A stretch of DNA of 63,978 nucleotides. Origin: an uncultured Lachnospiraceae bacterium. GTDB lineage: Bacteria; Bacillota; Clostridia; Lachnospirales; Lachnospiraceae. The notes under the pieces are model-generated. The model did not search any database. It was not told the origin of the DNA and was given only the letters and a program-made list of their open reading frames with translations. Each line of letters begins with the position of its first letter. Position 1 is the stretch's first letter. The position numbers and the translations under genes were made by a program. The stretch lies in assembly GCA_947567595.1 (NCBI GenBank), contig CANOMQ010000021.1:1-63978 (forward strand), written 5' to 3'. Of this stretch, positions 1 through 63,978 are shown in pieces.

Positions 1-137
1 AGATCTTTGACCTGTTCTTTTATTACCTATCATACCCAAAGTTCAGAAAGAACCCAAGAACAAGGGAGAGCCGAAAAAAATATTTGCAGAATACATGATA
101 TATCGTTCATTTCCAATGAATGAAATGCATGGTAAAG

Positions 138-176
138 GGAAGTATTTCCGCTAGAGCTTGAGATACTTCCTTTTTT
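138..176 (+). terminator. intrinsic terminator of the upstream gene (gene outside window)
   Basis: An 8-bp perfect stem, GGAAGTAT at 138-145 and ATACTTCC at 163-170, is followed at once by six T. It probably ends a transcript whose gene lies before the window. No coding region was found in 1-137. Confidence 0.7.
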
Positions 177-192
177 GTTACAAGAAAAAATA

Positions 193-204
193 GAACAAAA
201 GTTC
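193..204. promoter_or_regulatory. LexA (SOS) box upstream of uvrB
   Basis: GAAC-AAAA-GTTC matches the Gram-positive SOS box core GAAC-N4-GTTC exactly, and the symmetry extends by two bases on each side (TAGAAC...GTTCTA, 191-206). It lies 9 bases upstream of the -35 of the uvrB promoter, where a bound repressor would block transcription. SOS control of uvrBA is known in Bacillus; that LexA binds here is inferred. Confidence 0.8.
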
Positions 205-213
205 TAAAATCTC

Positions 214-242
214 TGTACAAATGTAAAACCATATGATATAAT
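214..242 (+). promoter_or_regulatory. sigma-A promoter of uvrBA
   Basis: A -35 TGTACA (214-219) and a perfect -10 TATAAT (237-242) are separated by 17 bases. The transcript would have a leader of about 110 nt before uvrB. Confidence 0.7.
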
Positions 243-357
243 CAATATTACTTTTGAATGAAATTGTCCATAATCATTTCATAATAAATATAAAAAAATA
301 AAATCAAAGATTAATCAGAACCCAGACAGACAATACACAATTTGAGAGGTTTTTATT

Positions 358-2352
358 ATGGATCATTTTGAATTAGTATCCCCATACGCCCCCACCGGCG
401 ACCAGCCGCAGGCGATCGAGGCGCTTGTAAAGGGCTTTCAGGACGGGAACCAGTTTCAGACACTGCTCGGCGTTACCGGCTCCGGCAAGACGTTTACAAT
501 GGCAAACATCATAGCGGCGCTCAATAAACCGACGCTTGTCATTGCGCATAACAAAACGCTCGCCGGACAGCTTTACGGCGAGTTCAAGGAGTTTTTCCCC
601 AATAATGCCGTGGAATATTTTGTCTCCTATTACGACTATTATCAGCCGGAGGCATATATCCCGTCGTCCGATACGTATATCGCAAAGGACTCGTCCGTAA
701 ATGACGAGATCGACAAGCTGCGCCTCTCCGCCACGGCGTCCCTTACGGAGCGCAGGGACGTCGTCGTGGTCGCGTCGGTGTCGTGCATTTACGGCTTGGG
801 CAGCCCGGACGAGTATCAGGGAATGATGCTTTCGCTGCGGCCGGGAATGACGAAGGACAGGGACGAGGTGATTCACGCCCTAATCGAAATGCAGTATGAC
901 AGGAACGACATTGACCTTGAGCGGGGGCGGTTCCGGGTGCACGGCGATGTGGTGGACATCAATCCGGCGCAGGGCGGCGAGAGCCTGATTCGTGTGGAAT
1001 ATTTTGGCGATGAGATTGACCGCATTTGCGAGATTGATCCGGTGACGAGCAAGGTGACGGCGACATTGGAGCATGTCACGATTTTTCCGGCGTCGCATTA
1101 CGTGGTGGCACCCGAGAAGATTAAAATTGCGTGTGAAAAAATCGAGGAAGAGATGAAAGAGCGCGTGCGGTATTTCCGAAGTGAGGACAAGCTGCTTGAG
1201 GCGCAACGGATTTCGGAGCGCACGAACTTTGATGTGGAAATGCTGCGGGAGACGGGATTTTGCTCGGGAATTGAGAATTATTCAAGGCATTTGAGCGGGA
1301 CAAGGGAGGGGGAACCGCCGTACTGTCTGATGGACTTTTTTACGGAAGACTTCCTTATTATAATTGATGAGTCTCATATGACCATTCCGCAAATCCGTGG
1401 AATGTATGCGGGCGACCGTTCGAGAAAGAATACGCTCGTGGAGTTTGGGTTCCGGCTTCCGTCCGCGCTGGACAACAGACCGCTTCAATTCGAGGAATTT
1501 GAACAGAAAATTGACCAAATGCTTTTCGTGTCGGCGACGCCCAATGTCTATGAGAGCGAGCATGAGCTTTTGCGGGCGGAGCAGATTATCCGTCCCACAG
1601 GGCTTTTGGATCCGGAAATTATCGTGTGTCCGGTGGAGGGACAGATTGACGATTTGATTTCGAGAATAAATGCGGAGACACAAAAGCATAATAAGGTGCT
1701 GGTGACGACACTTACAAAGCGCATGGCGGAGGATTTGACCAAATATATGAGCGAAGTGGGCATTCGGGTCAAGTATCTGCATTCCGATATTGACACGCTG
1801 GAGCGCGCCGAGATTATCCGCGATATGCGTCTTGACGTGTTTGACGTGCTTGTCGGGATTAACCTGTTGCGTGAGGGCTTGGACATTCCCGAGATTTCGC
1901 TTGTGGCGATACTCGACGCGGATAAGGAAGGCTTTCTGCGCTCTGCGACCTCACTCATTCAGACGGTAGGACGTGCCGCGCGAAACGCGGAGGGGCATGT
2001 CGTGATGTATGCCGACGTGATTACGGATTCCATGCGGGTGACGCTTGACGAGACAGCGAGGAGGCGTGCAATTCAGCAAAAGTACAATGAGGAGCACGGC
2101 ATTACGCCGCAGACAATCAAGAAGGCGGTGCGCGACCTGATTAGCATTTCCAAGGCAGTGGCAAAGGAAGAACAGGCATTCGCAAAGGATCCGGAGTCAA
2201 TGGACGAGAAGGAGCTCAAAAAGCTGATTGCAACGGTGGAGAAGAATATGCGCAAGGCGGCTGCCGATTTGAATTTCGAGGCGGCGATGGAGCTGCGTGA
2301 CAAGATGATGGACTTGAAGAAAATGCTCAACGATTTAACGGAGGGATTATAA
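358..2352 (+). CDS. uvrB: UvrABC system protein B (excinuclease helicase subunit)
   Basis: UvrB is the damage-verifying ATPase of nucleotide excision repair; it is loaded by UvrA and recruits UvrC. The 664 residues are full family length. Visible are Walker A GVTGSGKT at about 38-45, the DNA-inserting beta-hairpin region ([11 protein letters not shown], about 92-102), a DESH helicase box near 340, the QTVGRAARN motif in the second helicase lobe, and a C-terminal UVR coiled coil ([13 protein letters not shown]) that binds UvrC. The ATG is preceded by GAGAGG. uvrA starts 2 bases after the stop, so the pair is one operon, under the LexA box at 193-204. Confidence 0.98.
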
Positions 2353-2354
2353 AG

Positions 2355-5225
2355 ATGAACGGACAACAGTTGAAAATGCTTCCCAAAGGGGAACTGATTC
2401 GCATTCGGGGGGCGAACGAGCATAATCTGAAAAATATCAATTTGGATATACCAAGAAACAAGTTTGTGGTGCTGACGGGACTTTCGGGCTCGGGAAAATC
2501 GTCGCTTGCCTTTGACACGATTTACGCGGAGGGACAGCGCAGGTACATGGAATCGCTCTCCTCTTATGCGCGTCAGTTTTTGGGGCAGATGGAAAAGCCG
2601 AATGTGGAGAGCATTGAAGGGCTTTCCCCCGCGATTTCGATTGACCAAAAGTCTACCAACAGAAACCCGCGCTCAACGGTCGGGACGGTTACGGAAATTT
2701 ACGATTATTTCCGTCTTTTGTATGCGCGAATCGGCATTCCGCACTGCCCAAACTGCGGGCGGGAGATTAAACGTCAGACGATTGACCAGATGACAGACCA
2801 GATTATGGAGCTTTCAGAGGGCACGAAAATCCAACTGATGGCACCTGTTGTGCGCGGGCGAAAGGGTGAGCATGCGAAGGTGCTTGACCGCGCGCGAAAG
2901 AGCGGCTATGTCAGGGTGCGCATTGACGGCAACATGTATGACTTGTCGGAGGAAATTAAGCTCGAAAAAAACATCAAGCACACGATTGAGATTGTCGTGG
3001 ACAGGCTTGTGGTGAAGGCGGGCATGGAGCGCAGGCTTACGGATTCGATTGAGAACGCCATGGCGCTTTCGGACGGGCTTTTGCTGGTTGATGTCATCGG
3101 CGGTGAGACGCTTAATTTTTCGGACAGCTTTTCATGCCCGGACTGCAATATCAGTATCGACGAGGTGGAGCCGCGCAGCTTTTCGTTTAACAATCCGTTT
3201 GGCGCGTGTCCCGAGTGCTTCGGGCTTGGCTATAAAATGGAATTTGACATGGATTTGATGGTGCCGGACAGGAGCCTTAGCATTAATCAGGGCGCGATTA
3301 CGGTGATGGGCTGGCAGTCCTGCGCGGATAAGAACAGCTTTACCAACGCGATTTTGCAGGCTTTGAGCGAGGAATACGGCTTTTCGCTGGATACGCCGTT
3401 TGAGGAGCTTTCCGATGAAGTGCAGGATATTTTGGTAAACGGTACGCGCGGAAAAGAGGTCATTGTCTACTATAAGGGACAGCGCGGCGAGGGCAGGTAT
3501 CCGGTTGCGTTTGAGGGGCTTATCAGAAATGTGGAGCGCAGGTACCGGGAAACCTCGTCGGAGACAATGAAAAACGAGTACGAGACGTTTATGCGGATTA
3601 CGCCCTGTAAGGAGTGCGGCGGAAAGCGTCTGAAAAAAAGCTCGCTTGCGGTTACGGTCTGCGATAAAAATATATATGAAATTACGTCAATGTCGATAAA
3701 GAGCCTCTATGACTTTTTAGGCACGATGGAGCTGACAAAGCAGCAGCAGCTTATCGGAAAGCGGATTTTAAAGGAAATCAAGGCGCGGGTGGGCTTTCTT
3801 GCGAGTGTGGGCTTGGAGTACCTGAATTTGGCAAGGAGCACGGCGTCGCTTTCGGGCGGCGAGGCGCAGCGTATCCGGCTTGCAACGCAGATTGGCTCGG
3901 GACTGGTGGGCGTTTGTTATATTCTTGACGAGCCAAGTATCGGTCTGCACCAGCGCGACAACGACAAGCTGATTGCGGCGCTGAAAAATTTGCAGGAGCT
4001 TGGCAACACGCTGCTTGTCGTGGAGCATGATGAGGATACGATGTTTGCGGCAGACCACGTCATCGATATTGGCCCGGGCGCGGGCGAGCACGGCGGCGAG
4101 GTCGTGGCGGAGGGAACGGCGCAGGAGATTATGCAGGTTGAGGAGTCCATTACGGGACAGTACCTGAGCGGAAAGCTGCAAATTCCGGTGCCTGCCGCAA
4201 GGAGAAAGCCGACGGGCTGGCTGACGGTCAAGGGCGCGGCGGAAAACAATCTGAAAAATATTGACGTGAAATTCCCGCTTGGTGTGTTTACGTGTGTGAC
4301 GGGGGTATCCGGCTCGGGGAAATCCTCGCTTGTCAATGAAATTTTGTATAAATACCTTGCAAAGAAATTAAACCGCGCGCGCACGGTCTGTGGGGCGTTT
4401 AAAAAGATAGAGGGCATAGAGCAGCTTGACAAGGTGATTAATATCGACCAGTCGCCAATCGGCAGGACACCGCGCTCCAATCCGGCGACGTACACGGGTG
4501 TGTTTGACCAAATCCGTGATTTGTTTGCGTCAACGGTGGATGCGAAGGCGCGGGGCTATGCGAAGGGGCGTTTTAGCTTTAACGTAAAAGGCGGGCGCTG
4601 CGAGGCGTGCGGAGGTGACGGTATTATCAAGATTGAAATGCATTTTCTTCCTGACGTGTATGTGCCCTGTGAGGTCTGTCAGGGGAAACGCTACAACCGT
4701 GAGACGCTTGAGGTCAAATATAAGGGAAAGAATATTTATGACGTGCTGGATATGACCGTGGAGGAGGCGCTGACATTTTTTGAACCGGTTCCTTCTATTA
4801 AAAGAAAGATTGAGACGCTCTATGACGTGGGGCTTTCCTATATCCGGCTCGGGCAGCCGTCAACGACGCTTTCGGGCGGCGAGGCGCAGCGCATTAAGCT
4901 TGCGACGGAGCTTAGCCGCAGGAGCACGGGCAGGACGATTTATATTTTGGACGAGCCGACGACGGGACTGCATTTTGCCGATGTGCACAAGCTTGTGGAA
5001 ATTTTGCAGCGGATTACAGAGGGCGGAAACACGGTTGTCGTGATTGAGCATAACCTTGACGTGATTAAGACTGCGGATTATATTATTGACATTGGCCCGG
5101 AGGGCGGCGACGGCGGCGGAACGGTGATTGCAGAGGGGACGCCAGAGAAGATTGCCGCGGATAAAAACTCTTACACGGGGATTTATGTAAAGAAGATGCT
5201 GGCACGGGCAAGGGCTGGAAAATAG
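2355..5225 (+). CDS. uvrA: UvrABC system protein A (damage-recognition ATPase)
   Basis: UvrA dimerises, scans DNA for bulky lesions and loads UvrB. The 956 residues show the tandem ABC-ATPase architecture: first Walker A GLSGSGKS at about 42-49, second GVSGSGKS near 650, and two LSGGEAQR signature motifs. Zinc modules are visible as CPNC (about 131), CPDC...CPEC (about 260-290), CKEC (about 417) and CEAC...CEVC (about 748-778). It follows uvrB by 2 bases with its Shine-Dalgarno GGAGGG inside the end of uvrB, implying coupled translation. No clear terminator was seen just after the stop. Confidence 0.98.
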
Positions 5226-5289
5226 CATGTTTTGGCTGAATTTTTGGTATCGACTGCACAAAATGACGAATATTCTGTAAATTTAATAC

Positions 5290-5318
5290 TTTACAAAGCA
5301 ATTGATAGAGTATATAAT
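5290..5318 (+). promoter_or_regulatory. sigma-A-like promoter P1 upstream of mbl
   Basis: TTTACA (5290-5295), a 17-base spacer and a perfect TATAAT (5313-5318). It would give a leader of roughly 275 nt before mbl. The uvrA-mbl gap (5226-5600) has no gene; it holds this promoter, a sigma-D-like site and a second sigma-A-like promoter. Confidence 0.55.
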
Positions 5319-5345
5319 GAATTTACATAATATTTATAAATAATG

Positions 5346-5374
5346 CTAAAGTATTATGAAAATACAACCGATAT
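5346..5374 (+). promoter_or_regulatory. candidate sigma-D (flagellar) promoter
   Basis: CTAAA at 5346-5350 and ACCGATAT at 5367-5374 are 16 bases apart. This is close to the Gram-positive flagellar sigma-D pattern TAAA-N15-GCCGATAT, with one base different in the -10. The downstream mbl-flhO-flhP-flgJ genes are mostly flagellar, so the location makes sense. Chance occurrence in AT-rich DNA cannot be excluded. Confidence 0.45.
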
Positions 5375-5427
5375 ATAGATTGTAATAAAATAGATGGTGT
5401 TTTTTATAAAAAAAGCGTTAAACCCCT

Positions 5428-5455
5428 TTGAAAATTGGATAAATTAGGTTATAAT
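5428..5455 (+). promoter_or_regulatory. sigma-A-like promoter P2 upstream of mbl
   Basis: TTGAAA (5428-5433), a 16-base spacer and TATAAT (5450-5455). It is the promoter nearest to mbl, leaving a leader of about 140 nt. Confidence 0.6.
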
Positions 5456-5600
5456 GGCTTAGTTAGCAATTCATCATGGATAATGGCTATACTATATTAC
5501 TGACTAAGATGATTAGATTATCCTTATATCATGAAGGATTAATTTTGAATAAAGTACCTGAATTTATCAAGTTTGATTTAGAAAGAAAGGGGCAGCAGCC

Positions 5601-6596
5601 ATGCAATACACAGATATTGGAATTGACTTAGGAACCGCTAGTATATTAGTTTACATCAGAGGAAAGGGCGTTGTTTTAAAGGAGCCGTCCGTTGTAGCCT
5701 TTGACCGTGACACGGATAAAATAAAAGCCATCGGAGAAGACGCGCGTCTTATGCTGGGAAGAACGCCCGGCAATATTGTAGCCGTAAGACCTTTGAGACA
5801 GGGAGTGATTTCTGATTATAAGGTAACGGAGCAGATGATGAAGCATTTTATCCAGAAGGCGCTTGGCAGAAAGACCTTCCGCAAGCCGATTATTGCGGTG
5901 TGCGTACCAAGCGGTGTTACGGAGGTAGAGAAAAAAGCGGTTGAGGACGCGACCTATCAGGCAGGCGCAAGGGACGTAAAGATTATCGAGGAGCCGATTG
6001 CGGCGGCAATCGGGGCAGGAATTGATATTTCCAAGCCTTGCGGAAACATGATTGTCGATATTGGCGGCGGTACCTCGGACATTGCGGTCATTTCCTTGGG
6101 CGGCACGGTAGTCAGTGCGTCGATTAAGATTGCGGGCGATGATTTTGACGAAGCAATTGTGCGCTATATGAGAAAAAAACACAATCTGTTAATCGGTGAA
6201 CGAACAGCAGAAGATATTAAAATTAAAATCGGATCAGCATTTAAGAGGGCAGAAGTAGATTACATGGACGTCAGGGGACGAAATCTTGTGACGGGACTTC
6301 CCAAGACAATCCGCGTTTCTTCCGAGGAGACGGAGGAGGCGCTTCGTGAGACCACGGCGCAGATTATTGATACCATTCACAGCGTTTTGGAAAAGACGCC
6401 GCCTGAGCTTGCGGCGGATATTGCAGACCGCGGGATTGTGCTTACAGGAGGCGGAAGCCTGCTTCGGGGCTTGGAGGATTTAATCGAGTCGCGCACGGGT
6501 ATCAATACGATGACTGCGGAGGATCCCATGACGGCAGTTGCAATCGGTACTGGCAAGTATGTGGAGTTTTTGGCGGGCGCCAGAGACGAGATTTAA
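5601..6596 (+). CDS. mbl: MreB/Mbl-family bacterial actin
   Basis: This is a rod-shape-determining actin homologue that forms membrane-associated filaments guiding lateral wall synthesis. The 331 residues are usual length. Actin-fold nucleotide motifs are visible: phosphate loop 1 DLGTAS near the N-terminus, EEPIAAAIGAGID, phosphate loop 2 DIGGGTSDIAVIS, and the C-terminal adenosine motif LTGGGSLLRGL. I call it Mbl rather than MreB from context: it directly precedes two flagellar rod genes, as mbl-flhO-flhP does in Bacillus subtilis, and no mreC/mreD follows. The SD is AAAGGGG upstream of the ATG. Confidence 0.88.
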   Translation: MQYTDIGIDLGTASILVYIRGKGVVLKEPSVVAFDRDTDKIKAIGEDARLMLGRTPGNIVAVRPLRQGVISDYKVTEQMMKHFIQKALGRKTFRKPIIAVCVPSGVTEVEKKAVEDATYQAGARDVKIIEEPIAAAIGAGIDISKPCGNMIVDIGGGTSDIAVISLGGTVVSASIKIAGDDFDEAIVRYMRKKHNLLIGERTAEDIKIKIGSAFKRAEVDYMDVRGRNLVTGLPKTIRVSSEETEEALRETTAQIIDTIHSVLEKTPPELAADIADRGIVLTGGGSLLRGLEDLIESRTGINTMTAEDPMTAVAIGTGKYVEFLAGARDEI

Positions 6597-6655
6597 TCCT
6601 GCGAAATGAGGTACACACTCTAAGCTGACACGATTTGGGAATTTAGGAGGAGAGT

Positions 6656-7432
6656 ATGCTTAGAGGTTTGTACACAGCCTATACGGGAATGCTGAATGAA
6701 CAGTATCGAATGGATATTATGTCAAATAACCTTGCAAACGCGGACACGACGGGATTTAAGAAGGAAGGCTCGACAAGTCAGGCGTACGACGAGGTGATGG
6801 CGGTTAAGATTAAGGATTTATCGGAAAATCCGAATGTACCACAGCGACTGGGGAATATGAGCCTTGGTGTGAAAATCGGTGAGACGTTCACGGATTTCTC
6901 ACAGGGGTCACTCCGGATTACAGAGAACCCCTATGACTTGGCGATTGGCGGAGAAGGATTTTTCAATATTGAGTTTACGAGTAAGACGGGGGAAACCTCG
7001 ACGAAATATACAAGAGATGGTGGATTTACGCTCACAAAGGACGGCTGGCTTGTGACAAAGGACGGCGATTATGTTCTTGGTGAGAATGGAAGGATACAGG
7101 TTTCCACCACAGCGGCTGAGACCGTGATTGACCGCATGGGCAATATTTATCAGGACGGGAATCTTGTCGCAAGCATCAAATTAACGGAATTTGAGGATAC
7201 CAATTATCTGACTCATTATGGTGAGACGATGTGGGACGCAAAGGAAGGCGCGGTGTCACATGACGCGGAGGACGCCAGCATCTATCAGGGGTATTTGGAA
7301 ATGTCAAATGCAAATGTCGTGAAGGAAATGGTCAACATGATTACGATTTCAAGGCAGTATGAGGCAAACCAGAAGATGATTACGACCTTTGACGATACAT
7401 TAGATCGGTCAATTCAGCTCATTAAATTATAA
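6656..7432 (+). CDS. flhO: flagellar hook-basal body rod protein, FlhO/FlgF type
   Basis: A 258-residue axial component of the flagellar rod. The N-terminus (LRGLYTAYTGMLNEQ...NNLANADTTGFK) carries the conserved rod-protein helix and the ANxxTxGFK-like motif of the FlgBCFG/hook family. The C-terminus (GYLEMSNANVVKEMVNMI...) is the paired helix that packs against it in the assembled rod. A strong GGAGGA SD precedes the ATG. It is followed 20 bases later by its paralogue flhP. Like other rod proteins it should leave through the flagellar type III exporter without a signal peptide; none is visible. Confidence 0.93.
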   Translation: MLRGLYTAYTGMLNEQYRMDIMSNNLANADTTGFKKEGSTSQAYDEVMAVKIKDLSENPNVPQRLGNMSLGVKIGETFTDFSQGSLRITENPYDLAIGGEGFFNIEFTSKTGETSTKYTRDGGFTLTKDGWLVTKDGDYVLGENGRIQVSTTAAETVIDRMGNIYQDGNLVASIKLTEFEDTNYLTHYGETMWDAKEGAVSHDAEDASIYQGYLEMSNANVVKEMVNMITISRQYEANQKMITTFDDTLDRSIQLIKL

Positions 7433-7452
7433 TTATGGGAGGGTAAGATAAT

Positions 7453-8274
7453 ATGGTAAGATCATTATGGACAGGTGCAACCGGAATGATTGCACAGCAG
7501 TTAAACGTGGATAACATTTCCAATAACCTTGCAAATGTCAATACGACAGGCTACAAGTCAGAGGTTATGGAGTTTAAATCATTATTATATCAGACGATTC
7601 AGACAAGAAGCACTACGGCGAATATGGAGCATAAGCCCATTGGCGCGGAGGTAGGGCTTGGTGTCAGAAATTCGGCGATTACATCAATCTTTACACAGGG
7701 CAGCCTTTTGGAGACGCCCGGCGAGGCAAATTTTGCCATTGCCGGTAAGGGCTTCTTTGCGGTACAGGGAGCGGACGGCGAGTCTGTTTACTATACAAGA
7801 AACGGTAATATGGAGTTTGCAATCGGTTCGGAGGGACTCATTCTTACGACCTCTGATGGTCTTCCGGTGCTTGATGTCGAGGGCGAGCCGATTGTGATTG
7901 AGGACGAGGACGTTGTGGTCAGCAAAATCACGGTTACAAAGGACGGTACACTGATGTATCCCGATGATGATAACGTTCCGCAGAGCATGGATATGCAGAT
8001 TGGTTTATGGCAGTTCAACAATCCGGGCGGACTGCACAAGGAGGGTGACAGCCTGTTTTCTGAAACAGACGCGAGCGGTGAGGCGCTGAATGAGAATGAA
8101 GAGGAAGATTTGCCAAAGAGCAAAATCATACAGGGCTACCTTGAGGGCTCCAATGTGCAGATTGCAGACGAGATGGTAAACTTAATCGTGGCACAGAGGG
8201 CATATGAGATGAACTCAAAGGTTATTACAACCTCGGACGAGATGCTGCAGCAGGCAAACCAGTTGAAGCGTTAA
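7453..8274 (+). CDS. flhP: flagellar hook-basal body rod protein, FlhP/FlgG type
   Basis: The 273-residue paralogue of the preceding gene and probably the distal rod protein. The N-terminal motif reads MVRSLWTGATGMIAQQ...NNLANVNTTGYK and the C-terminal motif GYLEGSNVQIADEMVNLIVAQRAYE-like, as in FlgG. The order mbl-flhO-flhP is the Bacillus arrangement. The SD is GGGAGG. An acidic stretch (NENEEEDLPKS) near 220 is typical of the variable central domain. FlgF and FlgG types are hard to separate by eye, so the exact rod position is inferred from order. Confidence 0.92.
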   Translation: MVRSLWTGATGMIAQQLNVDNISNNLANVNTTGYKSEVMEFKSLLYQTIQTRSTTANMEHKPIGAEVGLGVRNSAITSIFTQGSLLETPGEANFAIAGKGFFAVQGADGESVYYTRNGNMEFAIGSEGLILTTSDGLPVLDVEGEPIVIEDEDVVVSKITVTKDGTLMYPDDDNVPQSMDMQIGLWQFNNPGGLHKEGDSLFSETDASGEALNENEEEDLPKSKIIQGYLEGSNVQIADEMVNLIVAQRAYEMNSKVITTSDEMLQQANQLKR

Positions 8275-8325
8275 TGACAATACGCTTGTAATCTAGGCTT
8301 TTTGTAGGAATGGAGGAATTTGGAT

Positions 8326-8712
8326 ATGGATATTGGCGGAGTAGGTTCCGTATATGCGGACTATATGGCATCGCAGGTGTCTTCGGGAAAGGCGGACGCA
8401 CTTGAGAATAAGCTGACAAACAAGGCGGCTACGGCAACGGAAGAAGAGCTGATGGACGCGTGCAAGGAATTTGAATCTTATTTCATGGAGCAGGTATTCA
8501 ATTCCATGATAGAGACGACAAAGGTATTTTCCGATGACGACGAGAACGGATATGCATCAAAGATGGTGGATTATTTTAAGGATTATGCTGTTCAGGAATT
8601 GTGCGATCAGGTGACGAGCGGTAACGGTATCGGGATTGCCAATACGCTTTATGAACAGATGAAACGCAATTATGGTATTGGAGCGAATATGATTGCTGCG
8701 GAAGATGTGTAG
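8326..8712 (+). CDS. flgJ: rod-binding protein, FlgJ N-terminal domain only
   Basis: This 128-residue protein matches the rod-binding domain of FlgJ (helical core with ACKEFESYFMEQVFNSMIETT and ELCDQVTSGNGIGIANTLYEQM), thought to cap or scaffold rod assembly. The peptidoglycan hydrolase domain present in enterobacterial FlgJ is missing, which is common in Firmicutes. I place the start at ATG 8326, 9 bases after GGAGG; an in-frame TTG at 8320 is too close to the SD. It is the last gene of the mbl-flhO-flhP unit and is followed by a terminator. Confidence 0.85.
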   Translation: MDIGGVGSVYADYMASQVSSGKADALENKLTNKAATATEEELMDACKEFESYFMEQVFNSMIETTKVFSDDDENGYASKMVDYFKDYAVQELCDQVTSGNGIGIANTLYEQMKRNYGIGANMIAAEDV

Positions 8713-8735
8713 ACAAAAATGTGCATAATCAATAC

Positions 8736-8764
8736 AGCCGAACCCGAAAACGGGCTCGGCTTTT
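8736..8764 (+). terminator. intrinsic terminator after flgJ
   Basis: An 11-base stem, AGCCGAACCCG/CGGGCTCGGCT with one mismatch, closes an AAAA loop and runs into TTTT. It separates the flagellar unit from recD2. Confidence 0.85.
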
Positions 8765-8816
8765 GTGCGTACGATGCAAAGGAAGCAAACGATATCGCAG
8801 GACAGGAGGAACACGC

Positions 8817-11090
8817 ATGGAAACACTCAAGGGCTTCGTGGAGCACATTATCTATAAAAACCCGCAAAACGGTTATGGTGTCATCAATCTGACGGCAGGG
8901 GACATGGAGATTACCTGCACGGGGATTTTTACGAACCTTGACGAGGGGGAGTGCATTGAAGCCGAGGGTGCCTTTGTGGAGCATGCGGTTTACGGCAGGC
9001 AGTTTAAGACGGAGGCATTTCGCGTCGTGCCGCCCGAGGACGCGGTGGCGGTGGAGCGTTATCTTGGCTCGGGTGCGATAAAGGGCGTTGGTGCGGCGCT
9101 TGCGGCGCGGATTGTGCGGCGTTTTGGGGACGATACGTTTCGGATTATTGAGGAAGAGCCGCACAGGCTTGCGGAAATCAAGGGAATCAGCGAAAAGAAG
9201 GCAAGGGAAATCGCGGAGCAGGTCGAGGAAAAGCGGGACATGCGCGAGGCGATGATTTTTCTCCAGAAATACGGCATTACGAATGCACTTGCCATCAAAA
9301 TATACAAGCAGTATGGAATGGGACTGTATAAGGTGATGCAGGAAAATCCCTATAAGCTTGCGGAAGATGTGTCGGGAATCGGGTTTCGCATTGCGGATGA
9401 GATTGCCGCAAAAATCGGGATTCATACGGACTCGGATTACCGTATCCGCAGCGGTATGCTCTACACGCTTATGCAGGCAGACGCGGAGGGGCATGTGTAT
9501 CTGCCAAAGGAGCTTTTGATGGAAAAGGCGGCGCAGATACTCGGACTGACGCAGGAGCAGATTGCACCGCAGCTTGACAACCTTGCGATTGACAGGAAGG
9601 TTGTCATTAAGGAAAAGGACAATACGCTCTGCATTTACAGTAACAGCGCATACTATGCGGAGTTAAACTGTGCGCGTATGCTGTTTGAGCTGCAAAGGGC
9701 ATTCGGTGACGCGGACCGGCTGACCAAAACAGAGCGTGAGCGGCTTTCCAGCCGGCTAAAGAAGTTAGAGGAGACAAACCACATGGAGCTTGACGAGCTG
9801 CAAAGAAAGGCAGTCGTCAATGCAGTGGAGAATGGTATCTTTATTTTGTCAGGCGGTCCCGGTACGGGAAAGACGACGACCATTAATATGATTATCCGTT
9901 ATTTTGAGAATGAGGGGCTTGACATTTTTTTGGCGGCACCCACGGGACGCGCGGCGAAGCGCATGACGGAGGCGACCGGATTTGAGGCAAAGACCATACA
10001 CCGTCTTTTGGAGCTAAACGGCGCGGTATCGGACGATGCCATGTCGAACATTGACAGGGGCGCTGCGGCGGTGCATTTTGAGAAGAATGAGCTGAACCCA
10101 CTAGAGGCGGACGTTGTGATTATTGATGAGATGTCGATGGTGGATATTCATTTGTTCCAGTCGCTTCTAAAGGCGATTGCGCCGGGAACAAGGCTGATTA
10201 TGGTAGGAGACCGGAACCAGCTTCCGTCCGTGGGCGCGGGGCAGGTGCTAAAGGACTTGATGGAAAGCGGAAGGATTGCGTCGGTCGTATTGTCGAAAAT
10301 TTTCCGTCAGGCGGGGGAGAGCGACATTGTCGTAAACGCCCACCGGATTAACGAGGGGAAGGAAATCCCGCTGGATAACAAGAGCATGGACTTTTTCTTT
10401 TTGGAGCGCGACAATGTCAACGTGATTTACAAGCACATGATTTTGCTGATTACGCAGAAGCTTCCAAAATATGTGAAATCGGGCATGTATGACATACAGG
10501 TGCTTACGCCGATGCGAAAAGGGGCTTTGGGCGTGGAGACCTTAAATGGAATTTTGCAGCAGTATTTAAATCCGCCCGCTCCCGAAAAGCTGGAAATCCT
10601 TCACGGGGACAGGGTATTTCGGCTTGGCGATAAGGTGATGCAGGTGAAGAACAATTACCAGCTTGAGTGGGAGATTGTGAGCAAGTATGGGATTGCGATT
10701 GACAGCGGACAGGGTGTGTTTAACGGGGACGTGGGGATTATAAAAGAAATCAATGAGACGGCAAAGACAGTGACCGTGGAGTATGATGATTTGCGTCAGG
10801 TGACTTATCCGGTGAGCGGGCTTGACGAGCTGGAGCTTGCCTATGCAATTACAATCCATAAATCGCAGGGAAGTGAGTATCCTGCCGTGATTATGCCGCT
10901 GCTTACGGGACCCAAAATGCTGCTGAACCGCAATCTTTTGTATACGGGTGTGACAAGGGCAAAAAGCTGTGTGACAATCCTTGGGAGCCGTGAGACGGTA
11001 AAGCAGATGATTGCAAATGAGAATGAACAGAAACGATATACGGGATTAAAGGACAGAATATGCGAGATGTTTTTATTGGACGAGGATTGA
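8817..11090 (+). CDS. recD2: RecD2-type ATP-dependent 5'-3' DNA helicase
   Basis: RecD2 is a superfamily 1B helicase found in bacteria where it works apart from RecBC, in replication-fork upkeep and repair. The 757 residues contain an N-terminal OB-like region (GFVEHIIYKNPQNGYGV), a helix-hairpin-helix stretch around 75-130 (GVGAALAARIV), Walker A GGPGTGKTT near 346, Walker B DEMSMVD near 436, and C-terminal motifs VLTPMRKG and YAITIHKSQGSEY. The start is ATG 8817 with AGGAGG in front; the reading frame is open further upstream but has no SD there. Its end overlaps comF by 31 bases. Confidence 0.92.
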   Translation: METLKGFVEHIIYKNPQNGYGVINLTAGDMEITCTGIFTNLDEGECIEAEGAFVEHAVYGRQFKTEAFRVVPPEDAVAVERYLGSGAIKGVGAALAARIVRRFGDDTFRIIEEEPHRLAEIKGISEKKAREIAEQVEEKRDMREAMIFLQKYGITNALAIKIYKQYGMGLYKVMQENPYKLAEDVSGIGFRIADEIAAKIGIHTDSDYRIRSGMLYTLMQADAEGHVYLPKELLMEKAAQILGLTQEQIAPQLDNLAIDRKVVIKEKDNTLCIYSNSAYYAELNCARMLFELQRAFGDADRLTKTERERLSSRLKKLEETNHMELDELQRKAVVNAVENGIFILSGGPGTGKTTTINMIIRYFENEGLDIFLAAPTGRAAKRMTEATGFEAKTIHRLLELNGAVSDDAMSNIDRGAAAVHFEKNELNPLEADVVIIDEMSMVDIHLFQSLLKAIAPGTRLIMVGDRNQLPSVGAGQVLKDLMESGRIASVVLSKIFRQAGESDIVVNAHRINEGKEIPLDNKSMDFFFLERDNVNVIYKHMILLITQKLPKYVKSGMYDIQVLTPMRKGALGVETLNGILQQYLNPPAPEKLEILHGDRVFRLGDKVMQVKNNYQLEWEIVSKYGIAIDSGQGVFNGDVGIIKEINETAKTVTVEYDDLRQVTYPVSGLDELELAYAITIHKSQGSEYPAVIMPLLTGPKMLLNRNLLYTGVTRAKSCVTILGSRETVKQMIANENEQKRYTGLKDRICEMFLLDED

Positions 11091-11788
11091 GGAATCTTGT
11101 GGATTTGCTGTTTCCGCTGCGCTGTGCGGTCTGTGACGACATTGTGCCGGCGGGCGAGGGGCGTGTGTGTAGGGAATGTCGTAGAAAAATACGCTACATT
11201 TGCGAGCCGCGGTGCATGAAATGCGGAAGACAGCTTATGGACGGGGCGAAGGCTTTTTGCGCTGCGTGTGAGCGGACGCCGCATGTATTTGACAAAGGCA
11301 TTGCGTTGTATGATTATCAGAGCATGAAAAAGAGTATTTACCGCTTTAAATATAAGAAGCGCTGCGAATACGCGGCATTTTACGCGCAGGATTTGTACGA
11401 CCATTTAAAGTCCGAAATTTCCGCGATGAATGCAGACGCGATTATCCCGATACCGCTGCACAAATCAAGGCAAAAAAGCCGCGGTTATAATCAGGCACAG
11501 CTTCTTGCGGAGCAGTTATCCAAGCTTACGGGGGTTCCTCTGGAAAAAAATTTAGTCAGAAGAATTCGCAAAACAGTGCCTCAGAAGCAATTAGATGCAC
11601 ATGGAAGGCAAAATAATTTGAAAAAGGCTTTCAATATTAAGCCAAATGTTGTAAAATTAAATAAAACTATCCTTATTGATGATATCTACACGACGGGTAG
11701 TACGATTGACGCCGTGGCGCGGGAATTAAAACGCCGTGGCGTGGGTACTGTTTATTTTATCACCCTGTGTATCGGAGAGGGCTTTTGA
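11060..11788 (+). CDS. comF: ComF family protein (zinc-ribbon phosphoribosyltransferase fold)
   Basis: The N-terminal half carries Cys pairs (CAVC, CREC, CMKC, CAAC), as in ComFC. The C-terminal half has the PRPP-binding motif ILIDDIYTTGST of type I phosphoribosyltransferases. ComFC is needed for natural transformation in Bacillus; many homologues sit in non-competent bacteria, so the role here is open. The gene begins inside the last codons of recD2. yvyF follows, reproducing the Bacillus comFC-yvyF neighbourhood without comFA/comFB. Confidence 0.9.
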   Translation: MRDVFIGRGLRNLVDLLFPLRCAVCDDIVPAGEGRVCRECRRKIRYICEPRCMKCGRQLMDGAKAFCAACERTPHVFDKGIALYDYQSMKKSIYRFKYKKRCEYAAFYAQDLYDHLKSEISAMNADAIIPIPLHKSRQKSRGYNQAQLLAEQLSKLTGVPLEKNLVRRIRKTVPQKQLDAHGRQNNLKKAFNIKPNVVKLNKTILIDDIYTTGSTIDAVARELKRRGVGTVYFITLCIGEGF

Positions 11789-11815
11789 AATTGATGTAAA
11801 ATGGAGGGAACCAGA

Positions 11816-12232
11816 ATGAACGTAAGAAATTGTAGAAAATGCGGAAAACTTTTTAACCACCTTTCGGGAATGCCGATTTGCCCGGCGTGTAGGGACGCGC
11901 TTGAGAAGTCTTTTCAGCAGGTAAAGAAATATATCAGGGAAAACCGTATGGCTGATATTATGGAGGTTGCGGAGGCATGCGAGGTTGAGGTCAGCCAGAT
12001 TAAGCAGTGGATTCGGGAGGACCGTCTCGAGTTTACGGAGGACTCGGCTGTCAAGCTGCCTTGCGAAAACTGCGGGGAAATGATCCGGTCAGGGAAATAC
12101 TGCGAGAAGTGCAAGCGTGAGATGACAAACAATCTTTCGAGCGCGATTACAAAGCCAAAGAAGGCGGTTGAACCGCCGAAAAAGACGCAGCCTAGCGGAA
12201 ATAAGATGCGCTTCCTTGACAGGGAACTGTAA
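11816..12232 (+). CDS. yvyF: YvyF-like flagellar operon zinc-ribbon protein (TIGR03826 family)
   Basis: A 138-residue protein with two zinc ribbons, CRKCGK...CPAC at the N-terminus and CENCGE...CEKCK near the middle, around a helix-turn-helix-like stretch (MADIMEVAEACEVEVSQIKQWIRE). This layout is that of Bacillus YvyF, encoded beside comFC and flgM and linked to flagellar gene control. ATG 11816 is chosen because GGAGGG lies 8 bases upstream; the earlier in-frame ATG at 11801 overlaps that SD. The lysine/proline-rich tail looks disordered. No flgM follows here. Confidence 0.8.
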   Translation: MNVRNCRKCGKLFNHLSGMPICPACRDALEKSFQQVKKYIRENRMADIMEVAEACEVEVSQIKQWIREDRLEFTEDSAVKLPCENCGEMIRSGKYCEKCKREMTNNLSSAITKPKKAVEPPKKTQPSGNKMRFLDREL

Positions 12233-12250
12233 AATTCAGGGAATAATGTT

Positions 12251-12649
12251 ATGTTAAACGAGGAAAGAATAAAATTGATGACCAAAATGGCATGCTATGA
12301 GCAAAACGAAGGAAGAAAGAATGTTTCTGTCGGCAGCTATTTCCGAGGGGATTATATTGCGTTGCAGGTAATCTGCTCTCTGATTAACGCGACTGTTGCA
12401 TTCTGCATTCTCTTTGGCTTGTTCATTATGTACGATTTTGAGGTCTTTATGACGGATCTTTACAAGATGGATCTGTTTGCGTTCGGAAAGTCGGTTATTA
12501 TTGACTATCTGATTTTTGTGGCTGTTTACGGCATTATTTCGTATGGCGTGTATACGTACCGCTATGCACGGGCGCGCAAAAGCCTGAAAATATATTATAA
12601 TAACCTGAAAAAACTTGCATATCTTTATGACAGGGAAGGCAAACGTTGA
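12251..12649 (+). CDS. small membrane protein of unknown function
   Basis: I do not recognise this 132-residue protein. A polar N-terminus of about 35 residues precedes two long hydrophobic segments (about 40-62 and 80-102), and the C-terminus is basic (RYARARKSLKIYYNNLKK), suggesting two membrane spans with cytoplasmic ends. It lies between yvyF and another membrane protein, all co-directional with cdaA-cdaR-glmM, so it may belong to the c-di-AMP/cell-envelope unit. The SD is weak. Confidence 0.75.
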   Translation: MLNEERIKLMTKMACYEQNEGRKNVSVGSYFRGDYIALQVICSLINATVAFCILFGLFIMYDFEVFMTDLYKMDLFAFGKSVIIDYLIFVAVYGIISYGVYTYRYARARKSLKIYYNNLKKLAYLYDREGKR

Positions 12650-12674
12650 TTTTGGGAGCTAAGAGAGGACTATT

Positions 12675-13652
12675 ATGACCAGCCTGTTGGTTTTTAGAGA
12701 ACAGTTGAAGAAATTTTACAGTAAATATGAGCTGTATATCACGCCTGCAGCCAAATTTCTGCTGGCGCTTGTGACACTGCTTGTGATAAACAGCTCAATC
12801 GGCTATATGAGCGAGCTGAAAAGCTTCGCGGTGGTGATGGTACTGTCGATGATGTGCTCATTTCTGCCGACAAACTTTATTATTATGGTTGCGGCGCTTG
12901 TGACGCTTGGGCATCTTTATCAGTTTTCGATGGAATGCGCGGTCGTTGCGCTTGCGGTGTTTTTGCTTTTGTTCATATTGTATTTCCGCTTTTCACCAAA
13001 GGATACACTGGTGGTTATTTTGATGCCAATCTGTTTTGTGTTTAAAATACCATATGTTATCCCGTTGGCGGTCGGACTTGTGGGAACGCCCTTTTCGGTG
13101 GTGTCCGTGGCAAGCGGCGTGGTGGTGTACTGGATGCTGCACTACATGAACGTCAGTGCGTCCGTGCTCAGCACGTTCGAGGAGGACGGCGCGCTTGAAA
13201 AATTCCGCTATGTGATAGACGGACTTTTGGGAAATAAGGCAATGTTTGTAACAATTGTGGCATTTGTGGCAACACTGATGGTAGTGTATTTTATCAGAAG
13301 GCTGAGTGTTGACTACGCATGGACAATTGCGATTATTGTTGGTGCACTTTTGGATATTCTGATTTTGCTGTTTGGCGATTTGATGTATAATACCAATCTG
13401 TCCATTATCGGACTGATTTTTGGCAATCTGATTGCGGCGGCAGCGGCAAAGGTGCTTGAATTTTTTGTATTTAATGTGGATTACTCGAGGACGGAACGCG
13501 TACAGTTTGAGGACGATGAATATTATTATTATGTAAAGGCAGTTCCGAAGAACACGGTGGCTGCGCCGCAAAAACGTGTCAAGACAATCAGGGTGCCGGA
13601 GAAGGCGGTCAGAGCGTCAGGACAGCATTCCGGACAGCCAAAGAGGGATTAA
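12675..13652 (+). CDS. polytopic membrane protein of unknown function upstream of cdaA
   Basis: Not assigned to a family by eye. The 325 residues contain about eight hydrophobic segments between about 22 and 270, with an ABC-permease-like feel but no ATPase partner. A polar, basic C-terminal tail of about 50 residues follows, with a tyrosine-rich patch (EDDEYYYYVKAVPK) and RVKTIRVPEK. The stop is 3 bases before cdaA, so the two are almost certainly co-translated. That fixed position next to the membrane-bound diadenylate cyclase suggests a partner or regulator of it, but this is inference only. Confidence 0.8.
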   Translation: MTSLLVFREQLKKFYSKYELYITPAAKFLLALVTLLVINSSIGYMSELKSFAVVMVLSMMCSFLPTNFIIMVAALVTLGHLYQFSMECAVVALAVFLLLFILYFRFSPKDTLVVILMPICFVFKIPYVIPLAVGLVGTPFSVVSVASGVVVYWMLHYMNVSASVLSTFEEDGALEKFRYVIDGLLGNKAMFVTIVAFVATLMVVYFIRRLSVDYAWTIAIIVGALLDILILLFGDLMYNTNLSIIGLIFGNLIAAAAAKVLEFFVFNVDYSRTERVQFEDDEYYYYVKAVPKNTVAAPQKRVKTIRVPEKAVRASGQHSGQPKRD

Positions 13653-13655
13653 AGC

Positions 13656-14525
13656 ATGAACATAATTTCGGATCGTTTAAGTTCATATTTTACATCATTA
13701 TCTTTGCAGAGCTTAAGTATAAGATGGGAGGATATAGTGGAGATTATCATTATATCCTTTTTACTGTATCATATCATGGCATGGGTAAAGCATACAAAGG
13801 TATGGGTGTTGATGAAGGGTATCATCATGATACTCGTGTTTATCCTGTTCGCCATTTTGTTTGAGATGAACACGATTATATGGATTGTGGAGAATGTCCT
13901 AAGCATTGCGGTGATTGCGGTGATTGTCATTTTGCAGCCGGAGCTAAGGCGTGCTTTGGAGGAGCTTGGCAGGAAGAGCTTTATTTCGGGCGTCATGCCG
14001 TTTGAAAAGGCGCCGGAGGAGCGCTTCTCGGATAAGACGGTAAACGACCTTGTCAAGGCAAGCTTTGAGATGGGCAAGGTCAAGACGGGCGCGCTGATGG
14101 TGATTGAACAGAATGTGCTTTTGACGGAGTATGAGCGGACGGGAATCGAGGTTGACGCGATTATTTCGAGTCAGCTTATTATCAATATTTTTGAGCATAA
14201 CACGCCGCTTCACGACGGGGCGGTGATTATCCGCGGGAACCGGATTGTGTCGGCGACCTGCTATCTGCCGCTTTCGGATAATATGGAAATCAGCAAGGAG
14301 CTTGGCACAAGGCACCGTGCGGGCGTGGGTATTTCGGAGGCGACGGACGCGCTCACGATTATCGTTTCGGAGGAGACCGGAAACGTGAGTGTGACGTACG
14401 AGGGACAGCTTTACCGGAATTTGGACGCGAACGGGCTTAAGGAGAAGCTTCATATGATACAGAATAAGGACACGGAGGAAAAGAAACGCAGGCTATGGAA
14501 AGGCAGGGCTAAGGATGAAAAGTAA
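13656..14525 (+). CDS. cdaA: membrane diadenylate cyclase CdaA (c-di-AMP synthase)
   Basis: CdaA makes the second messenger c-di-AMP from two ATP, controlling potassium and osmotic balance and wall integrity. In 289 residues there are three N-terminal membrane helices (to about 90), followed by the DAC domain with the catalytic DGA motif (LHDGAVIIRGNRI, about 186) and RHR motif (TRHRAGVGISE, about 218). It overlaps cdaR by 11 bases, and glmM follows. This cdaA-cdaR-glmM order is conserved in Firmicutes, where CdaR and GlmM modulate CdaA. Confidence 0.96.
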   Translation: MNIISDRLSSYFTSLSLQSLSIRWEDIVEIIIISFLLYHIMAWVKHTKVWVLMKGIIMILVFILFAILFEMNTIIWIVENVLSIAVIAVIVILQPELRRALEELGRKSFISGVMPFEKAPEERFSDKTVNDLVKASFEMGKVKTGALMVIEQNVLLTEYERTGIEVDAIISSQLIINIFEHNTPLHDGAVIIRGNRIVSATCYLPLSDNMEISKELGTRHRAGVGISEATDALTIIVSEETGNVSVTYEGQLYRNLDANGLKEKLHMIQNKDTEEKKRRLWKGRAKDEK

Positions 14526-15915
14526 AATTCGCAAACTCACCGCTCTGATTACAAACAACATAGGACTGAAAATTTTAGCGGTTATCGTTGCCTTGGGGCT
14601 GTGGTTCGTGGTAAACAATATCAATGATCCGCTTGAGAAAATGCGGTTTACCAACATTCCGGTCGAAATTCTCAACGAGGATCAGATTACAAGCAGCGGC
14701 AAGGTTTATGAGATTATTGACAATACGGGCGTTGTGAACGTGGAAGTGCGGGGAAAGCGCTCGGTGCTGCGTTATATCACAAAGGACAACATCAGGGCAG
14801 TGGCGGACATGGAGGAGCTGACCTTTATGAACACGGTCGGCATTGAGGTTTCGAGCACACGGAGTAATTCCGAACTGGAGTTTGCCACCAACATTGACAG
14901 CGTGAAGCTTTCCATTGAGGATATGAAGCGTATTCAGATGATTATCAACACATCGACGAGCGGGGAGCCTGCGGAGGGCTATATCGTGGGCAGCGTTTCG
15001 CCGAGCCAGAACATTGTACGTCTTTCTGGTCCAAAGTCCCTGATTGACCAGATTGACCATGTTGACGCGGTGGCAAGCATTGACGGGTACTCTTCGGATA
15101 TTAACACGAATGTGGAGCTGAAGCTTTATGATGCGGAAGGAAAGGATATCAGGAGCAATTCCATCAAAATGAATATTTCGACGGTCAACGTGGCAGTGAC
15201 CATTCTTGCGACAAAGGAGGTTCCGCTGGAATTCAGTATTACGGACGAGCCGGAGGAAGGGTATATTGCAAACGGCACGATTATGAGCGAGCCGGAGACC
15301 GTATTGGTAGCCGGAAGAAAATCGGTGCTTGACGCAATGACAAGAATTGTGGTGTCAGACCCGGCGCTGAGCTTGGAGGGAAAGACGGAAGATGTGACTT
15401 CCATGATTAACATTAAGAAGTATCTGCCTGCCGGAACGCAGCTTGCGGACAGCGGCTTTAGCGGAAATGTGAATGTGAAGGTGGAAATCGAGCCGGTTGA
15501 GACAAAGGAGCTGTCGATACCGTCAAGGAATTTCGCGATCGGCTTTGGTATTCATGAGAAACCGGAGAATTTTGACGCGGTGATTGACGAGTTTGAAAAT
15601 AAAGACAATGCACGGCTGAGGGTACGCATTTCAGGTACGAAAGCGGCTGTTGACGCTGTCAACGAGGAGAGCGTGATTGGCGTGATTGACATGGATAAGG
15701 TATTCTCGGGGCTTGGCATGCAGTCATGGGTACCCGGCACCTATCCGGGCGAGGTAGTGTTTGATTTTAAGCTGCCTGAGGGGCTTAAAGTCAAGACAGA
15801 CGGCACGTATGCGCTTACGGTCGTTTTGAGTGAGCGCACGGAAGAGGAAGAAGAAGCGGGCAGCTCGGAGCGTGAGAGCGGTGAAAGCAATGAGAGTAAT
15901 GAAAGCAATGAATAA
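14515..15915 (+). CDS. cdaR: CdaR, YbbR-domain regulator of CdaA
   Basis: This 466-residue protein has one N-terminal membrane anchor (NNIGLKILAVIVALGLWFVV, about 13-32) followed by an extracytoplasmic region of several YbbR repeats; YbbR-like segments start near 110, 190, 275 and 355 (for example VSPSQNIVRLSGPKSLIDQI). CdaR binds CdaA and tunes its activity in Bacillus and relatives. The C-terminus ends in an unusual acidic low-complexity tail (EEEEEAG...) closing with three ESN repeats. It starts inside the cdaA 3' end and glmM follows after 20 bases. Confidence 0.93.
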   Translation: MKSKIRKLTALITNNIGLKILAVIVALGLWFVVNNINDPLEKMRFTNIPVEILNEDQITSSGKVYEIIDNTGVVNVEVRGKRSVLRYITKDNIRAVADMEELTFMNTVGIEVSSTRSNSELEFATNIDSVKLSIEDMKRIQMIINTSTSGEPAEGYIVGSVSPSQNIVRLSGPKSLIDQIDHVDAVASIDGYSSDINTNVELKLYDAEGKDIRSNSIKMNISTVNVAVTILATKEVPLEFSITDEPEEGYIANGTIMSEPETVLVAGRKSVLDAMTRIVVSDPALSLEGKTEDVTSMINIKKYLPAGTQLADSGFSGNVNVKVEIEPVETKELSIPSRNFAIGFGIHEKPENFDAVIDEFENKDNARLRVRISGTKAAVDAVNEESVIGVIDMDKVFSGLGMQSWVPGTYPGEVVFDFKLPEGLKVKTDGTYALTVVLSERTEEEEEAGSSERESGESNESNESNE

Positions 15916-15935
15916 TATTTTGGAGGAAATCAAAA

Positions 15936-17285
15936 ATGGCAAGACTTTTTGGAACGGACGGCGTTAGGGGTGTGGCAAATGATGAACTGACACCAATGCT
16001 TGCAATGCAGCTTGGTCAGGCGGGGGCATATGTGCTCTCGAAGGAGAAGGCGCACAAGCCGACCATCATGGTGGGCTGTGACACGCGCATATCAGGCGAT
16101 ATGCTTGCAAACGCGCTGATGGCGGGCGCATGCTCGGTGGGCGCGAATGTGGTGTATGTGGGCGTCATTCCGACACCGGCGATTGCGTATCTTACCAAGA
16201 AATACAGGGTGGACGCGGGTGTGGTCATTTCCGCGTCACACAATCCGGTGGAGTTTAACGGCATTAAGTTTTTTGACGGGAACGGCTTTAAGCTTCCCGA
16301 CGCGCTTGAGGACGAGATTGAGGCGCTGATTAAAAGCGGCATGAAGGATGTGCAGTTTCCGACTGGCCCAAGCGTAGGAAAAATCAAATATCGTACGGAC
16401 GCGAAGGAAGAATATATCAATCATTCGGTGCAGGCAGTCCCGGTTGACTTGAAGGGCATTAAAATCGTGGTGGACTGTGCGGAGGGTGCGTCTTATTACA
16501 CGTCAGTGGAAACGCTCAAGGAGCTTGGCGCGGAGGTTGTCGCGATTCATAATAATCCTGACGGCACGAATATCAATGCGAACTGTGGTTCGACGCATAT
16601 GGGAGAGCTGCAGGCGCGCGTGGTTTATGAGAAGGCGTGTATCGGACTTGCGTTTGACGGGGACGCGGACAGACTGCTTGCGGTGGACGAAAACGGAAAG
16701 CAGGTAGACGGCGATGAGATTATGGCGATTGTCGGCAACCATATGAAGGCAAAGGGGGAGCTTAAGGACAACACAATCGTTGCGACGGTAATGAGCAATC
16801 TTGGATTTTTCCTGATGGGTAAGGAGAATGGTGTCAAGATTGAGCAGACAAAGGTCGGCGACCGCTATGTGCTTGAGCGCATGATTGAGATTGGCGCAAA
16901 CCTTGGCGGTGAGCAGTCAGGGCATATTATTTTCCTTGATGAAAATACGACAGGGGACGGCTTATTGAGCGCGCTGCACCTGTTACAGGTGATGGTGGAG
17001 ACCGGAAAGCCGCTTTCAGAGCTTGCTTCGATTATGACGGTGCTTCCACAGGCGCTTTACGGTGCAAGAGTGCCGAACCACAAGAAGGACAGCTATATGG
17101 AATATACCGAGATTGCGGATGCGATTGCGCGCGTGAACGCGAAGTTTGAAGGCGAGGGCAGGGTATTAATCAGACCTTCGGGAACGGAGCCGCTTGTGCG
17201 CGTCATGATAGAGGGCAAGGATCAGGCGATGATTGACAAGGAAGCAAGAGAGCTTGCGGAGCTGATACAGAATGTAATGTTCTGA
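15936..17285 (+). CDS. glmM: phosphoglucosamine mutase GlmM
   Basis: GlmM converts glucosamine-6-phosphate to glucosamine-1-phosphate on the way to UDP-GlcNAc, feeding peptidoglycan and the amino-sugar pathways downstream in this window. The 449 residues show the active-site phosphoserine loop ISASHNPVEFNG near 100, the metal loop DGDADR near 240, the sugar-binding GEQSGH near 324 and the phosphate-binding RPSGTEPLVRVM near 412. GGAGG precedes the ATG. As the end gene of cdaA-cdaR-glmM it can also act as a CdaA inhibitor in relatives. Confidence 0.97.
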   Translation: MARLFGTDGVRGVANDELTPMLAMQLGQAGAYVLSKEKAHKPTIMVGCDTRISGDMLANALMAGACSVGANVVYVGVIPTPAIAYLTKKYRVDAGVVISASHNPVEFNGIKFFDGNGFKLPDALEDEIEALIKSGMKDVQFPTGPSVGKIKYRTDAKEEYINHSVQAVPVDLKGIKIVVDCAEGASYYTSVETLKELGAEVVAIHNNPDGTNINANCGSTHMGELQARVVYEKACIGLAFDGDADRLLAVDENGKQVDGDEIMAIVGNHMKAKGELKDNTIVATVMSNLGFFLMGKENGVKIEQTKVGDRYVLERMIEIGANLGGEQSGHIIFLDENTTGDGLLSALHLLQVMVETGKPLSELASIMTVLPQALYGARVPNHKKDSYMEYTEIADAIARVNAKFEGEGRVLIRPSGTEPLVRVMIEGKDQAMIDKEARELAELIQNVMF

Positions 17286-17344
17286 TAATCCGTATGCAAC
17301 AGGAAACGGGAATTTTACGTGCAACATAGGATAGGAGGGATTTT

Positions 17345-17608
17345 ATGGTGAGCCAAAAGGTAGTAATTAAAAATCCGACAGGTCTGCATCTGCGTCCGGC
17401 TGGTATTTTGTGCAAGGAAGCAATACAGTTTAAGTCGCTGGTAACCTTTAAATCCCGTGAGGGCACGGCAAATGCGAAAAGTGTGCTTGGTGTGCTGGGC
17501 TCACGTGTAAAAAGCGGTGATGAAATTGAGATTTTTTGTGAGGGCGAGGACGAGGAGAGCGCTTTGGCGGCAGTCGTTAAGGTGATTGAGGACGGACTTG
17601 GCGAGTGA
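17345..17608 (+). CDS. ptsH: HPr, phosphocarrier of the sugar phosphotransferase system
   Basis: An 87-residue HPr. His15 in TGLHLRPAG is the site phosphorylated by enzyme I, and the serine in the AKSVLGVLG segment (residue 45) corresponds to the Ser46 target of HPr kinase in Firmicutes catabolite control. The histidine argues against the regulatory paralogue Crh, which lacks it. No enzyme I gene is adjacent. AGGAGG precedes the ATG, and a strong terminator starts 4 bases after the stop. Confidence 0.93.
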   Translation: MVSQKVVIKNPTGLHLRPAGILCKEAIQFKSLVTFKSREGTANAKSVLGVLGSRVKSGDEIEIFCEGEDEESALAAVVKVIEDGLGE

Positions 17609-17611
17609 GGG

Positions 17612-17642
17612 ATAGCCCGAACGAGACGGTTCGGGCTATTTT
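17612..17642 (+). terminator. intrinsic terminator after HPr
   Basis: An 11-bp perfect stem, ATAGCCCGAAC/GTTCGGGCTAT, with a 6-base loop runs into T residues. It marks the boundary between the housekeeping block and the glycan locus. Confidence 0.9.
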
Positions 17643-17723
17643 GCCGTTTGGCTTAGGCACATTGCATAAAAAAACGAAAAAAAGGAAAAGTAGGATTAAG
17701 GGCTTGAAAGGAGCAGGGTTATA

Positions 17724-18584
17724 GTGATGAAAAAACTAATCGTGACAGGTGCGAACGGGCAGCTTGGCAGGGCAATCAATCAGGTGTACGCAGGCAGCAG
17801 CGAATATGAGTGTGTCAATACAGATGTGCAGGACTTGGACATTACGAATATTGACGCAGTTTTAAAATATACGGACGCGGTAAAGCCGTATGCGATTATC
17901 AACTGCGCGGCGCACACGAATGTAAACGGGTGCGAGACGGACATTGACAATGCGTACCGGATTAACGCGATTGGGCCCCGGAATTTAAGTATTGCGGCAA
18001 CACGCGCGGGGGCAAAGCTCATGCATGTTTCGACGGATTATGTGTTTGACGGGCATGCTTCCACACCCTATACGGAGTTTGACACGCCGAACCCCGAGGC
18101 GGTTTATGGTAAGACAAAGCTTGCAGGGGAACAGTTTGTCAGGGAATTTGCAAAGGACTGGTTTATCGTGCGCACGGCTTGGCTGTATGGCGACGGGAAA
18201 AATTTTGTGAAGACAATGCTGGGGCTTTCTGAGACACATGACAAGGTGACGGTGGTGGGCGACCAGTTTGGCTCCCCGACAAGCGCAGGTGAGCTTGCAA
18301 AAGCGATTGCGTATCTTTTGCCGACGGACAACTATGGGCTGTTTCACGGAACCTGCGAGGGGATTACGAACTGGGCGGACTTTACCCGTGAGATTTATCG
18401 TCTTGCAGGAAAGACAACAGATGTTATTATGGTGACGAGTGAGGAATATGAGAAAAATGCAACGGGTGTTATTGCACCGAGACCTTCCTATTCCGTGCTG
18501 GAAAATTATATGCTCAAGCTCACGACGAGCCATATGTTTGCGGACTGGGAAAAAGCGATTGCAGAATATGTGAAGAACATGTAA
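17724..18584 (+). CDS. rfbD: dTDP-4-dehydrorhamnose reductase (RmlD family)
   Basis: RmlD performs the last step of dTDP-L-rhamnose synthesis. It is an extended short-chain dehydrogenase with the NAD(P) loop TGANGQLGRAI at the N-terminus, the STDYVFDG motif, and the catalytic YGKTK near residue 127. The length of 286 is normal. The start may be GTG 17724 or ATG 17727; AAAGGAG at 17707-17713 lies closer to the GTG. No rmlA, B or C is in the window, so either they are elsewhere or this enzyme reduces another 4-keto sugar. It opens the glycan locus, and no convincing promoter was found between the HPr terminator and this start. Confidence 0.88.
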   Translation: MMKKLIVTGANGQLGRAINQVYAGSSEYECVNTDVQDLDITNIDAVLKYTDAVKPYAIINCAAHTNVNGCETDIDNAYRINAIGPRNLSIAATRAGAKLMHVSTDYVFDGHASTPYTEFDTPNPEAVYGKTKLAGEQFVREFAKDWFIVRTAWLYGDGKNFVKTMLGLSETHDKVTVVGDQFGSPTSAGELAKAIAYLLPTDNYGLFHGTCEGITNWADFTREIYRLAGKTTDVIMVTSEEYEKNATGVIAPRPSYSVLENYMLKLTTSHMFADWEKAIAEYVKNM

Positions 18585-18654
18585 AATGTTGGTAAAGACT
18601 GTGAAAATATAAATTTTTCTCGGGTAGTGTGAAAATAGGGAACAGGAAAGGAAT

Positions 18655-19743
18655 ATGGTTTTAGAAATGAATAATATTGCGTTAATTACAGGAATTACAG
18701 GTCAGGACGGCTCTTATCTTGCGGAGTTTCTTTTGGAAAAGGGATATGAGGTTCACGGACTGATACGCCGTCACAGCATTTCCAATACAATGCGAATCGA
18801 CCACTTAATCAATTCGGATTATCATAAAGTAAAATTTTTTCTGCACTTTGCGGATACGACGGATTCTTCTAATCTGATGCGGATTATCGCGGAAATCAGA
18901 CCGACGGAGGTCTATAATCTCGCAGCGCAGTCACACGTCGGCGTATCTTTTGAAGTGCCGGAGTATACGGCGGACGCTACGGGTGTGAGCACGTTGAAGC
19001 TGTTAGAGGCAATCCGCGTGAACGGTGGAAACTGCCGTTATTATCAGGCTTCGACATCGGAGCTGTTTGGCGGGCTTCCCGAGACGGCGCCGCAGAGCGA
19101 GGCAACGCCGTTTTATCCGAAGAGCCCGTATGGCGTGGCAAAGCTGTATTCTTACTGGATTACCGTAAATTACAGGGAGTCCTACAATATCTATGCCTGC
19201 AACGGTATTTTGTTTAACCATGAGTCGCCAAGACGTGGTGAAAACTTTGTGACAAGAAAAATAACACTTGCTATTGCAAATATCATCGCCGGAAAACAGG
19301 ACAAGCTTTCCCTTGGAAATATGAACGCAAAGAGAGACTGGGGCTTTGCGGGCGATTATGTGGAGGGTATGTGGCTCATGCTCCAGCAGAAGGCGCCGGG
19401 GGATTATGTGCTTGCCACAAATGAGACGCATACGGTGCGCCAGTTTGTGGAGGCGGCTTTTTCGGAGCTTGGCATTCAAATCCGCTGGGACGGCGAGGGT
19501 GTGAACGAGAAGGGCTATGACAGTGAGAGCGGGAAGCTTTTGGTCGATGTCAATCCGGAGTTTTACCGTCCGGCAGAGGTTGAGTTTTTATGGGGTAATC
19601 CGGCAAAAGCGGAGAAGGAGCTTGGCTGGAAGAGACGGGTGGACTTCAAGGGGCTTGTCGCTATGATGATGGACGCGGATTTGAGGGAAATTGTGGGAAT
19701 GTCGTGCGAGGAGTACCGCAATTCAAGGCAGAATGCAGAATAG
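18655..19743 (+). CDS. gmd: GDP-mannose 4,6-dehydratase
   Basis: Gmd turns GDP-mannose into GDP-4-keto-6-deoxymannose, the first step to GDP-L-fucose. The 362 residues carry [16 protein letters not shown] (cofactor loop), STSELFG and the catalytic [10 protein letters not shown], and the gene stands next to fcl, which does the next two reactions. Two in-frame starts, 18655 and 18667, are possible; the first has AGGAAAGGA close upstream. No GDP-mannose-forming enzymes are in the window. Confidence 0.96.
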
Positions 19744-19774
19744 GCCGTATGTTGAAAGGAGCAGGAATATAAAA

Positions 19775-20716
19775 ATGGATAAGTCGGATAAAATCTATGT
19801 GGCAGGGCATAGAGGGCTGGTAGGCTCTGCGATTGTGAGAAGCTTGAACGCAAAGGGCTATACGAATGTCATTGGAAGAACACATAAGGAGCTGAATCTC
19901 ACAAACCAGCAGGCGGTGACGGATTTCTTCGCGGAGCAGCGGCCGGACATTGTAATCCTTGCGGCAGCGAAGGTGGGCGGGATTAATGCGAACAATACCA
20001 CGCCTGCGGAGTTTGCTTATGAGAATATGCAGATACAGTGCAATGTCATCAAGTGCTGCCATGATTTCGGGGTAAAAAAGCTGTTGTTTTTGGGAAGCAC
20101 CTGCATTTATCCCAAGATGGCGCCGCAGCCGATACCAGAGGACGCGCTGCTGACAGGACCGCTTGAGGAGACGAACGAGGCGTACGCGATTGCAAAGATT
20201 GCGGGGCTTGAGATGTGTAAATTTTATAAAAGGCAGTATGGCGACGACTTTATAAGCTGTATGCCGACGAATCTTTACGGGCCGTATGATAACTATGATT
20301 TGCTAGGCTCCCATGTAATGCCTGCAATGATTCGAAAGTTTCATGATGCGATGGTAAACGGTGATACAAGTGTAGAGCTTTGGGGTACGGGAACCCCGCT
20401 CCGGGAATTTTTATACGTAGATGATATGGCAGACGCGTGTGTATTTCTTCTTGAAAATTATGATGGTGAACAGCATGTGAATATTGGTACAGGAAAGGAA
20501 GTGACAATCAAGGAGCTTGCAGAGACGGTAAAACGCGTTGTGGGATATCAGGGAGAAATCATTTGGAACAACGAGATGCCCGATGGGACACCGAGAAAGT
20601 TGACAGATGTTACAAAACTTCATAATTTAGGTTGGACACATAAGATTGAGCTGGAGGAAGGCGTACAACTCGCGTATAATTGGTTTAAGGAGAATGTTCA
20701 GGCAGCCAGATTGTAG
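19775..20716 (+). CDS. fcl: GDP-L-fucose synthase (epimerase/reductase)
   Basis: Fcl epimerises and reduces the Gmd product to GDP-L-fucose, a donor for the glycosyltransferases downstream. The 313 residues have the NADPH loop [13 protein letters not shown], the GSTCIYPK motif and the catalytic YAIAKIAG. The start is ATG 19775 with AAAGGAG upstream; the frame is open further back but has no SD there. The gap to gmd is only 31 bases, so they form one unit. Confidence 0.95.
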
Positions 20717-20752
20717 TAACCGAACGTTTCAGAAAGGTGAGGTTGACGGGGT

Positions 20753-21106
20753 ATGGAAGATGGCCCGAGAGTGAGAGCACTAAAAAGGACTACATATTTG
20801 TTGCTTTGTGCAGGATTTCAACCAAGACAGATAGGATATCGTTACCTGCGGGAAGCAGTGTGGATTTCCTATAAAGAACCTGAAATGATTCAATCCATTA
20901 CGAAGCGTTTATATCCTGAGGTGGCAAAACGCTTTGAAACGACAGGCAAGCAGGTAGAACGAGCCATCAGAAGTGCCGTTGAGACGGCATGGCTGAAAGG
21001 GAATGATGATACGCTTGTGCTGATATTTGGGGAGTTGTTTGCTGACAGGAATGTCAGACCGACAAACTCGGAGATAATTAAGGTATTGACGGACAATATC
21101 TTCTGA
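20753..21106 (+). CDS. stand-alone Spo0A C-terminal DNA-binding domain protein
   Basis: The 117 residues match the DNA-binding (sigma-A activator) domain of Spo0A across nearly their whole length: GYRYLREAV, SITKRLYPEVAKRF, TTGKQVERAIRSAVETAW, a central FG, and PTNSEIIKVL near the end. The whole receiver domain with its phosphorylation site is absent; the protein starts about 15 residues before the domain. It could bind 0A-box DNA without a phosphorylation switch, or compete with full Spo0A. It sits inside the glycan locus between fcl and a glycosyltransferase, so a local regulator of polysaccharide genes is the simplest guess. The domain call is solid; the role is inferred. Confidence 0.88.
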   Translation: MEDGPRVRALKRTTYLLLCAGFQPRQIGYRYLREAVWISYKEPEMIQSITKRLYPEVAKRFETTGKQVERAIRSAVETAWLKGNDDTLVLIFGELFADRNVRPTNSEIIKVLTDNIF

Positions 21107-21121
21107 CAGGAGGACATTTGA

Positions 21122-22063
21122 TTGGAAGCGTATTCTAAAATGTTGAGTATTATTGTTCCATGCTATAATGAGGAGGACAGTGTGCCGCTGTTTTACAAAG
21201 AGGCGGTCAAACAGGAGTCTTTTTTCCATGAAAAGGGTGTGGAGCTTGAATTTATATTTGTAAATGACGGCTCAAAAGACGGTACGATTGCGGCGGTAAA
21301 GGCGCTGCATGAGAAGGATGAGCGGGTTCATCTCGTGTCATTCTCGAGAAATTTCGGAAAGGAAGCGGCGATTATTGCGGGACTGGAAAAAGCAAAGGGC
21401 GATTTTACCGTGCTGATGGACGCGGATTTACAGGATCCGCCTGCAATCCTTCCCGAAATGTACGGATATATTGAGGAGGGGTATGATTCGGTTGCGACAA
21501 GACGTGTGAACCGCAAGGGCGAGCCGCCGATTCGCTCCTTTTTTGCAAGACGCTTTTACGGGCTGATGCGGAAGATTTCCAAGACGGAAATTGTAGATGG
21601 CGCAAGGGATTACAGGCTGATGACACGTCAGGTAACGGATGCTATTTTATCCATGAAGGAATACAACCGTTTTTCAAAGGGAATTTTCGGCTGGGTTGGC
21701 TATCAGACAAAATGGCTGGAATATGAAAATGTGCAGAGGGTGGCAGGCGAGACGAAATGGTCCTTTTGGAAGTTGTTTTTGTATTCACTTGACGGGATTA
21801 TGGCGTTTTCGACGGCGCCGCTTTCCATTGCGTCCTTTTTCGGGATGCTGTTTTGCGTGATGGCGTTTATATTTATGGTATTTATTTTTGTGAGGGCGAT
21901 GATTTACGGGGACCCCGTGGCAGGCTGGCCTTCCATGATGTGCATTATTTCCTTAATCGGCGGTGTGCAGCTTCTGTGTATCGGGATTATGGGGCAATAT
22001 ATGAGCAAGATGTATATGGAGGTCAAAAACAGGCCAAAATATCTTGTTAAGGACGAATTTTGA
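21122..22063 (+). CDS. family 2 glycosyltransferase, DPM1/GtrB-like, with C-terminal membrane helices
   Basis: The 313 residues have a GT-A catalytic domain beginning SIIVPCYNEEDSV, with metal/nucleotide motif DADLQDPP near 101. Two C-terminal hydrophobic segments (about 235-262 and 270-292) follow, the layout of enzymes that load sugars onto polyprenyl phosphate. Such lipid-linked sugars usually feed side-chain glycosylation. The start is TTG 21122: AGGAGG ends 8 bases before it, and the first in-frame ATG is too far. It overlaps the next gene by one base (TGATG). Confidence 0.88.
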   Translation: MEAYSKMLSIIVPCYNEEDSVPLFYKEAVKQESFFHEKGVELEFIFVNDGSKDGTIAAVKALHEKDERVHLVSFSRNFGKEAAIIAGLEKAKGDFTVLMDADLQDPPAILPEMYGYIEEGYDSVATRRVNRKGEPPIRSFFARRFYGLMRKISKTEIVDGARDYRLMTRQVTDAILSMKEYNRFSKGIFGWVGYQTKWLEYENVQRVAGETKWSFWKLFLYSLDGIMAFSTAPLSIASFFGMLFCVMAFIFMVFIFVRAMIYGDPVAGWPSMMCIISLIGGVQLLCIGIMGQYMSKMYMEVKNRPKYLVKDEF

Positions 22064-22827
22064 TGAAACATTTTGAAAACGACAGACTGGTAAGTATTGT
22101 GGTTCCCGTGTATAATGCGCAGCGTTTTATTGAGGAAACCATACAATATGTGAAGGCGCAGACGTATGCGGACTGGGAGCTGATTTTGGTGGATGACTGT
22201 TCGGAAGATAACAGTTGTAATGTAATTGAAGCCTGTGCGAAAACAGAGGGCAGGATTCGTCTGGTTCGGCAGGAGACAAATTGCGGCGCCGCAAAGTGCA
22301 GGAATAAGGGCGTTTCCTGTGCGCGGGGAAGATACATCTGTTTTTTGGACGCGGACGACATTTGGGAGCCGTGCAAGCTTGCGCAGGAGGTTGCGTTTAT
22401 TGGTGACGAGAAGGGCTTTGTATTCACAGGATACGAATTTGCAGATGAAGATGGCAGGGGGCTTGGGAAGGTCGTGCATGTGCCAGACAAAATCACTTAT
22501 CAGGAGGCACTCAAAAACACGACGATTTTTACCTCGACTGTCATGATTGACCGAAGCGTCATTGACGATGACGACATCATGATGCCTTGTATCGCAAGCG
22601 AGGATACGGCGACATGGTGGAACATTTTAAAGAAATATGGCAAAGGCTATGGGCTTGACGAATGTCTTGTGCGCTACCGAAGGAGCGGCGGGACGCTTTC
22701 GTCAAACAAGCTTGTGGCAGTGAAACGGATTTGGAATTTATATCGAAAGCATGAGCGGCTTTCCGCTGCAAAAAGCCTGTATTGTATGGGCTGGTGGGCA
22801 GCGCGGGCGGTTTTTAGAAGATTATAG
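22063..22827 (+). CDS. family 2 glycosyltransferase
   Basis: A 254-residue GT-A enzyme without membrane helices: SIVVPVYNAQRFIEETI at the N-terminus, the VDDCSEDNS nucleotide motif, and the LDADDIWEP metal motif near 95. It resembles capsular polysaccharide transferases of the WcaA/EpsE kind. Donor and acceptor cannot be told from sequence. Its ATG overlaps the stop of the previous gene, so translation is coupled. Confidence 0.88.
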   Translation: MKHFENDRLVSIVVPVYNAQRFIEETIQYVKAQTYADWELILVDDCSEDNSCNVIEACAKTEGRIRLVRQETNCGAAKCRNKGVSCARGRYICFLDADDIWEPCKLAQEVAFIGDEKGFVFTGYEFADEDGRGLGKVVHVPDKITYQEALKNTTIFTSTVMIDRSVIDDDDIMMPCIASEDTATWWNILKKYGKGYGLDECLVRYRRSGGTLSSNKLVAVKRIWNLYRKHERLSAAKSLYCMGWWAARAVFRRL

Positions 22828-22850
22828 ATGGGATAGATGGAGGACAGCCG

Positions 22851-24254
22851 GTGAAACGGATTGAGGCGGCAAAGCGTACGATTATTTTGCAGATGTCTTT
22901 GGTCGGGCTTGTATTTCAGACGGTGCTGTATATTTATGTGTGGCACCGGGTTTACAACGACATCATGCAGAGCAATATGTGGAGAAGCTTCCACAGAAAG
23001 GGCTTCTGGCTTTTGGCAGCAGTCTATTTTTTGCTGCTTTTATTTTTTACGGCTACATATGGAGGGTTAAAGATTGGCTATTTAAAGCCGATGGACGTGT
23101 TTTTCTCACAGGTTATTTCATTGTTTTTTACGAATGTGGTATCGTACTTTCAGATATCCCTGCTTTCGTTGAAGCTGGTAACACCATATCCGTTGATTTT
23201 GATGATGTTAGGCGAGATTGTGGTGGCGGGCATGTGGACGTTTATCAGCCATCGGCTATACAAGCAGTTTTTTCCGCCAAAGCAGTTGTTATTTATCAGC
23301 GGCGAGCGTCCGGTTGAGGATATTTTGAAAAAGTTTGAGACGCGCAAGGATAAATATACGATTTTAAAGTGTGTTTACGAGAATGAGGGGAAGAGCGTCC
23401 TTGAAAAGGAAATCATGAGCGGATATGACGGCGTGGTGCTTTGGGACATGAATACGGCGCTTCGCAATAAGCTTTTGAAATTCTGCTACAGCAGGGGTGT
23501 ACGGGTGTATATTATGCCAAAAATCCCCGACATCATGGTGAAGGGCGCTGACCAAATCCACCTGTTTGATACGCCGATACTGCTGATTCGGGATTATGCG
23601 ATGACGGTGGAGCAGCGTTTGGTCAAGCGCATGATTGACATTGTGTGCGCGCTGATTTTGCTGGTGCTTGCGTCGCCGTTTATGGTGATAACCGCAGTCG
23701 CAATCAAGCTGTATGACGGCGGCCCGGTGCTGTATAAGCAGGTGCGCTGCACGCGGGACATGCGGGAGTTTCTGATTTTGAAATTTCGCAGTATGCGAAG
23801 TGACGCGGAAAAGGACGGCGTGGCAAGGCTTGCGTCAAAGAATGACAGCCGCATTACGCCAGTCGGACGGCTTATTAGAAAAACGCGGATTGATGAGCTG
23901 CCGCAGTTGTTTAATATTTTAAAGGGCGACATGTCCTTTATCGGGCCAAGACCCGAGCGCCCGGAGATTATCCGGCAGTATCAGGAGGAAATGCCGGAGT
24001 TTACGTTTCGGACAAAGGTGAAGTCAGGGCTTGCGGGGTATGCGCAGGTGTATGGGAAATATAACACGACGCCTTATGACAAGCTGAAACTTGATTTGTT
24101 TTATATTGAAAACTACAGTGTATGGCTTGATTTAAAGCTAATGCTTCTGACCTTGAAGGTTTTGTTCCAGCCTGACAGTACGGAAGGCGTGGAGGGAAAT
24201 CAGACGACGGCAATGAGAGGGATTGCAAATCAGATTAAGGATGAGGAAGGATGA
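22851..24254 (+). CDS. polyprenyl-phosphate sugar-1-phosphate transferase (initiating enzyme)
   Basis: This enzyme puts the first sugar phosphate onto undecaprenyl phosphate, starting the repeat unit. In 467 residues, about four N-terminal membrane helices and a CoA-binding-like middle are followed from about 255 by the bacterial sugar transferase domain: a membrane helix after KRMIDIVCALILLV, KFRSMRSDAEKDG, RKTRIDELPQLFNIL, FIGPRPERPE and a GLAGYAQVYG end. The WbaP/WcaJ-type layout is clear; which sugar is used is not. The start is GTG 22851 with GGAGG upstream. The stop overlaps the next start (ATGA). Confidence 0.93.
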   Translation: MKRIEAAKRTIILQMSLVGLVFQTVLYIYVWHRVYNDIMQSNMWRSFHRKGFWLLAAVYFLLLLFFTATYGGLKIGYLKPMDVFFSQVISLFFTNVVSYFQISLLSLKLVTPYPLILMMLGEIVVAGMWTFISHRLYKQFFPPKQLLFISGERPVEDILKKFETRKDKYTILKCVYENEGKSVLEKEIMSGYDGVVLWDMNTALRNKLLKFCYSRGVRVYIMPKIPDIMVKGADQIHLFDTPILLIRDYAMTVEQRLVKRMIDIVCALILLVLASPFMVITAVAIKLYDGGPVLYKQVRCTRDMREFLILKFRSMRSDAEKDGVARLASKNDSRITPVGRLIRKTRIDELPQLFNILKGDMSFIGPRPERPEIIRQYQEEMPEFTFRTKVKSGLAGYAQVYGKYNTTPYDKLKLDLFYIENYSVWLDLKLMLLTLKVLFQPDSTEGVEGNQTTAMRGIANQIKDEEG

Positions 24255-25279
24255 TTTTACGACAGGGAATTGACAGCAAGGCATTGCTTGTGACAGTGAT
24301 TAGGACGCTGCCGCGGCTGATATTGATGGGAGTGGCTGGTGCCCTTTTGGGCAGCGGTCTTCATTGCCTGATTACTTTTTGGCAGATGCATAATGCCATG
24401 CTGGTGTCGGAGACGGAATATTATGTTGACTTCGCGGAGGGCAGGCTGGAGGCAAGGGATTATTATAACGCGTTTACATGGAACGACGCCATTGCGACCG
24501 ATGAAATCCTTGGGCGTATGGTGGAAACGCTTGGGAGCGACTATGACAGGGACGCGGTAAAGCAGATGTTGTATGCGGAGATTTTGTCGGACGTGCGTTA
24601 TCTCACGATGACCATAAAGGGCACGGACGAGGACACGGTGTCAGCGGTGAGCGCTGCGTTTGAGCTTGCAATCGCGCAGTTTGCAAAAAGCAAGGACGAG
24701 TTTGACGCGATTTATAAAATTGAAGATAACGGTGTGATACGGGAGCAGCCCGACTGGTTTGTTTGGAGGGCGGCGTTTTTGGGTGCAGTGATATTTGTGG
24801 GGATTGGCGTGTTTTTGACGGTGCTGGCGTTTGTCGTTGGCGACCGTTTTTATACAAAAACAGATGTTATGAAATTCCTCAAGCTGCGTGCGGTGGGCTT
24901 GCTTTACAAGAGCGGGAATGAACAATCCGGCTTACAGGAGCGCAGGCTGATACAGGATCTAAAAGCGCTTTTGGAGCAGTATCAGAGGCTTTATCTTTTG
25001 GACGGGACGGACGGGCAGGACGCAGGGCGGTTTTTGGAAACGCTGGACGCTCTTGGCGCGGATTTGGATTGTGGGGCGTTTGTTCCCTGTGAGCAGTACC
25101 ATACAGAGGAGGAAGCGGCGATTTTGGTGATTGTGCCGTTTGGGAAGGTTTATCGGGAAAAAATAACAGATGAAATTAATAATGCAGTGATGCACGGCGG
25201 GGCAATTGCGGGGGCGGTTCTTACGCAGTGCGATAAGGCTTGGGTTGGCATGTATTATGGAAAGGGCGTGAAAGCGTGA
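24251..25279 (+). CDS. chain-length regulator-like protein with degenerate BY-kinase-like domain
   Basis: The first half looks like a Wzz/CpsC polysaccharide co-polymerase: a membrane helix at about 18-40, an extracytoplasmic stretch of about 130 residues, and a second helix at about 175-200. The second half, from about 215, ends in a pattern typical of bacterial tyrosine kinases (ILVIVPFGKVYREKITDEI followed by GGAIAGAVLTQ). No Walker A (GxxGxGKS/T) is present, so it is not expected to hydrolyse ATP, and no separate CpsD-like kinase is in the window. I infer a role in setting chain length. It overlaps both neighbours by 4 bases. Confidence 0.72.
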   Translation: MILRQGIDSKALLVTVIRTLPRLILMGVAGALLGSGLHCLITFWQMHNAMLVSETEYYVDFAEGRLEARDYYNAFTWNDAIATDEILGRMVETLGSDYDRDAVKQMLYAEILSDVRYLTMTIKGTDEDTVSAVSAAFELAIAQFAKSKDEFDAIYKIEDNGVIREQPDWFVWRAAFLGAVIFVGIGVFLTVLAFVVGDRFYTKTDVMKFLKLRAVGLLYKSGNEQSGLQERRLIQDLKALLEQYQRLYLLDGTDGQDAGRFLETLDALGADLDCGAFVPCEQYHTEEEAAILVIVPFGKVYREKITDEINNAVMHGGAIAGAVLTQCDKAWVGMYYGKGVKA

Positions 25280-26058
25280 AACTACAGGTATTGGTGTCGT
25301 CTGTCGGTCAGGATACTGCCATGCTGGCAGAGCGCATGAATTTGGAGAGCGACGCCATTATTATCAATCAGACAGATTACTTTGATTATCACGAATACAG
25401 ACATAAAAACAAGAAAATACAGTGCTTTGAGCTTGCAGAGCGCGGTGTGGGTCTAAGCCGTAACAATGCGCTTATGCGGGCGGAGGGGGATATTGTCCTC
25501 TTTTCGGATGAGGACATTGTGTATGACGATGGTTACGAGAAGAAGGTGCTGGACGCGTTTGAGGCGCATCCGGAGGCAGATTTTCTGCTGTTTAACATGC
25601 GGGTGGGCGCATCGCGGGCAACGTATCATACGAAGCAGTTTCACCGCGTTCATATTTGGAATGCGGGGCGTTATCCGACGTATTCTTTTGCCGTGCGGCG
25701 GGAGAAGCTTCACGCGGTGAATGTGACGTTTTCCTTATTGTTTGGAGGCGGCGCGAAGTACAGCAACGGTGAGGACAGCCTTTTTTTGAAGGACTGCCTG
25801 AAATATGGCTTCAAGGTGTATGCGGTTCCGATTGAGCTTGGCGCGGAGCGCGAGCGGGACTCGACATGGTTTCGGGGATATACGGACAAATTTTTTATTG
25901 ACAGGGGCGTGCTGTACCACTTTTTATATGGTGCGCTGGCGTACCCTATGGCGGTACGGTTTATTGCGGCACACGGGAAGGTCATGTGTGTGGAAATCCC
26001 GAAGAAAAACGCGCTTGCGCTGATGAAAAAGGGTATCCGGTCAGTGGAGGGGCTTTAA
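25276..26058 (+). CDS. family 2-like glycosyltransferase (GT-A fold)
   Basis: A 260-residue protein starting KLQVLVSSVGQD, with ERGVGLSRNNALMRAEGDIVLF-type substrate loop and metal motif FSDEDIVYDD near 85, plus NGEDSLFLKDCLKYG near 165, which resembles the catalytic ED region of GT2 enzymes. It is a soluble sugar transferase of unknown donor. The start is GTG 25276, whose GTGA overlaps the previous stop; the frame is open upstream but only inside the previous gene. Confidence 0.78.
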   Translation: MKLQVLVSSVGQDTAMLAERMNLESDAIIINQTDYFDYHEYRHKNKKIQCFELAERGVGLSRNNALMRAEGDIVLFSDEDIVYDDGYEKKVLDAFEAHPEADFLLFNMRVGASRATYHTKQFHRVHIWNAGRYPTYSFAVRREKLHAVNVTFSLLFGGGAKYSNGEDSLFLKDCLKYGFKVYAVPIELGAERERDSTWFRGYTDKFFIDRGVLYHFLYGALAYPMAVRFIAAHGKVMCVEIPKKNALALMKKGIRSVEGL

Positions 26059-26060
26059 CG

Positions 26061-27194
26061 ATGGGCAGGGCAGTCTCCGTTCTATTTTATCTGTTTTTGG
26101 CTTTTATAACATATGTTATGGCTGCAAATGTCATGCCAGTCACCCAGCCGGTGGGAACAGACGCGCATGAAAGAAGAAAAGCGCTCAACCGGGTGTATAT
26201 CGGGGGGATTTTTGCAATCCTGTTTGTGGTGTCGGCGTTGCGCTTTGACATTGGAAATGACTACAGGCAGTATACGCTTACGGCGCATGAGGCATACGTA
26301 GGTGGCTATGTGGTGACCGAGGCGGGCTTTAATGCTTTGGTGCGGCTGGTCTATACGCTGTTTGACGGGGAATATTATGAGCTTGTGTTTGCCTTGTTTG
26401 CGTTTGTGACATTGGCGCTCTTTCTGCGTGCGTTTGCGCGGGACAGTGTAAGCTTTTCGCAGAGCTTTTTTCTGTTTATGACGCTTGGGCTTTATTTTCA
26501 GACCTTTAATACCGTGCGGTATTATTTCGCGCTTTCCGTGGCGCTGTGTTCCATGCGCTATATCCTTGAAAAAGATTATATCCGCTTTGTTTTTTGGATT
26601 GGCTTTGCCGCGCTGTTCCATAAATCGGTGCTTTTGGTCATTCCGGTTTATTTTGCGGCGACGTTTGCGTGGAACCGATGGGTTTATGGCTTGGGGCTTG
26701 CCGCGGGGGCAGTGTGCTTTGTGTGCAAAAGTCTTTTGCTAAAGCTTGCGCTGGTGCTTTACCCGTCTTACAAAAATACGATTTACCTTGAGGGCGGAAC
26801 GAGCCTTTTTAGTGTTGTCAGGATTGCGGCAGTGCTTTTGTTATATTTATGGTTTCTGCGCTATATGGGGAGCACATTTCGGGCGCGGGAGGATTACCGG
26901 AAAATCCGGTTTTATGGACAGTTGAATTTTCTTGCGTTTCTTGCGGCGACATTTTTTTCCTTTTTGCCGGTGGTGACGAGGATCGTGTATTATTTTAGCG
27001 TATCGCAGCTTTTGATGATACCGCTTATGGTCAAAAATATAGAAGATGATATGGTTAAGATGAAGCTCAAGCTTCTTGTGACCGTTGTATGCATTGTCTA
27101 TTTCGCGTTCTTTTTGCTAAATGCACATCAGGCGGGGGTAGGGCTTTTGCCATATCGGACATGGCTGTTTTGCGAGCGGTATGTTTATGAATGA
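26061..27194 (+). CDS. EpsG/Wzy-type polysaccharide polymerase
   Basis: The 377 residues contain about ten hydrophobic segments, and the region RFDIGNDYRQYTLTAHEAY after the second helix is the conserved D-Y-x-x-Y loop of the EpsG family, which polymerises lipid-linked repeat units on the outer face of the membrane. The pattern FRYYFA-like (VRYYFALSVALCSMRYI) further supports this. ATG 26061 lies 2 bases after the previous stop, and the end overlaps the next gene by 4 bases. Confidence 0.82.
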   Translation: MGRAVSVLFYLFLAFITYVMAANVMPVTQPVGTDAHERRKALNRVYIGGIFAILFVVSALRFDIGNDYRQYTLTAHEAYVGGYVVTEAGFNALVRLVYTLFDGEYYELVFALFAFVTLALFLRAFARDSVSFSQSFFLFMTLGLYFQTFNTVRYYFALSVALCSMRYILEKDYIRFVFWIGFAALFHKSVLLVIPVYFAATFAWNRWVYGLGLAAGAVCFVCKSLLLKLALVLYPSYKNTIYLEGGTSLFSVVRIAAVLLLYLWFLRYMGSTFRAREDYRKIRFYGQLNFLAFLAATFFSFLPVVTRIVYYFSVSQLLMIPLMVKNIEDDMVKMKLKLLVTVVCIVYFAFFLLNAHQAGVGLLPYRTWLFCERYVYE

Positions 27195-28027
27195 AAAGAC
27201 TGATTGGAAAGAAAGGCTTGGTCACTGGTATGTTGTTTAGTATTATCATTGTGTGTCTGAATGCGGGGGAACGGCTTCGGGCGACCATAGAGAGCGTGTT
27301 TGCACAGGGTTATCAGGATTTTGAGATTGTGCTAAAGGACGGCGGTTCCTCGGACGGCTCGGTAGAGGAGATTTCCCAAACGATACAGGACGCGCGTCTT
27401 TATATTTACCAAAAGAAGGACAGCGGTATTTATGACGCGATGAATCAGGCGGTGGAGCTTGCGGGCGGGGATTACTTTATTTTTATGAATGCGGGGGACA
27501 GCTTTTATGATGATACGGTTCTTGAAAAAATTGCAGATGTTGTTTTAAATAGAGAAAAAACACCCGATATTATTTATGGAAACCTTTATCACAAGGGACT
27601 TTCGACGGTTATCCACGCGGCACCGGAAATCAATGATTTCGCATGTTATCGAAATGTGCCCTGTCATCAGACGTGCTTTTACAGCAGAAGACTGTTCCTA
27701 GAGCGTGCCTATCATCAAATCTACAATGTGCGTGCAGACTATGAGCATTTTCTGTGGTGCTTTTATGTGAAAAAGGCGGATATCTGCTATGCGCCTGTGA
27801 TTGTCGCTTCCTATGAGGGCGGCGGGTATTCGGAGACGAAGGAAAACAAACGGCGTTCGGCAAGGCAGCATAGAGCGATTACCGTGATGTACATGGGAAA
27901 GAAAAAGGTTTGGAAATACCGTCTGATTATGCTGCTAAGTCTTGCACCGCTTCGCACCGCGATTGCGAATAGCAAGTATTTGTCGTCGGGATACAATAAG
28001 GTTAAGAGTTTATTTTATAAAATATAA
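27191..28027 (+). CDS. family 2 glycosyltransferase (WcaA-like)
   Basis: GT-A enzyme of 278 residues: FSIIIVCLNAGERLRATIES, VLKDGGSSDGSVEE, and FMNAGDSFYDD near 100, where the usual DxD is the AGD variant common in colanic-acid type transferases. The C-terminal half has NVPCHQTCFYSRRLF-type acceptor region. ATG 27191 overlaps the polymerase stop, but the conserved domain begins just after a second in-frame ATG at 27230, which may be the true start. Confidence 0.85.
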   Translation: MKRLIGKKGLVTGMLFSIIIVCLNAGERLRATIESVFAQGYQDFEIVLKDGGSSDGSVEEISQTIQDARLYIYQKKDSGIYDAMNQAVELAGGDYFIFMNAGDSFYDDTVLEKIADVVLNREKTPDIIYGNLYHKGLSTVIHAAPEINDFACYRNVPCHQTCFYSRRLFLERAYHQIYNVRADYEHFLWCFYVKKADICYAPVIVASYEGGGYSETKENKRRSARQHRAITVMYMGKKKVWKYRLIMLLSLAPLRTAIANSKYLSSGYNKVKSLFYKI

Positions 28028-28042
28028 AATGGAGGATACAAG

Positions 28043-29344
28043 ATGAAGGTACTATGGCTGTGCAATATTATGCTCCCGTTTATCGCTAAGAGCCTCGGGC
28101 AGAAAATCATTGTCAAGGAGGGGTGGCTTTCCGGTTTGGTGACGAAGCTGATGCAGAACCAAAAACAGAATAACATCACGCTTGCGCTCTGCTTTCCTGC
28201 TTCGGAGGATTTGGACATGGTAAAAACCGACCAATCGCTTTTTGTGAAGGATAAAGCGGACGGAATTGATTATTATATCTTTCGGGAGGACACGGTGCAT
28301 CCGGAGCTTTACGACGCGAACATGGAGGAGAGCCTAGGCGCCATCATCAATGATTTTGGACCAGATGTGGTTCACATCTTCGGGACGGAGTTTCCGCATA
28401 CGCTTGCCTGCGTGAAGGCGTTTCACAATCCAAAGCGCACGTTAATCGGGATTCAGGGGCTTTGCAGCGCGATTGCCGATGTGTATATGGCGGATTTGCC
28501 GCTTGCGGCGCAGAAGAAAAAGACAGTCCGTGACATGCTGAAAAAGGACGGGTTGTTTGAGCAGCAGGCAAAGTTTCGAAAGCGCGGCGAGTACGAAAAG
28601 GAGGCGCTTTCGTTGGTCGGTCATGTGACGGGACGCACGGACTTTGACCGGGAGATGACGAAGAAGCTTGCGCCGCAGGCGAAGTATCATTTTATGAATG
28701 AGACGCTTCGGGGCGAATTTTATACGAATACGTGGAACATTGATAAGATGGAGCAGCATTCGCTGTTTCTAAGTCAGGGAAATTATCCGATTAAGGGGCT
28801 GCATTATGTGCTGGATGTTTTGCCGGAAATCGTCGAGGAGTATGAAAATACGATGGTTTATGTGGCGGGTGATGTCATTACGGCGCACGGGAGCCTGCGG
28901 GACAAAATCCGGCTGTCCGGTTACGGGAAATATCTGCTTGGTCAGATTAAAAAGAATAAGCTTGAGGAGCATGTCAAGTTTGTGGGAAGGCTTCATTCGG
29001 ACAGAATGTGTGCGCGTTTTTTAAAAACACATGTTTTCGTATGCCCGTCGGCAATTGAAAACTCGCCAAATTCCGTGGGGGAGGCAATGCTTCTTGGCGT
29101 GCCTGTGGTCTCGGCAGATGTGGGCGGCGTGCATAATCTTCTGACGGATAAAAAGGACGGGCTGTTGTATCCAAAGGATAAGCCAAAGCGTTTGAAGGAC
29201 GCGATTTTGCAGATTTTTGAGGACGATAAGCTTGCAATGTATTTTTCGACCAATGCGCGGGCGCACGCAATGCAGACACATGATCCGAACACGAATTATC
29301 ACAGATTGATGGAGATTTATTATGAAATTGACCATTGTATCTAA
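28043..29344 (+). CDS. family 4 glycosyltransferase (GT-B fold)
   Basis: The 433 residues form a retaining GT-B enzyme. The acceptor half begins KVLWLCNIMLP, and the donor half has the E-x7-E signature in ENSPNSVGEAMLLGVPVVS near 335, followed by a DVGGVHNLL glycine-rich loop. An insertion of about 60 residues around 140-200 (KKKTVRDMLKKDGLFEQQ) is Lys-rich. GGAGG lies before the ATG. It overlaps the next gene by 23 bases. Confidence 0.9.
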   Translation: MKVLWLCNIMLPFIAKSLGQKIIVKEGWLSGLVTKLMQNQKQNNITLALCFPASEDLDMVKTDQSLFVKDKADGIDYYIFREDTVHPELYDANMEESLGAIINDFGPDVVHIFGTEFPHTLACVKAFHNPKRTLIGIQGLCSAIADVYMADLPLAAQKKKTVRDMLKKDGLFEQQAKFRKRGEYEKEALSLVGHVTGRTDFDREMTKKLAPQAKYHFMNETLRGEFYTNTWNIDKMEQHSLFLSQGNYPIKGLHYVLDVLPEIVEEYENTMVYVAGDVITAHGSLRDKIRLSGYGKYLLGQIKKNKLEEHVKFVGRLHSDRMCARFLKTHVFVCPSAIENSPNSVGEAMLLGVPVVSADVGGVHNLLTDKKDGLLYPKDKPKRLKDAILQIFEDDKLAMYFSTNARAHAMQTHDPNTNYHRLMEIYYEIDHCI

Positions 29345-30536
29345 TTATATCAACCATCACCAAATTCCGATGGCAAATACGCTGTATGAGAAGCTGGGGG
29401 CGGATTTTGCCTTTATTCAGACGCAGCCGATGGAGGAGGAACGCGTCAGGATGGGGTGGGGGAGCGAGGTTTCGGATATTCCCTATCTTAGGCTTTATTA
29501 TGAGGACGGGGCGAATTGTGCGGATTTGATTATGGAGAGTGATATTGTTGTTTTTGGCGGCGTTGAGGACGAGCGTTATATCAAGCCGAGATTAAATGCG
29601 GGTAAAATCGTCATTCGCGCGAGTGAGCGGCTTTACCGTGAGGGGCAGTGGAAGTCCATTTCGCCAAGGGGCAGGAAAAAGAAGTACGAAGACCACACGC
29701 AGTATGCCAATGCGCCGGTTTATCTTTTGTGCCACGGGGCGTATGTGGCGTCGGATTTTGCGATTGTCCATGCGTATCCGGGTAAGAAGTTTATGTGGGG
29801 GTATTTTCCGGCGGTCAATGTGTATGATTTGGACGAGCTGTTTTTGCGGAAGCGGCGTGAGGGGGGTGAAGGAAAAACGTACGTTCGGATTTTGTGGGCG
29901 GGACGGTTTTTGAAGCTAAAGCACCCTGAGTATGCGATAAAAGTGGCGGCGTATTTAAAAAAGAAGGGGATTGCGTTTCGGCTTGATATGGTGGGCGGCG
30001 GTGATTTGGAGAAGCCGTTAAAGCGCATGACGGCGCGCTTGGGGCTTTCGGATGTGGTTTCATTTCATGGATTTTTGCCGCCGCAGGACGTGAGGCGATA
30101 TATGGAGGAAGCGGATATTTTTCTGTTTACCAGCAATTATTTGGAGGGCTGGGGGGCGGTTTTGAACGAGGCGATGAACAGTGCGTGCGCGGTGGTGGCA
30201 GGTCACGGGATTGGGGCGGTGCCGTTTCTTTTACGGCATGGCGAGAACGGGCTTATCTATCGGACGGGGTGCTTTCGGGAATTTGCGGCGTATGTTTTGC
30301 GGCTGTGCAAGGACGAAGCGCTTCGCAGGCGGCTTGGCACGAATGCGTATCGGACGATGATAAAGGAGTGGAACCCGCAGGAGGCAGCCAAGCGGCTTTT
30401 GCGGTTTAGCGAGGGGCTTTTAAAAGGGGAGGTCAATCCCGAGGCGGCGGGACCGCTTAGCATTGCACCTGTTATTCACCCGGGAGCGGGCTATCGTTAT
30501 GCGCATAACAGGTCAAATAAACAAAACAACAGGTGA
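29322..30536 (+). CDS. family 4 glycosyltransferase (GT-B fold)
   Basis: A 404-residue GT-B enzyme: KLTIVSNYINHHQIP at the start, the linker RILWAGRFLKLKHPEYAIK near 190, and the E-x7-E motif EGWGAVLNE near 275. The C-terminal 20 residues (HPGAGYRYAHNRSNKQNNR-like) are polar and probably disordered. GGAG 8 bases before the ATG sets the start inside the preceding gene. Donor sugar unknown. Confidence 0.9.
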   Translation: MKLTIVSNYINHHQIPMANTLYEKLGADFAFIQTQPMEEERVRMGWGSEVSDIPYLRLYYEDGANCADLIMESDIVVFGGVEDERYIKPRLNAGKIVIRASERLYREGQWKSISPRGRKKKYEDHTQYANAPVYLLCHGAYVASDFAIVHAYPGKKFMWGYFPAVNVYDLDELFLRKRREGGEGKTYVRILWAGRFLKLKHPEYAIKVAAYLKKKGIAFRLDMVGGGDLEKPLKRMTARLGLSDVVSFHGFLPPQDVRRYMEEADIFLFTSNYLEGWGAVLNEAMNSACAVVAGHGIGAVPFLLRHGENGLIYRTGCFREFAAYVLRLCKDEALRRRLGTNAYRTMIKEWNPQEAAKRLLRFSEGLLKGEVNPEAAGPLSIAPVIHPGAGYRYAHNRSNKQNNR

Positions 30537-30541
30537 TATTT

Positions 30542-31660
30542 ATGGAGAAAACAAAGAGCAGGATTTACGTCTGCCATACTTTTTATCATGTATATGTGTC
30601 AATTTTAAAGGAAATGAAGCTGCAAAGAAAAACAGTGCCGTCAGCGTACCGCAAGGCGGATATTGCGTTAAGCTCAATATCGACAAATTTTGAAAATCTG
30701 GGCGAGCGGCTTAGGCGTACGGGGATTTTTGACACGGTTTACGCGCTCGATGAAAAACGGGAGGACTTTTTCCCGCAGCTTGCAAAATACCGTGCCAATT
30801 ATAATAATGTGCTGCGTCATCTGATGAACAGAATGATTTTCACAAAGAAGCTTGCAAAGTGCGAAATTCCATATATGGCGCAGATTGATTTTAAGGCGTA
30901 TGAGGACGTTTACGTGTTTTGCGACAGCGACCCGATTGGATATTATCTGAATTACAAGCATATTTATTATCATGCGGTGGAGGACGGGCTGGACTGCCTG
31001 AAAAATCTGGACGACGCGTTTGTGGCGAACAGCGCGCACTTTAAGCTAAAGACGTGGCTTTCGCGCAGGAACGTGATTTTTGTGATGAACGGGTGGGGGA
31101 AATACTGCCTTGACATGGAGATTAACGACCGCAGCGTTGTGCCGACGGACTGCCCGCGCTTTGTGGAGGTGCCAAGGAAGCCCTTGGAAAATGCCTTGAC
31201 GGCGGAGCAGAAAAAGCTGATGATACAGGCATTTATTGAAGATGCTGACGCGCTCATGGAGCAGCTAAAGCCTTCCCGCATAGGGGAGGAGTTTGCGTGT
31301 TTCCTGACGGAGCCGCACCCGGTAGACGAGGAGGCGCGCAAGAAGGTCTGTTTGGACGTGCTTGCGCAGTATTGCAAAGGGTACCGCGTGCTGATTAAGC
31401 CGCACCCACGGGATTTGATTGACTATGCAGCGCTTTGCCCCGACGCGGTGGTGCTTCGGGGGCGGTTTCCGGTGGAGGTCTTGAACTTTTTTGAGGGACT
31501 CAAAATAAAGCGTGCTGTATCAATCGTTACGACGGCGATGAACAGCATGGATTTTGTGGAGGAAAAGATTAATCTTGGCGCGTCGTTTTGGGACGCGTAT
31601 GAGGAACCGGAAAAACATGCATATAATAAGAAGGCAGGGCTGAACCTTGCGAACGGTTAG
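30542..31660 (+). CDS. GT52-like glycosyltransferase (sialyltransferase/TagF-like GT-B)
   Basis: The 372 residues begin RIYVCHTFYHVYVSILK, the N-terminal pattern of GT52 and polysialyltransferase-type enzymes. They continue with YVFCDSDPIGYYLN and HAVEDGLDC (an E/D-D-G acceptor motif), and a donor site LIKPHPRDLIDYA near 285. GT52 members transfer sialic-acid-type or glucose residues; with a pseudaminic acid operon close by, this is my best candidate for the nonulosonate transferase. ATG 30542 follows AGGTGA. The stop is UAG, and 23 protein-like codons follow in frame (31661-31732), so the C-terminus may be truncated. Confidence 0.68.
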   Translation: MEKTKSRIYVCHTFYHVYVSILKEMKLQRKTVPSAYRKADIALSSISTNFENLGERLRRTGIFDTVYALDEKREDFFPQLAKYRANYNNVLRHLMNRMIFTKKLAKCEIPYMAQIDFKAYEDVYVFCDSDPIGYYLNYKHIYYHAVEDGLDCLKNLDDAFVANSAHFKLKTWLSRRNVIFVMNGWGKYCLDMEINDRSVVPTDCPRFVEVPRKPLENALTAEQKKLMIQAFIEDADALMEQLKPSRIGEEFACFLTEPHPVDEEARKKVCLDVLAQYCKGYRVLIKPHPRDLIDYAALCPDAVVLRGRFPVEVLNFFEGLKIKRAVSIVTTAMNSMDFVEEKINLGASFWDAYEEPEKHAYNKKAGLNLANG

Positions 31661-31732
31661 GAAGCGCTTCTTAGCGTTTACAGGAAGCTTGGAATGGCAG
31701 GAGAAACAGCAGCAACAGTAGAAAGACTGTGA
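31661..31732 (+). other. in-frame protein-like tail after a UAG stop
   Basis: After the UAG at 31658-31660 the same frame stays open for 23 codons, giving EALLSVYRKLGMAGE then TAATVERL, before TGA. It reads like an amphipathic helix, not spacer DNA. It could be the lost C-terminus of the GT52-like protein (nonsense mutation or sequence error) or chance. UAG is an ordinary stop elsewhere in this window, so recoding is unlikely. Confidence 0.4.
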
Positions 31733-31751
31733 GAGGAGCAGAGATATTTCA

Positions 31752-33506
31752 ATGCTGAAAATATTAAAGAAGATAAACATTTTAATGGATAAAAAACAAA
31801 AGGGGCAGATGGCGCGGCTTTTGGTGATGATGATTATCTCCGCGGGGCTTGAGACGGGCGCGGTGATGATGGTGATGGCGGTGGTACAGCTCATCATCAA
31901 TCCGGTTGTCTTGGAGCAAGGGGAAACCTACCAAAAAATATGCGCTTTGCTTCACTTGCAGAATACGGTGCAGTTTTCCGTGCTTGCGATTTTGTTTCTG
32001 ATTGGGCTTTACGCGGCGAAAAATATCTTTGCGTTTTTTCTGCAGAGAAACCTTTACCGCTTTGTGTTCACCAATCAGTTTCAGACGGCGTCCAATCTGA
32101 TGAAAAACTTTGTGCGGCGTGAATATGAGTTCTATCTTGACGCGGAAACATCTGTTATTCAAAGAAGCATTACGGCGGACGTGAGCAATATGTACGCGCT
32201 GATTATGTCCGTTTTACAGATTGCGTCGGAGGCGATTGTGGTGGTGTTCCTTGTGGCGGCGCTGGCGATTGAGGACCCAGTCATGACAGTTGTTATTGCA
32301 GTGCTTTTGGGCGTGACGCTTGTGGTGATTAAGAATATTATCAAGCCGATTATGAACCGTACGGGCAAGGAAAACCAAGACTTTGGCGCGTCAATGTTCG
32401 CGTGGATTTCGCAGACGGTGCAGGGTATTAAGGAGATTAAGGTCGCGGGGCGCGAGCAGTATTTTATCGGGGAATACTGCAAGGTCGGTGAGGGGTATGT
32501 CAAGGCGATGGAGCGGTTCAGCTTATTTAATAACACCCCGAAGCTTTTGATAGAAACGGTGTGTATTGCGGGATTGCTGGGCTATATTATGGTACTGATT
32601 TTGATTGGCGCGGATGTGTCGTCAATGGTGTCGCTGTTTGCGGCGTTCGGGATTGCGGCAATGCGTCTTTTGCCGGCGGCAAGCAGGATTAACAACCAAA
32701 TGACGAGCATGGCGTTTAACGAGCCGTTTTTCTTTAACGTGAGCGACAATCTCATCGAGGAGACGGACGAGGCACACACGGATATTTCGTATGCGGTTGT
32801 CGCAAAGGAAAAGCTTCCGGTCACGCGGGAGGTGAAGCTTTCCGGCATTACGTACCATTATCCGAACTCGGACAGGCTGATTTTTGACAATGCGACGGTG
32901 AGCTTTCCGATTGGCAAGTCGATTGGCATTAAGGGCGCAAGCGGTGCGGGAAAGACGACGATTATTGACATTCTGCTTGGGCTTTTGAAGCTGCAGGGTG
33001 GCAAGGTGCTTGCAGATGATGTGGACATTCAGGAGCATTACAGGGAGTGGCTTGCGAATGTGGGGTATATCCCGCAGATGATTTTTCTCTTGGACGCGGA
33101 TATCCGAAAAAATGTTGCGTTTGGCGTGCCGGAGGAGGAGATTGACGACGAGAAGCTTTGGTATGCGTTAAAAGAGGCGCAGCTTGACGAATTTGTGAAG
33201 ACTTTGCCGGAGGGTGTACACACTGGAATTGGAGAGCGCGGTATCCGGCTTTCGGGTGGGCAGCGCCAGCGAATCGGGATTGCGCGGGCATTGTATAACG
33301 ACCCGGAGGTCTTGATTTTGGACGAGGCGACTTCGGCTTTGGATAATGAGACGGAGGCGGCGATTATGGAGTCGATTAACAGGCTGCATGGCAAAAAAAC
33401 GCTTGTTATTATCGCGCACAGGCTACAGACGATTGAGAAGTGCGATATGGTGTTTGTGGTGGAGAACGGGAAGATTGTACAGGAGGGATTGTCATATGAA
33501 GCTTAG
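31752..33506 (+). CDS. ABC transporter with fused membrane and ATPase domains (PglK/MsbA-like flippase)
   Basis: The 584-residue half-transporter has about six membrane helices in the first 330 residues and a nucleotide-binding domain after about 360: Walker A GASGAGKTT near 397, Q-loop region VGYIPQMIFLL, signature LSGGQRQRIGIARAL near 500, Walker B VLILDEATSALD, and a switch His in VIIAHR. A homodimer is expected. Its place in a glycan cluster and resemblance to PglK point to flipping of a lipid-linked oligosaccharide. No Wzx-type flippase was seen. The next gene starts inside its last codons. Confidence 0.88.
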   Translation: MLKILKKINILMDKKQKGQMARLLVMMIISAGLETGAVMMVMAVVQLIINPVVLEQGETYQKICALLHLQNTVQFSVLAILFLIGLYAAKNIFAFFLQRNLYRFVFTNQFQTASNLMKNFVRREYEFYLDAETSVIQRSITADVSNMYALIMSVLQIASEAIVVVFLVAALAIEDPVMTVVIAVLLGVTLVVIKNIIKPIMNRTGKENQDFGASMFAWISQTVQGIKEIKVAGREQYFIGEYCKVGEGYVKAMERFSLFNNTPKLLIETVCIAGLLGYIMVLILIGADVSSMVSLFAAFGIAAMRLLPAASRINNQMTSMAFNEPFFFNVSDNLIEETDEAHTDISYAVVAKEKLPVTREVKLSGITYHYPNSDRLIFDNATVSFPIGKSIGIKGASGAGKTTIIDILLGLLKLQGGKVLADDVDIQEHYREWLANVGYIPQMIFLLDADIRKNVAFGVPEEEIDDEKLWYALKEAQLDEFVKTLPEGVHTGIGERGIRLSGGQRQRIGIARALYNDPEVLILDEATSALDNETEAAIMESINRLHGKKTLVIIAHRLQTIEKCDMVFVVENGKIVQEGLSYEA

Positions 33507-34527
33507 TATCGTGGTTCCGGTTTATAATATGGCGGGAGGGAATAAGCTTCGTTTTTGCCTTGACTCGCTTGTAAATCAGACGATAGCGGATTATGAAATC
33601 ATTGCGGTGGACGACGCGTCCACGGACAATTCGCTTGCAATCCTGCGGGAGTACGAGTCGAACTATCCGTGGAAGTTTAAGGTGGTGCCCTCGTATGAGA
33701 ATTTGAAGCAGGGCGGCGCGCGCAACAAGGGCATTGAGGCAGCGCGTGGGACGTGGATTGGCTTTGTGGATTCCGATGACTGGATTGCGCCCGATATGTA
33801 CGAGAAGCTGATTGGAAAGGCGCAGCAGACAGGAGCGGACGTGGTCGGGTGCGACTACTGCATGACAGACACGCAGAGCATGAAGGTCGGGAAGCTGATG
33901 CCAAACAACACGATGGAGCAGACCGGGGTGCTTGACCAAGAAAAGTATAAGCTGCTTGTGATGAACCCGGGGAGCATGGTAATCAAGGTGTATCTGAAGG
34001 AAGTGATTGATACGCATCATCTGCGGTTTCCCGAAAGGACGTTTTATGAGGACAACTGCGCCTCACCGATTTGGATGCTGCATTTTACACATTTTGAGAA
34101 GGTGGAGGAGCCGCTTTATTATTATTACCAGCATGATTTGTCAACGGTGCACGCCATCAGCATGGAAAAGTGTGAGGCAAGGCTTCTGATGGGAAAACGC
34201 TTGATTGAGGAGGCGCGCAGGTGTGGGTTTTATAAGCCATATCGGCAGGAGTTTGAATTTGCGTTTTCGAAGCTGTATTATATGAATACGCTGTTTACGT
34301 ATATGCTTGGCATGAAACAGCCGCGGCTTGATTTTCTGAAGCTGATTGCGGACGGCATGCGGCATGAGTTCCCGGATTTTCAGGAGAATGTTTATTATCA
34401 GAAGGAGTTTGACGCGGAGCAGAAAAAGCTTGCGGCAATGCATATGCAGTCGCCGCTGCGGTTTTTGGTTTATTTTAAGCTGCTGTATTTTTATCGGAAT
34501 ATTCGGGGGAAAAGTAGGAAAGAATAG
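33496..34527 (+). CDS. family 2 glycosyltransferase
   Basis: The 343-residue enzyme begins KLSIVVPVYNMAGGNKL and has VDDASTDNS, GGARNKGIEAARG and metal motif FVDSDDWIAPDMYEKL near 95, the classical GT2 set used in capsule and teichoic acid synthesis. The C-terminal 130 residues are helical without membrane spans. ATG 33496 is preceded by AGGAGGG within the ABC gene, so translation is coupled. It closes the first glycan unit; 34528-34651 then carries a new promoter. Confidence 0.9.
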   Translation: MKLSIVVPVYNMAGGNKLRFCLDSLVNQTIADYEIIAVDDASTDNSLAILREYESNYPWKFKVVPSYENLKQGGARNKGIEAARGTWIGFVDSDDWIAPDMYEKLIGKAQQTGADVVGCDYCMTDTQSMKVGKLMPNNTMEQTGVLDQEKYKLLVMNPGSMVIKVYLKEVIDTHHLRFPERTFYEDNCASPIWMLHFTHFEKVEEPLYYYYQHDLSTVHAISMEKCEARLLMGKRLIEEARRCGFYKPYRQEFEFAFSKLYYMNTLFTYMLGMKQPRLDFLKLIADGMRHEFPDFQENVYYQKEFDAEQKKLAAMHMQSPLRFLVYFKLLYFYRNIRGKSRKE

Positions 34528-34568
34528 GGAAATAATCAGGAAATAATCGTTGGAAGCAGTTTATGCTT

Positions 34569-34597
34569 TTGACGTTTTTGGAAAGATATGGTAAGAT
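34569..34597 (+). promoter_or_regulatory. sigma-A promoter of the pse operon
   Basis: TTGACG (34569-34574), a 17-base spacer and TAAGAT (34592-34597), with a leader of about 50 nt to pseB. It gives the pseudaminic acid genes transcription independent of the upstream glycan genes. Confidence 0.7.
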
Positions 34598-34651
34598 GAA
34601 ATAAATTTTGCAATGTTTTTTTGAAAAAAAGGATTTGATGGAGGAACATAT

Positions 34652-35647
34652 ATGTTATTGGACGACAAAACAATTTTGATTACAGGCGGCACAGGTTCAT
34701 TCGGGCATTGCTTTACAAGGTACGTGCTGGAGCATTACCATCCGAAGAAGATTATTATTTATTCGAGAGATGAGTTTAAGCAGTGGATGATGGCGAATGA
34801 GTTTACGGAGTATAAGGACAAGCTGCGCTTTTTTATCGGCGATGTGCGCGACTATGAGCGTATGAAACGTGCGTTCGAGGGCGTTGACTATGTCATTCAT
34901 GCGGCGGCTCTAAAGCAGGTGCCCGCGTGCGAGTACAACCCGAATGAGGCGATTAAGACGAATGTCAACGGCGCACAGAACGTGATTGACGCGGCGCTCA
35001 ATATGGGTATCCAAAAAGTGGTTGCGCTTTCGACGGACAAGGCGGTCAATCCTGTCAATTTGTACGGCGGTACAAAGCTGGTATCGGATAAGCTGTTCAT
35101 CGCGGCGAATGCGTACTGCGGAAACAAGGATTTGAATTTTTCGATTGTGCGTTATGGAAATGTGGCGGGCAGCCGCGGCTCCGTGATTCCGTTTTTCCAG
35201 CAGTTGATTGACGAGGGCGCAAAGGAGCTGCCGATTACGGACTATCGTATGACGCGTTTCTGGATTAGCCTGACGGAGGGCGTGGAGCTTGTGATTAAGG
35301 CGCTTGAGGAAGCGAAGGGCGGCGAGACGTTTATCAGCAAAATCCCGTCGTTTAAGGTGACAGACCTTGCGGAGGCGATGTGTCCCGGTATCAAGACGAT
35401 AGAAACGGGAATCCGTCCCGGTGAAAAGCTGCACGAGGTGATGGTGACGGCTGAGGATTCGATGACGACGTACGAGTATGACAAGCATTTTATCATTTAT
35501 CCGCAGATGTTCTGGCAGGAGTCAAAGCGGCCAAATCCAAGCGGCAAGAAGGTTGCGGACGGGTTTTATTATTCGTCGGGGAACAATACGGAGTGGCTTT
35601 CGGTGGAGCAAATCCGAGAGCTTTTAAAGACAGATCTGCATGAGTAG
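34652..35647 (+). CDS. pseB: UDP-N-acetylglucosamine 4,6-dehydratase (inverting), PseB
   Basis: First step of CMP-pseudaminic acid synthesis: removes water from UDP-GlcNAc and inverts C5. The 331 residues have the NADP loop ITGGTGSFGHCFTRYVL, AALKQVPACEYNP, LSTDKAVNPVNLYGGTK (catalytic Y-x3-K changed context) and the PseB-typical RYGNVAGSRGSVIPFF. GGAGG precedes the ATG. pseC follows, giving the canonical PseB-PseC pair. Confidence 0.95.
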   Translation: MLLDDKTILITGGTGSFGHCFTRYVLEHYHPKKIIIYSRDEFKQWMMANEFTEYKDKLRFFIGDVRDYERMKRAFEGVDYVIHAAALKQVPACEYNPNEAIKTNVNGAQNVIDAALNMGIQKVVALSTDKAVNPVNLYGGTKLVSDKLFIAANAYCGNKDLNFSIVRYGNVAGSRGSVIPFFQQLIDEGAKELPITDYRMTRFWISLTEGVELVIKALEEAKGGETFISKIPSFKVTDLAEAMCPGIKTIETGIRPGEKLHEVMVTAEDSMTTYEYDKHFIIYPQMFWQESKRPNPSGKKVADGFYYSSGNNTEWLSVEQIRELLKTDLHE

Positions 35648-35648
35648 A

Positions 35649-35696
35649 GGGTGAAAAGTTTCACCCCGAAAAACGCCCAAAACAGGCGCTTTTCAC
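35649..35696 (+). promoter_or_regulatory. mutually exclusive hairpins between pseB and pseC
   Basis: GGGTGAAA (35649-35656) can pair with TTTCACCC (35659-35666). Alternatively GTGAAAAG (35651-35658) pairs perfectly with CTTTTCAC (35689-35696), enclosing a small CGCC/GGCG stem. Both cannot form together, as in attenuators or RNA-processing sites. Function unknown; the pairing is seen directly. Confidence 0.5.
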
Positions 35697-35727
35697 ATTA
35701 GATAATACAGAAAGGACAGAATGTGAT

Positions 35728-36921
35728 ATGGAAAAACCGGCGATTGCAGGCGGGACACCTGTCAGGGATACGAAACTGTTTTACGGACATCAGTATATTG
35801 ACGACGCGGACATTGCGGCGGTGGAGGCGGTGCTTCGGAGTGATTTTCTGACCTGCGGTCCCAAAATTACGGAATTGGAGCAAAGGCTCTGTGCGCTGAC
35901 GGGCGCGAAGTACGCGGTGGTATGCAGCAATGGCACGGCGGCGCTGCATATCGCGGCGCTTGCGGCAGGCGTGGGAGAGGACGACGAGCTGATTACGACG
36001 CCGATTACGTTTGCGGCGTCGGCAAACTGTGCGCTCTACTGCGGCGCGAAGCCTGTGTTTGCGGATATTAACCCAAGAACGTACAACATCAGGCCGGCTT
36101 GTGTCGCGGAAAAAATCACGGAACGGACAAAGGCGGTGGTTGCGGTTGACTTTACCGGTCAGGCTGTGGAGCTTGCGCCTTTATTGGAATTGTGCCGAAA
36201 GAAGGGAATTGCCCTGATTGAGGACGGTGCGCATTCGATTGGCACGAAATATAACGGGATGCCTGTCGGCAGCATTGCGGACATGACAACGTTCAGCTTT
36301 CATCCGGTGAAAACGGTAACAGGCGGTGAGGGCGGCGCGGTGCTGACAAACCGTGCCGATTTGTATGAAAAGCTGCTGCTGTACCGCTCGCACGGGATTA
36401 CGAAGGACGCGCGCTTTTTTGAGCGGGAAAGTCATGGGGCGTGGTATCATGAGCAGATTGATTTGGGCTATAATTACCGCATTACGGATATGCAGTGTGC
36501 GCTGATTATAAGTCAGCTTGACAAATTAGAGCGTTTTGCAAAGCGGCGCAGGGAGATTGTGGAGCGTTATAATGAGGCATTCCGAAAAATGCCGGAGCTG
36601 TTTGTGCAGGAGGAAATCGCGGAGTCGGATACGGTGCGGCATCTGTATATCCTGCGGATTGTGCCGGAGCGGCTGACCATTGACCGCAAGGGCTTTTTTG
36701 AGGCGCTCGGGGCGGAGAATATCGCTTGCAATGTGCATTACATTCCGGTGTACTGGCACCCGTATTATGGGAAGCTTGGGTACGAAAAGGGGCTTTGCCC
36801 GAACGCGGAGAAGCTTTACAATGAAATGCTGAGCCTGCCGCTTTATTATTCGCTGACGGATAAGGACGTGGACGATGTGATTGCGGCGGTGGAGAAGATT
36901 ATTGCTTATTATAGAAAATAG
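35728..36921 (+). CDS. pseC: UDP-4-amino-4,6-dideoxy-N-acetyl-beta-L-altrosamine transaminase, PseC
   Basis: PseC is a PLP-dependent aminotransferase (DegT/DnrJ/EryC1 family) that adds the 4-amino group to the PseB product from glutamate. In 397 residues: the PLP-contact CSNGTAALHIAALA near 72, DGAHSIGTKYNG near 168, and the Schiff-base lysine in FSFHPVKTVTGGEGGA near 195. Normal length. It stands between two hairpin regions, 80 bases after pseB. Confidence 0.95.
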   Translation: MEKPAIAGGTPVRDTKLFYGHQYIDDADIAAVEAVLRSDFLTCGPKITELEQRLCALTGAKYAVVCSNGTAALHIAALAAGVGEDDELITTPITFAASANCALYCGAKPVFADINPRTYNIRPACVAEKITERTKAVVAVDFTGQAVELAPLLELCRKKGIALIEDGAHSIGTKYNGMPVGSIADMTTFSFHPVKTVTGGEGGAVLTNRADLYEKLLLYRSHGITKDARFFERESHGAWYHEQIDLGYNYRITDMQCALIISQLDKLERFAKRRREIVERYNEAFRKMPELFVQEEIAESDTVRHLYILRIVPERLTIDRKGFFEALGAENIACNVHYIPVYWHPYYGKLGYEKGLCPNAEKLYNEMLSLPLYYSLTDKDVDDVIAAVEKIIAYYRK

Positions 36922-37003
36922 ATTGAAAAATCACAGACTTTCAATCGGAATATTTGTGCAGAGACATAAATTTGTTGGATTTGGAAAGTGTGGAGGATTA
37001 TGA

Positions 37004-37043
37004 AGTACAAGGGCAATGGCAGAACGCAGTCCTTGTACTTTTG
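37004..37043 (+). terminator. attenuator-like hairpin overlapping a 20-codon ORF, pseC-pseF gap
   Basis: A 10-bp perfect stem, AAGTACAAGG (37004-37013) with CCTTGTACTT (37032-37041), runs into TTTT. The stem lies inside a 20-codon frame (ATG 37001 to TGA 37063, MKYKGNGRTQSLYFWAYRKK) that has its own GGAGG SD at 36993-36997. Translation of that frame would melt the stem, so a leader-peptide attenuator is possible. The 36922-37090 gap holds nothing else that I can name. Confidence 0.5.
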
Positions 37044-37090
37044 GGCTTATCGGAAGAAGTGAAATAAATGGAATTACCGGAGGGTTACAG

Positions 37091-37789
37091 ATGAAAAGCG
37101 TGGCGATTATAACAGCGCGGGGCGGCAGTAAGCGCATACCGCGCAAGAATATCAAGCCGTTTTTGGGCAGACCGATTTTGGAGTATAGCATTGAGGCGGC
37201 GCTTGCGGCAGATATGTTTCATGAGGTCATGGTCTCGACGGACGACGAGGAGATTGCGAATGTGGCAAAAAAGGCGGGGGCAAAGGTGCCGTTTCTGCGC
37301 AGTGAAAAGACGGCAAACGACTTTGCGACGACGGCGGACGTGATTGCGGAGGTGCTTGACTCCTACGAGCGGATTGGCACAAGCTTCGGGCGGGTGTGCT
37401 GCATTTACCCGACGGCGCCGTTTGTGACGGCAAACGCGATTAAGACGGCGATGATGATACTGGAGCAGGAGCAGGCGGACAGCGTTATTCCGGTGGTAAA
37501 GTTCTCGTTTCCGCCGCAGCGCGGTGTACTCATTCAGGACGGCAGGATTGTGCCGAAGTGGAAGGAATGTATGAACATGCGTTCGCAGGACTTGGAGCCG
37601 CTTTACCATGACTGCGGGCAGTTTTATTGTCTGAATGTGGAGAGCTTTCGCAGGCAGAAGGCGATTTGGATGGAGAACGTGGTGCCGTTTGTGCAGGACG
37701 AGCTGTTTGTGCAGGATATTGACACGCCGGAAGACTGGAAGATGGCGGAGATGAAATATCGGCTGTTATATATGGACGAAAAGAGGTAA
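37091..37789 (+). CDS. pseF: pseudaminic acid cytidylyltransferase, PseF
   Basis: PseF activates pseudaminic acid with CTP to the CMP-sugar donor and releases pyrophosphate. The 232 residues have the CMP-sialate synthetase N-terminus IITARGGSKRIPRKNIKPFLGRP-like loop, STDDEEIANVAKKAG, and the YPTAPF motif near 105. ATG 37091 lies after GGAGGG; the frame is open earlier but without SD and would cross the hairpin. pseI follows after 8 bases. Confidence 0.93.
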   Translation: MKSVAIITARGGSKRIPRKNIKPFLGRPILEYSIEAALAADMFHEVMVSTDDEEIANVAKKAGAKVPFLRSEKTANDFATTADVIAEVLDSYERIGTSFGRVCCIYPTAPFVTANAIKTAMMILEQEQADSVIPVVKFSFPPQRGVLIQDGRIVPKWKECMNMRSQDLEPLYHDCGQFYCLNVESFRRQKAIWMENVVPFVQDELFVQDIDTPEDWKMAEMKYRLLYMDEKR

Positions 37790-37797
37790 AACAGGGT

Positions 37798-38847
37798 ATG
37801 GGTAATACAATTCAGGTGAACGGCAGGACGGTCGGGGACGGCGCGCCTGCATATATTATCGCGGAAATGTCGGCAAACCATGCAGGAAGTATGGAGCGCG
37901 CCCTCGAAATGATTTCGGTGGCGAAGGAGGCGGGGGCGGACTGTGTGAAAATCCAGACGTACACGCCGGACACGATGACGATTGACTGCCATAATGAATA
38001 TTTCAATATCGAAAAGGGGACTTGGGAGGGGGAAAACCTCTATTCCCTGTATCAGAAGGCATATACGCCGTGGGAGTGGCAGGATAAGCTGCGCGACGAG
38101 GCGGCGCGTGTGGGGATTGATTTTCTCTCTACGCCGTTTGACAATACTTCGGTGGATTTTTTGGAGAAGCTTGGGCTTTCATTTTATAAAATCGCGTCGT
38201 TTGAGATGGTGGATATTCCGCTGTTGGAGTACATTGCGTCAAAGAACAAACCGATTATTATGTCAACCGGTATGGCGACATTGCAAGAGATTGAGGAGGC
38301 GGTGGAAGCCATATATGCGACCGGAAACAGACAGCTTGCATTGATGAAGTGTTCCAGTGCATATCCGGCAAAGAGCGAGGAAATGAATTTGCGGACAATC
38401 TGCGATTTGAAAAAGCGGTTTGCAATTCCAATCGGGCTTTCCGACCATTCGATGGGAAGCTTTAGCGCGGCGACGGCGGTTGCGATGGGGGCGAATATCA
38501 TTGAAAAGCATTTCTGTGTCAGCCGTGCGATTGAAAATCCCGATTCGTCGTTTTCGATGGAGCCGGACGAGTTTCGGGAAATGGTGGCGCAGGTGCGTGA
38601 GGTTGAGAAGGCAATGGGGACAGTTGCGTATGGCGTGTCGAAGCAGGAGGAGACGAATGCGTGTTTTCGGCGTTCGTTGTTTGTGGTGGAGGATATCAAG
38701 GCGGGCGAGGCGTTTACGCCGGAAAACGTCAGAAGTATCCGTCCGGCGTATGGACTGGCGCCTAAGCATTACAAGGAGATTTTGGGGAAACATGCGGCGC
38801 GCGATTTGACGCGCGGAACGCCGTTGGCGTTTGCGGATATAAAATAG
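37798..38847 (+). CDS. pseI: pseudaminic acid synthase, PseI
   Basis: PseI condenses the 6-deoxy-AltdiNAc hexose with phosphoenolpyruvate. The 349 residues show the NeuB-type TIM barrel (YIIAEMSANHAGS, VKIQTYTPDTMT, FLSTPFDNTSVDFLE, GLSDHSMGS) and a C-terminal SAF (antifreeze-like) domain from about 290. SANHAGS and the FDNTSVDFLE segment favour PseI over NeuB or LegI. An uncommon point: the start codon directly follows a GGGT stretch with AAGAGG as SD. Confidence 0.94.
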   Translation: MGNTIQVNGRTVGDGAPAYIIAEMSANHAGSMERALEMISVAKEAGADCVKIQTYTPDTMTIDCHNEYFNIEKGTWEGENLYSLYQKAYTPWEWQDKLRDEAARVGIDFLSTPFDNTSVDFLEKLGLSFYKIASFEMVDIPLLEYIASKNKPIIMSTGMATLQEIEEAVEAIYATGNRQLALMKCSSAYPAKSEEMNLRTICDLKKRFAIPIGLSDHSMGSFSAATAVAMGANIIEKHFCVSRAIENPDSSFSMEPDEFREMVAQVREVEKAMGTVAYGVSKQEETNACFRRSLFVVEDIKAGEAFTPENVRSIRPAYGLAPKHYKEILGKHAARDLTRGTPLAFADIK

Positions 38848-38866
38848 GAAGAGTTAGGTTTGGAAT

Positions 38867-39319
38867 ATGTGCTTATCTTTGCGAAAAGTAACGGCGGAAG
38901 ACGTCGATTTGCTCTATGAATGGGCGAATGACAGGACAGTGCGGCAAAACGCGTTTCATACGGAGCCGATTTTGTATGAAAATCATGTGAAATGGTTTGC
39001 AAAAACGCTGGCGGACAAGACGGTGTACCACTATATTTTATGCGCAGGGGATACGCCTGTCGGGCAAATCCGGTTCAATGTCACGGACGGTGAGGCGTTG
39101 ATTGATTATAGTATCGGTGCGCCGTATCGTGGGTGCGGATATGGGAAAAAACTACTTGCACTAGCGAAGAAGCAGGTTGTTTTGGATAAAATAGCGGGAG
39201 TTGTGAAATTGGTCGGTCAAGTGAAATATGAAAACCATGCGTCGGCACGGGCATTTGAAGCATGCGGGTTTGCGAGGAAGGAACTGGACGGGTATATCCA
39301 GTATGAATATACTTTATAA
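38867..39319 (+). CDS. pseH: PseH-like N-acetyltransferase (GNAT)
   Basis: PseH acetylates the 4-amino group made by PseC. This 150-residue GNAT protein has the acetyl-CoA pyrophosphate loop GAPYRGCGYGKKLLALA and the N-terminal RKVTAEDVDLLYEWANDRTVR pattern common in pathway-associated acetyltransferases. Catalytic residues cannot be assigned by eye; position inside the pse operon makes PseH the best reading. Because a formyltransferase follows, the two may act on different amino groups or one may replace the other. Confidence 0.78.
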   Translation: MCLSLRKVTAEDVDLLYEWANDRTVRQNAFHTEPILYENHVKWFAKTLADKTVYHYILCAGDTPVGQIRFNVTDGEALIDYSIGAPYRGCGYGKKLLALAKKQVVLDKIAGVVKLVGQVKYENHASARAFEACGFARKELDGYIQYEYTL

Positions 39320-39372
39320 AATGAGTATTCTTTATAAATAACAGATGATTGGCGGCGGAAAGGAGTGGGCGA

Positions 39373-40059
39373 ATGCGAATAATTATTGCGACAATCAAGT
39401 CATGGAACATTGCGCGCGCGCAGGCATTGCAGAAACAGTATCAAGGGGTTCATGAGATTGCTCTATACACGGAAAAAGAAGAATTGACAGTAGATAACGT
39501 GTGTGATTTTAATCCCGACTACATTTTACTGCCCCACTGGTCGTATTTTATTCCCGATGAGATTACCCAAAATTGGGAGTGCGTGGTGTTCCACATGACG
39601 GATTTGCCATACGGGCGCGGCGGCAGTCCCTTGCAAAATCTGATTGTGCGCGGTCATAAGGAGACAAAGGTATCGGCAATCAGGGTGACTGCAACGTTTG
39701 ACGCCGGACCAGTGTATATGAAACGTCCGTTGTCACTTGCGGGAAGTGCGCAGGAGATTTTTATACGGTGCGCGGATTTGATTTTCGGGGAAATGATACC
39801 AAGGCTTCTGACGGAAAAAATCACCCCAACGCCGCAGGAAGGCGAGCCGGTTATTTTCAAGCGCAGAAAGCCGGAGGATAGCGAAATAACATCTGATATG
39901 GAATTGGATACAATCTATGACTATATCCGAATGCTGGACGCGGAGGGGTATCCGCGCGCGTATTTGGAGTTTGGCGGTTATCGGCTGGCGTTTGAGGACG
40001 CGGATTTGGCAGAGGACGGGCAGACGCTTTCGGCGCGTGTTGTTTTTCAAAAAAGATAG
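39373..40059 (+). CDS. sugar N-formyltransferase-like protein
   Basis: A 228-residue member of the formyltransferase fold (methionyl-tRNA, ArnA and sugar N-formyltransferases). The signature HMTDLPYGRGGSP near 83 corresponds to the family loop HxxxLPxxRGxxP, and the downstream Asp is in TFDAGPVY. The asparagine that normally precedes the His by two (N-x-H) is a Val here, which is odd. Too short for a tRNA enzyme and embedded in the pse operon, it probably transfers formyl from N10-formyl-THF to an amino sugar. ATG 39373 with AAAGGAG upstream is the start. A 14-bp palindrome follows the stop. Confidence 0.75.
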   Translation: MRIIIATIKSWNIARAQALQKQYQGVHEIALYTEKEELTVDNVCDFNPDYILLPHWSYFIPDEITQNWECVVFHMTDLPYGRGGSPLQNLIVRGHKETKVSAIRVTATFDAGPVYMKRPLSLAGSAQEIFIRCADLIFGEMIPRLLTEKITPTPQEGEPVIFKRRKPEDSEITSDMELDTIYDYIRMLDAEGYPRAYLEFGGYRLAFEDADLAEDGQTLSARVVFQKR

Positions 40060-40060
40060 T

Positions 40061-40074
40061 GTGAAAATTTTCAC
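40061..40074. repeat. perfect 14-bp palindrome GTGAAAATTTTCAC
   Basis: Sits immediately after the formyltransferase stop. Its half-sites repeat the GTGAAAA/TTTCAC elements of the hairpin at 35649-35696, also just after a stop codon in the same operon. May be a short hairpin or a protein-binding site. Confidence 0.4.
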
Positions 40075-40140
40075 ATAAGAAAGAAGTCTGTATTGCAAAT
40101 ATTGTATAGAGATACAAATTGGCAGGAATGGGGGAAGGAA

Positions 40141-40830
40141 ATGAAAACGGTATTAATCGTAGCGGCGCACCCGGACGATGAAATTCTTGGCGTCGGTGCT
40201 ACGGCGGCAAGGCATGTCTCGTGCGGGGACGCGGTGTATGCGTTTATTTTAGGAGAAGGACAGACCTCGCGCGGTGCGCACAGGGAGGACACGGGAAAAG
40301 AGGTTGTGGACGCGCTTCATCAGAACACGTTGGAGAGCGCGAAGGCAATCGGATTTCGGGACGTGTTTTTCGCGGATTTTCCCGACAACCGCTTTGACGA
40401 AGTGGACTTGCTGGACATTGTGAAGGCGGTGGAGGAGAAAATCCGGGAGCTGAAGCCGCAGATTGTGTATACACATTATAGCGGCGATTTAAATGTGGAC
40501 CACCAGTATACGGCGCGCGCGGTGCTGACGGCGACAAGACCGATTGGGGATTACTGCGTGGAGGAGCTTTATGCGTTTGAAACGCTTTCCTCGTCGGAAT
40601 GGAATTTTGATTACAGCGCACAGCCTGCGTTTTGCCCGAATGTGTTTGTGGACATTTCAAAATATTATGCACAGAAGGAAAAAGCAATGCAATGCTATGT
40701 GTCGGAGCTTTGCGCGTTTCCGCACCCGAGGAGCCTTGCGGGTATGGACGTGCTGTCAAGAACGCGTGGCATGGAGGCGGGAATGGAGCGGGCGGAGGCA
40801 TTCATGCTGCTTCGCAAATCTGTAAAATAA
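40141..40830 (+). CDS. PIG-L family N-deacetylase
   Basis: The 229-residue zinc-dependent deacetylase has AAHPDDEILGVGATAARH at the N-terminus, providing metal ligands His and Asp-Asp, and HYSGDLNVDHQYT near 120 with further ligand His residues. Family members remove acetyl groups from GlcNAc-type sugars. Within the pse operon, right after a formyltransferase, it could unmask an amino group for re-acylation. The start is ATG 40141 with GGGAAGGA upstream. The substrate is inferred, not seen. Confidence 0.85.
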   Translation: MKTVLIVAAHPDDEILGVGATAARHVSCGDAVYAFILGEGQTSRGAHREDTGKEVVDALHQNTLESAKAIGFRDVFFADFPDNRFDEVDLLDIVKAVEEKIRELKPQIVYTHYSGDLNVDHQYTARAVLTATRPIGDYCVEELYAFETLSSSEWNFDYSAQPAFCPNVFVDISKYYAQKEKAMQCYVSELCAFPHPRSLAGMDVLSRTRGMEAGMERAEAFMLLRKSVK

Positions 40831-40881
40831 CAGGCGAAATGAATTGTTATGTAAATATAAAAACATTGGAGGAAACAGGAA

Positions 40882-41961
40882 ATGTTTTATATTCGCGCCG
40901 ACGGCAATACGCAGATTGGAATGGGGCATATCATGCGCTGTCTTTCGATTGCGGAGGCGGCTGCCGATTTGGGGGAGGCTTGTAAGCCTGTCTTTCTCGT
41001 GGCGGACGAGGCGTGCCGTAGTATGATTGCGGAGCGGGGCTTTCGCGTGATTGTGCTGCATACGGATTACAGGGATATGATGAGCGAGCTTCCACTGCTT
41101 GAAAACATGCTGGTGTGGGAGCGCGACTTACTACTTGTGGACAGCTATCAGGCGGACACGGCGTATTTTGCGGCGGTTTCCAAGGTTGCCGTCACGGTCT
41201 GCCTTGAGGATATGGGTGAGCCGTATCCGGTTGATATGCTGATTAATTACAACCTTTATGCGCCAAAGCTTGCGGGGCGGTATCAGATCAATGGAAAGCC
41301 GCTTGACACGCTTTTGGGTGCGTCGTTTGTACCGCTTAGAAGCTTGTTTCAGACAGATAACGCGTACACGGTGAGAGATAGAGTGATGGATGTTATGATT
41401 ACGACAGGCGGCAGTGACCCTCATTTTGCGGCAGGGGTGTTTCTTGGGGCATTTCTTGCGGCGGAGGATACCTTTTGCTGCGGGCATGATAAAAACCCGA
41501 TTACATGGCACGTTGTGAGTGGACCGTTTAACGCGTTTGCAAAGGATTTGAAGGGACAGTTTGGCGGGCGGGACAATGTTGTGATTTATGAAGGCTTAAA
41601 GGATTTAAAGGCATTGATGAAACGCTGTGACGTGGTGCTGACGGCGACGGGGAGCACGGTTTATGAGATTTGCGCGCTTGGCGTGCCGATGATTGCGTTT
41701 TATTTTGCAGAAAACCAAAGGCAGGGCGCGCAGGAGTTAGCGGAGCTTACGGAGATTGTGAATGCGGGGTGCTTTTGTGCGGACAAGGACGCGGTGACAA
41801 AACAGGCAACGGAGGCGTTGCGGCGGTGCGTCCATGATAAGGAATACCGTGCGTTATTATACAGGCAGGAGCGTCGGCTGGTTGACGCAAAGGGCGCGGG
41901 AAGGATTGCGAGCAGGATTTTTCAGTTGCAATGGGAACGGTATCATGCGGAATTGCTTTAA
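40882..41961 (+). CDS. pseG: UDP-2,4-diacetamido-2,4,6-trideoxy-beta-L-altropyranose hydrolase, PseG
   Basis: PseG cleaves UDP from the diacetylated sugar before condensation by PseI. It is a MurG-like GT-B hydrolase of 359 residues with the catalytic-His motif GMGHIMRCLSIAEA near 15, TTGGSDPH near 173, and the nucleotide-binding TATGSTVYEICALGVPMIAF near 255. This completes the pathway, in the gene order B, C, F, I, H, G. The stop codon overlaps the first of the AATGGAAC repeats. Confidence 0.93.
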   Translation: MFYIRADGNTQIGMGHIMRCLSIAEAAADLGEACKPVFLVADEACRSMIAERGFRVIVLHTDYRDMMSELPLLENMLVWERDLLLVDSYQADTAYFAAVSKVAVTVCLEDMGEPYPVDMLINYNLYAPKLAGRYQINGKPLDTLLGASFVPLRSLFQTDNAYTVRDRVMDVMITTGGSDPHFAAGVFLGAFLAAEDTFCCGHDKNPITWHVVSGPFNAFAKDLKGQFGGRDNVVIYEGLKDLKALMKRCDVVLTATGSTVYEICALGVPMIAFYFAENQRQGAQELAELTEIVNAGCFCADKDAVTKQATEALRRCVHDKEYRALLYRQERRLVDAKGAGRIASRIFQLQWERYHAELL

Positions 41962-42011
41962 ATGGAACTCTTTTATAAATGGAACCCTTTTCAATGGAGT
42001 TCTCCCTTTTC
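41961..42011 (+). repeat. degenerate AATGGAAC-YYTTTTC direct repeats, upstream set
   Basis: Three tandem units of 15-19 bases: AATGGAACTCTTTTATA (41961), AATGGAACCCTTTTC (41978) and AATGGAGTTCTCCCTTTTC (41993). A similar set follows the next gene at 42491-42557. The unit is also open in one frame as repeats of FQW/KWN-type codons. Function unknown. Confidence 0.6.
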
Positions 42012-42051
42012 GGAATTGTGTACCTAGTGGGAAATCACGTATAAATATACA

Positions 42052-42080
42052 TTGTAAATGGCAGATAAAGATTTTATAAT
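42052..42080 (+). promoter_or_regulatory. sigma-A promoter of the pyrophosphatase-like gene
   Basis: TTGTAA (42052-42057), 17-base spacer and TATAAT (42075-42080), about 38 bases before the ATG. It gives this small gene its own expression inside the cluster. Confidence 0.65.
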
Positions 42081-42117
42081 CAAAGATATAAAACCGGAAT
42101 TTTGAAAGGAAATATAA

Positions 42118-42462
42118 ATGAGAAATGATTATCCGGGTATAATTGGCAAAATCGTGCATGGCAAAATTGACCGACCACTTGGAAGCCATCACCCACGCCA
42201 CCCAGAGATGGTTTATCCAATTAACTATGGCTATGTTGAAAGTGTTTTTGCGGAAGATGGTGCGGAGCAGGATATTTATCTGTTTGGAGTCAATATTCCT
42301 GTAGAAAAATTTGAAGGGCGTGTTATAGCAGTATACCGCAGATTTGATGATATAGAAGATAAATGGATCGTCTCATCAAGTGATAAAGATTTTTCAGATG
42401 AGGAAATCCTGAGACAGATACAATTTCAGGAGCAGTATTTTCATGGAGCATTGCTACGATAA
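42118..42462 (+). CDS. small inorganic pyrophosphatase-like protein
   Basis: The 114 residues resemble the short Firmicute version of family I pyrophosphatase: VHGKIDRPLGSHHPRHPEMVYPINYGYVE, an acidic EDGAEQDIYLFGVN loop, and DDIEDKWIVSS. Family I enzymes are usually about 170 or more residues, so this is a shortened form, and activity is uncertain. Its DNA is AT-richer than its neighbours and degenerate repeats lie on both sides, suggesting an inserted cassette. PseF releases pyrophosphate, but a pathway link is only a guess. Confidence 0.72.
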   Translation: MRNDYPGIIGKIVHGKIDRPLGSHHPRHPEMVYPINYGYVESVFAEDGAEQDIYLFGVNIPVEKFEGRVIAVYRRFDDIEDKWIVSSSDKDFSDEEILRQIQFQEQYFHGALLR

Positions 42463-42490
42463 AATCCTGTTTATAGGTCTGTTAAATCGC

Positions 42491-42557
42491 ATTGGGAACA
42501 CTTTTCCGAAAAGGAGATGGAATTTTATTCAATGGAACTTTTTCAGTGGAGTTTGTC
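42491..42557 (+). repeat. degenerate AATGGAAC-type direct repeats, downstream set
   Basis: Units ATTGGGAACACTTTTCC (42491), GATGGAATTTTATTC (42516), AATGGAACTTTTTC (42531) and AGTGGAGTTTGTC (42545) echo those at 41961-42011. The stretch 42463-42589 between genes contains only these and no clear promoter. Confidence 0.6.
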
Positions 42558-42589
42558 AACAGAGAACACTTTGGAACGGAGATTAGTCA

Positions 42590-43723
42590 ATGGCAGAAAA
42601 GAACGGGCGACAATTAAATTATGAGGTGCTGCGCATTCTTGCAATGTTGATGATTGTGTGCCTCCATTATCTGAGCAAGGGCGGTTTTTTGGGAGTGCCT
42701 GCACGGGAGCATATCAGCATGTCGGGGTATGCGGCGTGGCTGATTGAGGCGTTCTGCCTTGTCGCGGTGAATGTTTATGTGCTGATTAGCGGCTATTTTG
42801 GGGGCGGTTCTGAAACAAAGGACGTGTTAAAACGCCCGTTTACGATATGGAAACAGGTGTTTTTTTATTCGGTAGCAATCGGTATCATCGCGGCTGTCAC
42901 AGGGATTTACCAGTCTGACACACATCAAATGTTTTCTGGGGCTTATGCGGGAATGCCGCGGCTGGACATGTATCAGATTTTTACGTATGTTTTTCCGATT
43001 GTGACGGAGCATTACTGGTTTGCCACGTCATATATCATTCTCTGCCTTTTTATGCCGTTTTTGGATAAAGGGGCGAATGCGCTTGACCAAAAAAGCTTTG
43101 CAAAGCTTTTAGGCGGTTTTCTGCTGATTTTCAGCGTGGCAAAGACGGTTATTCCAATGCAGCTTGCTTGGGATAAGTATGGGTATGACGCTTTTTGGTT
43201 TGTGACGCTTTATCTGACAGGGGCGTATATCCGGCGCTTTGGCGTTGCGGCGCTTTGCAGCAGGGCGAGGGCGGCGGCGCTTTATGTCGGCTGTGCGCTG
43301 CTTACATTTGCGTCGTTTCTTATTATAAGGAAGGTATTTTTTGCGACGGGAAGCCTTGAGGCGTTTGTCAATTATGCGTATACGTATAATCATGTGCTGT
43401 GTTATCTTGGCGCGGTTGGGCTGTTTATGGCATTTCAAGAGAATGCAAACAAAAGTTCAAACAAGGAGGCGCGGCGGCTGGAGCGGTTTCGCAGACCGAT
43501 TGTGCTGGTTTCGGGGGCGACGTTTGGCGTGTATTTAATCCATGAGCATATCAATATCCGCTATTTGTGGCTGCAATGGTTTGACTGCGCGGCTTGGGTG
43601 GACGCGCCGCTTCCCGGTTTTTTGGGGCATATGATTTTTACGGTGCTGACCGTTTATATTGTGTGTACGCTGATTGAAATGATTCGGAAAAAGGCAGCTG
43701 CAATGATAGGGAAAAGACGATAA
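42590..43723 (+). CDS. acyltransferase family 3 membrane protein
   Basis: The 377 residues contain about ten membrane helices and the family start NYEVLRILAMLMIVCLHYLSKGG, whose His in the first helix is the conserved catalytic-type residue. Such proteins O-acetylate or otherwise acylate surface sugars at the membrane. It is likely a decorating enzyme for the glycan made here. A short basic C-terminus (RKKAAAMIGKRR) is cytoplasmic. Confidence 0.85.
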   Translation: MAEKNGRQLNYEVLRILAMLMIVCLHYLSKGGFLGVPAREHISMSGYAAWLIEAFCLVAVNVYVLISGYFGGGSETKDVLKRPFTIWKQVFFYSVAIGIIAAVTGIYQSDTHQMFSGAYAGMPRLDMYQIFTYVFPIVTEHYWFATSYIILCLFMPFLDKGANALDQKSFAKLLGGFLLIFSVAKTVIPMQLAWDKYGYDAFWFVTLYLTGAYIRRFGVAALCSRARAAALYVGCALLTFASFLIIRKVFFATGSLEAFVNYAYTYNHVLCYLGAVGLFMAFQENANKSSNKEARRLERFRRPIVLVSGATFGVYLIHEHINIRYLWLQWFDCAAWVDAPLPGFLGHMIFTVLTVYIVCTLIEMIRKKAAAMIGKRR

Positions 43724-43753
43724 ACTTGCAGGTTGTTGGGTTGGAGGATTGGA

Positions 43754-45532
43754 ATGAAAACAGCAGGAAAAAAACGAAACATTATACAGTATTTATTGGC
43801 ACTCATTTTGCTCCTCTATCCACTGCGCCGTGCGTTCACGGGCGTTGATTTGATGGACGCGGGGTATGCGCTTGGAAACTACCGCTTTTTTTACGGACTC
43901 AATCCGATGTGGAAGCTTGCGACGTATCTTGCGAATGTCACAGGGGTTACGCTGTCACATCTTCCGTTTGGCGATACATGGGCAGGCATGAATGTGTATT
44001 GCGGTCTTTTGATTGGCGCTGTGGCGGCGGCGGTCTTTTTGTATGTGTGCCGATTTTATGCGCAGACCGTACGGGCGGGGACAGCGCTTTTTTTCCTTGC
44101 GGAGTTTACCGCGCTCTCGCTTTGCTGGGCGCCGAATGTGATTTTGTACCATTATCTTGGGTATCTTTTCATGACAATCGGGGTGATGGTGCTTTATCGG
44201 GCGATTGTTGAGGACAATAAAAAAGGCTATATTACAGCCGGGGAGATACTTGGGTTGTGCATTGCAGTCAGAATGCCGAATGTTACATACATGGCATTGA
44301 TTGTTCCGCTGTGGTATTTTAGCTTCGTGCAAAAAGAGCCGTTTCGCAAGCTGTGCAGCAGAACACTTTACTGTGTGGGCGGATACGCGGTGGGAATGGC
44401 TGCGCCGCTTGGGTATATTTTTGTAAAGTACGGAATTTCGGCTTATTTTGGAATGATTACCTCACTCTTTGCCGTTACGGAAACGGCGACGGATTATAAG
44501 CCAACGTCCATGATTGGGGCTATGTTTGGTGATTATATCAGATATAGCGCATGGCTTGGGATTTTTGTGGCATATGGTATTTTGGGAGTGACTATGCTGC
44601 GGATAATCGGTGTTATTTTTGAAAAAAGACAGATTGCCAATAAAATAACAATAAAATGGATATATGTTTTGGGAATGCTCGTGTTATTACGGTTCTGCTA
44701 TGGCAGGGGAATGTTTGGCTTTGATTACTCTGAATTTTTCAGTATGTATAAGTGGGTGACGGTTTATCTGCTGCTTGTGATGATTGTCTGTGTGTGGGCG
44801 ATGGTTTCGCCGAAGGTGGCAAAGGAGTGCAAGCTGTGGGCGGTGTTTTTGCTTGTGATGATTTGGATTACACCGCTTGGGAGCAATAATGGACTTTACC
44901 CGATTATCAATAACCTGTTTCTCGTCGCGCCAGTGTCTGTGTATTTGCTTGTACAATGTATCAGGACATTAAAGGCGGATACGAAATTCATGGCAGACAG
45001 GCGGTTTGGGATTGTCAGTGTTTGTGTGCTGGTACTTGTCTGTACAGTCATACAAAGCGTTCTTTTTGGACATCGTTTTGTATTTCACGACGCGAATGCG
45101 GCTGTTGAAAAAGAAACCTTGTCAGACCTCAAGTGCAGTAAGGCAGCGTCAGGATTGCGGACAACTGCCAAGAAAAAGCAGGCGATTGAAGGGCTTGACA
45201 GCTTTCTTTATGAAAGCGGATTAAATAAAAAACAATTGATATTATATGGAGATATACCTGCAATAACATATGTTTTCGATATGGAACCCGCAGTTTTTAC
45301 GACATGGGCGGATTTGGACTCGAACAGGCTCCATCTGCTTGAGGCGGATTTGGAAGAACTGTATCAGAATGGGGAAACGCCCGTTGTGATTTTGGGGACG
45401 CAGGCGCTGGAAATCCGAAAGCAGAAAGGGATAGTGGACAGAAAATGTGACGCAATCCTTGCGTTTGCAGAGAAGTCAGGGTATGAGAAGGTGTATGCGA
45501 ATGAGATGTTTGCGGTGTATTCATGCCCATGA
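43754..45532 (+). CDS. polytopic membrane protein, probable GT-C-type glycosyltransferase
   Basis: A 592-residue protein with about ten or eleven hydrophobic segments up to about 440, followed by a soluble C-terminal region of about 150 residues. An acidic motif (TGVDLMDAGYALGNYRFF) lies in the first extracytoplasmic loop, the position where GT-C enzymes keep a catalytic Asp. The family is not recognised with certainty. ATG 43754 follows GGAGG by 6 bases; the earlier in-frame TTG lacks an SD. Base composition is like the rest of the cluster. It is the last intact glycan gene. Confidence 0.65.
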   Translation: MKTAGKKRNIIQYLLALILLLYPLRRAFTGVDLMDAGYALGNYRFFYGLNPMWKLATYLANVTGVTLSHLPFGDTWAGMNVYCGLLIGAVAAAVFLYVCRFYAQTVRAGTALFFLAEFTALSLCWAPNVILYHYLGYLFMTIGVMVLYRAIVEDNKKGYITAGEILGLCIAVRMPNVTYMALIVPLWYFSFVQKEPFRKLCSRTLYCVGGYAVGMAAPLGYIFVKYGISAYFGMITSLFAVTETATDYKPTSMIGAMFGDYIRYSAWLGIFVAYGILGVTMLRIIGVIFEKRQIANKITIKWIYVLGMLVLLRFCYGRGMFGFDYSEFFSMYKWVTVYLLLVMIVCVWAMVSPKVAKECKLWAVFLLVMIWITPLGSNNGLYPIINNLFLVAPVSVYLLVQCIRTLKADTKFMADRRFGIVSVCVLVLVCTVIQSVLFGHRFVFHDANAAVEKETLSDLKCSKAASGLRTTAKKKQAIEGLDSFLYESGLNKKQLILYGDIPAITYVFDMEPAVFTTWADLDSNRLHLLEADLEELYQNGETPVVILGTQALEIRKQKGIVDRKCDAILAFAEKSGYEKVYANEMFAVYSCP

Positions 45533-45602
45533 GCATGGAAGTGATTTTTCGTGTGCATTGCCTTGCAAATTTGAAGGGTATTATATAAAAGATACTATAT
45601 AA

Positions 45603-45806
45603 TATGAGAACAGGATAAGGTTTATAGATCAGGTAAATTCTGCCTTTTCTAAAGAGGATTATCAAAAAATAGCGAAGGCTGACAGAATACGGAATGCTTC
45701 TGATTATGATGATTTTTATATTGTCAATAAAGAAGAAACAAGGCAGCTTCTTGTGTTTGTGCAATCCGTTCTTGATAAGACTTTGGAATATATTAGTGTA
45801 AAATGA
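45603..45806 (+). pseudogene. C-terminal remnant of a HEPN-domain protein
   Basis: The frame from just after TAA 45600-45602 to TGA 45804-45806 encodes 67 residues without a start codon. The stretch SKEDYQKIAKADRIRNASDYDD followed by the pattern KEETRQLLVFVQSVLDKTLEYI-like is typical of the C-terminal half of HEPN proteins (toxins or partners of nucleotidyltransferases). The first half of the domain is absent and no MNT partner is near, so I read it as decayed. The upstream bases 45533-45602 show no start or SD in this frame. Confidence 0.55.
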
Positions 45807-45836
45807 TTTTTGCATTGTTAGGGATTCATGGAAGTG

Positions 45837-45892
45837 TGGCATAATAAACAGCAACGAAAATACAAAATAATTCGTTGCTGTTTATTATGCCA
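45837..45892. repeat. perfect 22-bp inverted repeat (long hairpin)
   Basis: Arms 45837-45858 and 45871-45892 are exact complements over 22 bp with a 12-base loop. The stem is AT-rich at the base, and no T-run follows on either side, so it is not a standard terminator. It lies at the edge of the glycan cluster next to gene debris, consistent with a remnant of a mobile or miniature element. Confidence 0.75.
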
Positions 45893-46079
45893 ACAATGTG
45901 CGCAAATTAACATAGCTTCTCAATCACGAACTGATGTTCGTTCTCCTTTGCGTCATAACGAATCCCCACAGTCCCTCCATTCCTTTCCCTTCTTCTGCAC
46001 TTAATTATAACCTTATATTCTTTTCGCCACGAGCAATTACAAAAACAATAAAAATTTATCGAAAATCAATAAAAACCTA
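45893..46079. other. gene-free stretch with a possible reverse-strand gene remnant
   Basis: No intact gene. On the reverse strand an open frame of about 48 codons, ending at TAA (complement of 45907-45909), encodes RNGGTVGIRYDAKENEHQFV near its end, which has a faint likeness to the C-terminus of GHKL-type sensor kinases. It has no start codon. The similarity is too short to trust. Confidence 0.25.
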
Positions 46080-46108
46080 TTGCATTTCAATATAACAAGT
46101 GCTATGAT
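46080..46108 (+). promoter_or_regulatory. sigma-A promoter of the DUF2975 module
   Basis: TTGCAT (46080-46085), 17-base spacer and TATGAT (46103-46108), about 40 bases before the DUF2975 start. Confidence 0.65.
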
Positions 46109-46150
46109 GGAAAAAATCAGATAAAACCCAATACAGAATGGAGGAATAAC

Positions 46151-46606
46151 ATGAAAAAGGAAACAGTGGCAGTCATCACAAAATACCTGCTTGATATCAT
46201 GTTCTTTGCAGGCATTGCCGTGACACTCACACTGCCGTGGCTTGTAAAACTCGTGACGGCATATTTCCACTTCGAGGACTTCGAGGGCAGGTACGTCGAA
46301 ATCGTGAGCATTTATTTCGTCCTCGGTATCTTAGCAGTGCTAATCCTAGGAGAGCTTCGGAAAATGTTCCGCACCGTATTAAAGAACGACTGCTTTGTGC
46401 GGGAAAACGTAGTGAGCCTGCAGCGCATGGGTACCTACAGCTTTATCATCGCGGCAGTCTGCCTGCTGCGGGCGTTTTTGTACACGACAGCCGCAATGCT
46501 CGTGCTGGTGCTCGTCTTTGTCATCGCGGGACTGTTCAGCAAGGTGCTCGCGTTTGTATTTGACAAGGCAGTGGATTACAAGCTTGAGAATGATTTGACA
46601 ATCTGA
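46151..46606 (+). CDS. DUF2975-family membrane protein
   Basis: The 151 residues have four hydrophobic segments (about 10-32, 50-68, 95-112 and 115-138) and the family feature FRTVLKNDCFVRENVVSLQRMG in the cytoplasmic loop. DUF2975 proteins are routinely paired with a small XRE-type regulator, as here. Function unknown. GGAGG precedes the ATG. Confidence 0.82.
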   Translation: MKKETVAVITKYLLDIMFFAGIAVTLTLPWLVKLVTAYFHFEDFEGRYVEIVSIYFVLGILAVLILGELRKMFRTVLKNDCFVRENVVSLQRMGTYSFIIAAVCLLRAFLYTTAAMLVLVLVFVIAGLFSKVLAFVFDKAVDYKLENDLTI

Positions 46607-46664
46607 CCGGACAGGCAGTGTATAGCTCAGATTTGCAGGCTATGAAGGGAGCATGGATATAAAC

Positions 46665-46922
46665 ATGGCAATTATCATTAATCTTGATGTGATGATGGCA
46701 AAGCGCAAAATCTCGCTTACGGAGCTTGCGGGCGAGGTGGACATCACGCTTGCCAACCTTTCCATCTTAAAAAACAATAAGGCAAAGGCAGTGCGCCTCT
46801 CGACGCTGGAAGCCATATGCAGGGCATTAAACTGTCAGCCGGGCGACATTCTGGAGTATGTTCCCGACAAGACGACAGACAAAAGCGATAAGAATGAAGG
46901 GGGAGAAGAAAATGGACAATAG
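46665..46922 (+). CDS. small XRE-family transcriptional regulator (YozG-like)
   Basis: An 85-residue helix-turn-helix protein: INLDVMMAKRKISLTELAGEVDITLANLSILKNNKAKAVRLSTLEAICRALNCQPGDILEY is the Cro/C1 fold in the short form that partners DUF2975. An in-frame ATG at 46653 exists, but AAGGGAG touches it, so ATG 46665 is preferred. The next gene starts 11 bases before this one ends. It probably regulates its own operon. Confidence 0.85.
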   Translation: MAIIINLDVMMAKRKISLTELAGEVDITLANLSILKNNKAKAVRLSTLEAICRALNCQPGDILEYVPDKTTDKSDKNEGGEENGQ

Positions 46923-48567
46923 TGTAGTCAAGGAAGGGTGGCAGTACGAACAAGCCGCCCAAAATGAACCACAGGTCAACAATTCTTTTGAATCGGAAAA
47001 GCTCGAAAAAAAGGAAAAACGGCTGCGGCACTTGGGAATAGGCAGCGCGCTCTACGCACTGTTTTACACCTTCTGCCTCTACCGGAATGCGTCCGGTATC
47101 ACATACCCTTTTTTCGCCGGCGCAACGCTCTTGTATTTTGGCTATTATACGAGAACGTATGCAGAGAGTTGCGCAAGAGAGCGTAGCCTGTGGGCGGGCG
47201 CATCGTGGTACAGACGCTTCTTGGTGGCGGCAGTGCTCCTCTTGGGTATCCTAAACTGTACAACGGACTCCGGTGTGCTGCTGTTTTTCAACAAAACGCT
47301 GCTGCTTTTGCTGCTCGGCGTACTGGTTTTGCAGACATGGCACGACGTGTCGGGGTGGAGTATTGCGGCACATCTAAAAGGGCTTTTCCATCTTGCAATT
47401 GGAATAATCAGCCAGATTTTTGCCCCCTTTTATGACAAGGGCGCAGCAAGGAAAATAAAACGTCTGCGGGGCGGTGTGCAAAACGACGGACTCAGCGCAC
47501 AAAAACGACGCATTCTGGTGTGCGTGTCCATAGGTCTTGTCATAGCACTGCCGCTAATCTGCATTCTGCTTATGCTGCTTGGAAGCGCGGACATTGTGTT
47601 TTACAACCTCGTCTGCGACGTCCTGTCGTTCGAGCTTGAAATTCACATGGCAGACCTGATTTATCATGCTGCTGCGGCGGCATTTGAGGCGGTTGCCCTG
47701 TTCTTCATCGCATATGCGCTCTTTTGCTACTGCAATGAAAAGACGGAAATCAAAGCCGTCGATGACATGGCGCTTAAGCAGGGCGGCGGCTTTGACACAT
47801 ACATTGCCGTGACCGTAAGTGTGCTTGTGTGCGCGGTTTACCTCGTGTTTTCGGGCGTGCAGGTTTTCGGATTGTTCATGGGACAGATGAAGCTTCCCGA
47901 AGGCTACACCTACGCCGAGTATGCAAGGAGCGGATTTTTCCAGCTCGTGTTTGTCTGCCTGATTAACATTGTGTTGGTTTTGTGTATGCTTGCGTATTTT
48001 GAAACGGGCAGGACGCTTCGGACGGTGCTTTGCGTGATATGCGGGTGCACGTATCTTATGGAGCTTTCGGCGCTGTTTCGGCTGCTGATGTACATTCGGA
48101 CATACCATCTGACCTTTACGAGAGTCCTTGCGTTGTGGGGGCTTGCGGTGATTGCGGTTGTGATGGGTGGCGTGGTTTGCTGCATTTTCCGTCCGAAATT
48201 CAAACTGTTCCAATTTGCGCTTGTAGCTGTGGGTACCTGCTGGATTATTTTTTCGGCGGCACACCCCGATTACTGGATTGCGAAGTACAACCTTGCAATG
48301 AGCCAGACCTGCAAAAACGTCGATACGTATTATATCAAGACAAGACTTTCTTTGGACGCGGCGCCCGCGCTGGTGGAGGCGGATTACAATTTTATCGGCG
48401 AGTACGGCGAAATGAATGGGAAATATAAGGAATGGGCAATCAAGGACTATCAGGACGAGACAAAGGGACTGCTTGGTTTCCGGCACTTTAACTTCTCAAG
48501 GGCATACGCAAGCGCCCACGACATTGACGGGCTGGGCGCGGAGGATAAGGCGGTGAAAAATCCATAA
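46912..48567 (+). CDS. DUF4173/DUF4153-type polytopic membrane protein
   Basis: The 551 residues begin with a polar region of about 45, then some ten or more hydrophobic segments, and end with a soluble region containing the family feature NVDTYYIKTRLSLDAAPALVEA and YKEWAIKDYQDE. Family members are widespread in Firmicutes with no known role. The start, ATG 46912, has GGGGGAGAAG upstream and lies inside the XRE gene, implying coupling. Confidence 0.8.
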   Translation: MDNSVVKEGWQYEQAAQNEPQVNNSFESEKLEKKEKRLRHLGIGSALYALFYTFCLYRNASGITYPFFAGATLLYFGYYTRTYAESCARERSLWAGASWYRRFLVAAVLLLGILNCTTDSGVLLFFNKTLLLLLLGVLVLQTWHDVSGWSIAAHLKGLFHLAIGIISQIFAPFYDKGAARKIKRLRGGVQNDGLSAQKRRILVCVSIGLVIALPLICILLMLLGSADIVFYNLVCDVLSFELEIHMADLIYHAAAAAFEAVALFFIAYALFCYCNEKTEIKAVDDMALKQGGGFDTYIAVTVSVLVCAVYLVFSGVQVFGLFMGQMKLPEGYTYAEYARSGFFQLVFVCLINIVLVLCMLAYFETGRTLRTVLCVICGCTYLMELSALFRLLMYIRTYHLTFTRVLALWGLAVIAVVMGGVVCCIFRPKFKLFQFALVAVGTCWIIFSAAHPDYWIAKYNLAMSQTCKNVDTYYIKTRLSLDAAPALVEADYNFIGEYGEMNGKYKEWAIKDYQDETKGLLGFRHFNFSRAYASAHDIDGLGAEDKAVKNP

Positions 48568-48993
48568 ATGATAAAACGATTAATAAATGATATAAAGGCA
48601 TTTTATCCGGCAGTGATTGCGTTCCTTCTATATAATATTGTTGTAAGAACCATTTTCCACGCATACTGCCCATTCCTGATTGTGACAGGCTTCCCATGCG
48701 CAGGCTGCGGCATGACGCGGGCAGTGTTTTATATCCTGACAGGACGGATTGGGCGTGGAATGGCGCTCAATCCTGCCGCGCCGCTTTGGATTGTGTTTCT
48801 GCTGCTGTTTTTTGTGGAACGATACGTGCGCGGACGAATGCCGGGTTATATTAAGTTGGCGCTTGTGTTTGTCGTATTGGCAACCTTTGGCATTTATTTG
48901 TACCGAATGATTTGTCAGTTCCCGGGCAGCCCCCCGCTTGTATATTACCGCAACAACCTGATTGCACGCACCCTGCGAAGGCTCCGCCCGTAA
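48568..48993 (+). CDS. DUF2752 membrane protein
   Basis: A 141-residue protein with three hydrophobic segments and the DUF2752 signature CPFLIVTGFPCAGCGMTRA near 35, with its Cys-x-Gly-Cys-Gly-Met-Thr-Arg core. Such proteins are small membrane proteins of unknown role. The ATG directly abuts the previous stop. After it, 48994-49150 holds the promoter of the next gene. Confidence 0.85.
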   Translation: MIKRLINDIKAFYPAVIAFLLYNIVVRTIFHAYCPFLIVTGFPCAGCGMTRAVFYILTGRIGRGMALNPAAPLWIVFLLLFFVERYVRGRMPGYIKLALVFVVLATFGIYLYRMICQFPGSPPLVYYRNNLIARTLRRLRP

Positions 48994-49076
48994 GACAGGA
49001 ACAAAAAACAGGAACAAGGGCGTTGCATAAGGGAATAAATGGGATAACCACAAACCGCGCAAATTGTCGATATTTG

Positions 49077-49106
49077 TTGCCAAACAACACTAGGGTATGA
49101 TATGAT
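49077..49106 (+). promoter_or_regulatory. sigma-A-like promoter
   Basis: TTGCCA (49077-49082), 18-base spacer, TATGAT (49101-49106), 44 bases before the next start. Confidence 0.5.
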
Positions 49107-49150
49107 ATATACGCACTTGCAGATTTTTGAAAGGAGTATAGTGGATAAAA

Positions 49151-49600
49151 ATGGACAACAACAATTTGTACGGTCAAGGAAACCAAAATCCCGAGCAGAC
49201 ACCACAGCAGCCCTATCAGCAGCCGCAGCAGCAGGCTCCCAATCAGGGCTTTGACAACAACAGCCAGCAACAGCCCTACAATCAATATTACCAGCCCTAC
49301 CAACAGTCACAGCAGTCATATAGCCAGTCTTATCAGCAGCAGCCCTACCAGTCGGATACCGAATTGGAGGAGCCTGTCAGCTTCGGTGACTGGATGCTTT
49401 CAATGCTTTTAATGATGATACCATGTGTGAACATTATCATGATGTTCGTATGGGCATTTGGCAGCGGCACGAAGAAAAGTAAATCAAACTACTTTAAGGC
49501 AGTGCTTGTATGGACTTTGATATGGACGGTTCTTTGGATTGTTATCATGATAGGTATTGGCGGCATGATGGCAGCGTTTTCAAATTCCTATTATTATTAA
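49151..49600 (+). CDS. membrane protein with Gln/Tyr/Pro-rich N-terminus
   Basis: The first 70 of 149 residues are low-complexity, about half Gln with Tyr, Pro, Asn and Ser (repeats of the QQPYQQ kind). Then comes EEPVSFGDWMLSMLLMMIPCVN and two hydrophobic segments (about 80-100 and 115-140) around a basic GTKKSKSNYFKA loop. The membrane part resembles a short two-helix family common in Lachnospiraceae; function unknown. The terminator at 49621-49663 follows. Confidence 0.75.
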   Translation: MDNNNLYGQGNQNPEQTPQQPYQQPQQQAPNQGFDNNSQQQPYNQYYQPYQQSQQSYSQSYQQQPYQSDTELEEPVSFGDWMLSMLLMMIPCVNIIMMFVWAFGSGTKKSKSNYFKAVLVWTLIWTVLWIVIMIGIGGMMAAFSNSYYY

Positions 49601-49620
49601 AAAACAAATAAAAGCTTATA

Positions 49621-49663
49621 AAAAATATGATGTACCGGATTTTCCTGCGTACATCATATTTTT
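49621..49663. terminator. bidirectional intrinsic terminator
   Basis: A 15-bp perfect stem (49621-49635 with 49649-49663) with A-rich left and T-rich right ends. It can end both the + strand gene at 49151 and the converging methyltransferase gene on the reverse strand. Confidence 0.85.
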
Positions 49664-49678
49664 ATGCAAAATGCATTG

Positions 49679-50572
49679 CTATTTCCCAATCCAACGCCCG
49701 CTCGCGCCACAAGGCAGAACCAGCCCGTTCGACGAAACAGGGAGTCCGATTTCGGACGCTTCCACTACACCGCCAAATTTCGGAACCAGCGCCGTCTCCA
49801 TCATATAGCGCAGCACGGCAGGCTGCAATCCCGTCGTATAAGAATTCATCAGAAAAAACAACGGTCGCGCACTCAAGATCTGCGTAGTCAGCATAAGAAA
49901 CGGAAACACTGCGTCCTCAATCTTCCAAATCTCCCCCTTCGGCCCCCGTCCATAAGAAGGCGGATCCATAATAATCGCGTCGTACCGGTTCCCTCTTCGG
50001 ATTTCCCGCTCTACAAATTTCATGCAGTCATCAACAAGCCACCGGATTGGCGCGTCCCCTAAGCCAGACGCCGCCGCGTTTTCCTTTGCCCAACCAGCCA
50101 TACCCTTAGAAGCGTCCACATGCGTGACAGCCGCGCCTGCCGCCGCAGCGCTTAAGGTCGCCCCGCCCGTATAAGCAAACAGGTTTAACACCTTAATGCT
50201 GCGATTTGGGTTTTGGGCAAGCGCCTCCTTTATAATAGAAGAAAACCAATCCCAGTTGACCGCCTGCTCCGGAAAAAGCCCCGTGTGTTTAAAGCTAAAG
50301 GGCTTCAGATGAAATGTCAAGGGCACTTCATAATGACCCTCATACGAAATGCTCCACTCCTCGGGCAGCTTGAAAAATTCCCACGCGCCGCCGCCCTTTG
50401 CGCTTCTGTGATAATGACCGTTTGGCTTGCGCCAGCCCACGGCATTTTTCGGCGTGTCCCAAATCACCTGCGGGTCAGGGCGCACAAGGATATAATCCCC
50501 CCAGCGCTCCAGCTTCTCCCCCGCGGAGGTATCAATCACCTCATAGTCCTTCCAATTGTCTGCAATCCACAT
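49679..50572 (-). CDS. class I SAM-dependent rRNA-type methyltransferase (RlmI-like C-terminal family)
   Basis: The only clear reverse-strand gene. The 297 residues have a short N-terminal beta domain (LERWGDYILVRPDPQVIW), SAM loop VLNLFAYTGGATLSAAA near 150, VDASKGM acidic residue, and the catalytic-type DPPSYGRG near 213. This order is that of the RlmI/Methyltrans_SAM group acting on large-subunit rRNA cytosine, but the PUA domain of RlmI is missing and the exact target is unknown. The start is the ATG at 50572, with AAAGGG upstream; a longer frame from GTG 50599 has no SD. Confidence 0.87.
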   Translation of the reverse strand: MWIADNWKDYEVIDTSAGEKLERWGDYILVRPDPQVIWDTPKNAVGWRKPNGHYHRSAKGGGAWEFFKLPEEWSISYEGHYEVPLTFHLKPFSFKHTGLFPEQAVNWDWFSSIIKEALAQNPNRSIKVLNLFAYTGGATLSAAAAGAAVTHVDASKGMAGWAKENAAASGLGDAPIRWLVDDCMKFVEREIRRGNRYDAIIMDPPSYGRGPKGEIWKIEDAVFPFLMLTTQILSARPLFFLMNSYTTGLQPAVLRYMMETALVPKFGGVVEASEIGLPVSSNGLVLPCGASGRWIGK

Positions 50573-50636
50573 AAAAAATATATCCCTTTCATAAAACACA
50601 ATAAAAAATTAGAAAAAACAAAAATAATCCATAAAC

Positions 50637-50666
50637 AGTATACTATAAACTCCCCCCGTGTTACAA
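50637..50666 (-). promoter_or_regulatory. sigma-A-like promoter of the methyltransferase (reverse strand)
   Basis: On the reverse strand TTGTAA (50661-50666) and TATACT (50637-50642) are 18 bases apart, about 65 bases from the start codon. It diverges from the S10-operon promoter. Confidence 0.55.
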
Positions 50667-50763
50667 TGAGAACATTGGAAATTACGCAAAATTACGAAAA
50701 ATGCTGTCAGAACGCGTATATACCATTGTACGTAAAAAAAAACAATAAAAACAAAAAAAATAC

Positions 50764-50792
50764 TTGCAAAAGCGTATTTCCTACGATATACT
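50764..50792 (+). promoter_or_regulatory. promoter of the S10 ribosomal operon
   Basis: TTGCAA (50764-50769), 17-base spacer and TATACT (50787-50792). Transcription would begin near 50799, giving a leader of about 278 nt before rpsJ. Confidence 0.75.
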
Positions 50793-50798
50793 ACTAAT

Positions 50799-51076
50799 TG
50801 CTGTGGCATGATAGCGATGAAACGTGAGGTTGCTGCTGATATGAGAATAACAGCAGGTTTTCCGCGGAGCGAATGTCAAGATGTCGGTAAAACCGACTAA
50901 GAAACTGGCGACAAGTCACTGTACCAAATAAGTAAACGATGTGTGCATTGCAGTAGAAGCAGCAAGGAAAACGCAGGCGTGTTCTGCGGTAAATGGAATG
51001 ACACACACGGAAGAGTGTACAGTCACCGCTTGTCGTACTTATGAATAAAAAGTGCGAAAAGGAGGCGACTTTTTTT
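50799..51076 (+). ncRNA. structured 5' leader RNA of the S10 operon
   Basis: No real gene lies here, but several helices can be seen: CTGCTG/CAGCAG (50833-50838 with 50851-50856); GTCGGT-AAA-ACCGAC (50883-50897); a long-range two-part helix GACAAG + TGTAC (50910-50924) with GTACA + CTTGTC (51017-51034); inside it TGTGTG-CATT with AATG-A-CACACA, and CGCAG/CTGCG (50972-50988). Ribosomal operons are often autoregulated through such leaders, S10 by L4 in enterobacteria. Whether this one binds a ribosomal protein is not known. A 30-codon frame at 50808-50900 is present but has no SD. Confidence 0.7.
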
Positions 51077-51394
51077 ATGGCAAGTCAGGTAATGAGAATT
51101 ACATTAAAAGCTTATGATCATCAGCTGGTTGATGCATCTGCCAAAAAAATAATCGAAACAGTAAAGAAAAATGGATCACAGGTGAGCGGACCGGTTCCCC
51201 TTCCCACCAAGAAGGAGGTCGTGACGATTCTGAGGGCGGTTCACAAGTACAAGGATTCCAGAGAGCAGTTCGAGCAGAGGACTCACAAGAGACTGATCGA
51301 TATCATCACACCGACACCCAAGACAGTCGACGCGCTGCAGAGACTGGAGATGCCGGCTGGTGTTTATATTGATATCAAAATGAAGAACAAGTAA
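51077..51394 (+). CDS. rpsJ: 30S ribosomal protein S10
   Basis: S10 (105 residues) sits in the 30S head and, as NusE, joins antitermination complexes. [24 protein letters not shown] and [14 protein letters not shown] are family hallmarks. The ATG at 51077 lies 11 bases after GGAGG; an in-frame ATG at 51041 would add 12 residues but lies before that SD. First gene of the operon. Confidence 0.98.
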
Positions 51395-51469
51395 GCCTTC
51401 TACTAGTATGAGCGCTGTAAACCAATCAGAAAAAGGCGCTCCGCTGTAGAAAACAATGGAGGTAAGGAA

Positions 51470-52153
51470 ATGAAGAAAGCTATCTTAGCTACAAAAGTCG
51501 GAATGACTCAAATCTTCAACGAAGACGGTACATTAATTCCCGTAACCGTGCTTCAGGCCGGACCTTGTGTGGTAACACAGGTGAAAACGGTAGAAAACGA
51601 TGGCTACAAGGCAGTTCAGGTCGGCTTTGTAGACAAGAAGGACAGAATCGTCAACAGGGACAAGAGCGGCAAGAAGGAAGTTATCCACAGACACGGCGTA
51701 AACAAGGCGCTCAAAGGCCACTTTGAAAAGGCAGGCGTTTCTTCCAAGAGATTTTTAAGAGAGTTCAAATTTGAAAATGCAGAGGAATATGCATTGGGAA
51801 GCGAAATTAAGGCTGACATCTTTGCAGTTGGAGATAAAGTTGACGCTTCTGCTATTTCCAAGGGAAAAGGGTTTCAGGGTGCAATCAAGAGACACGGACA
51901 GCACAGAGGACCGATGGCACATGGTTCCAAGTTCCACCGTCATCAGGGTTCAAACGGTGCGTGTTCTTCACCGAGCCGCGTATTCAAAGGCAAGGGAATG
52001 CCCGGACACATGGGCTGCGTAAAGGTAACCGTTCAGAACCTTGAGGTTGTAAGAGTAGATACAGAGAAGAACCTGCTTCTGGTAAAGGGCTCCGTACCCG
52101 GACCAAAGAAAGCACTGGTGACACTCAAAGAAACTACGAGAGCAGAGGCGTAA
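51470..52153 (+). CDS. rplC: 50S ribosomal protein L3
   Basis: L3 (227 residues) binds near the 3' end of 23S rRNA and starts 50S assembly. [28 protein letters not shown], and [26 protein letters not shown] (the loop reaching the peptidyl-transferase centre) are clear. It is somewhat longer than the usual 205-210, mainly at the middle and C-terminus. GGAGG is upstream. Confidence 0.98.
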
Positions 52154-52204
52154 AAGCGTAAAAAGTGGTTCGCATAACAGGCGGACGAAAGGAGGACCAT
52201 ACAG

Positions 52205-52825
52205 ATGGCAAAAGTATCTGTTTATAATATGGAAGGCAAGGAAGTTGATACAATCGACTTAAGCGACGCTGTCTTCGGTGTGGAAGTAAATGAACACTTG
52301 GTACACATGGCAGTGGTTCAGCAGCTTGCAAATAAGCGTCAGGGTACGCAGAAAGCAAAAACGCGTTCCGAAGTATCCGGCGGCGGAAAGAAACCGTGGA
52401 GACAAAAGGGAACCGGTCATGCAAGACAGGGTTCTACAAGAGCTCCGCAGTGGAAAGGCGGCGGCGTGGTATTCGCTCCCGTTCCAAGAGATTATTCATT
52501 CAAAATGAACAGGAAAGAAAAGAGAGCCGCATTAAAGTCGGCACTCACAAGCAGAGTTCAGGAGAACAAGCTCATTGTGCTTGACGAACTGAAATTTGAT
52601 GAGATTAAGACAAAGAACTTCAAGACAGTAATAGACAACTTAAACGTGGCAAAGGCATACGTTGTCATCAACGAGAATGATGAGAAGGTTGTTCTTTCAG
52701 CAAGAAACCTTCCGAATGTAGAGACGGCATTGGCAGATAAAATCAATGTTTACGACATTATGAAGGGTGGTACGGTAATCCTCACAAAGGATGCTGCAAA
52801 GACGATTGAGGAGGTGTACGCATAA
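52205..52825 (+). CDS. rplD: 50S ribosomal protein L4
   Basis: L4 (206 residues) lines the exit tunnel through its loop ([24 protein letters not shown]) and in enterobacteria represses the S10 operon by binding its leader. It is the natural suspect for a ligand of the leader at 50799-51076, though this is not shown. It overlaps rplW by one base (TAATG). Confidence 0.98.
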
Positions 52826-53124
52826 TGGCAGATATTAAGTATTATGACGTAATCCTTAAACCGGTGATTACGGAGAAGAGCATGGCAGGCATGGGCGACA
52901 AGAAGTATACATTCTTGGTTCATCCGCAGGCAAATAAGTCTCAGGTTAAGGAAGCGGTTGAGAAGATGTTTGAGGGCACAAAGGTTGCTAAAGTAAATAC
53001 CATGAACCTTGACGGCAAGAAAAAGAGACGTGGAATGGTTGTCGGAAAGACAGCAAAGACAAAGAAGGCAATCGTGCAGCTTACCGAGGACAGCAAGGAA
53101 ATTGAGATTTTCACAGGATTATAA
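52825..53124 (+). CDS. rplW: 50S ribosomal protein L23
   Basis: L23 (99 residues) is at the tunnel exit and docks trigger factor and [19 protein letters not shown] and [20 protein letters not shown] are diagnostic. Translation is coupled to rplD through the one-base overlap. A 73-base gap to rplB contains an AAAGGAG SD. Confidence 0.97.
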
Positions 53125-53197
53125 AATCCGGTAAGCCAAAGTAAGGACTATACACAACAAAAAGTGTGATAATAAATTTAGAAAAGGAGAAACAATC

Positions 53198-54040
53198 ATG
53201 GGAATTAAGACATATAACCCATATACACCTTCGAGAAGAAATATGACAGGCTCCGATTTCTCAGAGATTACAAAGACGACTCCCGAAAAGTCACTTTGCG
53301 TATCCAAGAAGAAGCATTCCGGTCGTAACAATCAGGGTAAAATCACCGTAAGACATCAGGGCGGTGGAAACAGACAGAAATACAGAATTATTGATTTTAA
53401 GAGAAATAAAGATGGTATCAGCGCAAAGGTTATCGGTATTGAGTATGACCCGAACCGTTCGGCAAACATCGCATTAATCTGCTATGAGGACGGACAGAAG
53501 GCATATATCCTCGCTCCGGAAGGATTGACGGACGGAATGAAGGTTATGAACGGACCGGAAGCAGAAATCAGGGTTGGCAACTGCCTGCCGCTTTCTGAAA
53601 TCCCCGTCGGTACAATGATACACAATATCGAGTTGCACCCCGGCAAGGGCGGACAGCTTGTACGCTCCGCAGGTAACAGCGCGCAGCTTATGGCAAAGGA
53701 AGGAAAGTATGCGACACTGCGTCTTCCTTCAGGCGAAATGAGAATGGTTCCCATTGTCTGTCGGGCGTCAATCGGCGTTGTAGGCAACGGCGACCACAAC
53801 CTTATCAAAATCGGTAAAGCGGGACGTAAGCGTCACATGGGTATCAGACCTACAGTCCGCGGTTCTGTCATGAACCCGAATGACCATCCGCACGGTGGTG
53901 GTGAAGGTAAGACAGGAATCGGAAGACCCGGTCCATGCACACCTTGGGGCAAGCCTGCACTTGGTCTTAAGACAAGAAAGAGCAAGAAGGCGTCTAACAA
54001 GCTTATTGTGAGAAGAAGAGACGGAAGAGCGATTAAGTAA
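53198..54040 (+). CDS. rplB: 50S ribosomal protein L2
   Basis: L2 (280 residues), one of the oldest ribosomal proteins, is required for subunit association and peptidyl transfer. [35 protein letters not shown] and [18 protein letters not shown] (with the conserved His) are present. AAAGGAG precedes the ATG. Full length. Confidence 0.98.
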
Positions 54041-54096
54041 TCAATCGCCTTCCCCTTAAAACAGTTTATCGATTATAGACAAGGAGGAATTACCTA

Positions 54097-54378
54097 ATGG
54101 CAAGGTCATTAAAGAAAGGTCCTTTCGCAGACGCAAGCCTTTTAAAAAAGGTTGACGCGATGAATGCGTCAGGAAGCAAATCAGTAATAAAGACATGGTC
54201 ACGTCGTTCTACAATTTTCCCTTCATTCGTAGGGCACACGATTGCGGTTCACGACGGAAGAAAGCATGTGCCTGTATACGTAACGGAAGATATGGTTGGA
54301 CATAAGCTTGGTGAATTCGTTGCAACCAGAACTTACAGAGGACATGGTAAGGACGAAAAGAAATCAAAGGTGAAATAA
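54097..54378 (+). CDS. rpsS: 30S ribosomal protein S19
   Basis: S19 (93 residues) binds in the 30S head with S13. [38 protein letters not shown] and [17 protein letters not shown] are diagnostic. A strong AAGGAGG SD precedes the ATG. Confidence 0.98.
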
Positions 54379-54400
54379 TTAGTTGAGAGGAGGTTCAACC

Positions 54401-54796
54401 GTGGCTAAGGAAAAATATAGCAGAACAAGTTATAAAAGAAAGAGAAACGCAGAAAATAGAGAAACCAGACCGTCAGCAAAGCTCTCTTATGCCAGAGTTT
54501 CGGTTCAGAAGGCTTGCTTCGTATTAGACGCCATCAGGGGCAAGGACGTACAGACCGCATTAGCTATTTTGGAGTACAGTCCGAGATACGCTTCAAGCAT
54601 TATCAAGAAGCTTTTGGAGTCAGCAATCGCAAATGCCGAGAACAATAACGGTATGAATGCCGAGAACCTTTACATTGCAGAGTGCTATGCAAATAAGGGA
54701 CCGACAATGAAGCGCGTAAGACCAAGGGCGCAGGGCAGAGCTTACAGAATCGAAAAGAGAATGAGCCACATTACAATTGTGCTCGATGAGAGATAG
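54401..54796 (+). CDS. rplV: 50S ribosomal protein L22
   Basis: L22 (131 residues) reaches into the exit tunnel with its beta-hairpin ([20 protein letters not shown]). The start is GTG 54401, 7 bases after GAGGAGG; the frame extends to a TTG at 54383 that lies before the SD. The first 20 residues are basic, longer than the E. coli form, as usual in Firmicutes. Confidence 0.96.
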
Positions 54797-54806
54797 GAGG
54801 AAAAAA

Positions 54807-55463
54807 ATGGGACAGAAAGTTAATCCTCATGGACTGAGAGTCGGCATTATTAAGGATTGGGATTCAAAATGGTATGCTGAGGCTGATTTTGCTGACTGCT
54901 TAGTGGAAGATTATAATATCAGAAAGTTTTTAAAGAAGAAGTTATTTAACGCAGGCATCTCAAAGATTGAAATCGAGAGGGCGTCTGACAGGGTAAAGGT
55001 CATCGTGTTTACGGCAAAGCCCGGTGTTGTAATCGGTAAGGGCGGCGCTGAAATCGAAGTGACAAAGAAAGAGCTTCAGAAGCTTACGGGAAAGAACGTG
55101 CTTGTTGATATTAAAGAGATTAAGAGACCAGACAGGGATGCGCAGCTTGTTGCCGAGAATATCGCGCAGCAGCTTGAGAACCGTGTATCCTTCCGCCGTG
55201 CGATGAAATCCTGCATGGGCAGAACCATGAAGGCAGGCGCACTTGGTATCAAGACAGCAGTTTCAGGACGTCTTGGCGGTGCGGATATGGCACGTACAGA
55301 GTTCTACAGTGAGGGTACAATTCCTCTTCAGACACTAAGAGCAGATATTGATTATGGTTTCGCAGAGGCAGATACAACCTACGGAAAGTTAGGCGTAAAG
55401 GTTTGGATCTACAAGGGCGAAGTACTTCCTACAAAGGGAAACAAGGAAGGGAGCGATAAATAA
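54807..55463 (+). CDS. rpsC: 30S ribosomal protein S3
   Basis: S3 (218 residues) guards the mRNA entry channel. [23 protein letters not shown], the KH domain [21 protein letters not shown], and the C-terminal [16 protein letters not shown] are typical. ATG 54807 follows AGGAGG; the frame upstream lies in rplV. It overlaps rplP by one base. Confidence 0.98.
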
Positions 55464-55900
55464 TGTTAATGCCAAAAAGAGTAAAACATCGTAAGCAGTT
55501 CCGCGGTACAATGAGAGGCAAGGCTACGAGAGGTAACACGATTACTTACGGTGAGTACGGTATCATTGCAACAGAGCCGTGCTGGATTAAATCAAATCAG
55601 ATAGAAGCAGCCCGTATTGCCATGACACGTCACATTAAGCGTGGTGGTAAGGTATGGATTAAGATTTTCCCGGATAAGCCTGTAACGGCAAAGCCGGCTG
55701 AAACGCGAATGGGTTCCGGTAAGGGAACACTGGAGTACTGGGTAGCAGTTGTAAAGCCCGGTCGTGTAATGTTTGAAATCAGCGGAGTAGCTGAGGATGT
55801 CGCAAAAGAGGCGTTACGTCTTGCAACACACAAGCTTCCTTGCAAGTGTAAGATCGTTTCGAAAGCAGATTTGGAAGGCGGTGCAGTAAATGAAAACTAA
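55463..55900 (+). CDS. rplP: 50S ribosomal protein L16
   Basis: L16 (145 residues) lies near the A-site tRNA elbow. [28 protein letters not shown]-like ([23 protein letters not shown]) and [19 protein letters not shown] are diagnostic. Coupled to rpsC by TAATG, and its end overlaps rpmC by 11 bases. Confidence 0.98.
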
Positions 55901-56099
55901 GAAGTATGTTGAAGATTTAAGAACCAAATCATCCGCAGAATTATCGCAGGAATTAGTCGCTGCAAAGAAGGAACTTTTCAATTTGAGATTTCAGAATGCA
56001 ACAAATCAGTTGGACAATACGGCAAGAATTAAAGAGGTAAGGAAAAACATCGCCAGAATTCAGACCGTAATGACTGCAAAGCTGAAAAACGTAGAGTAG
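55890..56099 (+). CDS. rpmC: 50S ribosomal protein L29
   Basis: L29 (69 residues) is a two-helix protein at the tunnel exit beside L23. [28 protein letters not shown] and [18 protein letters not shown] are the paired helices. It starts inside rplP. Normal length. Confidence 0.96.
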
Positions 56100-56112
56100 G
56101 AGGGAAACGGTC

Positions 56113-56367
56113 GTGGAAAGAAATTTAAGAAAAACACGTACAGGCAAAGTTGTGAGCAACAAAATGCAGAAAACCATCGTGGTTGCCGTAGAAGATCATG
56201 TTAAGCATCCTCTTTACGGAAAAATCGTTAAGAGAACTTACAAGTTAAAAGCACATGACGAGAACAACGAGTGCAACATTGGCGATACAGTAAAAGTAAT
56301 GGAGACAAGACCTTTATCAAAGGATAAGAGATGGAGACTTGTTGAGATTGTTGAGAAAGTAAAATAG
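56113..56367 (+). CDS. rpsQ: 30S ribosomal protein S17
   Basis: S17 (84 residues), an OB-fold primary 16S rRNA binder. [25 protein letters not shown] and YKAHDENN-like ([30 protein letters not shown]) are clear. The start is GTG 56113, after TAGGAGGG. Confidence 0.97.
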
Positions 56368-56410
56368 ATTTTAAAAATCGCGTGCGCGCGGTTTTGGAAG
56401 GAGAATTAGC

Positions 56411-56779
56411 ATGATACAACAGGAAAGCAGACTGAAGGTCGCTGATAATACTGGTGCGAAAGAATTACTTTGCATTCGTGTTATGGGCGGTTCGACAAGA
56501 AGATATGCAGGCATCGGCGATATCATTGTTGCCAGCGTTAAAGATGCAACACCAGGCGGCGTTGTAAAAAAAGGCGATGTTGTAAAAGCAGTCGTTGTAC
56601 GTACCGTAAAGGGCGCCCGTCGCAAGGACGGTTCTTATATTAAATTTGATGAAAATGCTGCTGTTATCATAAAGGATGATAAGACTCCGAGAGGAACACG
56701 TATTTTTGGACCAGTGGCAAGAGAGCTTCGTGAGAAACAGTTTATGAAGATTGTTTCCTTAGCTCCTGAAGTATTATAA
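56411..56779 (+). CDS. rplN: 50S ribosomal protein L14
   Basis: L14 (122 residues) forms inter-subunit bridges. [24 protein letters not shown] and [19 protein letters not shown] are hallmarks. First gene of the classical spc part, yet no promoter or terminator separates it from rpsQ, so S10 and spc are one unit here. Confidence 0.98.
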
Positions 56780-56791
56780 GGAGGTGCCGGA

Positions 56792-57097
56792 ATGTTAAAG
56801 ATTAAAAAGGGCGATACCGTAAAGATAATTACCGGTAAGGACAAAGATAAAGAAGGTAAGGTTTTGTCTGTTGATACAAAGAAGTCAAAGGTTTTGGTAG
56901 AGGGAATCAACATGGTGACAAAGCACGCAAAGCCTTCTGCCGCAAATCAGAATGGCGGTATTATCCAGAAAGAAGCTCCGATTGATATTTCAAACGTAAT
57001 GTATCTTCATAAGGGCAAGGCGACAAGAGTCGGCTTCAAGATGGATGGGGATAAGAAAGTACGTTTCGCAAAGACAACAGGCGAGGTTATTGATTAA
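56792..57097 (+). CDS. rplX: 50S ribosomal protein L24
   Basis: L24 (101 residues) starts 50S assembly. The N-terminal KOW motif [22 protein letters not shown] and [13 protein letters not shown] are diagnostic. AAGGAGG lies before the ATG; 12 bases from rplN. Confidence 0.97.
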
Positions 57098-57121
57098 TTC
57101 TATGAAAGGAGGTCTAAACCG

Positions 57122-57664
57122 GTGAGTAGACTAAAGGATATATACAAAAGCGAGATCATGGACGCCATGATTAAGAAGTTCGGATATAAAAATGCTTTGG
57201 AAGTTCCCAAGCTTGACAAGATTGTCATTAATATGGGCGTCGGCGAAGCAAAGGAAAATGCAAAGGCTTTGGAATCCGCTGTAAAGGATCTTGAGATAAT
57301 AGCAGGTCAGAAGGTTGTTACGACAAAGGCAAAGAAGGCAATTGCAAACTTCAAAATTCGTGAGGGTATGGCAATCGGCTGCAAGGTAACGCTTCGCGGT
57401 GAGAAAATGTATGAGTTCCTTGACCGTCTTGTAAACCTTGCGCTTCCCCGTGTACGTGACTTCAGAGGTGTCAATCCCAACGGATTTGACGGCAGGGGAA
57501 ATTATGCACTTGGTATCAAGGAGCAGATTATCTTCCCTGAAATCGAGTATGACAAGGTAGACAAGGTAAGGGGTATGGACATCATATTTGTTACAACTGC
57601 TAAGACAGATGAAGAGGCACGCGAGCTGTTAAGACAGTTCAATATGCCATTCGCAAAATCATAA
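57122..57664 (+). CDS. rplE: 50S ribosomal protein L5
   Basis: L5 (180 residues) binds 5S rRNA and contacts P-site t[44 protein letters not shown] and [20 protein letters not shown] are clear. The start is GTG 57122 after AAAGGAGG. Confidence 0.98.
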
Positions 57665-57678
57665 GGAGGTAAATTCTC

Positions 57679-57864
57679 ATGGCTAAAACAGCAATGAAAA
57701 TCAAACAGCAGCGTAAACCGAAGTTTTCGACACAGCAGTACAGCCGCTGCAGAATCTGTGGCCGTCCGCACGCTTACTTAAGAAAATACGGAATTTGCAG
57801 AATCTGCTTCCGTGAGCTGGCATACAAGGGACAGATTCCCGGCGTGAAGAAAGCAAGCTGGTAA
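57679..57864 (+). CDS. rpsZ: 30S ribosomal protein S14, zinc-binding type Z
   Basis: The short, zinc-containing S14 (61 residues) of Gram-positives, with two Cys pairs in [20 protein letters not shown] that chelate zinc. Zinc-free paralogues replace it under zinc starvation in some species; none is in this window. AAGGAGG precedes the ATG. Confidence 0.97.
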
Positions 57865-57891
57865 AACGAAAAGAATAAGGAGGAAACTGAA

Positions 57892-58293
57892 ATGACAATG
57901 AGTGATCCGATTGCAGATATGCTTACAAGAATTCGTAACGCGAACACTGCAAAGCATGATACAGTAGATGTTCCTTCATCAAAGATGAAGCTTGCTATCG
58001 CACAGATTCTGTTAGATGAAGGTTATATTAGAGCGTTCGATGTTGTTGAGGACGGTACATTCAAGACAATCCACATCACATTGAAGTATGGCGCAGACAA
58101 GAACGAGAGAATTATCACAGGTTTGAAGAGAATTTCGAAGCCCGGTCTTCGTATCTATGCAGGCAAGGATGAGCTGCCGAAGGTTCTTGGCGGACTTGGC
58201 ATTGCGATTATTTCGACAAATCAGGGTGTCATTACCGATAAGGAAGCAAGAAAGCTTCAGGTCGGCGGTGAAGTATTAGCATTCATATGGTAA
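57892..58293 (+). CDS. rpsH: 30S ribosomal protein S8
   Basis: S8 (133 residues) binds the central 16S domain and in E. coli represses the spc operon. [31 protein letters not shown] and [20 protein letters not shown] are diagnostic. The SD is AAGGAGG. Confidence 0.98.
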
Positions 58294-58338
58294 AAACGAA
58301 ACGGTAGTTATAGACTAAATAAATTAGGAGGTACGGGC

Positions 58339-58881
58339 ATGTCACGTATAGGAAGAATGCCAATCGCAATTCCCGCAGGTGTGACTGTGGAAGTTGCAGA
58401 AAATAACAAAGTGACTGTAAAAGGTCCTAAGGGAACACTTGAGAGAGTGCTTCCGGCCGAGATGGAAATCAAGGTTGAGAACGGAGAGGTAACGGTTACA
58501 AGACCGAATGACTTAAAGAAAATGAAGTCTTTACATGGTCTGACAAGAACACTGATTAACAACATGGTTGTCGGTGTAACAGCAGGCTATGAGAAGAAGC
58601 TTGAGGTAAATGGTGTCGGCTACAGAGCGGCAAAGGCAGGAAAGAAGCTGACATTATCTTTGGGATATTCGCACCCTGTTGAGATGACAGATCCGGAAGG
58701 TATTGAAACAGTACTGGAAGGCACAAATGTCATTATCGTAAAGGGTATTGATAAAGAAAAAGTTGGACAATTCGCGGCTGAAATCAGAGATAAGAGAAGA
58801 CCGGAGCCTTATAAGGGCAAGGGTATCAAGTATGCTGATGAGACAATCAGACGTAAAGTTGGTAAGACTGGTAAAAAGTAA
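58339..58881 (+). CDS. rplF: 50S ribosomal protein L6
   Basis: L6 (180 residues) lies near the factor-binding site. [18 protein letters not shown] at the start and [13 protein letters not shown]-like ([28 protein letters not shown]) at the end are typical. TTAGGAGG SD. Duplicate L6 domains fill the length. Confidence 0.98.
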
Positions 58882-58899
58882 ATAAGGAGGGCGTAAGAA

Positions 58900-59268
58900 A
58901 TGGTTAGCAAGAGATCAAGAGCAGAATTGCGTGCAAAAAAGCACATGAGAATACGTAACCGTTTAAGCGGTACAACTGAAAGACCACGTTTAGCGGTATT
59001 CAGAAGCAATAATCATATGTATGCTCAAATTATTGACGATACAGTTGGAAACACCTTAGTTGCAGCTTCTACAGTGGAGAAGGAAGTAAAGGCTGAGCTG
59101 GAGCACACCAATGACGTTGATGCAGCAGCATATTTAGGTAAGGTCATTGCAAAAAGAGCAATGGATAAGGGTATTACAGAAGTGGTTTTTGACAGAGGCG
59201 GCTTTTTATACCACGGAAAAATCAAAGCTTTAGCTGAGGCGGCAAGAGAAGCCGGCTTGGTATTCTAG
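58900..59268 (+). CDS. rplR: 50S ribosomal protein L18
   Basis: L18 (122 residues) carries 5S rRNA into the 50S with L5. [41 protein letters not shown] and [25 protein letters not shown] are diagnostic. AAGGAGG precedes the ATG. Confidence 0.98.
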
Positions 59269-59284
59269 GAAGGGAGAAAATCAC

Positions 59285-59794
59285 ATGAAACGTACAATCA
59301 TTGATGCTAGTCAGCTTGAATTAACAGATAAGGTTGTTACCATTAAGCGTGTAACCAAGACTGTTAAAGGTGGACGTAACATGCGTTTTACCGCTTTGGT
59401 CGTTGTAGGTGACGGAAACGGTCACGTGGGCGCCGGACTTGGTAAAGCCGTAGAAATCCCTGAAGCGATTCGTAAGGGAAAGGAAGACGCAATCAAGAAC
59501 CTTGTAAACATTGCACTTGATGAGAATAAGTCAATTACACATGACTTTATTGGAAATTATGGTTCTTCCAGCGTATTATTAAAGAGAGCTCCCGAAGGTA
59601 CAGGTATCATCGCAGGCGGTCCTGCGCGTATCGTGTGCGAGCTTGCAGGTATTAAGAACATCCGTACGAAGTCTTTGGGCTCTAACAATAAGCAGAACGT
59701 CGTACTTTCTACCATAGCAGGTCTTTCACAGTTAAAGACACCGGAACAGGTAGCTGCAAATCGTGGGAAATCTATCGACGAGATTATGGCGTAG
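59285..59794 (+). CDS. rpsE: 30S ribosomal protein S5
   Basis: S5 (169 residues) takes part in decoding fidelity and mRNA unwinding. [28 protein letters not shown] (RNA-binding domain) and [19 protein letters not shown] are clear. AGGGAG SD, 16 bases after rplR. Confidence 0.98.
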
Positions 59795-59807
59795 GAGGTA
59801 GATTAAA

Positions 59808-59993
59808 ATGGCAAAAACATTAAAAGTTACTTTGGTGAAATCGACAATCGGTGCAGTTCCCAAGAACAAGGCGACTGTTGAGGCGATGGGACTGACAAAG
59901 CTTCACAAGACAGTAGAGCTTCCTGACAATGCTGCAACGAGAGGGATGATACGCAAAGTAAATCATTTAGTTAAAGTTGAAGAAGCGGAATAA
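59808..59993 (+). CDS. rpmD: 50S ribosomal protein L30
   Basis: L30 (61 residues), short bacterial form: [25 protein letters not shown] and [24 protein letters not shown] directly after rpsE. Confidence 0.96.
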
Positions 59994-60007
59994 GGAGGTG
60001 TCAGAAA

Positions 60008-60454
60008 ATGAGTTTAGAATTATCGAATTTAAGACCTGCTGAAGGCTCTAAACATAGTGATAATTTTAGAAGAGGCCGCGGACATGGCTCAGGAAACGGC
60101 AAAACAGCCGGCAAGGGTCATAAAGGACAGAAGGCTCGTTCAGGAGCTCCGAGGGCGGGCTTTGAAGGCGGACAGATGCCTTTATACAGACGTATTCCTA
60201 AGAGAGGTTTCCACAACAGAAACACAAAGGAAATCGTTGCGATTAATCTTGAAGAATTGGAAAGATTTGAAGCTGGTGCTACTGTTTCAGTAGATACTTT
60301 AATTGAAACCGGAATCGTGAAAAATCCCAGAGATGGAGTGAAGATTTTAGGCAGAGGAGAATTAACCAAGAAACTCAATGTTCAGGCGAATGCATTTAGT
60401 GCGTCTGCAAAGGAGAAGATTGAAGCACTTGGTGGAACAGCAGAGGTGATCTAA
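60008..60454 (+). CDS. rplO: 50S ribosomal protein L15
   Basis: L15 (148 residues) stabilises the 50S core. [38 protein letters not shown] and [18 protein letters not shown] are typical. Its stop overlaps the secY start by one base (TAATG), coupling the two. Confidence 0.98.
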
Positions 60455-61767
60455 TGTTTGCTACATTAAAGAACGCTTTTAAGATTAAAGAAATACGGAG
60501 CAAGCTGCTGTTTACCTTTTTCATGCTGATTGTAATCCGTTTTGGTTCCCAGCTTCCTATTCCGGGTGTAAACAGAGACTATTTTTCATCATGGTTTGAA
60601 GCGCAGACTGGTGGGGCGTTTAACTTTTTTGATGCATTTACAGGCGGTTCTTTTTCAAGAATGTCTGTATTTGCATTGAACATCACTCCCTATATTACCT
60701 CTTCCATCATTATACAGCTCCTCACGATTGCAATTCCCAAGCTTGAGGAAATGCAAAAGGACGGAGAGGACGGAAGAAAGAAGCTCGCGTCCATTACGCG
60801 TTATGTAACGGTTGCCTTGGCGCTCATTGAAAGTGGTGTTATGGCGATTGGCTTTGGTAATCAGGGACTGCTTCAGAAGTATGGGCCACTGGAGGTTATC
60901 ACAGTAATTGCGGTGCTGACAGCGGGCAGTGCGTTCCTGATGTGGATTGGCGAGCGTATTACGGAGAACGGTGTGGGCAACGGTATTTCCATCGTGCTGG
61001 TAATCAACATTATTTCCCGCCTGCCGGACGACTTTGCAAGCCTGTATGAGCAGTTCTGTCAGGGAAAATCCATTCCTTTGGCAGTTGTTGCCGGACTGGT
61101 AATTCTTGCGATTATCTTGGCAATGGTTGTTTTCGTCGTAGTGCTCAACAGTGCCGTGCGCAAAATCCCGGTGCAGTACGCGAAGAAAATTCAGGGAAAT
61201 AAGATGGTTGGCGGTCAGATGACATATCTTCCGTTAAAGGTAAATACCGCAGGTGTTATTCCGATTATCTTTTCTTCATCATTAATGCAGTTCCCGATTG
61301 TAATATCTACCTTGGTGGGTTATAACGGAAGTGGCGTATGGAGACAGATTTTGAACGGGTTAAATCAGGATAACTGGTGTAATCCGAGCCAGTTGAGCTA
61401 TTCCATCGGTCTTGTGGTATATATTGTATTGACAATATTCTTTGCATACTTCTATACATCACTGACATTCAATCCTTTGGAGATTGCAAATAATATGAAG
61501 AAACAGGGCGGTTTTATTCCGGGTATCAGACCGGGTAAGCCTACCAGCGATTATCTGACAAAGGTGCTCAATGCCATTATTTTCATTGGTGCAATCGGTC
61601 TTGTAATCGTTGCAGTGGTACCGTTCTTCTTTAACGGTGTGTTTAATGCATCTGTTTCTTTTGGCGGAACAAGCTTAATCATTATTGTAAGCGTTGTGCT
61701 GGAAACAATTAAACAGATTGAGTCACAGATGCTTGTACGCAACTATAAAGGCTTTTTGAATGATTAA
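60454..61767 (+). CDS. secY: preprotein translocase channel subunit SecY
   Basis: SecY (437 residues) forms the protein-conducting channel with SecE/SecG; ten hydrophobic segments are visible. Signatures are FGSQLPIPGVNRDYF near the plug, GGSFSRMSVFALNITPYITSSIIIQLL, the RKIPVQYAK loop and KPTSDYLTKVLN near the C-terminal loops that contact SecA and ribosomes. Translationally coupled to rplO. Confidence 0.98.
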   Translation: MFATLKNAFKIKEIRSKLLFTFFMLIVIRFGSQLPIPGVNRDYFSSWFEAQTGGAFNFFDAFTGGSFSRMSVFALNITPYITSSIIIQLLTIAIPKLEEMQKDGEDGRKKLASITRYVTVALALIESGVMAIGFGNQGLLQKYGPLEVITVIAVLTAGSAFLMWIGERITENGVGNGISIVLVINIISRLPDDFASLYEQFCQGKSIPLAVVAGLVILAIILAMVVFVVVLNSAVRKIPVQYAKKIQGNKMVGGQMTYLPLKVNTAGVIPIIFSSSLMQFPIVISTLVGYNGSGVWRQILNGLNQDNWCNPSQLSYSIGLVVYIVLTIFFAYFYTSLTFNPLEIANNMKKQGGFIPGIRPGKPTSDYLTKVLNAIIFIGAIGLVIVAVVPFFFNGVFNASVSFGGTSLIIIVSVVLETIKQIESQMLVRNYKGFLND

Positions 61768-61792
61768 TCATAAACAGCCGGACGACAATAGG

Positions 61793-61812
61793 AGCAAAGC
61801 GCAGGCTTTGCT
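61793..61812 (+). promoter_or_regulatory. hairpin in the secY-adk gap
   Basis: An 8-bp perfect stem AGCAAAGC/GCTTTGCT closes the tetraloop GCAG; outer bases 61780-61788 and 61820-61826 may extend it imperfectly. No T-run follows. The 61768-61948 gap has no gene or clear promoter. It may tune readthrough or processing between secY and adk. Confidence 0.4.
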
Positions 61813-61948
61813 TCTGTACGTTGTCCCGAAATGAAAGGACGTAAATGCCTTGAATTGAGGATATTCGTGTATTCGCGGGAATATGCTGAATTGAAGGTAT
61901 TAAGGAACTTATTTCAGTTTTTCATTGCAAATAAAAGGAGGACACAGG

Positions 61949-62590
61949 ATGAAGATTATTATGTTGGGTGCACCCGGTGCAGGAAAAGGAACACAGGCAA
62001 AAATGATAGCGGAGAAGTTTGCTATCCCCCATGTTTCAACAGGCGATATTTTCCGCGCGAACATCAAGAACGGCACGGAGCTTGGCATGGAAGCGAAGAA
62101 GTACATGGATCAGGGACTGCTTGTACCCGATGAGCTTACCGTAAAAATTCTTTTGGACAGGGTGGCAAAGGAGGACTGCAAGAACGGGTACGTGCTTGAC
62201 GGTTTCCCAAGAACAATACCACAGGCGCAGGTGCTTGATAAAGCGCTCACGGAGCTTGGCGATAAAATTGATTACGCAATTAACGTAGATGTTCCTGATG
62301 AGAATATCATCAGCAGAATGTCAGGAAGACGTGCCTGCGTGACATGCGGCGCGACCTATCATCTTGTCCACATTCCGCCTAAGAGCGAGGGCGTTTGTGA
62401 TACCTGCGGTTCCGAGCTTATTCTGCGCGACGACGACAAGCCGGAGACCGTAAAAAACCGTTTGGACGTATATCATAAGCAGACACAGCCTCTGATTGAC
62501 TTTTATGAGCAGAAGGGCGTTTTAAAGTCGGTTGACGGTACGCAGGACATGAAGGACGTATTTGCGGCGATTGTGGATATTTTGAAATAA
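61949..62590 (+). CDS. adk: adenylate kinase
   Basis: Adk (213 residues) interconverts ATP + AMP and two ADP. P-loop [12 protein letters not shown] at the start, the AMP-binding [15 protein letters not shown] near 85, and the long LID domain with four Cys (CVTC...CDTC) that bind zinc, as in Gram-positives. ATG 61949 follows AAAAGGAGG; the frame is open earlier but before the SD. Confidence 0.98.
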
Positions 62591-62616
62591 TCGTAGAAGA
62601 TGTGAGGAAATGGAAG

Positions 62617-63369
62617 ATGGCTGTTACAATTAAATCGCAGCGGGAAATAGATTTGATGCGGCATTCCTGCAGGCTTCTCGCCAAGGTGCATGAGGAGCTT
62701 GGACAGGCGATTGAACCGGGAATTTCCACTCTGTACATTGACCAGCTCGGCGAAAAGCTAATCAGGGGATACGGCTGCGTACCGAATTTTCTGCACTATA
62801 ACGGGTATCCGGCGTCGATTTGCGTTTCCGTGAACGATGAGGTGGTGCACGGCATACCCAGTGCCGACAGGATTTTGCAGGAGGGCGACATCGTAAGCCT
62901 TGACTGCGGGCTGATTTACAGGGGATACCATTCCGACGCGGCGCGTACTTACGGGGTAGGGCGTATCAGCCCGGAGGCGCAGCAGTTAATTGATGAGACC
63001 AAGAATTCGTTTTTTGAGGGTATCAAACAGGCAAAGGCAGGCAACCACCTGCATGATATTTCAAACAGGATTGACGAGTATATTTCACAGTTCGGATATG
63101 GCATTGTGGAGGATTTGGTCGGACATGGTATCGGGACTTCGCTCCATGAGGATCCGGAGATACCTAATTTCAGACAAAAGAAAAGAGGCTTAAAGCTTCA
63201 TCCGGGAATGACGCTTGCCGTAGAGCCGATGATTAACATGGGCGGCTACGAGGTGGAATGGCTTGAGGACGACTGGACGGTAGTGACGGAGGACGGCTCG
63301 CTGTCAGCGCACTATGAAAATACAATTCTTGTAACGGACGGTGAACCGGAAATTCTTACGCTTTTATAG
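62617..63369 (+). CDS. map: methionine aminopeptidase, type I
   Basis: MAP (250 residues) removes N-terminal Met from new proteins using two metal ions. The metal ligands are visible in SLDCGLIYRGYHSDAARTY (two Asp), GHGIGTSLHE (His), VEPMI (Glu) and ENTILVTD (Glu). ATG 62617 with GAGG upstream is chosen over an in-frame start at 62602 that touches the SD. Confidence 0.97.
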   Translation: MAVTIKSQREIDLMRHSCRLLAKVHEELGQAIEPGISTLYIDQLGEKLIRGYGCVPNFLHYNGYPASICVSVNDEVVHGIPSADRILQEGDIVSLDCGLIYRGYHSDAARTYGVGRISPEAQQLIDETKNSFFEGIKQAKAGNHLHDISNRIDEYISQFGYGIVEDLVGHGIGTSLHEDPEIPNFRQKKRGLKLHPGMTLAVEPMINMGGYEVEWLEDDWTVVTEDGSLSAHYENTILVTDGEPEILTLL

Positions 63370-63380
63370 GAGAGAACAAT

Positions 63381-63635
63381 ATGATAGGATATTTAGCGTA
63401 TTCACTTTTGGGACACGACAAAGGCAAGGTTTATCTTATTGTTCAGGAGGATAAGGATTTTGTGTACTTGGCGGACGGTGATGTAAGGACGATTGCCCAG
63501 CCAAAGAAAAAGAATAAGAAGCATATACAGGTTATCAAAAAGACAGGTAGAAGAACAGACATGTCTTCTGTCACGAACGAAGAAATTAAGTATCAAATAA
63601 AGCAGTATTGCAAAGACATTCAGGAGGTAAAATAA
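63381..63635 (+). CDS. KOW-domain RNA-binding protein (L14e-like)
   Basis: An 84-residue protein with a KOW-like start ([20 protein letters not shown]) and a very basic middle ([15 protein letters not shown]). Proteins of this kind sit between map and infA in many Firmicutes and are annotated as L14E/L6E/L27E-like, with unknown ribosomal or RNA role. It overlaps infA by one base (TAATG) and is thus co-translated. Confidence 0.82.
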
Positions 63636-63853
63636 TGTCAAAGTCCGATGTAATTGAAATTGAAGGAACAGTAGTTGAAAAACTTCCAAACACCATGTTT
63701 CAGGTAGAGCTTGAGAATGGGCACAGGGTACTTGCCCATATCAGCGGAAAGCTGAGACAGAATTTTATCCGTATTCTTCCGGGTGATAAGGTGACGCTGG
63801 AGCTTTCGCCTTATGATTTATCAAAGGGAAGAATTATATGGAGAGACAAATAA
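63635..63853 (+). CDS. infA: translation initiation factor IF-1
   Basis: IF-1 (72 residues) is an OB-fold protein blocking the A site during initiation. [46 protein letters not shown] is diagnostic. ATG 63635 with GGAGG upstream; its last codons lie inside the following terminator stem. Confidence 0.98.
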
Positions 63854-63868
63854 ATGTCTCCATATTTT
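63836..63868 (+). terminator. terminator-like hairpin overlapping the end of infA
   Basis: ATATGGA...GACA (63836-63848, with a two-base bulge) pairs with TGTCTCCATAT (63855-63865) and runs into TTTT. Probably reduces readthrough into rpmJ, which has its own promoter. Confidence 0.6.
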
Positions 63869-63891
63869 CTTATAAATATTCATATTAAGGC

Positions 63892-63920
63892 TTGCTTTTC
63901 CAAATAATGTATGCTATAAT
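63892..63920 (+). promoter_or_regulatory. sigma-A promoter of rpmJ and following genes
   Basis: TTGCTT (63892-63897), 17-base spacer and a perfect TATAAT (63915-63920), 32 bases before the rpmJ start. Confidence 0.75.
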
Positions 63921-63952
63921 ATGAAACGGTCTTTTTGAAAGGAGGGTTTAAC

Positions 63953-63978
63953 ATGAAAGTTAGATCATCAGTAAAACC
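63953..63978 (+). CDS. rpmJ: 50S ribosomal protein L36 (partial, runs off the window)
   Basis: Only the first residues, MKVRSSVK then a partial codon, are inside the window. They match the start of L36 (MKVRPSVK), and infA-rpmJ is the expected order. AAGGAGG lies before the ATG. Confidence 0.85.

Follow-up and report, generated by a model that had tools for sequence, protein, structure and literature searches.

A formyltransferase and a PIG-L deacetylase within a Lachnospiraceae pseudaminic acid operon: a probable route to a 5-N-formyl sugar

An exopolysaccharide cluster of an uncultured Lachnospiraceae bacterium was found to contain a single operon (34652-41961, + strand) in which genes for pseudaminic acid (Pse) biosynthesis are combined with those for a short N-formyltransferase (FT) and a PIG-L/LmbE deacetylase, in the order pseB-C-F-I-H-FT-PIG-L-pseG. 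The product of this operon, as predicted from its gene content and from comparison with related loci, is probably CMP-5-N-formyl-7-N-acetyl-pseudaminic acid. All positions refer to the 63,978-nucleotide stretch of DNA that was analysed, here called the window. Bacterial surface glycans are capped by nonulosonic acids, whose N-acyl pattern is read by antibodies, lectins and phages; to our knowledge, the genes that set this pattern are mostly without assignment.

All six steps of the CMP-pseudaminic acid pathway have a candidate gene in the operon, on the + strand throughout. The inverting UDP-GlcNAc 4,6-dehydratase PseB (34652..35647; TIGR03589, 533.4 bits, cut-off 407.75), the 4-aminotransferase PseC (35728..36921; TIGR03588, 463.5 bits, cut-off 423.5), the CMP-Pse synthetase PseF (37091..37789; TIGR03584, 285.6 bits, cut-off 205.7), the Pse synthase PseI of the NeuB family (37798..38847; TIGR03586, 482.3 bits, cut-off 340.25) and the UDP-sugar hydrolase PseG (40882..41961; TIGR03590, 155.8 bits, cut-off 153.55) all score above their curated NCBIfam cut-offs, PseG by only 2.3 bits. 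PseI also matches the pseudaminic acid synthase PDB 8h2c (E 1e-94) and carries a methionine at residue 60. The PseH candidate (38867..39319), a GNAT N-acetyltransferase for the C4 amine, which becomes N7, has PseH as its best NCBIfam model with a score below the cut-off (TIGR03585, 44.6 bits vs 93.1), belongs to the GNAT family (Acetyltransf_3, 60.9 bits) and sits at the expected place in the operon. Between pseH and pseG lie FT (39373..40059; PF21553, PF00551) and PIG-L (40141..40830; PF02585, 92.8 bits, cut-off 28.2). The preliminary description, which had reported the canonical enzymes with these two genes inserted at this point, was thus borne out. Likely start codons are ATG 39373 for FT, with AAGGAG upstream (mechanical ORF from 39349), ATG 40141 for PIG-L, with GGGGGAAGGA upstream (mechanical ORF from 40093), and ATG 37091 for pseF, whose mechanical ORF runs from 37016 and matches the TIGR03584 profile from ORF residue 29.

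The surrounding cluster encodes an initiating sugar transferase (22851..24254, +; PF02397, 217.4 bits), an EpsG-type polymerase (25986..27194, +; PF14897, 155 bits) and a GT52-type glycosyltransferase that is a candidate CMP-Pse transferase (30533..31660, +; PF07922, 50.9 bits; PF07388 polysialyltransferase, 24.4 bits). Because of these three genes, we assign the Pse sugar to an exopolysaccharide; no flagellar genes were found among the 29 window ORFs scanned. Many further sugar genes are present in the cluster around the operon.

FT is present in 32 of 35 genomes of the same genus as well as in the genome that holds the window, and in 0 of 24 other genomes of the order. The records of two named relatives, Lachnospiraceae bacterium COE1 and A4, also carry it. 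The order PseI-PseH-FT-PIG-L-PseG recurs in most same-genus FT loci, which argues that the gene arrangement is not due to chance. Confinement of FT to this genus was considered and set aside, as FT is spread over many phyla. From one search for FT, the best 80 of 165 loci were retained; among the 86 FT loci scored, 62 have at least 4 kb on each side (61 distinct, as L071 and L120 are one contig). PIG-L lies within 4.5 kb of FT in all 62, and a NeuB-type synthase does so in 60. Outside the window's own genus, the corresponding counts are 39/39 for PIG-L and 38/39 for the NeuB synthase. By record titles, the pair occurs in at least 11 named phyla and also on a cyanobacterial plasmid; scanning plasmids with FT returned one record, and scanning annotated phages gave no match. 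The FT/PIG-L linkage is therefore a recurrent cassette next to the Pse pathway in many bacterial phyla.

A control set of 71 Pse-type loci picked by their synthase, with Bacillota represented by the best-scoring loci (without G193 C1, G187 and the second locus of G297) and with G456 and G457, both centre genomes, and six weaker rows from Proteobacteria left out, contained seven loci with FT and PIG-L, none with FT alone, four with PIG-L alone and 60 with neither (Fisher p 2.5e-7). Two of these loci, L123 and L124, had been put into the set because PIG-L adjoined the synthase, and without them p is 3.3e-8. The four loci with PIG-L alone have other transferases close by: a GNAT in L124 and L188, both barely above the Pfam cut-off, carbamoyltransferases in L193, and a methyltransferase together with FT2, a different small formyltransferase, in L123. 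This would fit a role of PIG-L in exposing an amine to which another group is then attached. Fusions are also found in a few lineages: PseH is joined to FT in single ORFs at L047, L050, L072, L076 and L080, and FT to PIG-L at L046. At L080 the PseH-FT gene is directly followed by PseG, with PIG-L absent there.

The preliminary description had pointed to a 7-N-formyl sugar, and the distribution of C4-amine enzymes instead favours the other nitrogen. At a 50-bit threshold, 48 of the 62 FT loci have PseH or a PseG-PseH fusion, 12 have FT2, three have both and five have neither, such that 57 loci have an enzyme of their own for the C4 amine, either PseH or FT2; at 35 bits, four loci have both and three neither. 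In the window, FT is accompanied by the PseH candidate, and no second formyltransferase was found among the nine operon proteins, unlike the arrangement in which FT2 takes the place of PseH. The PseH model was built from FT loci and is insensitive: among the 71 control loci it detects PseH in just 24, and 43 of these 71 show neither PseH nor FT2, many of them being PseG-PseH fusions according to phmmer. Given this weakness, L230 and L234 were checked with Pfam. Both carry FT2 between pseG and pseI and lack PIG-L, and scanning 8 and 10 ORFs, respectively, turned up no GNAT, from which N7-formylation seems to need only FT2.

Simple 7-N-formylation by FT was set aside, as most loci already encode a separate enzyme for the C4 amine. 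A more elaborate version, in which PIG-L strips the N4 acetyl group added by PseH and FT formylates the same nitrogen, is in our view unlikely. 7-N-formyl Pse is made by Pseudomonas. It is also found in Pseudoalteromonas distincta KMM 638 (PMC3210612), there on N7, unlike the N5 predicted for the window, and the five PseH-FT fusions would suit this version. On the other hand, PseH followed by PIG-L on one nitrogen would be futile, FT occurs alongside FT2 in 12 of 62 loci, and L230 and L234 make do with FT2. For the 7-N-formyl route we predict that FT2 replaces PseH, the situation in these two loci, and that PIG-L is dispensable.

The synthase provides a further line of evidence for N5. Residue 60 of PseI is methionine in 56/56 FT-linked synthases and in 21/62 others, which makes it the top column (p 2.2e-16, for a column picked post hoc; second-best column, p 2.3e-7). 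This comparison used 143 synthases, reduced at an 85% identity threshold to 117 (from 79 to 55 for those linked to FT), to which the window row was then added; among the 79 unthinned FT-linked synthases, 78 have methionine and one has a gap. In a quick tree built without column 60, where 26 of the 115 inner branches had good support, 12 independent supported pairs gave averages of 9.0 with FT and 0.0 against (median p 0.004). The FT2-without-FT loci L230, L234 and L123 have isoleucine at this position; L230 and L234 belong to a single clade, in which each of the seven non-FT rows has isoleucine, and therefore count as about one case. As Met60 is also found in 21 of the 62 rows without FT, we regard it as permissive rather than diagnostic. 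A hold-out of synthases beside viral or plasmid FT (12 rows, nine distinct, since L256 equals L257 and L263 equals L264) gave five methionines and four leucines, with a shorter loop in three of the leucine rows. No PseI position stood out as tracking FT2. Met60 was absent from the NeuC-associated (legionaminic-like) synthases at 15 of 15 loci, including those with PIG-L and a classical formyltransferase, and the signature thus appears confined to Pse. In nmNeuB, position 132 has been associated with C2 specificity and positions 70-85 with C4-C6 (PMC7371886); residue 60 is not named in section 7 of that source. That residue 60 tracks FT makes most sense if PseI meets a formylated sugar.

This observation also bears on the stage at which PIG-L and FT act. 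If the pair worked at a late stage, with Pse, CMP-Pse or the completed glycan as its substrate, an N-formyl Pse would arise all the same. The stage cannot be read from gene order by itself, and in several loci the synthase gene stands between FT and PIG-L. We nevertheless consider late action improbable, as PseI residue 60 follows FT, FT is fused to PseH, an enzyme acting before PseG, and free 5-amino nonulosonates tend to cyclise.

The sequences themselves establish which genes are present, that FT is linked to PIG-L across phyla, that fusions and catalytic residues exist as described, and that one PseI residue goes with FT. For the favoured 5-N-formyl product, we infer the reactions, the nitrogen, the formyl donor and the stage of PIG-L and FT action (with the UDP-sugar as substrate, or the free hexose once PseG has acted) as follows. 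PseB and PseC would convert UDP-GlcNAc into UDP-4-amino-4,6-dideoxy-AltNAc, and PseH would acetylate the 4-amine, the later N7. PIG-L would then hydrolyse the GlcNAc-derived 2-N-acetyl group, and FT would transfer a formyl group, presumably from 10-formyl-tetrahydrofolate, onto the 2-amine at hexose C2, which becomes N5 at C5 of Pse. After removal of UDP by PseG, PseI, possibly tuned to the smaller acyl group via Met60, would condense the sugar with phosphoenolpyruvate. Lastly, PseF would activate the sugar with CMP, and the GT52 enzyme at 30533 could plausibly transfer it into a polysaccharide for export. Comparative genomics lends good support to the earlier proposal that deacetylation followed by formylation yields an N-formyl Pse 14 Da lighter than diacetyl-Pse.

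In the deacetylase, H10, D12, D13 and H121 are invariant in 78/78 module members and form the HxDD plus distant His metal site described for LmbE/PIG-L proteins (PMC4101496). The window enzyme has this site in common with the LmbE deacetylases MshB, BshB and the teicoplanin deacetylase, and differs from them in its predicted substrate, the 2,4-diacetamido-trideoxy-altrose intermediate; it scores far below the BshB cut-offs (64.7/182.5). The majority of identified LmbE-like enzymes act on GlcNAc moieties, according to PMC4101496, which favours removal of the GlcNAc-derived acetyl group.

FT matches Formyl_trans_N (34.9 bits, cut-off 26.1) and Formyl_trans_C_2 (88.1 bits, cut-off 27). His74 and Asp110 are invariant across 52 sequences, with the block F73-I91 invariant or nearly so, and the catalytic His-Asp spacing is 36 residues in 77/85 rows. 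Classical formyltransferases have a catalytic triad with an asparagine two residues ahead of the histidine. This asparagine is lacking in FT, where the window protein has Val72; among motif-matching rows the site is V, I, C, A or L in 84/85 FT rows and V in 8/14 FT2 rows. The closest solved relative, PDB 1zgh, which we take to come from Clostridium thermocellum, was deposited as a methionyl-tRNA formyltransferase and aligns with query residues 4-224 (E 2.2e-82). It belongs to the same short family as the window FT, and despite its name the genes that surround its relatives point to a role in nonulosonate synthesis. A stray Fmt paralogue was set aside, as the methionyl-tRNA formyltransferase model TIGR00460 gives FT 36.6 bits against a cut-off of 201.5; a 313-aa open frame at C28, which matches weakly (31.2 bits, 27%), is a candidate for the true Fmt.

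It is very unlikely that PIG-L and FT have a different sugar of the surrounding polysaccharide as their target and are merely placed in the Pse operon: the abundance of sugar genes in the cluster would allow it, as would L137, where PIG-L adjoins a classical formyltransferase and NeuB was not detected, whereas the synthase accompanies FT in clusters that are otherwise very different, PseH-FT fusions occur and PseI varies in step with FT. Equally hard to credit is a pair inactive on Pse, or an FT that is not a formyltransferase, with ordinary Pse5Ac7Ac as the product; the missing asparagine and the naming of 1zgh would be in keeping with it, but the near-invariance of the FT residues and of the PIG-L metal and base residues indicates strong constraint on both proteins.

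The operon has its six steps in common with the canonical pathway of Helicobacter and Campylobacter (PseB-C-H-G-I-F) and differs from it by the addition of PIG-L and FT between pseH and pseG and by a product predicted to be formylated on N5. 5-N-formyl-legionaminic acid is known from Halorubrum sp. PV6 and virus HRPV-1, whose cluster, like the operon proposed here, combines an N5-formyl nonulosonate with a formyltransferase gene of proposed function (PMC6137143); there the sugar is legionaminic acid and the host archaeal, whereas the window holds bacterial Pse genes. A 953-bp RT-PCR product suggests that the Halorubrum enzyme is of the longer, classical type, and the accessible text of PMC6137143 names no deacetylase and does not describe ORF 1052 (HrrPV6_1052), possibly a PIG-L. 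Among Firmicutes, the Geobacillus type III flagellin glycosylation island likewise combines Pse genes with a formyltransferase, fmt2, and the form and function of the formylation are left open in the portion of PMC5109656 seen; a text search of that paper for deacetylase, PIG-L or LmbE gave no match. The gene arrangement is not special to Firmicutes, the cassette itself being spread over many phyla, and a formyltransferase in a Firmicute Pse island is already on record, there without a deacetylase. In the literature on Pse, to the extent covered here, a deacetylase-formyltransferase route is not assigned.

More tentatively, and perhaps a little short of an even chance, PIG-L with an exchangeable transferase could constitute a general N5-swapping cassette of bacterial Pse biosynthesis, with N7 written independently by PseH or FT2. 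In that case PIG-L would free the nitrogen that stems from GlcNAc, the new group would be written on it by a formyl-, acyl-, carbamoyl- or methyltransferase, and PseI would have adapted repeatedly, residue 60 changing with the N5 group. This amounts to a testable code in which FT with PIG-L denotes N5-formyl and FT2 denotes N7-formyl: FT with PseH would give Pse5Fo7Ac, FT2 alone Pse5Ac7Fo, and FT with FT2 a di-N-formyl pseudaminic acid, a sugar predicted here to be 28 Da lighter and expected, for example, in Aquimarina litoralis (L089), which has both enzymes. PseI residue 60 becomes a candidate specificity residue, and another function is suggested for a family deposited and annotated as methionyl-tRNA formyltransferase, a name that many NeuB-adjacent members would then carry wrongly. 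The N-acyl pattern of pseudaminic acid would then be readable from the genome.

The eight genes pseB, pseC, pseF, pseI, pseH, FT (a short N-formyltransferase, 39373–40059), PIG-L (a PIG-L/LmbE-type deacetylase, 40141–40830) and pseG lie head to tail on the forward strand between positions 34652 and 41961 of the window, which confirmed the pseudaminic acid (Pse) operon of the preliminary description, with FT and PIG-L placed between pseH and pseG. Five of the six Pse enzymes reached curated NCBIfam cut-offs, PseG by 2.3 bits, and the PseH candidate fell below its own (44.6 bits for a cut-off of 93.1). Directly 3′ of pseG, positions 42118–42462 code for a 114-residue inorganic-pyrophosphatase-like protein slightly under the Pfam cut-off, which was the top match of no ORF across the 113 loci compared. 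From the comparisons below we infer that FT and PIG-L most likely direct the formation of 5-N-formyl-7-N-acetyl-Pse in this strain.

The closest solved relative of FT was PDB 1zgh (E 2.2e-82), whose entry names it a methionyl-tRNA formyltransferase; matches to ArnA and to further Fmt structures were far weaker. Two positions N-terminal to the catalytic His, classical formyltransferases have an Asn. FT has Val in its place, and this Asn was found neither in FT nor in FT2, a second, different family of short formyltransferases from other Pse loci, among the rows matching the motif. His74, Asp110, Asn89 (15 residues past the catalytic His) and most of the block F73–I91 (FHMTDLPYGRGGSPLQNLI) were invariant across 52 FT sequences. 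The metal site of PIG-L (H10, D12, D13 and H121) was kept in 78 of 78 module members and corresponds to the HxDD-plus-His motif of LmbE-like enzymes, most identified members of which are deacetylases of GlcNAc moieties according to the accessible part of PMC4101496.

FT was present in the window's own genome and in 32 of 35 genomes of the same genus, in none of 24 others of the order, and in five of 398 genomes drawn from the phylum (its own included). From the 165 relatives that a collection scan gave, the best 80 were retained; among these, the nearest with named records were Lachnospiraceae. Together with two viral and four fetched loci, 86 FT loci were scored. The linkage of FT to PIG-L, like the gene parts themselves, was directly observed: where at least 4 kb was available on both sides (62 loci, 61 distinct as L071 and L120 share a contig), PIG-L lay within 4.5 kb in 62/62 and within 150 bp in 49, and a NeuB-type synthase was found in 60/62. 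Outside the genus the figures were 39/39 and 38/39 (38 distinct loci). By record titles, the FT loci outside it represented 11 named phyla and 10 were left unassigned; single assignments are open to error because many are metagenome bins. PIG-L was not seen in six FT loci; in five of these (L054, L056, L061, L069 and L098) the contig ended less than 200 bases from FT, and in L080 a PseH–FT fusion runs directly into pseG. In [Synechococcus] sp. NIES-970, candidate pseB, C, F, G and H are followed on a plasmid by FT (annotated as methionyl-tRNA formyltransferase), LmbE and NeuB, all inside 8.5 kb, two further ORFs being interspersed. FT and PIG-L thus form a widespread bacterial cassette rather than a local insertion. 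FT also occurs on viral-class contigs (L255–L270, L112 and L113), with PIG-L in 14/18 within the stretch covered and a NeuB synthase in some. In L122 (genome G261, 9105–9790) FT is split into two short ORFs with stops between, either a decayed gene or an assembly error, beside intact-looking PIG-L and synthase genes.

A control sample was drawn from Pse-type synthase loci regardless of FT (27 Bacillota, 15 Bacteroidota and 29 Proteobacteria). Of these 71, seven had FT and PIG-L, none FT alone, four PIG-L alone and 60 neither (Fisher p 2.5e-7, or 3.3e-8 without L123 and L124, two PIG-L-alone loci that entered since PIG-L adjoined the synthase); the 15 Bacteroidota loci had no FT and are by themselves uninformative on the linkage. 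Among 42 hand-read Bacillota synthase rows of at least 300 bits, window included, PIG-L lay within 10 kb in seven, and FT accompanied it in 5/7 versus 0/35 without PIG-L (p 2.5e-5; 1.5e-4 with the window left out). Each of the four PIG-L loci lacking FT had another transferase close by: a GNAT barely over the Pfam cut-off in L124 and L188, carbamoyltransferases in L193, and in L123 a methyltransferase together with FT2. Such a pattern would be expected were PIG-L to release an amine for whichever group comes next. The L193 carbamoyltransferase genes (5433–7163 and 9179–10966) flank the synthase–PIG-L pair of a Pse locus, which suggests a carbamoylated Pse. PIG-L was also present in NeuC-containing, legionaminic-like loci, five of them (L129, L134, L135, L274 and L275) with a classical formyltransferase of about 300 residues.

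PseH is the usual acylating enzyme of the hexose C4 amine, the later N7 of Pse, and the C2 nitrogen arrives from UDP-GlcNAc already acetylated and ends as N5. The 62 FT loci contained PseH or a PseG–PseH fusion in 48 cases, FT2 in 12, both in three and neither in five at 50 bits (both in four and neither in three at 35 bits). As N7 is covered by PseH or FT2, the nitrogen needing deacetylation and then formylation would be that at C2. We propose that PIG-L strips the acetyl group inherited from UDP-GlcNAc and that FT formylates the freed amine. The earlier proposal of a deacetylase and a formyltransferase giving an N-formyl Pse was thereby retained and improved; the evidence favours N5 over the 7-N forms it pointed to, since PseH or FT2 would serve N7 in most FT loci. 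Two Proteobacteria Pse loci, L230 and L234, carry FT2 between pseG and pseI (8201–8869 and 8273–8926, respectively) and no PIG-L. Because the PseH model is insensitive, their ORFs were scanned with Pfam, and no GNAT was found among eight in L230 or ten in L234, the latter having a hexapeptide-repeat protein about 3.5 kb past pseI. Their gene content is a candidate minimal set for 7-N-formyl-Pse, a known sugar of Pseudoalteromonas distincta (PMC3210612, accessible part). The L234 operon with its intact pseI also holds a second NeuB gene split over two adjacent ORFs (10727–11793).

Pse synthases from loci with and without FT, the window's among them, were compared after thinning at 85% identity. 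Residue 60 of PseI (TYTPDTM60T in the window) was Met in 56/56 FT-linked rows versus 21/62 others, so that Met60 is not exclusive to FT-linked enzymes; the remainder had Ile or Leu. This column, picked post hoc, gave a Fisher p of 2.2e-16 (next best 2.3e-7). A quick synthase tree computed without this column, in which 26 of the 115 inner branches had good support, required 23 changes of the FT label. It yielded 12 independent, well-supported pairs whose members differed in FT status; on average, Met accompanied FT in 9.0 of them and ran counter to it in 0.0 (median p 0.004, range 0.001–0.016). Ile occupied this position in the FT2-without-FT loci L230, L234 and L123, the first two counting as about one case because both sit in one clade of Ile rows, and in 3/4 PIG-L-without-FT loci (L123, L124 and L188). 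Legionaminic-like synthases examined did not show the Met60 signature. Nine distinct synthases from later FT loci (viral contigs and plasmid) had Met in five and Leu in four, three of the latter with a shorter loop. We read Met60 as a probable adjustment of PseI to formyl, the smaller group, at N5; formylation would therefore precede PseI, which would receive an already formylated sugar. Continuous ORFs joined PseH to FT (L047, L050, L072, L076 and L080), FT to PIG-L (L046) and PseH to PseI (L071 and L083). The PseH–FT joins would fit action on nucleotide-linked intermediates, UDP-sugar and free hexose both being possible substrates.

The accessible part of PMC6137143 reports 5-N-formyl-legionaminic acid in Halorubrum sp. 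PV6, with a proposed formyltransferase gene, a precedent for the predicted N5-formyl group of Pse. Geobacillus flagellin islands with Pse genes include a formyltransferase of unknown role, and the accessible part of PMC5109656 mentions no deacetylase. A deacetylase–formyltransferase route on Pse was assigned in none of the accessible parts of these two papers, PMC6388019, PMC3210612, PMC7281560, PMC4875605, PMC7725333, PMC9966250, PMC4943207, PMC4101496 and PMC7371886, a set outside most subscription journals.

The 4.16-Mb genome to which the window belongs as contig C21, placed in a Lachnospiraceae genus, holds two more NeuB-type synthase loci, each with NeuC and NeuA-type genes. One (synthase at contig C5, 45723–46688) has a classical 323-residue formyltransferase and no PIG-L match in 16 kb, and the other (C1, 36501–37460) has NeuD; the strain may make three different nonulosonates. 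Around the Pse operon lie genes for an initiating sugar transferase, an EpsG polymerase, an RmlD-type reductase, an ABC transporter, several GT1 and GT2 glycosyltransferases and a GT52/polysialyltransferase-like protein. Because of this company of sugar transferase, EpsG, glycosyltransferases, transporter and GT52-like protein, the sugar made by the operon is most likely destined for an exported polysaccharide.
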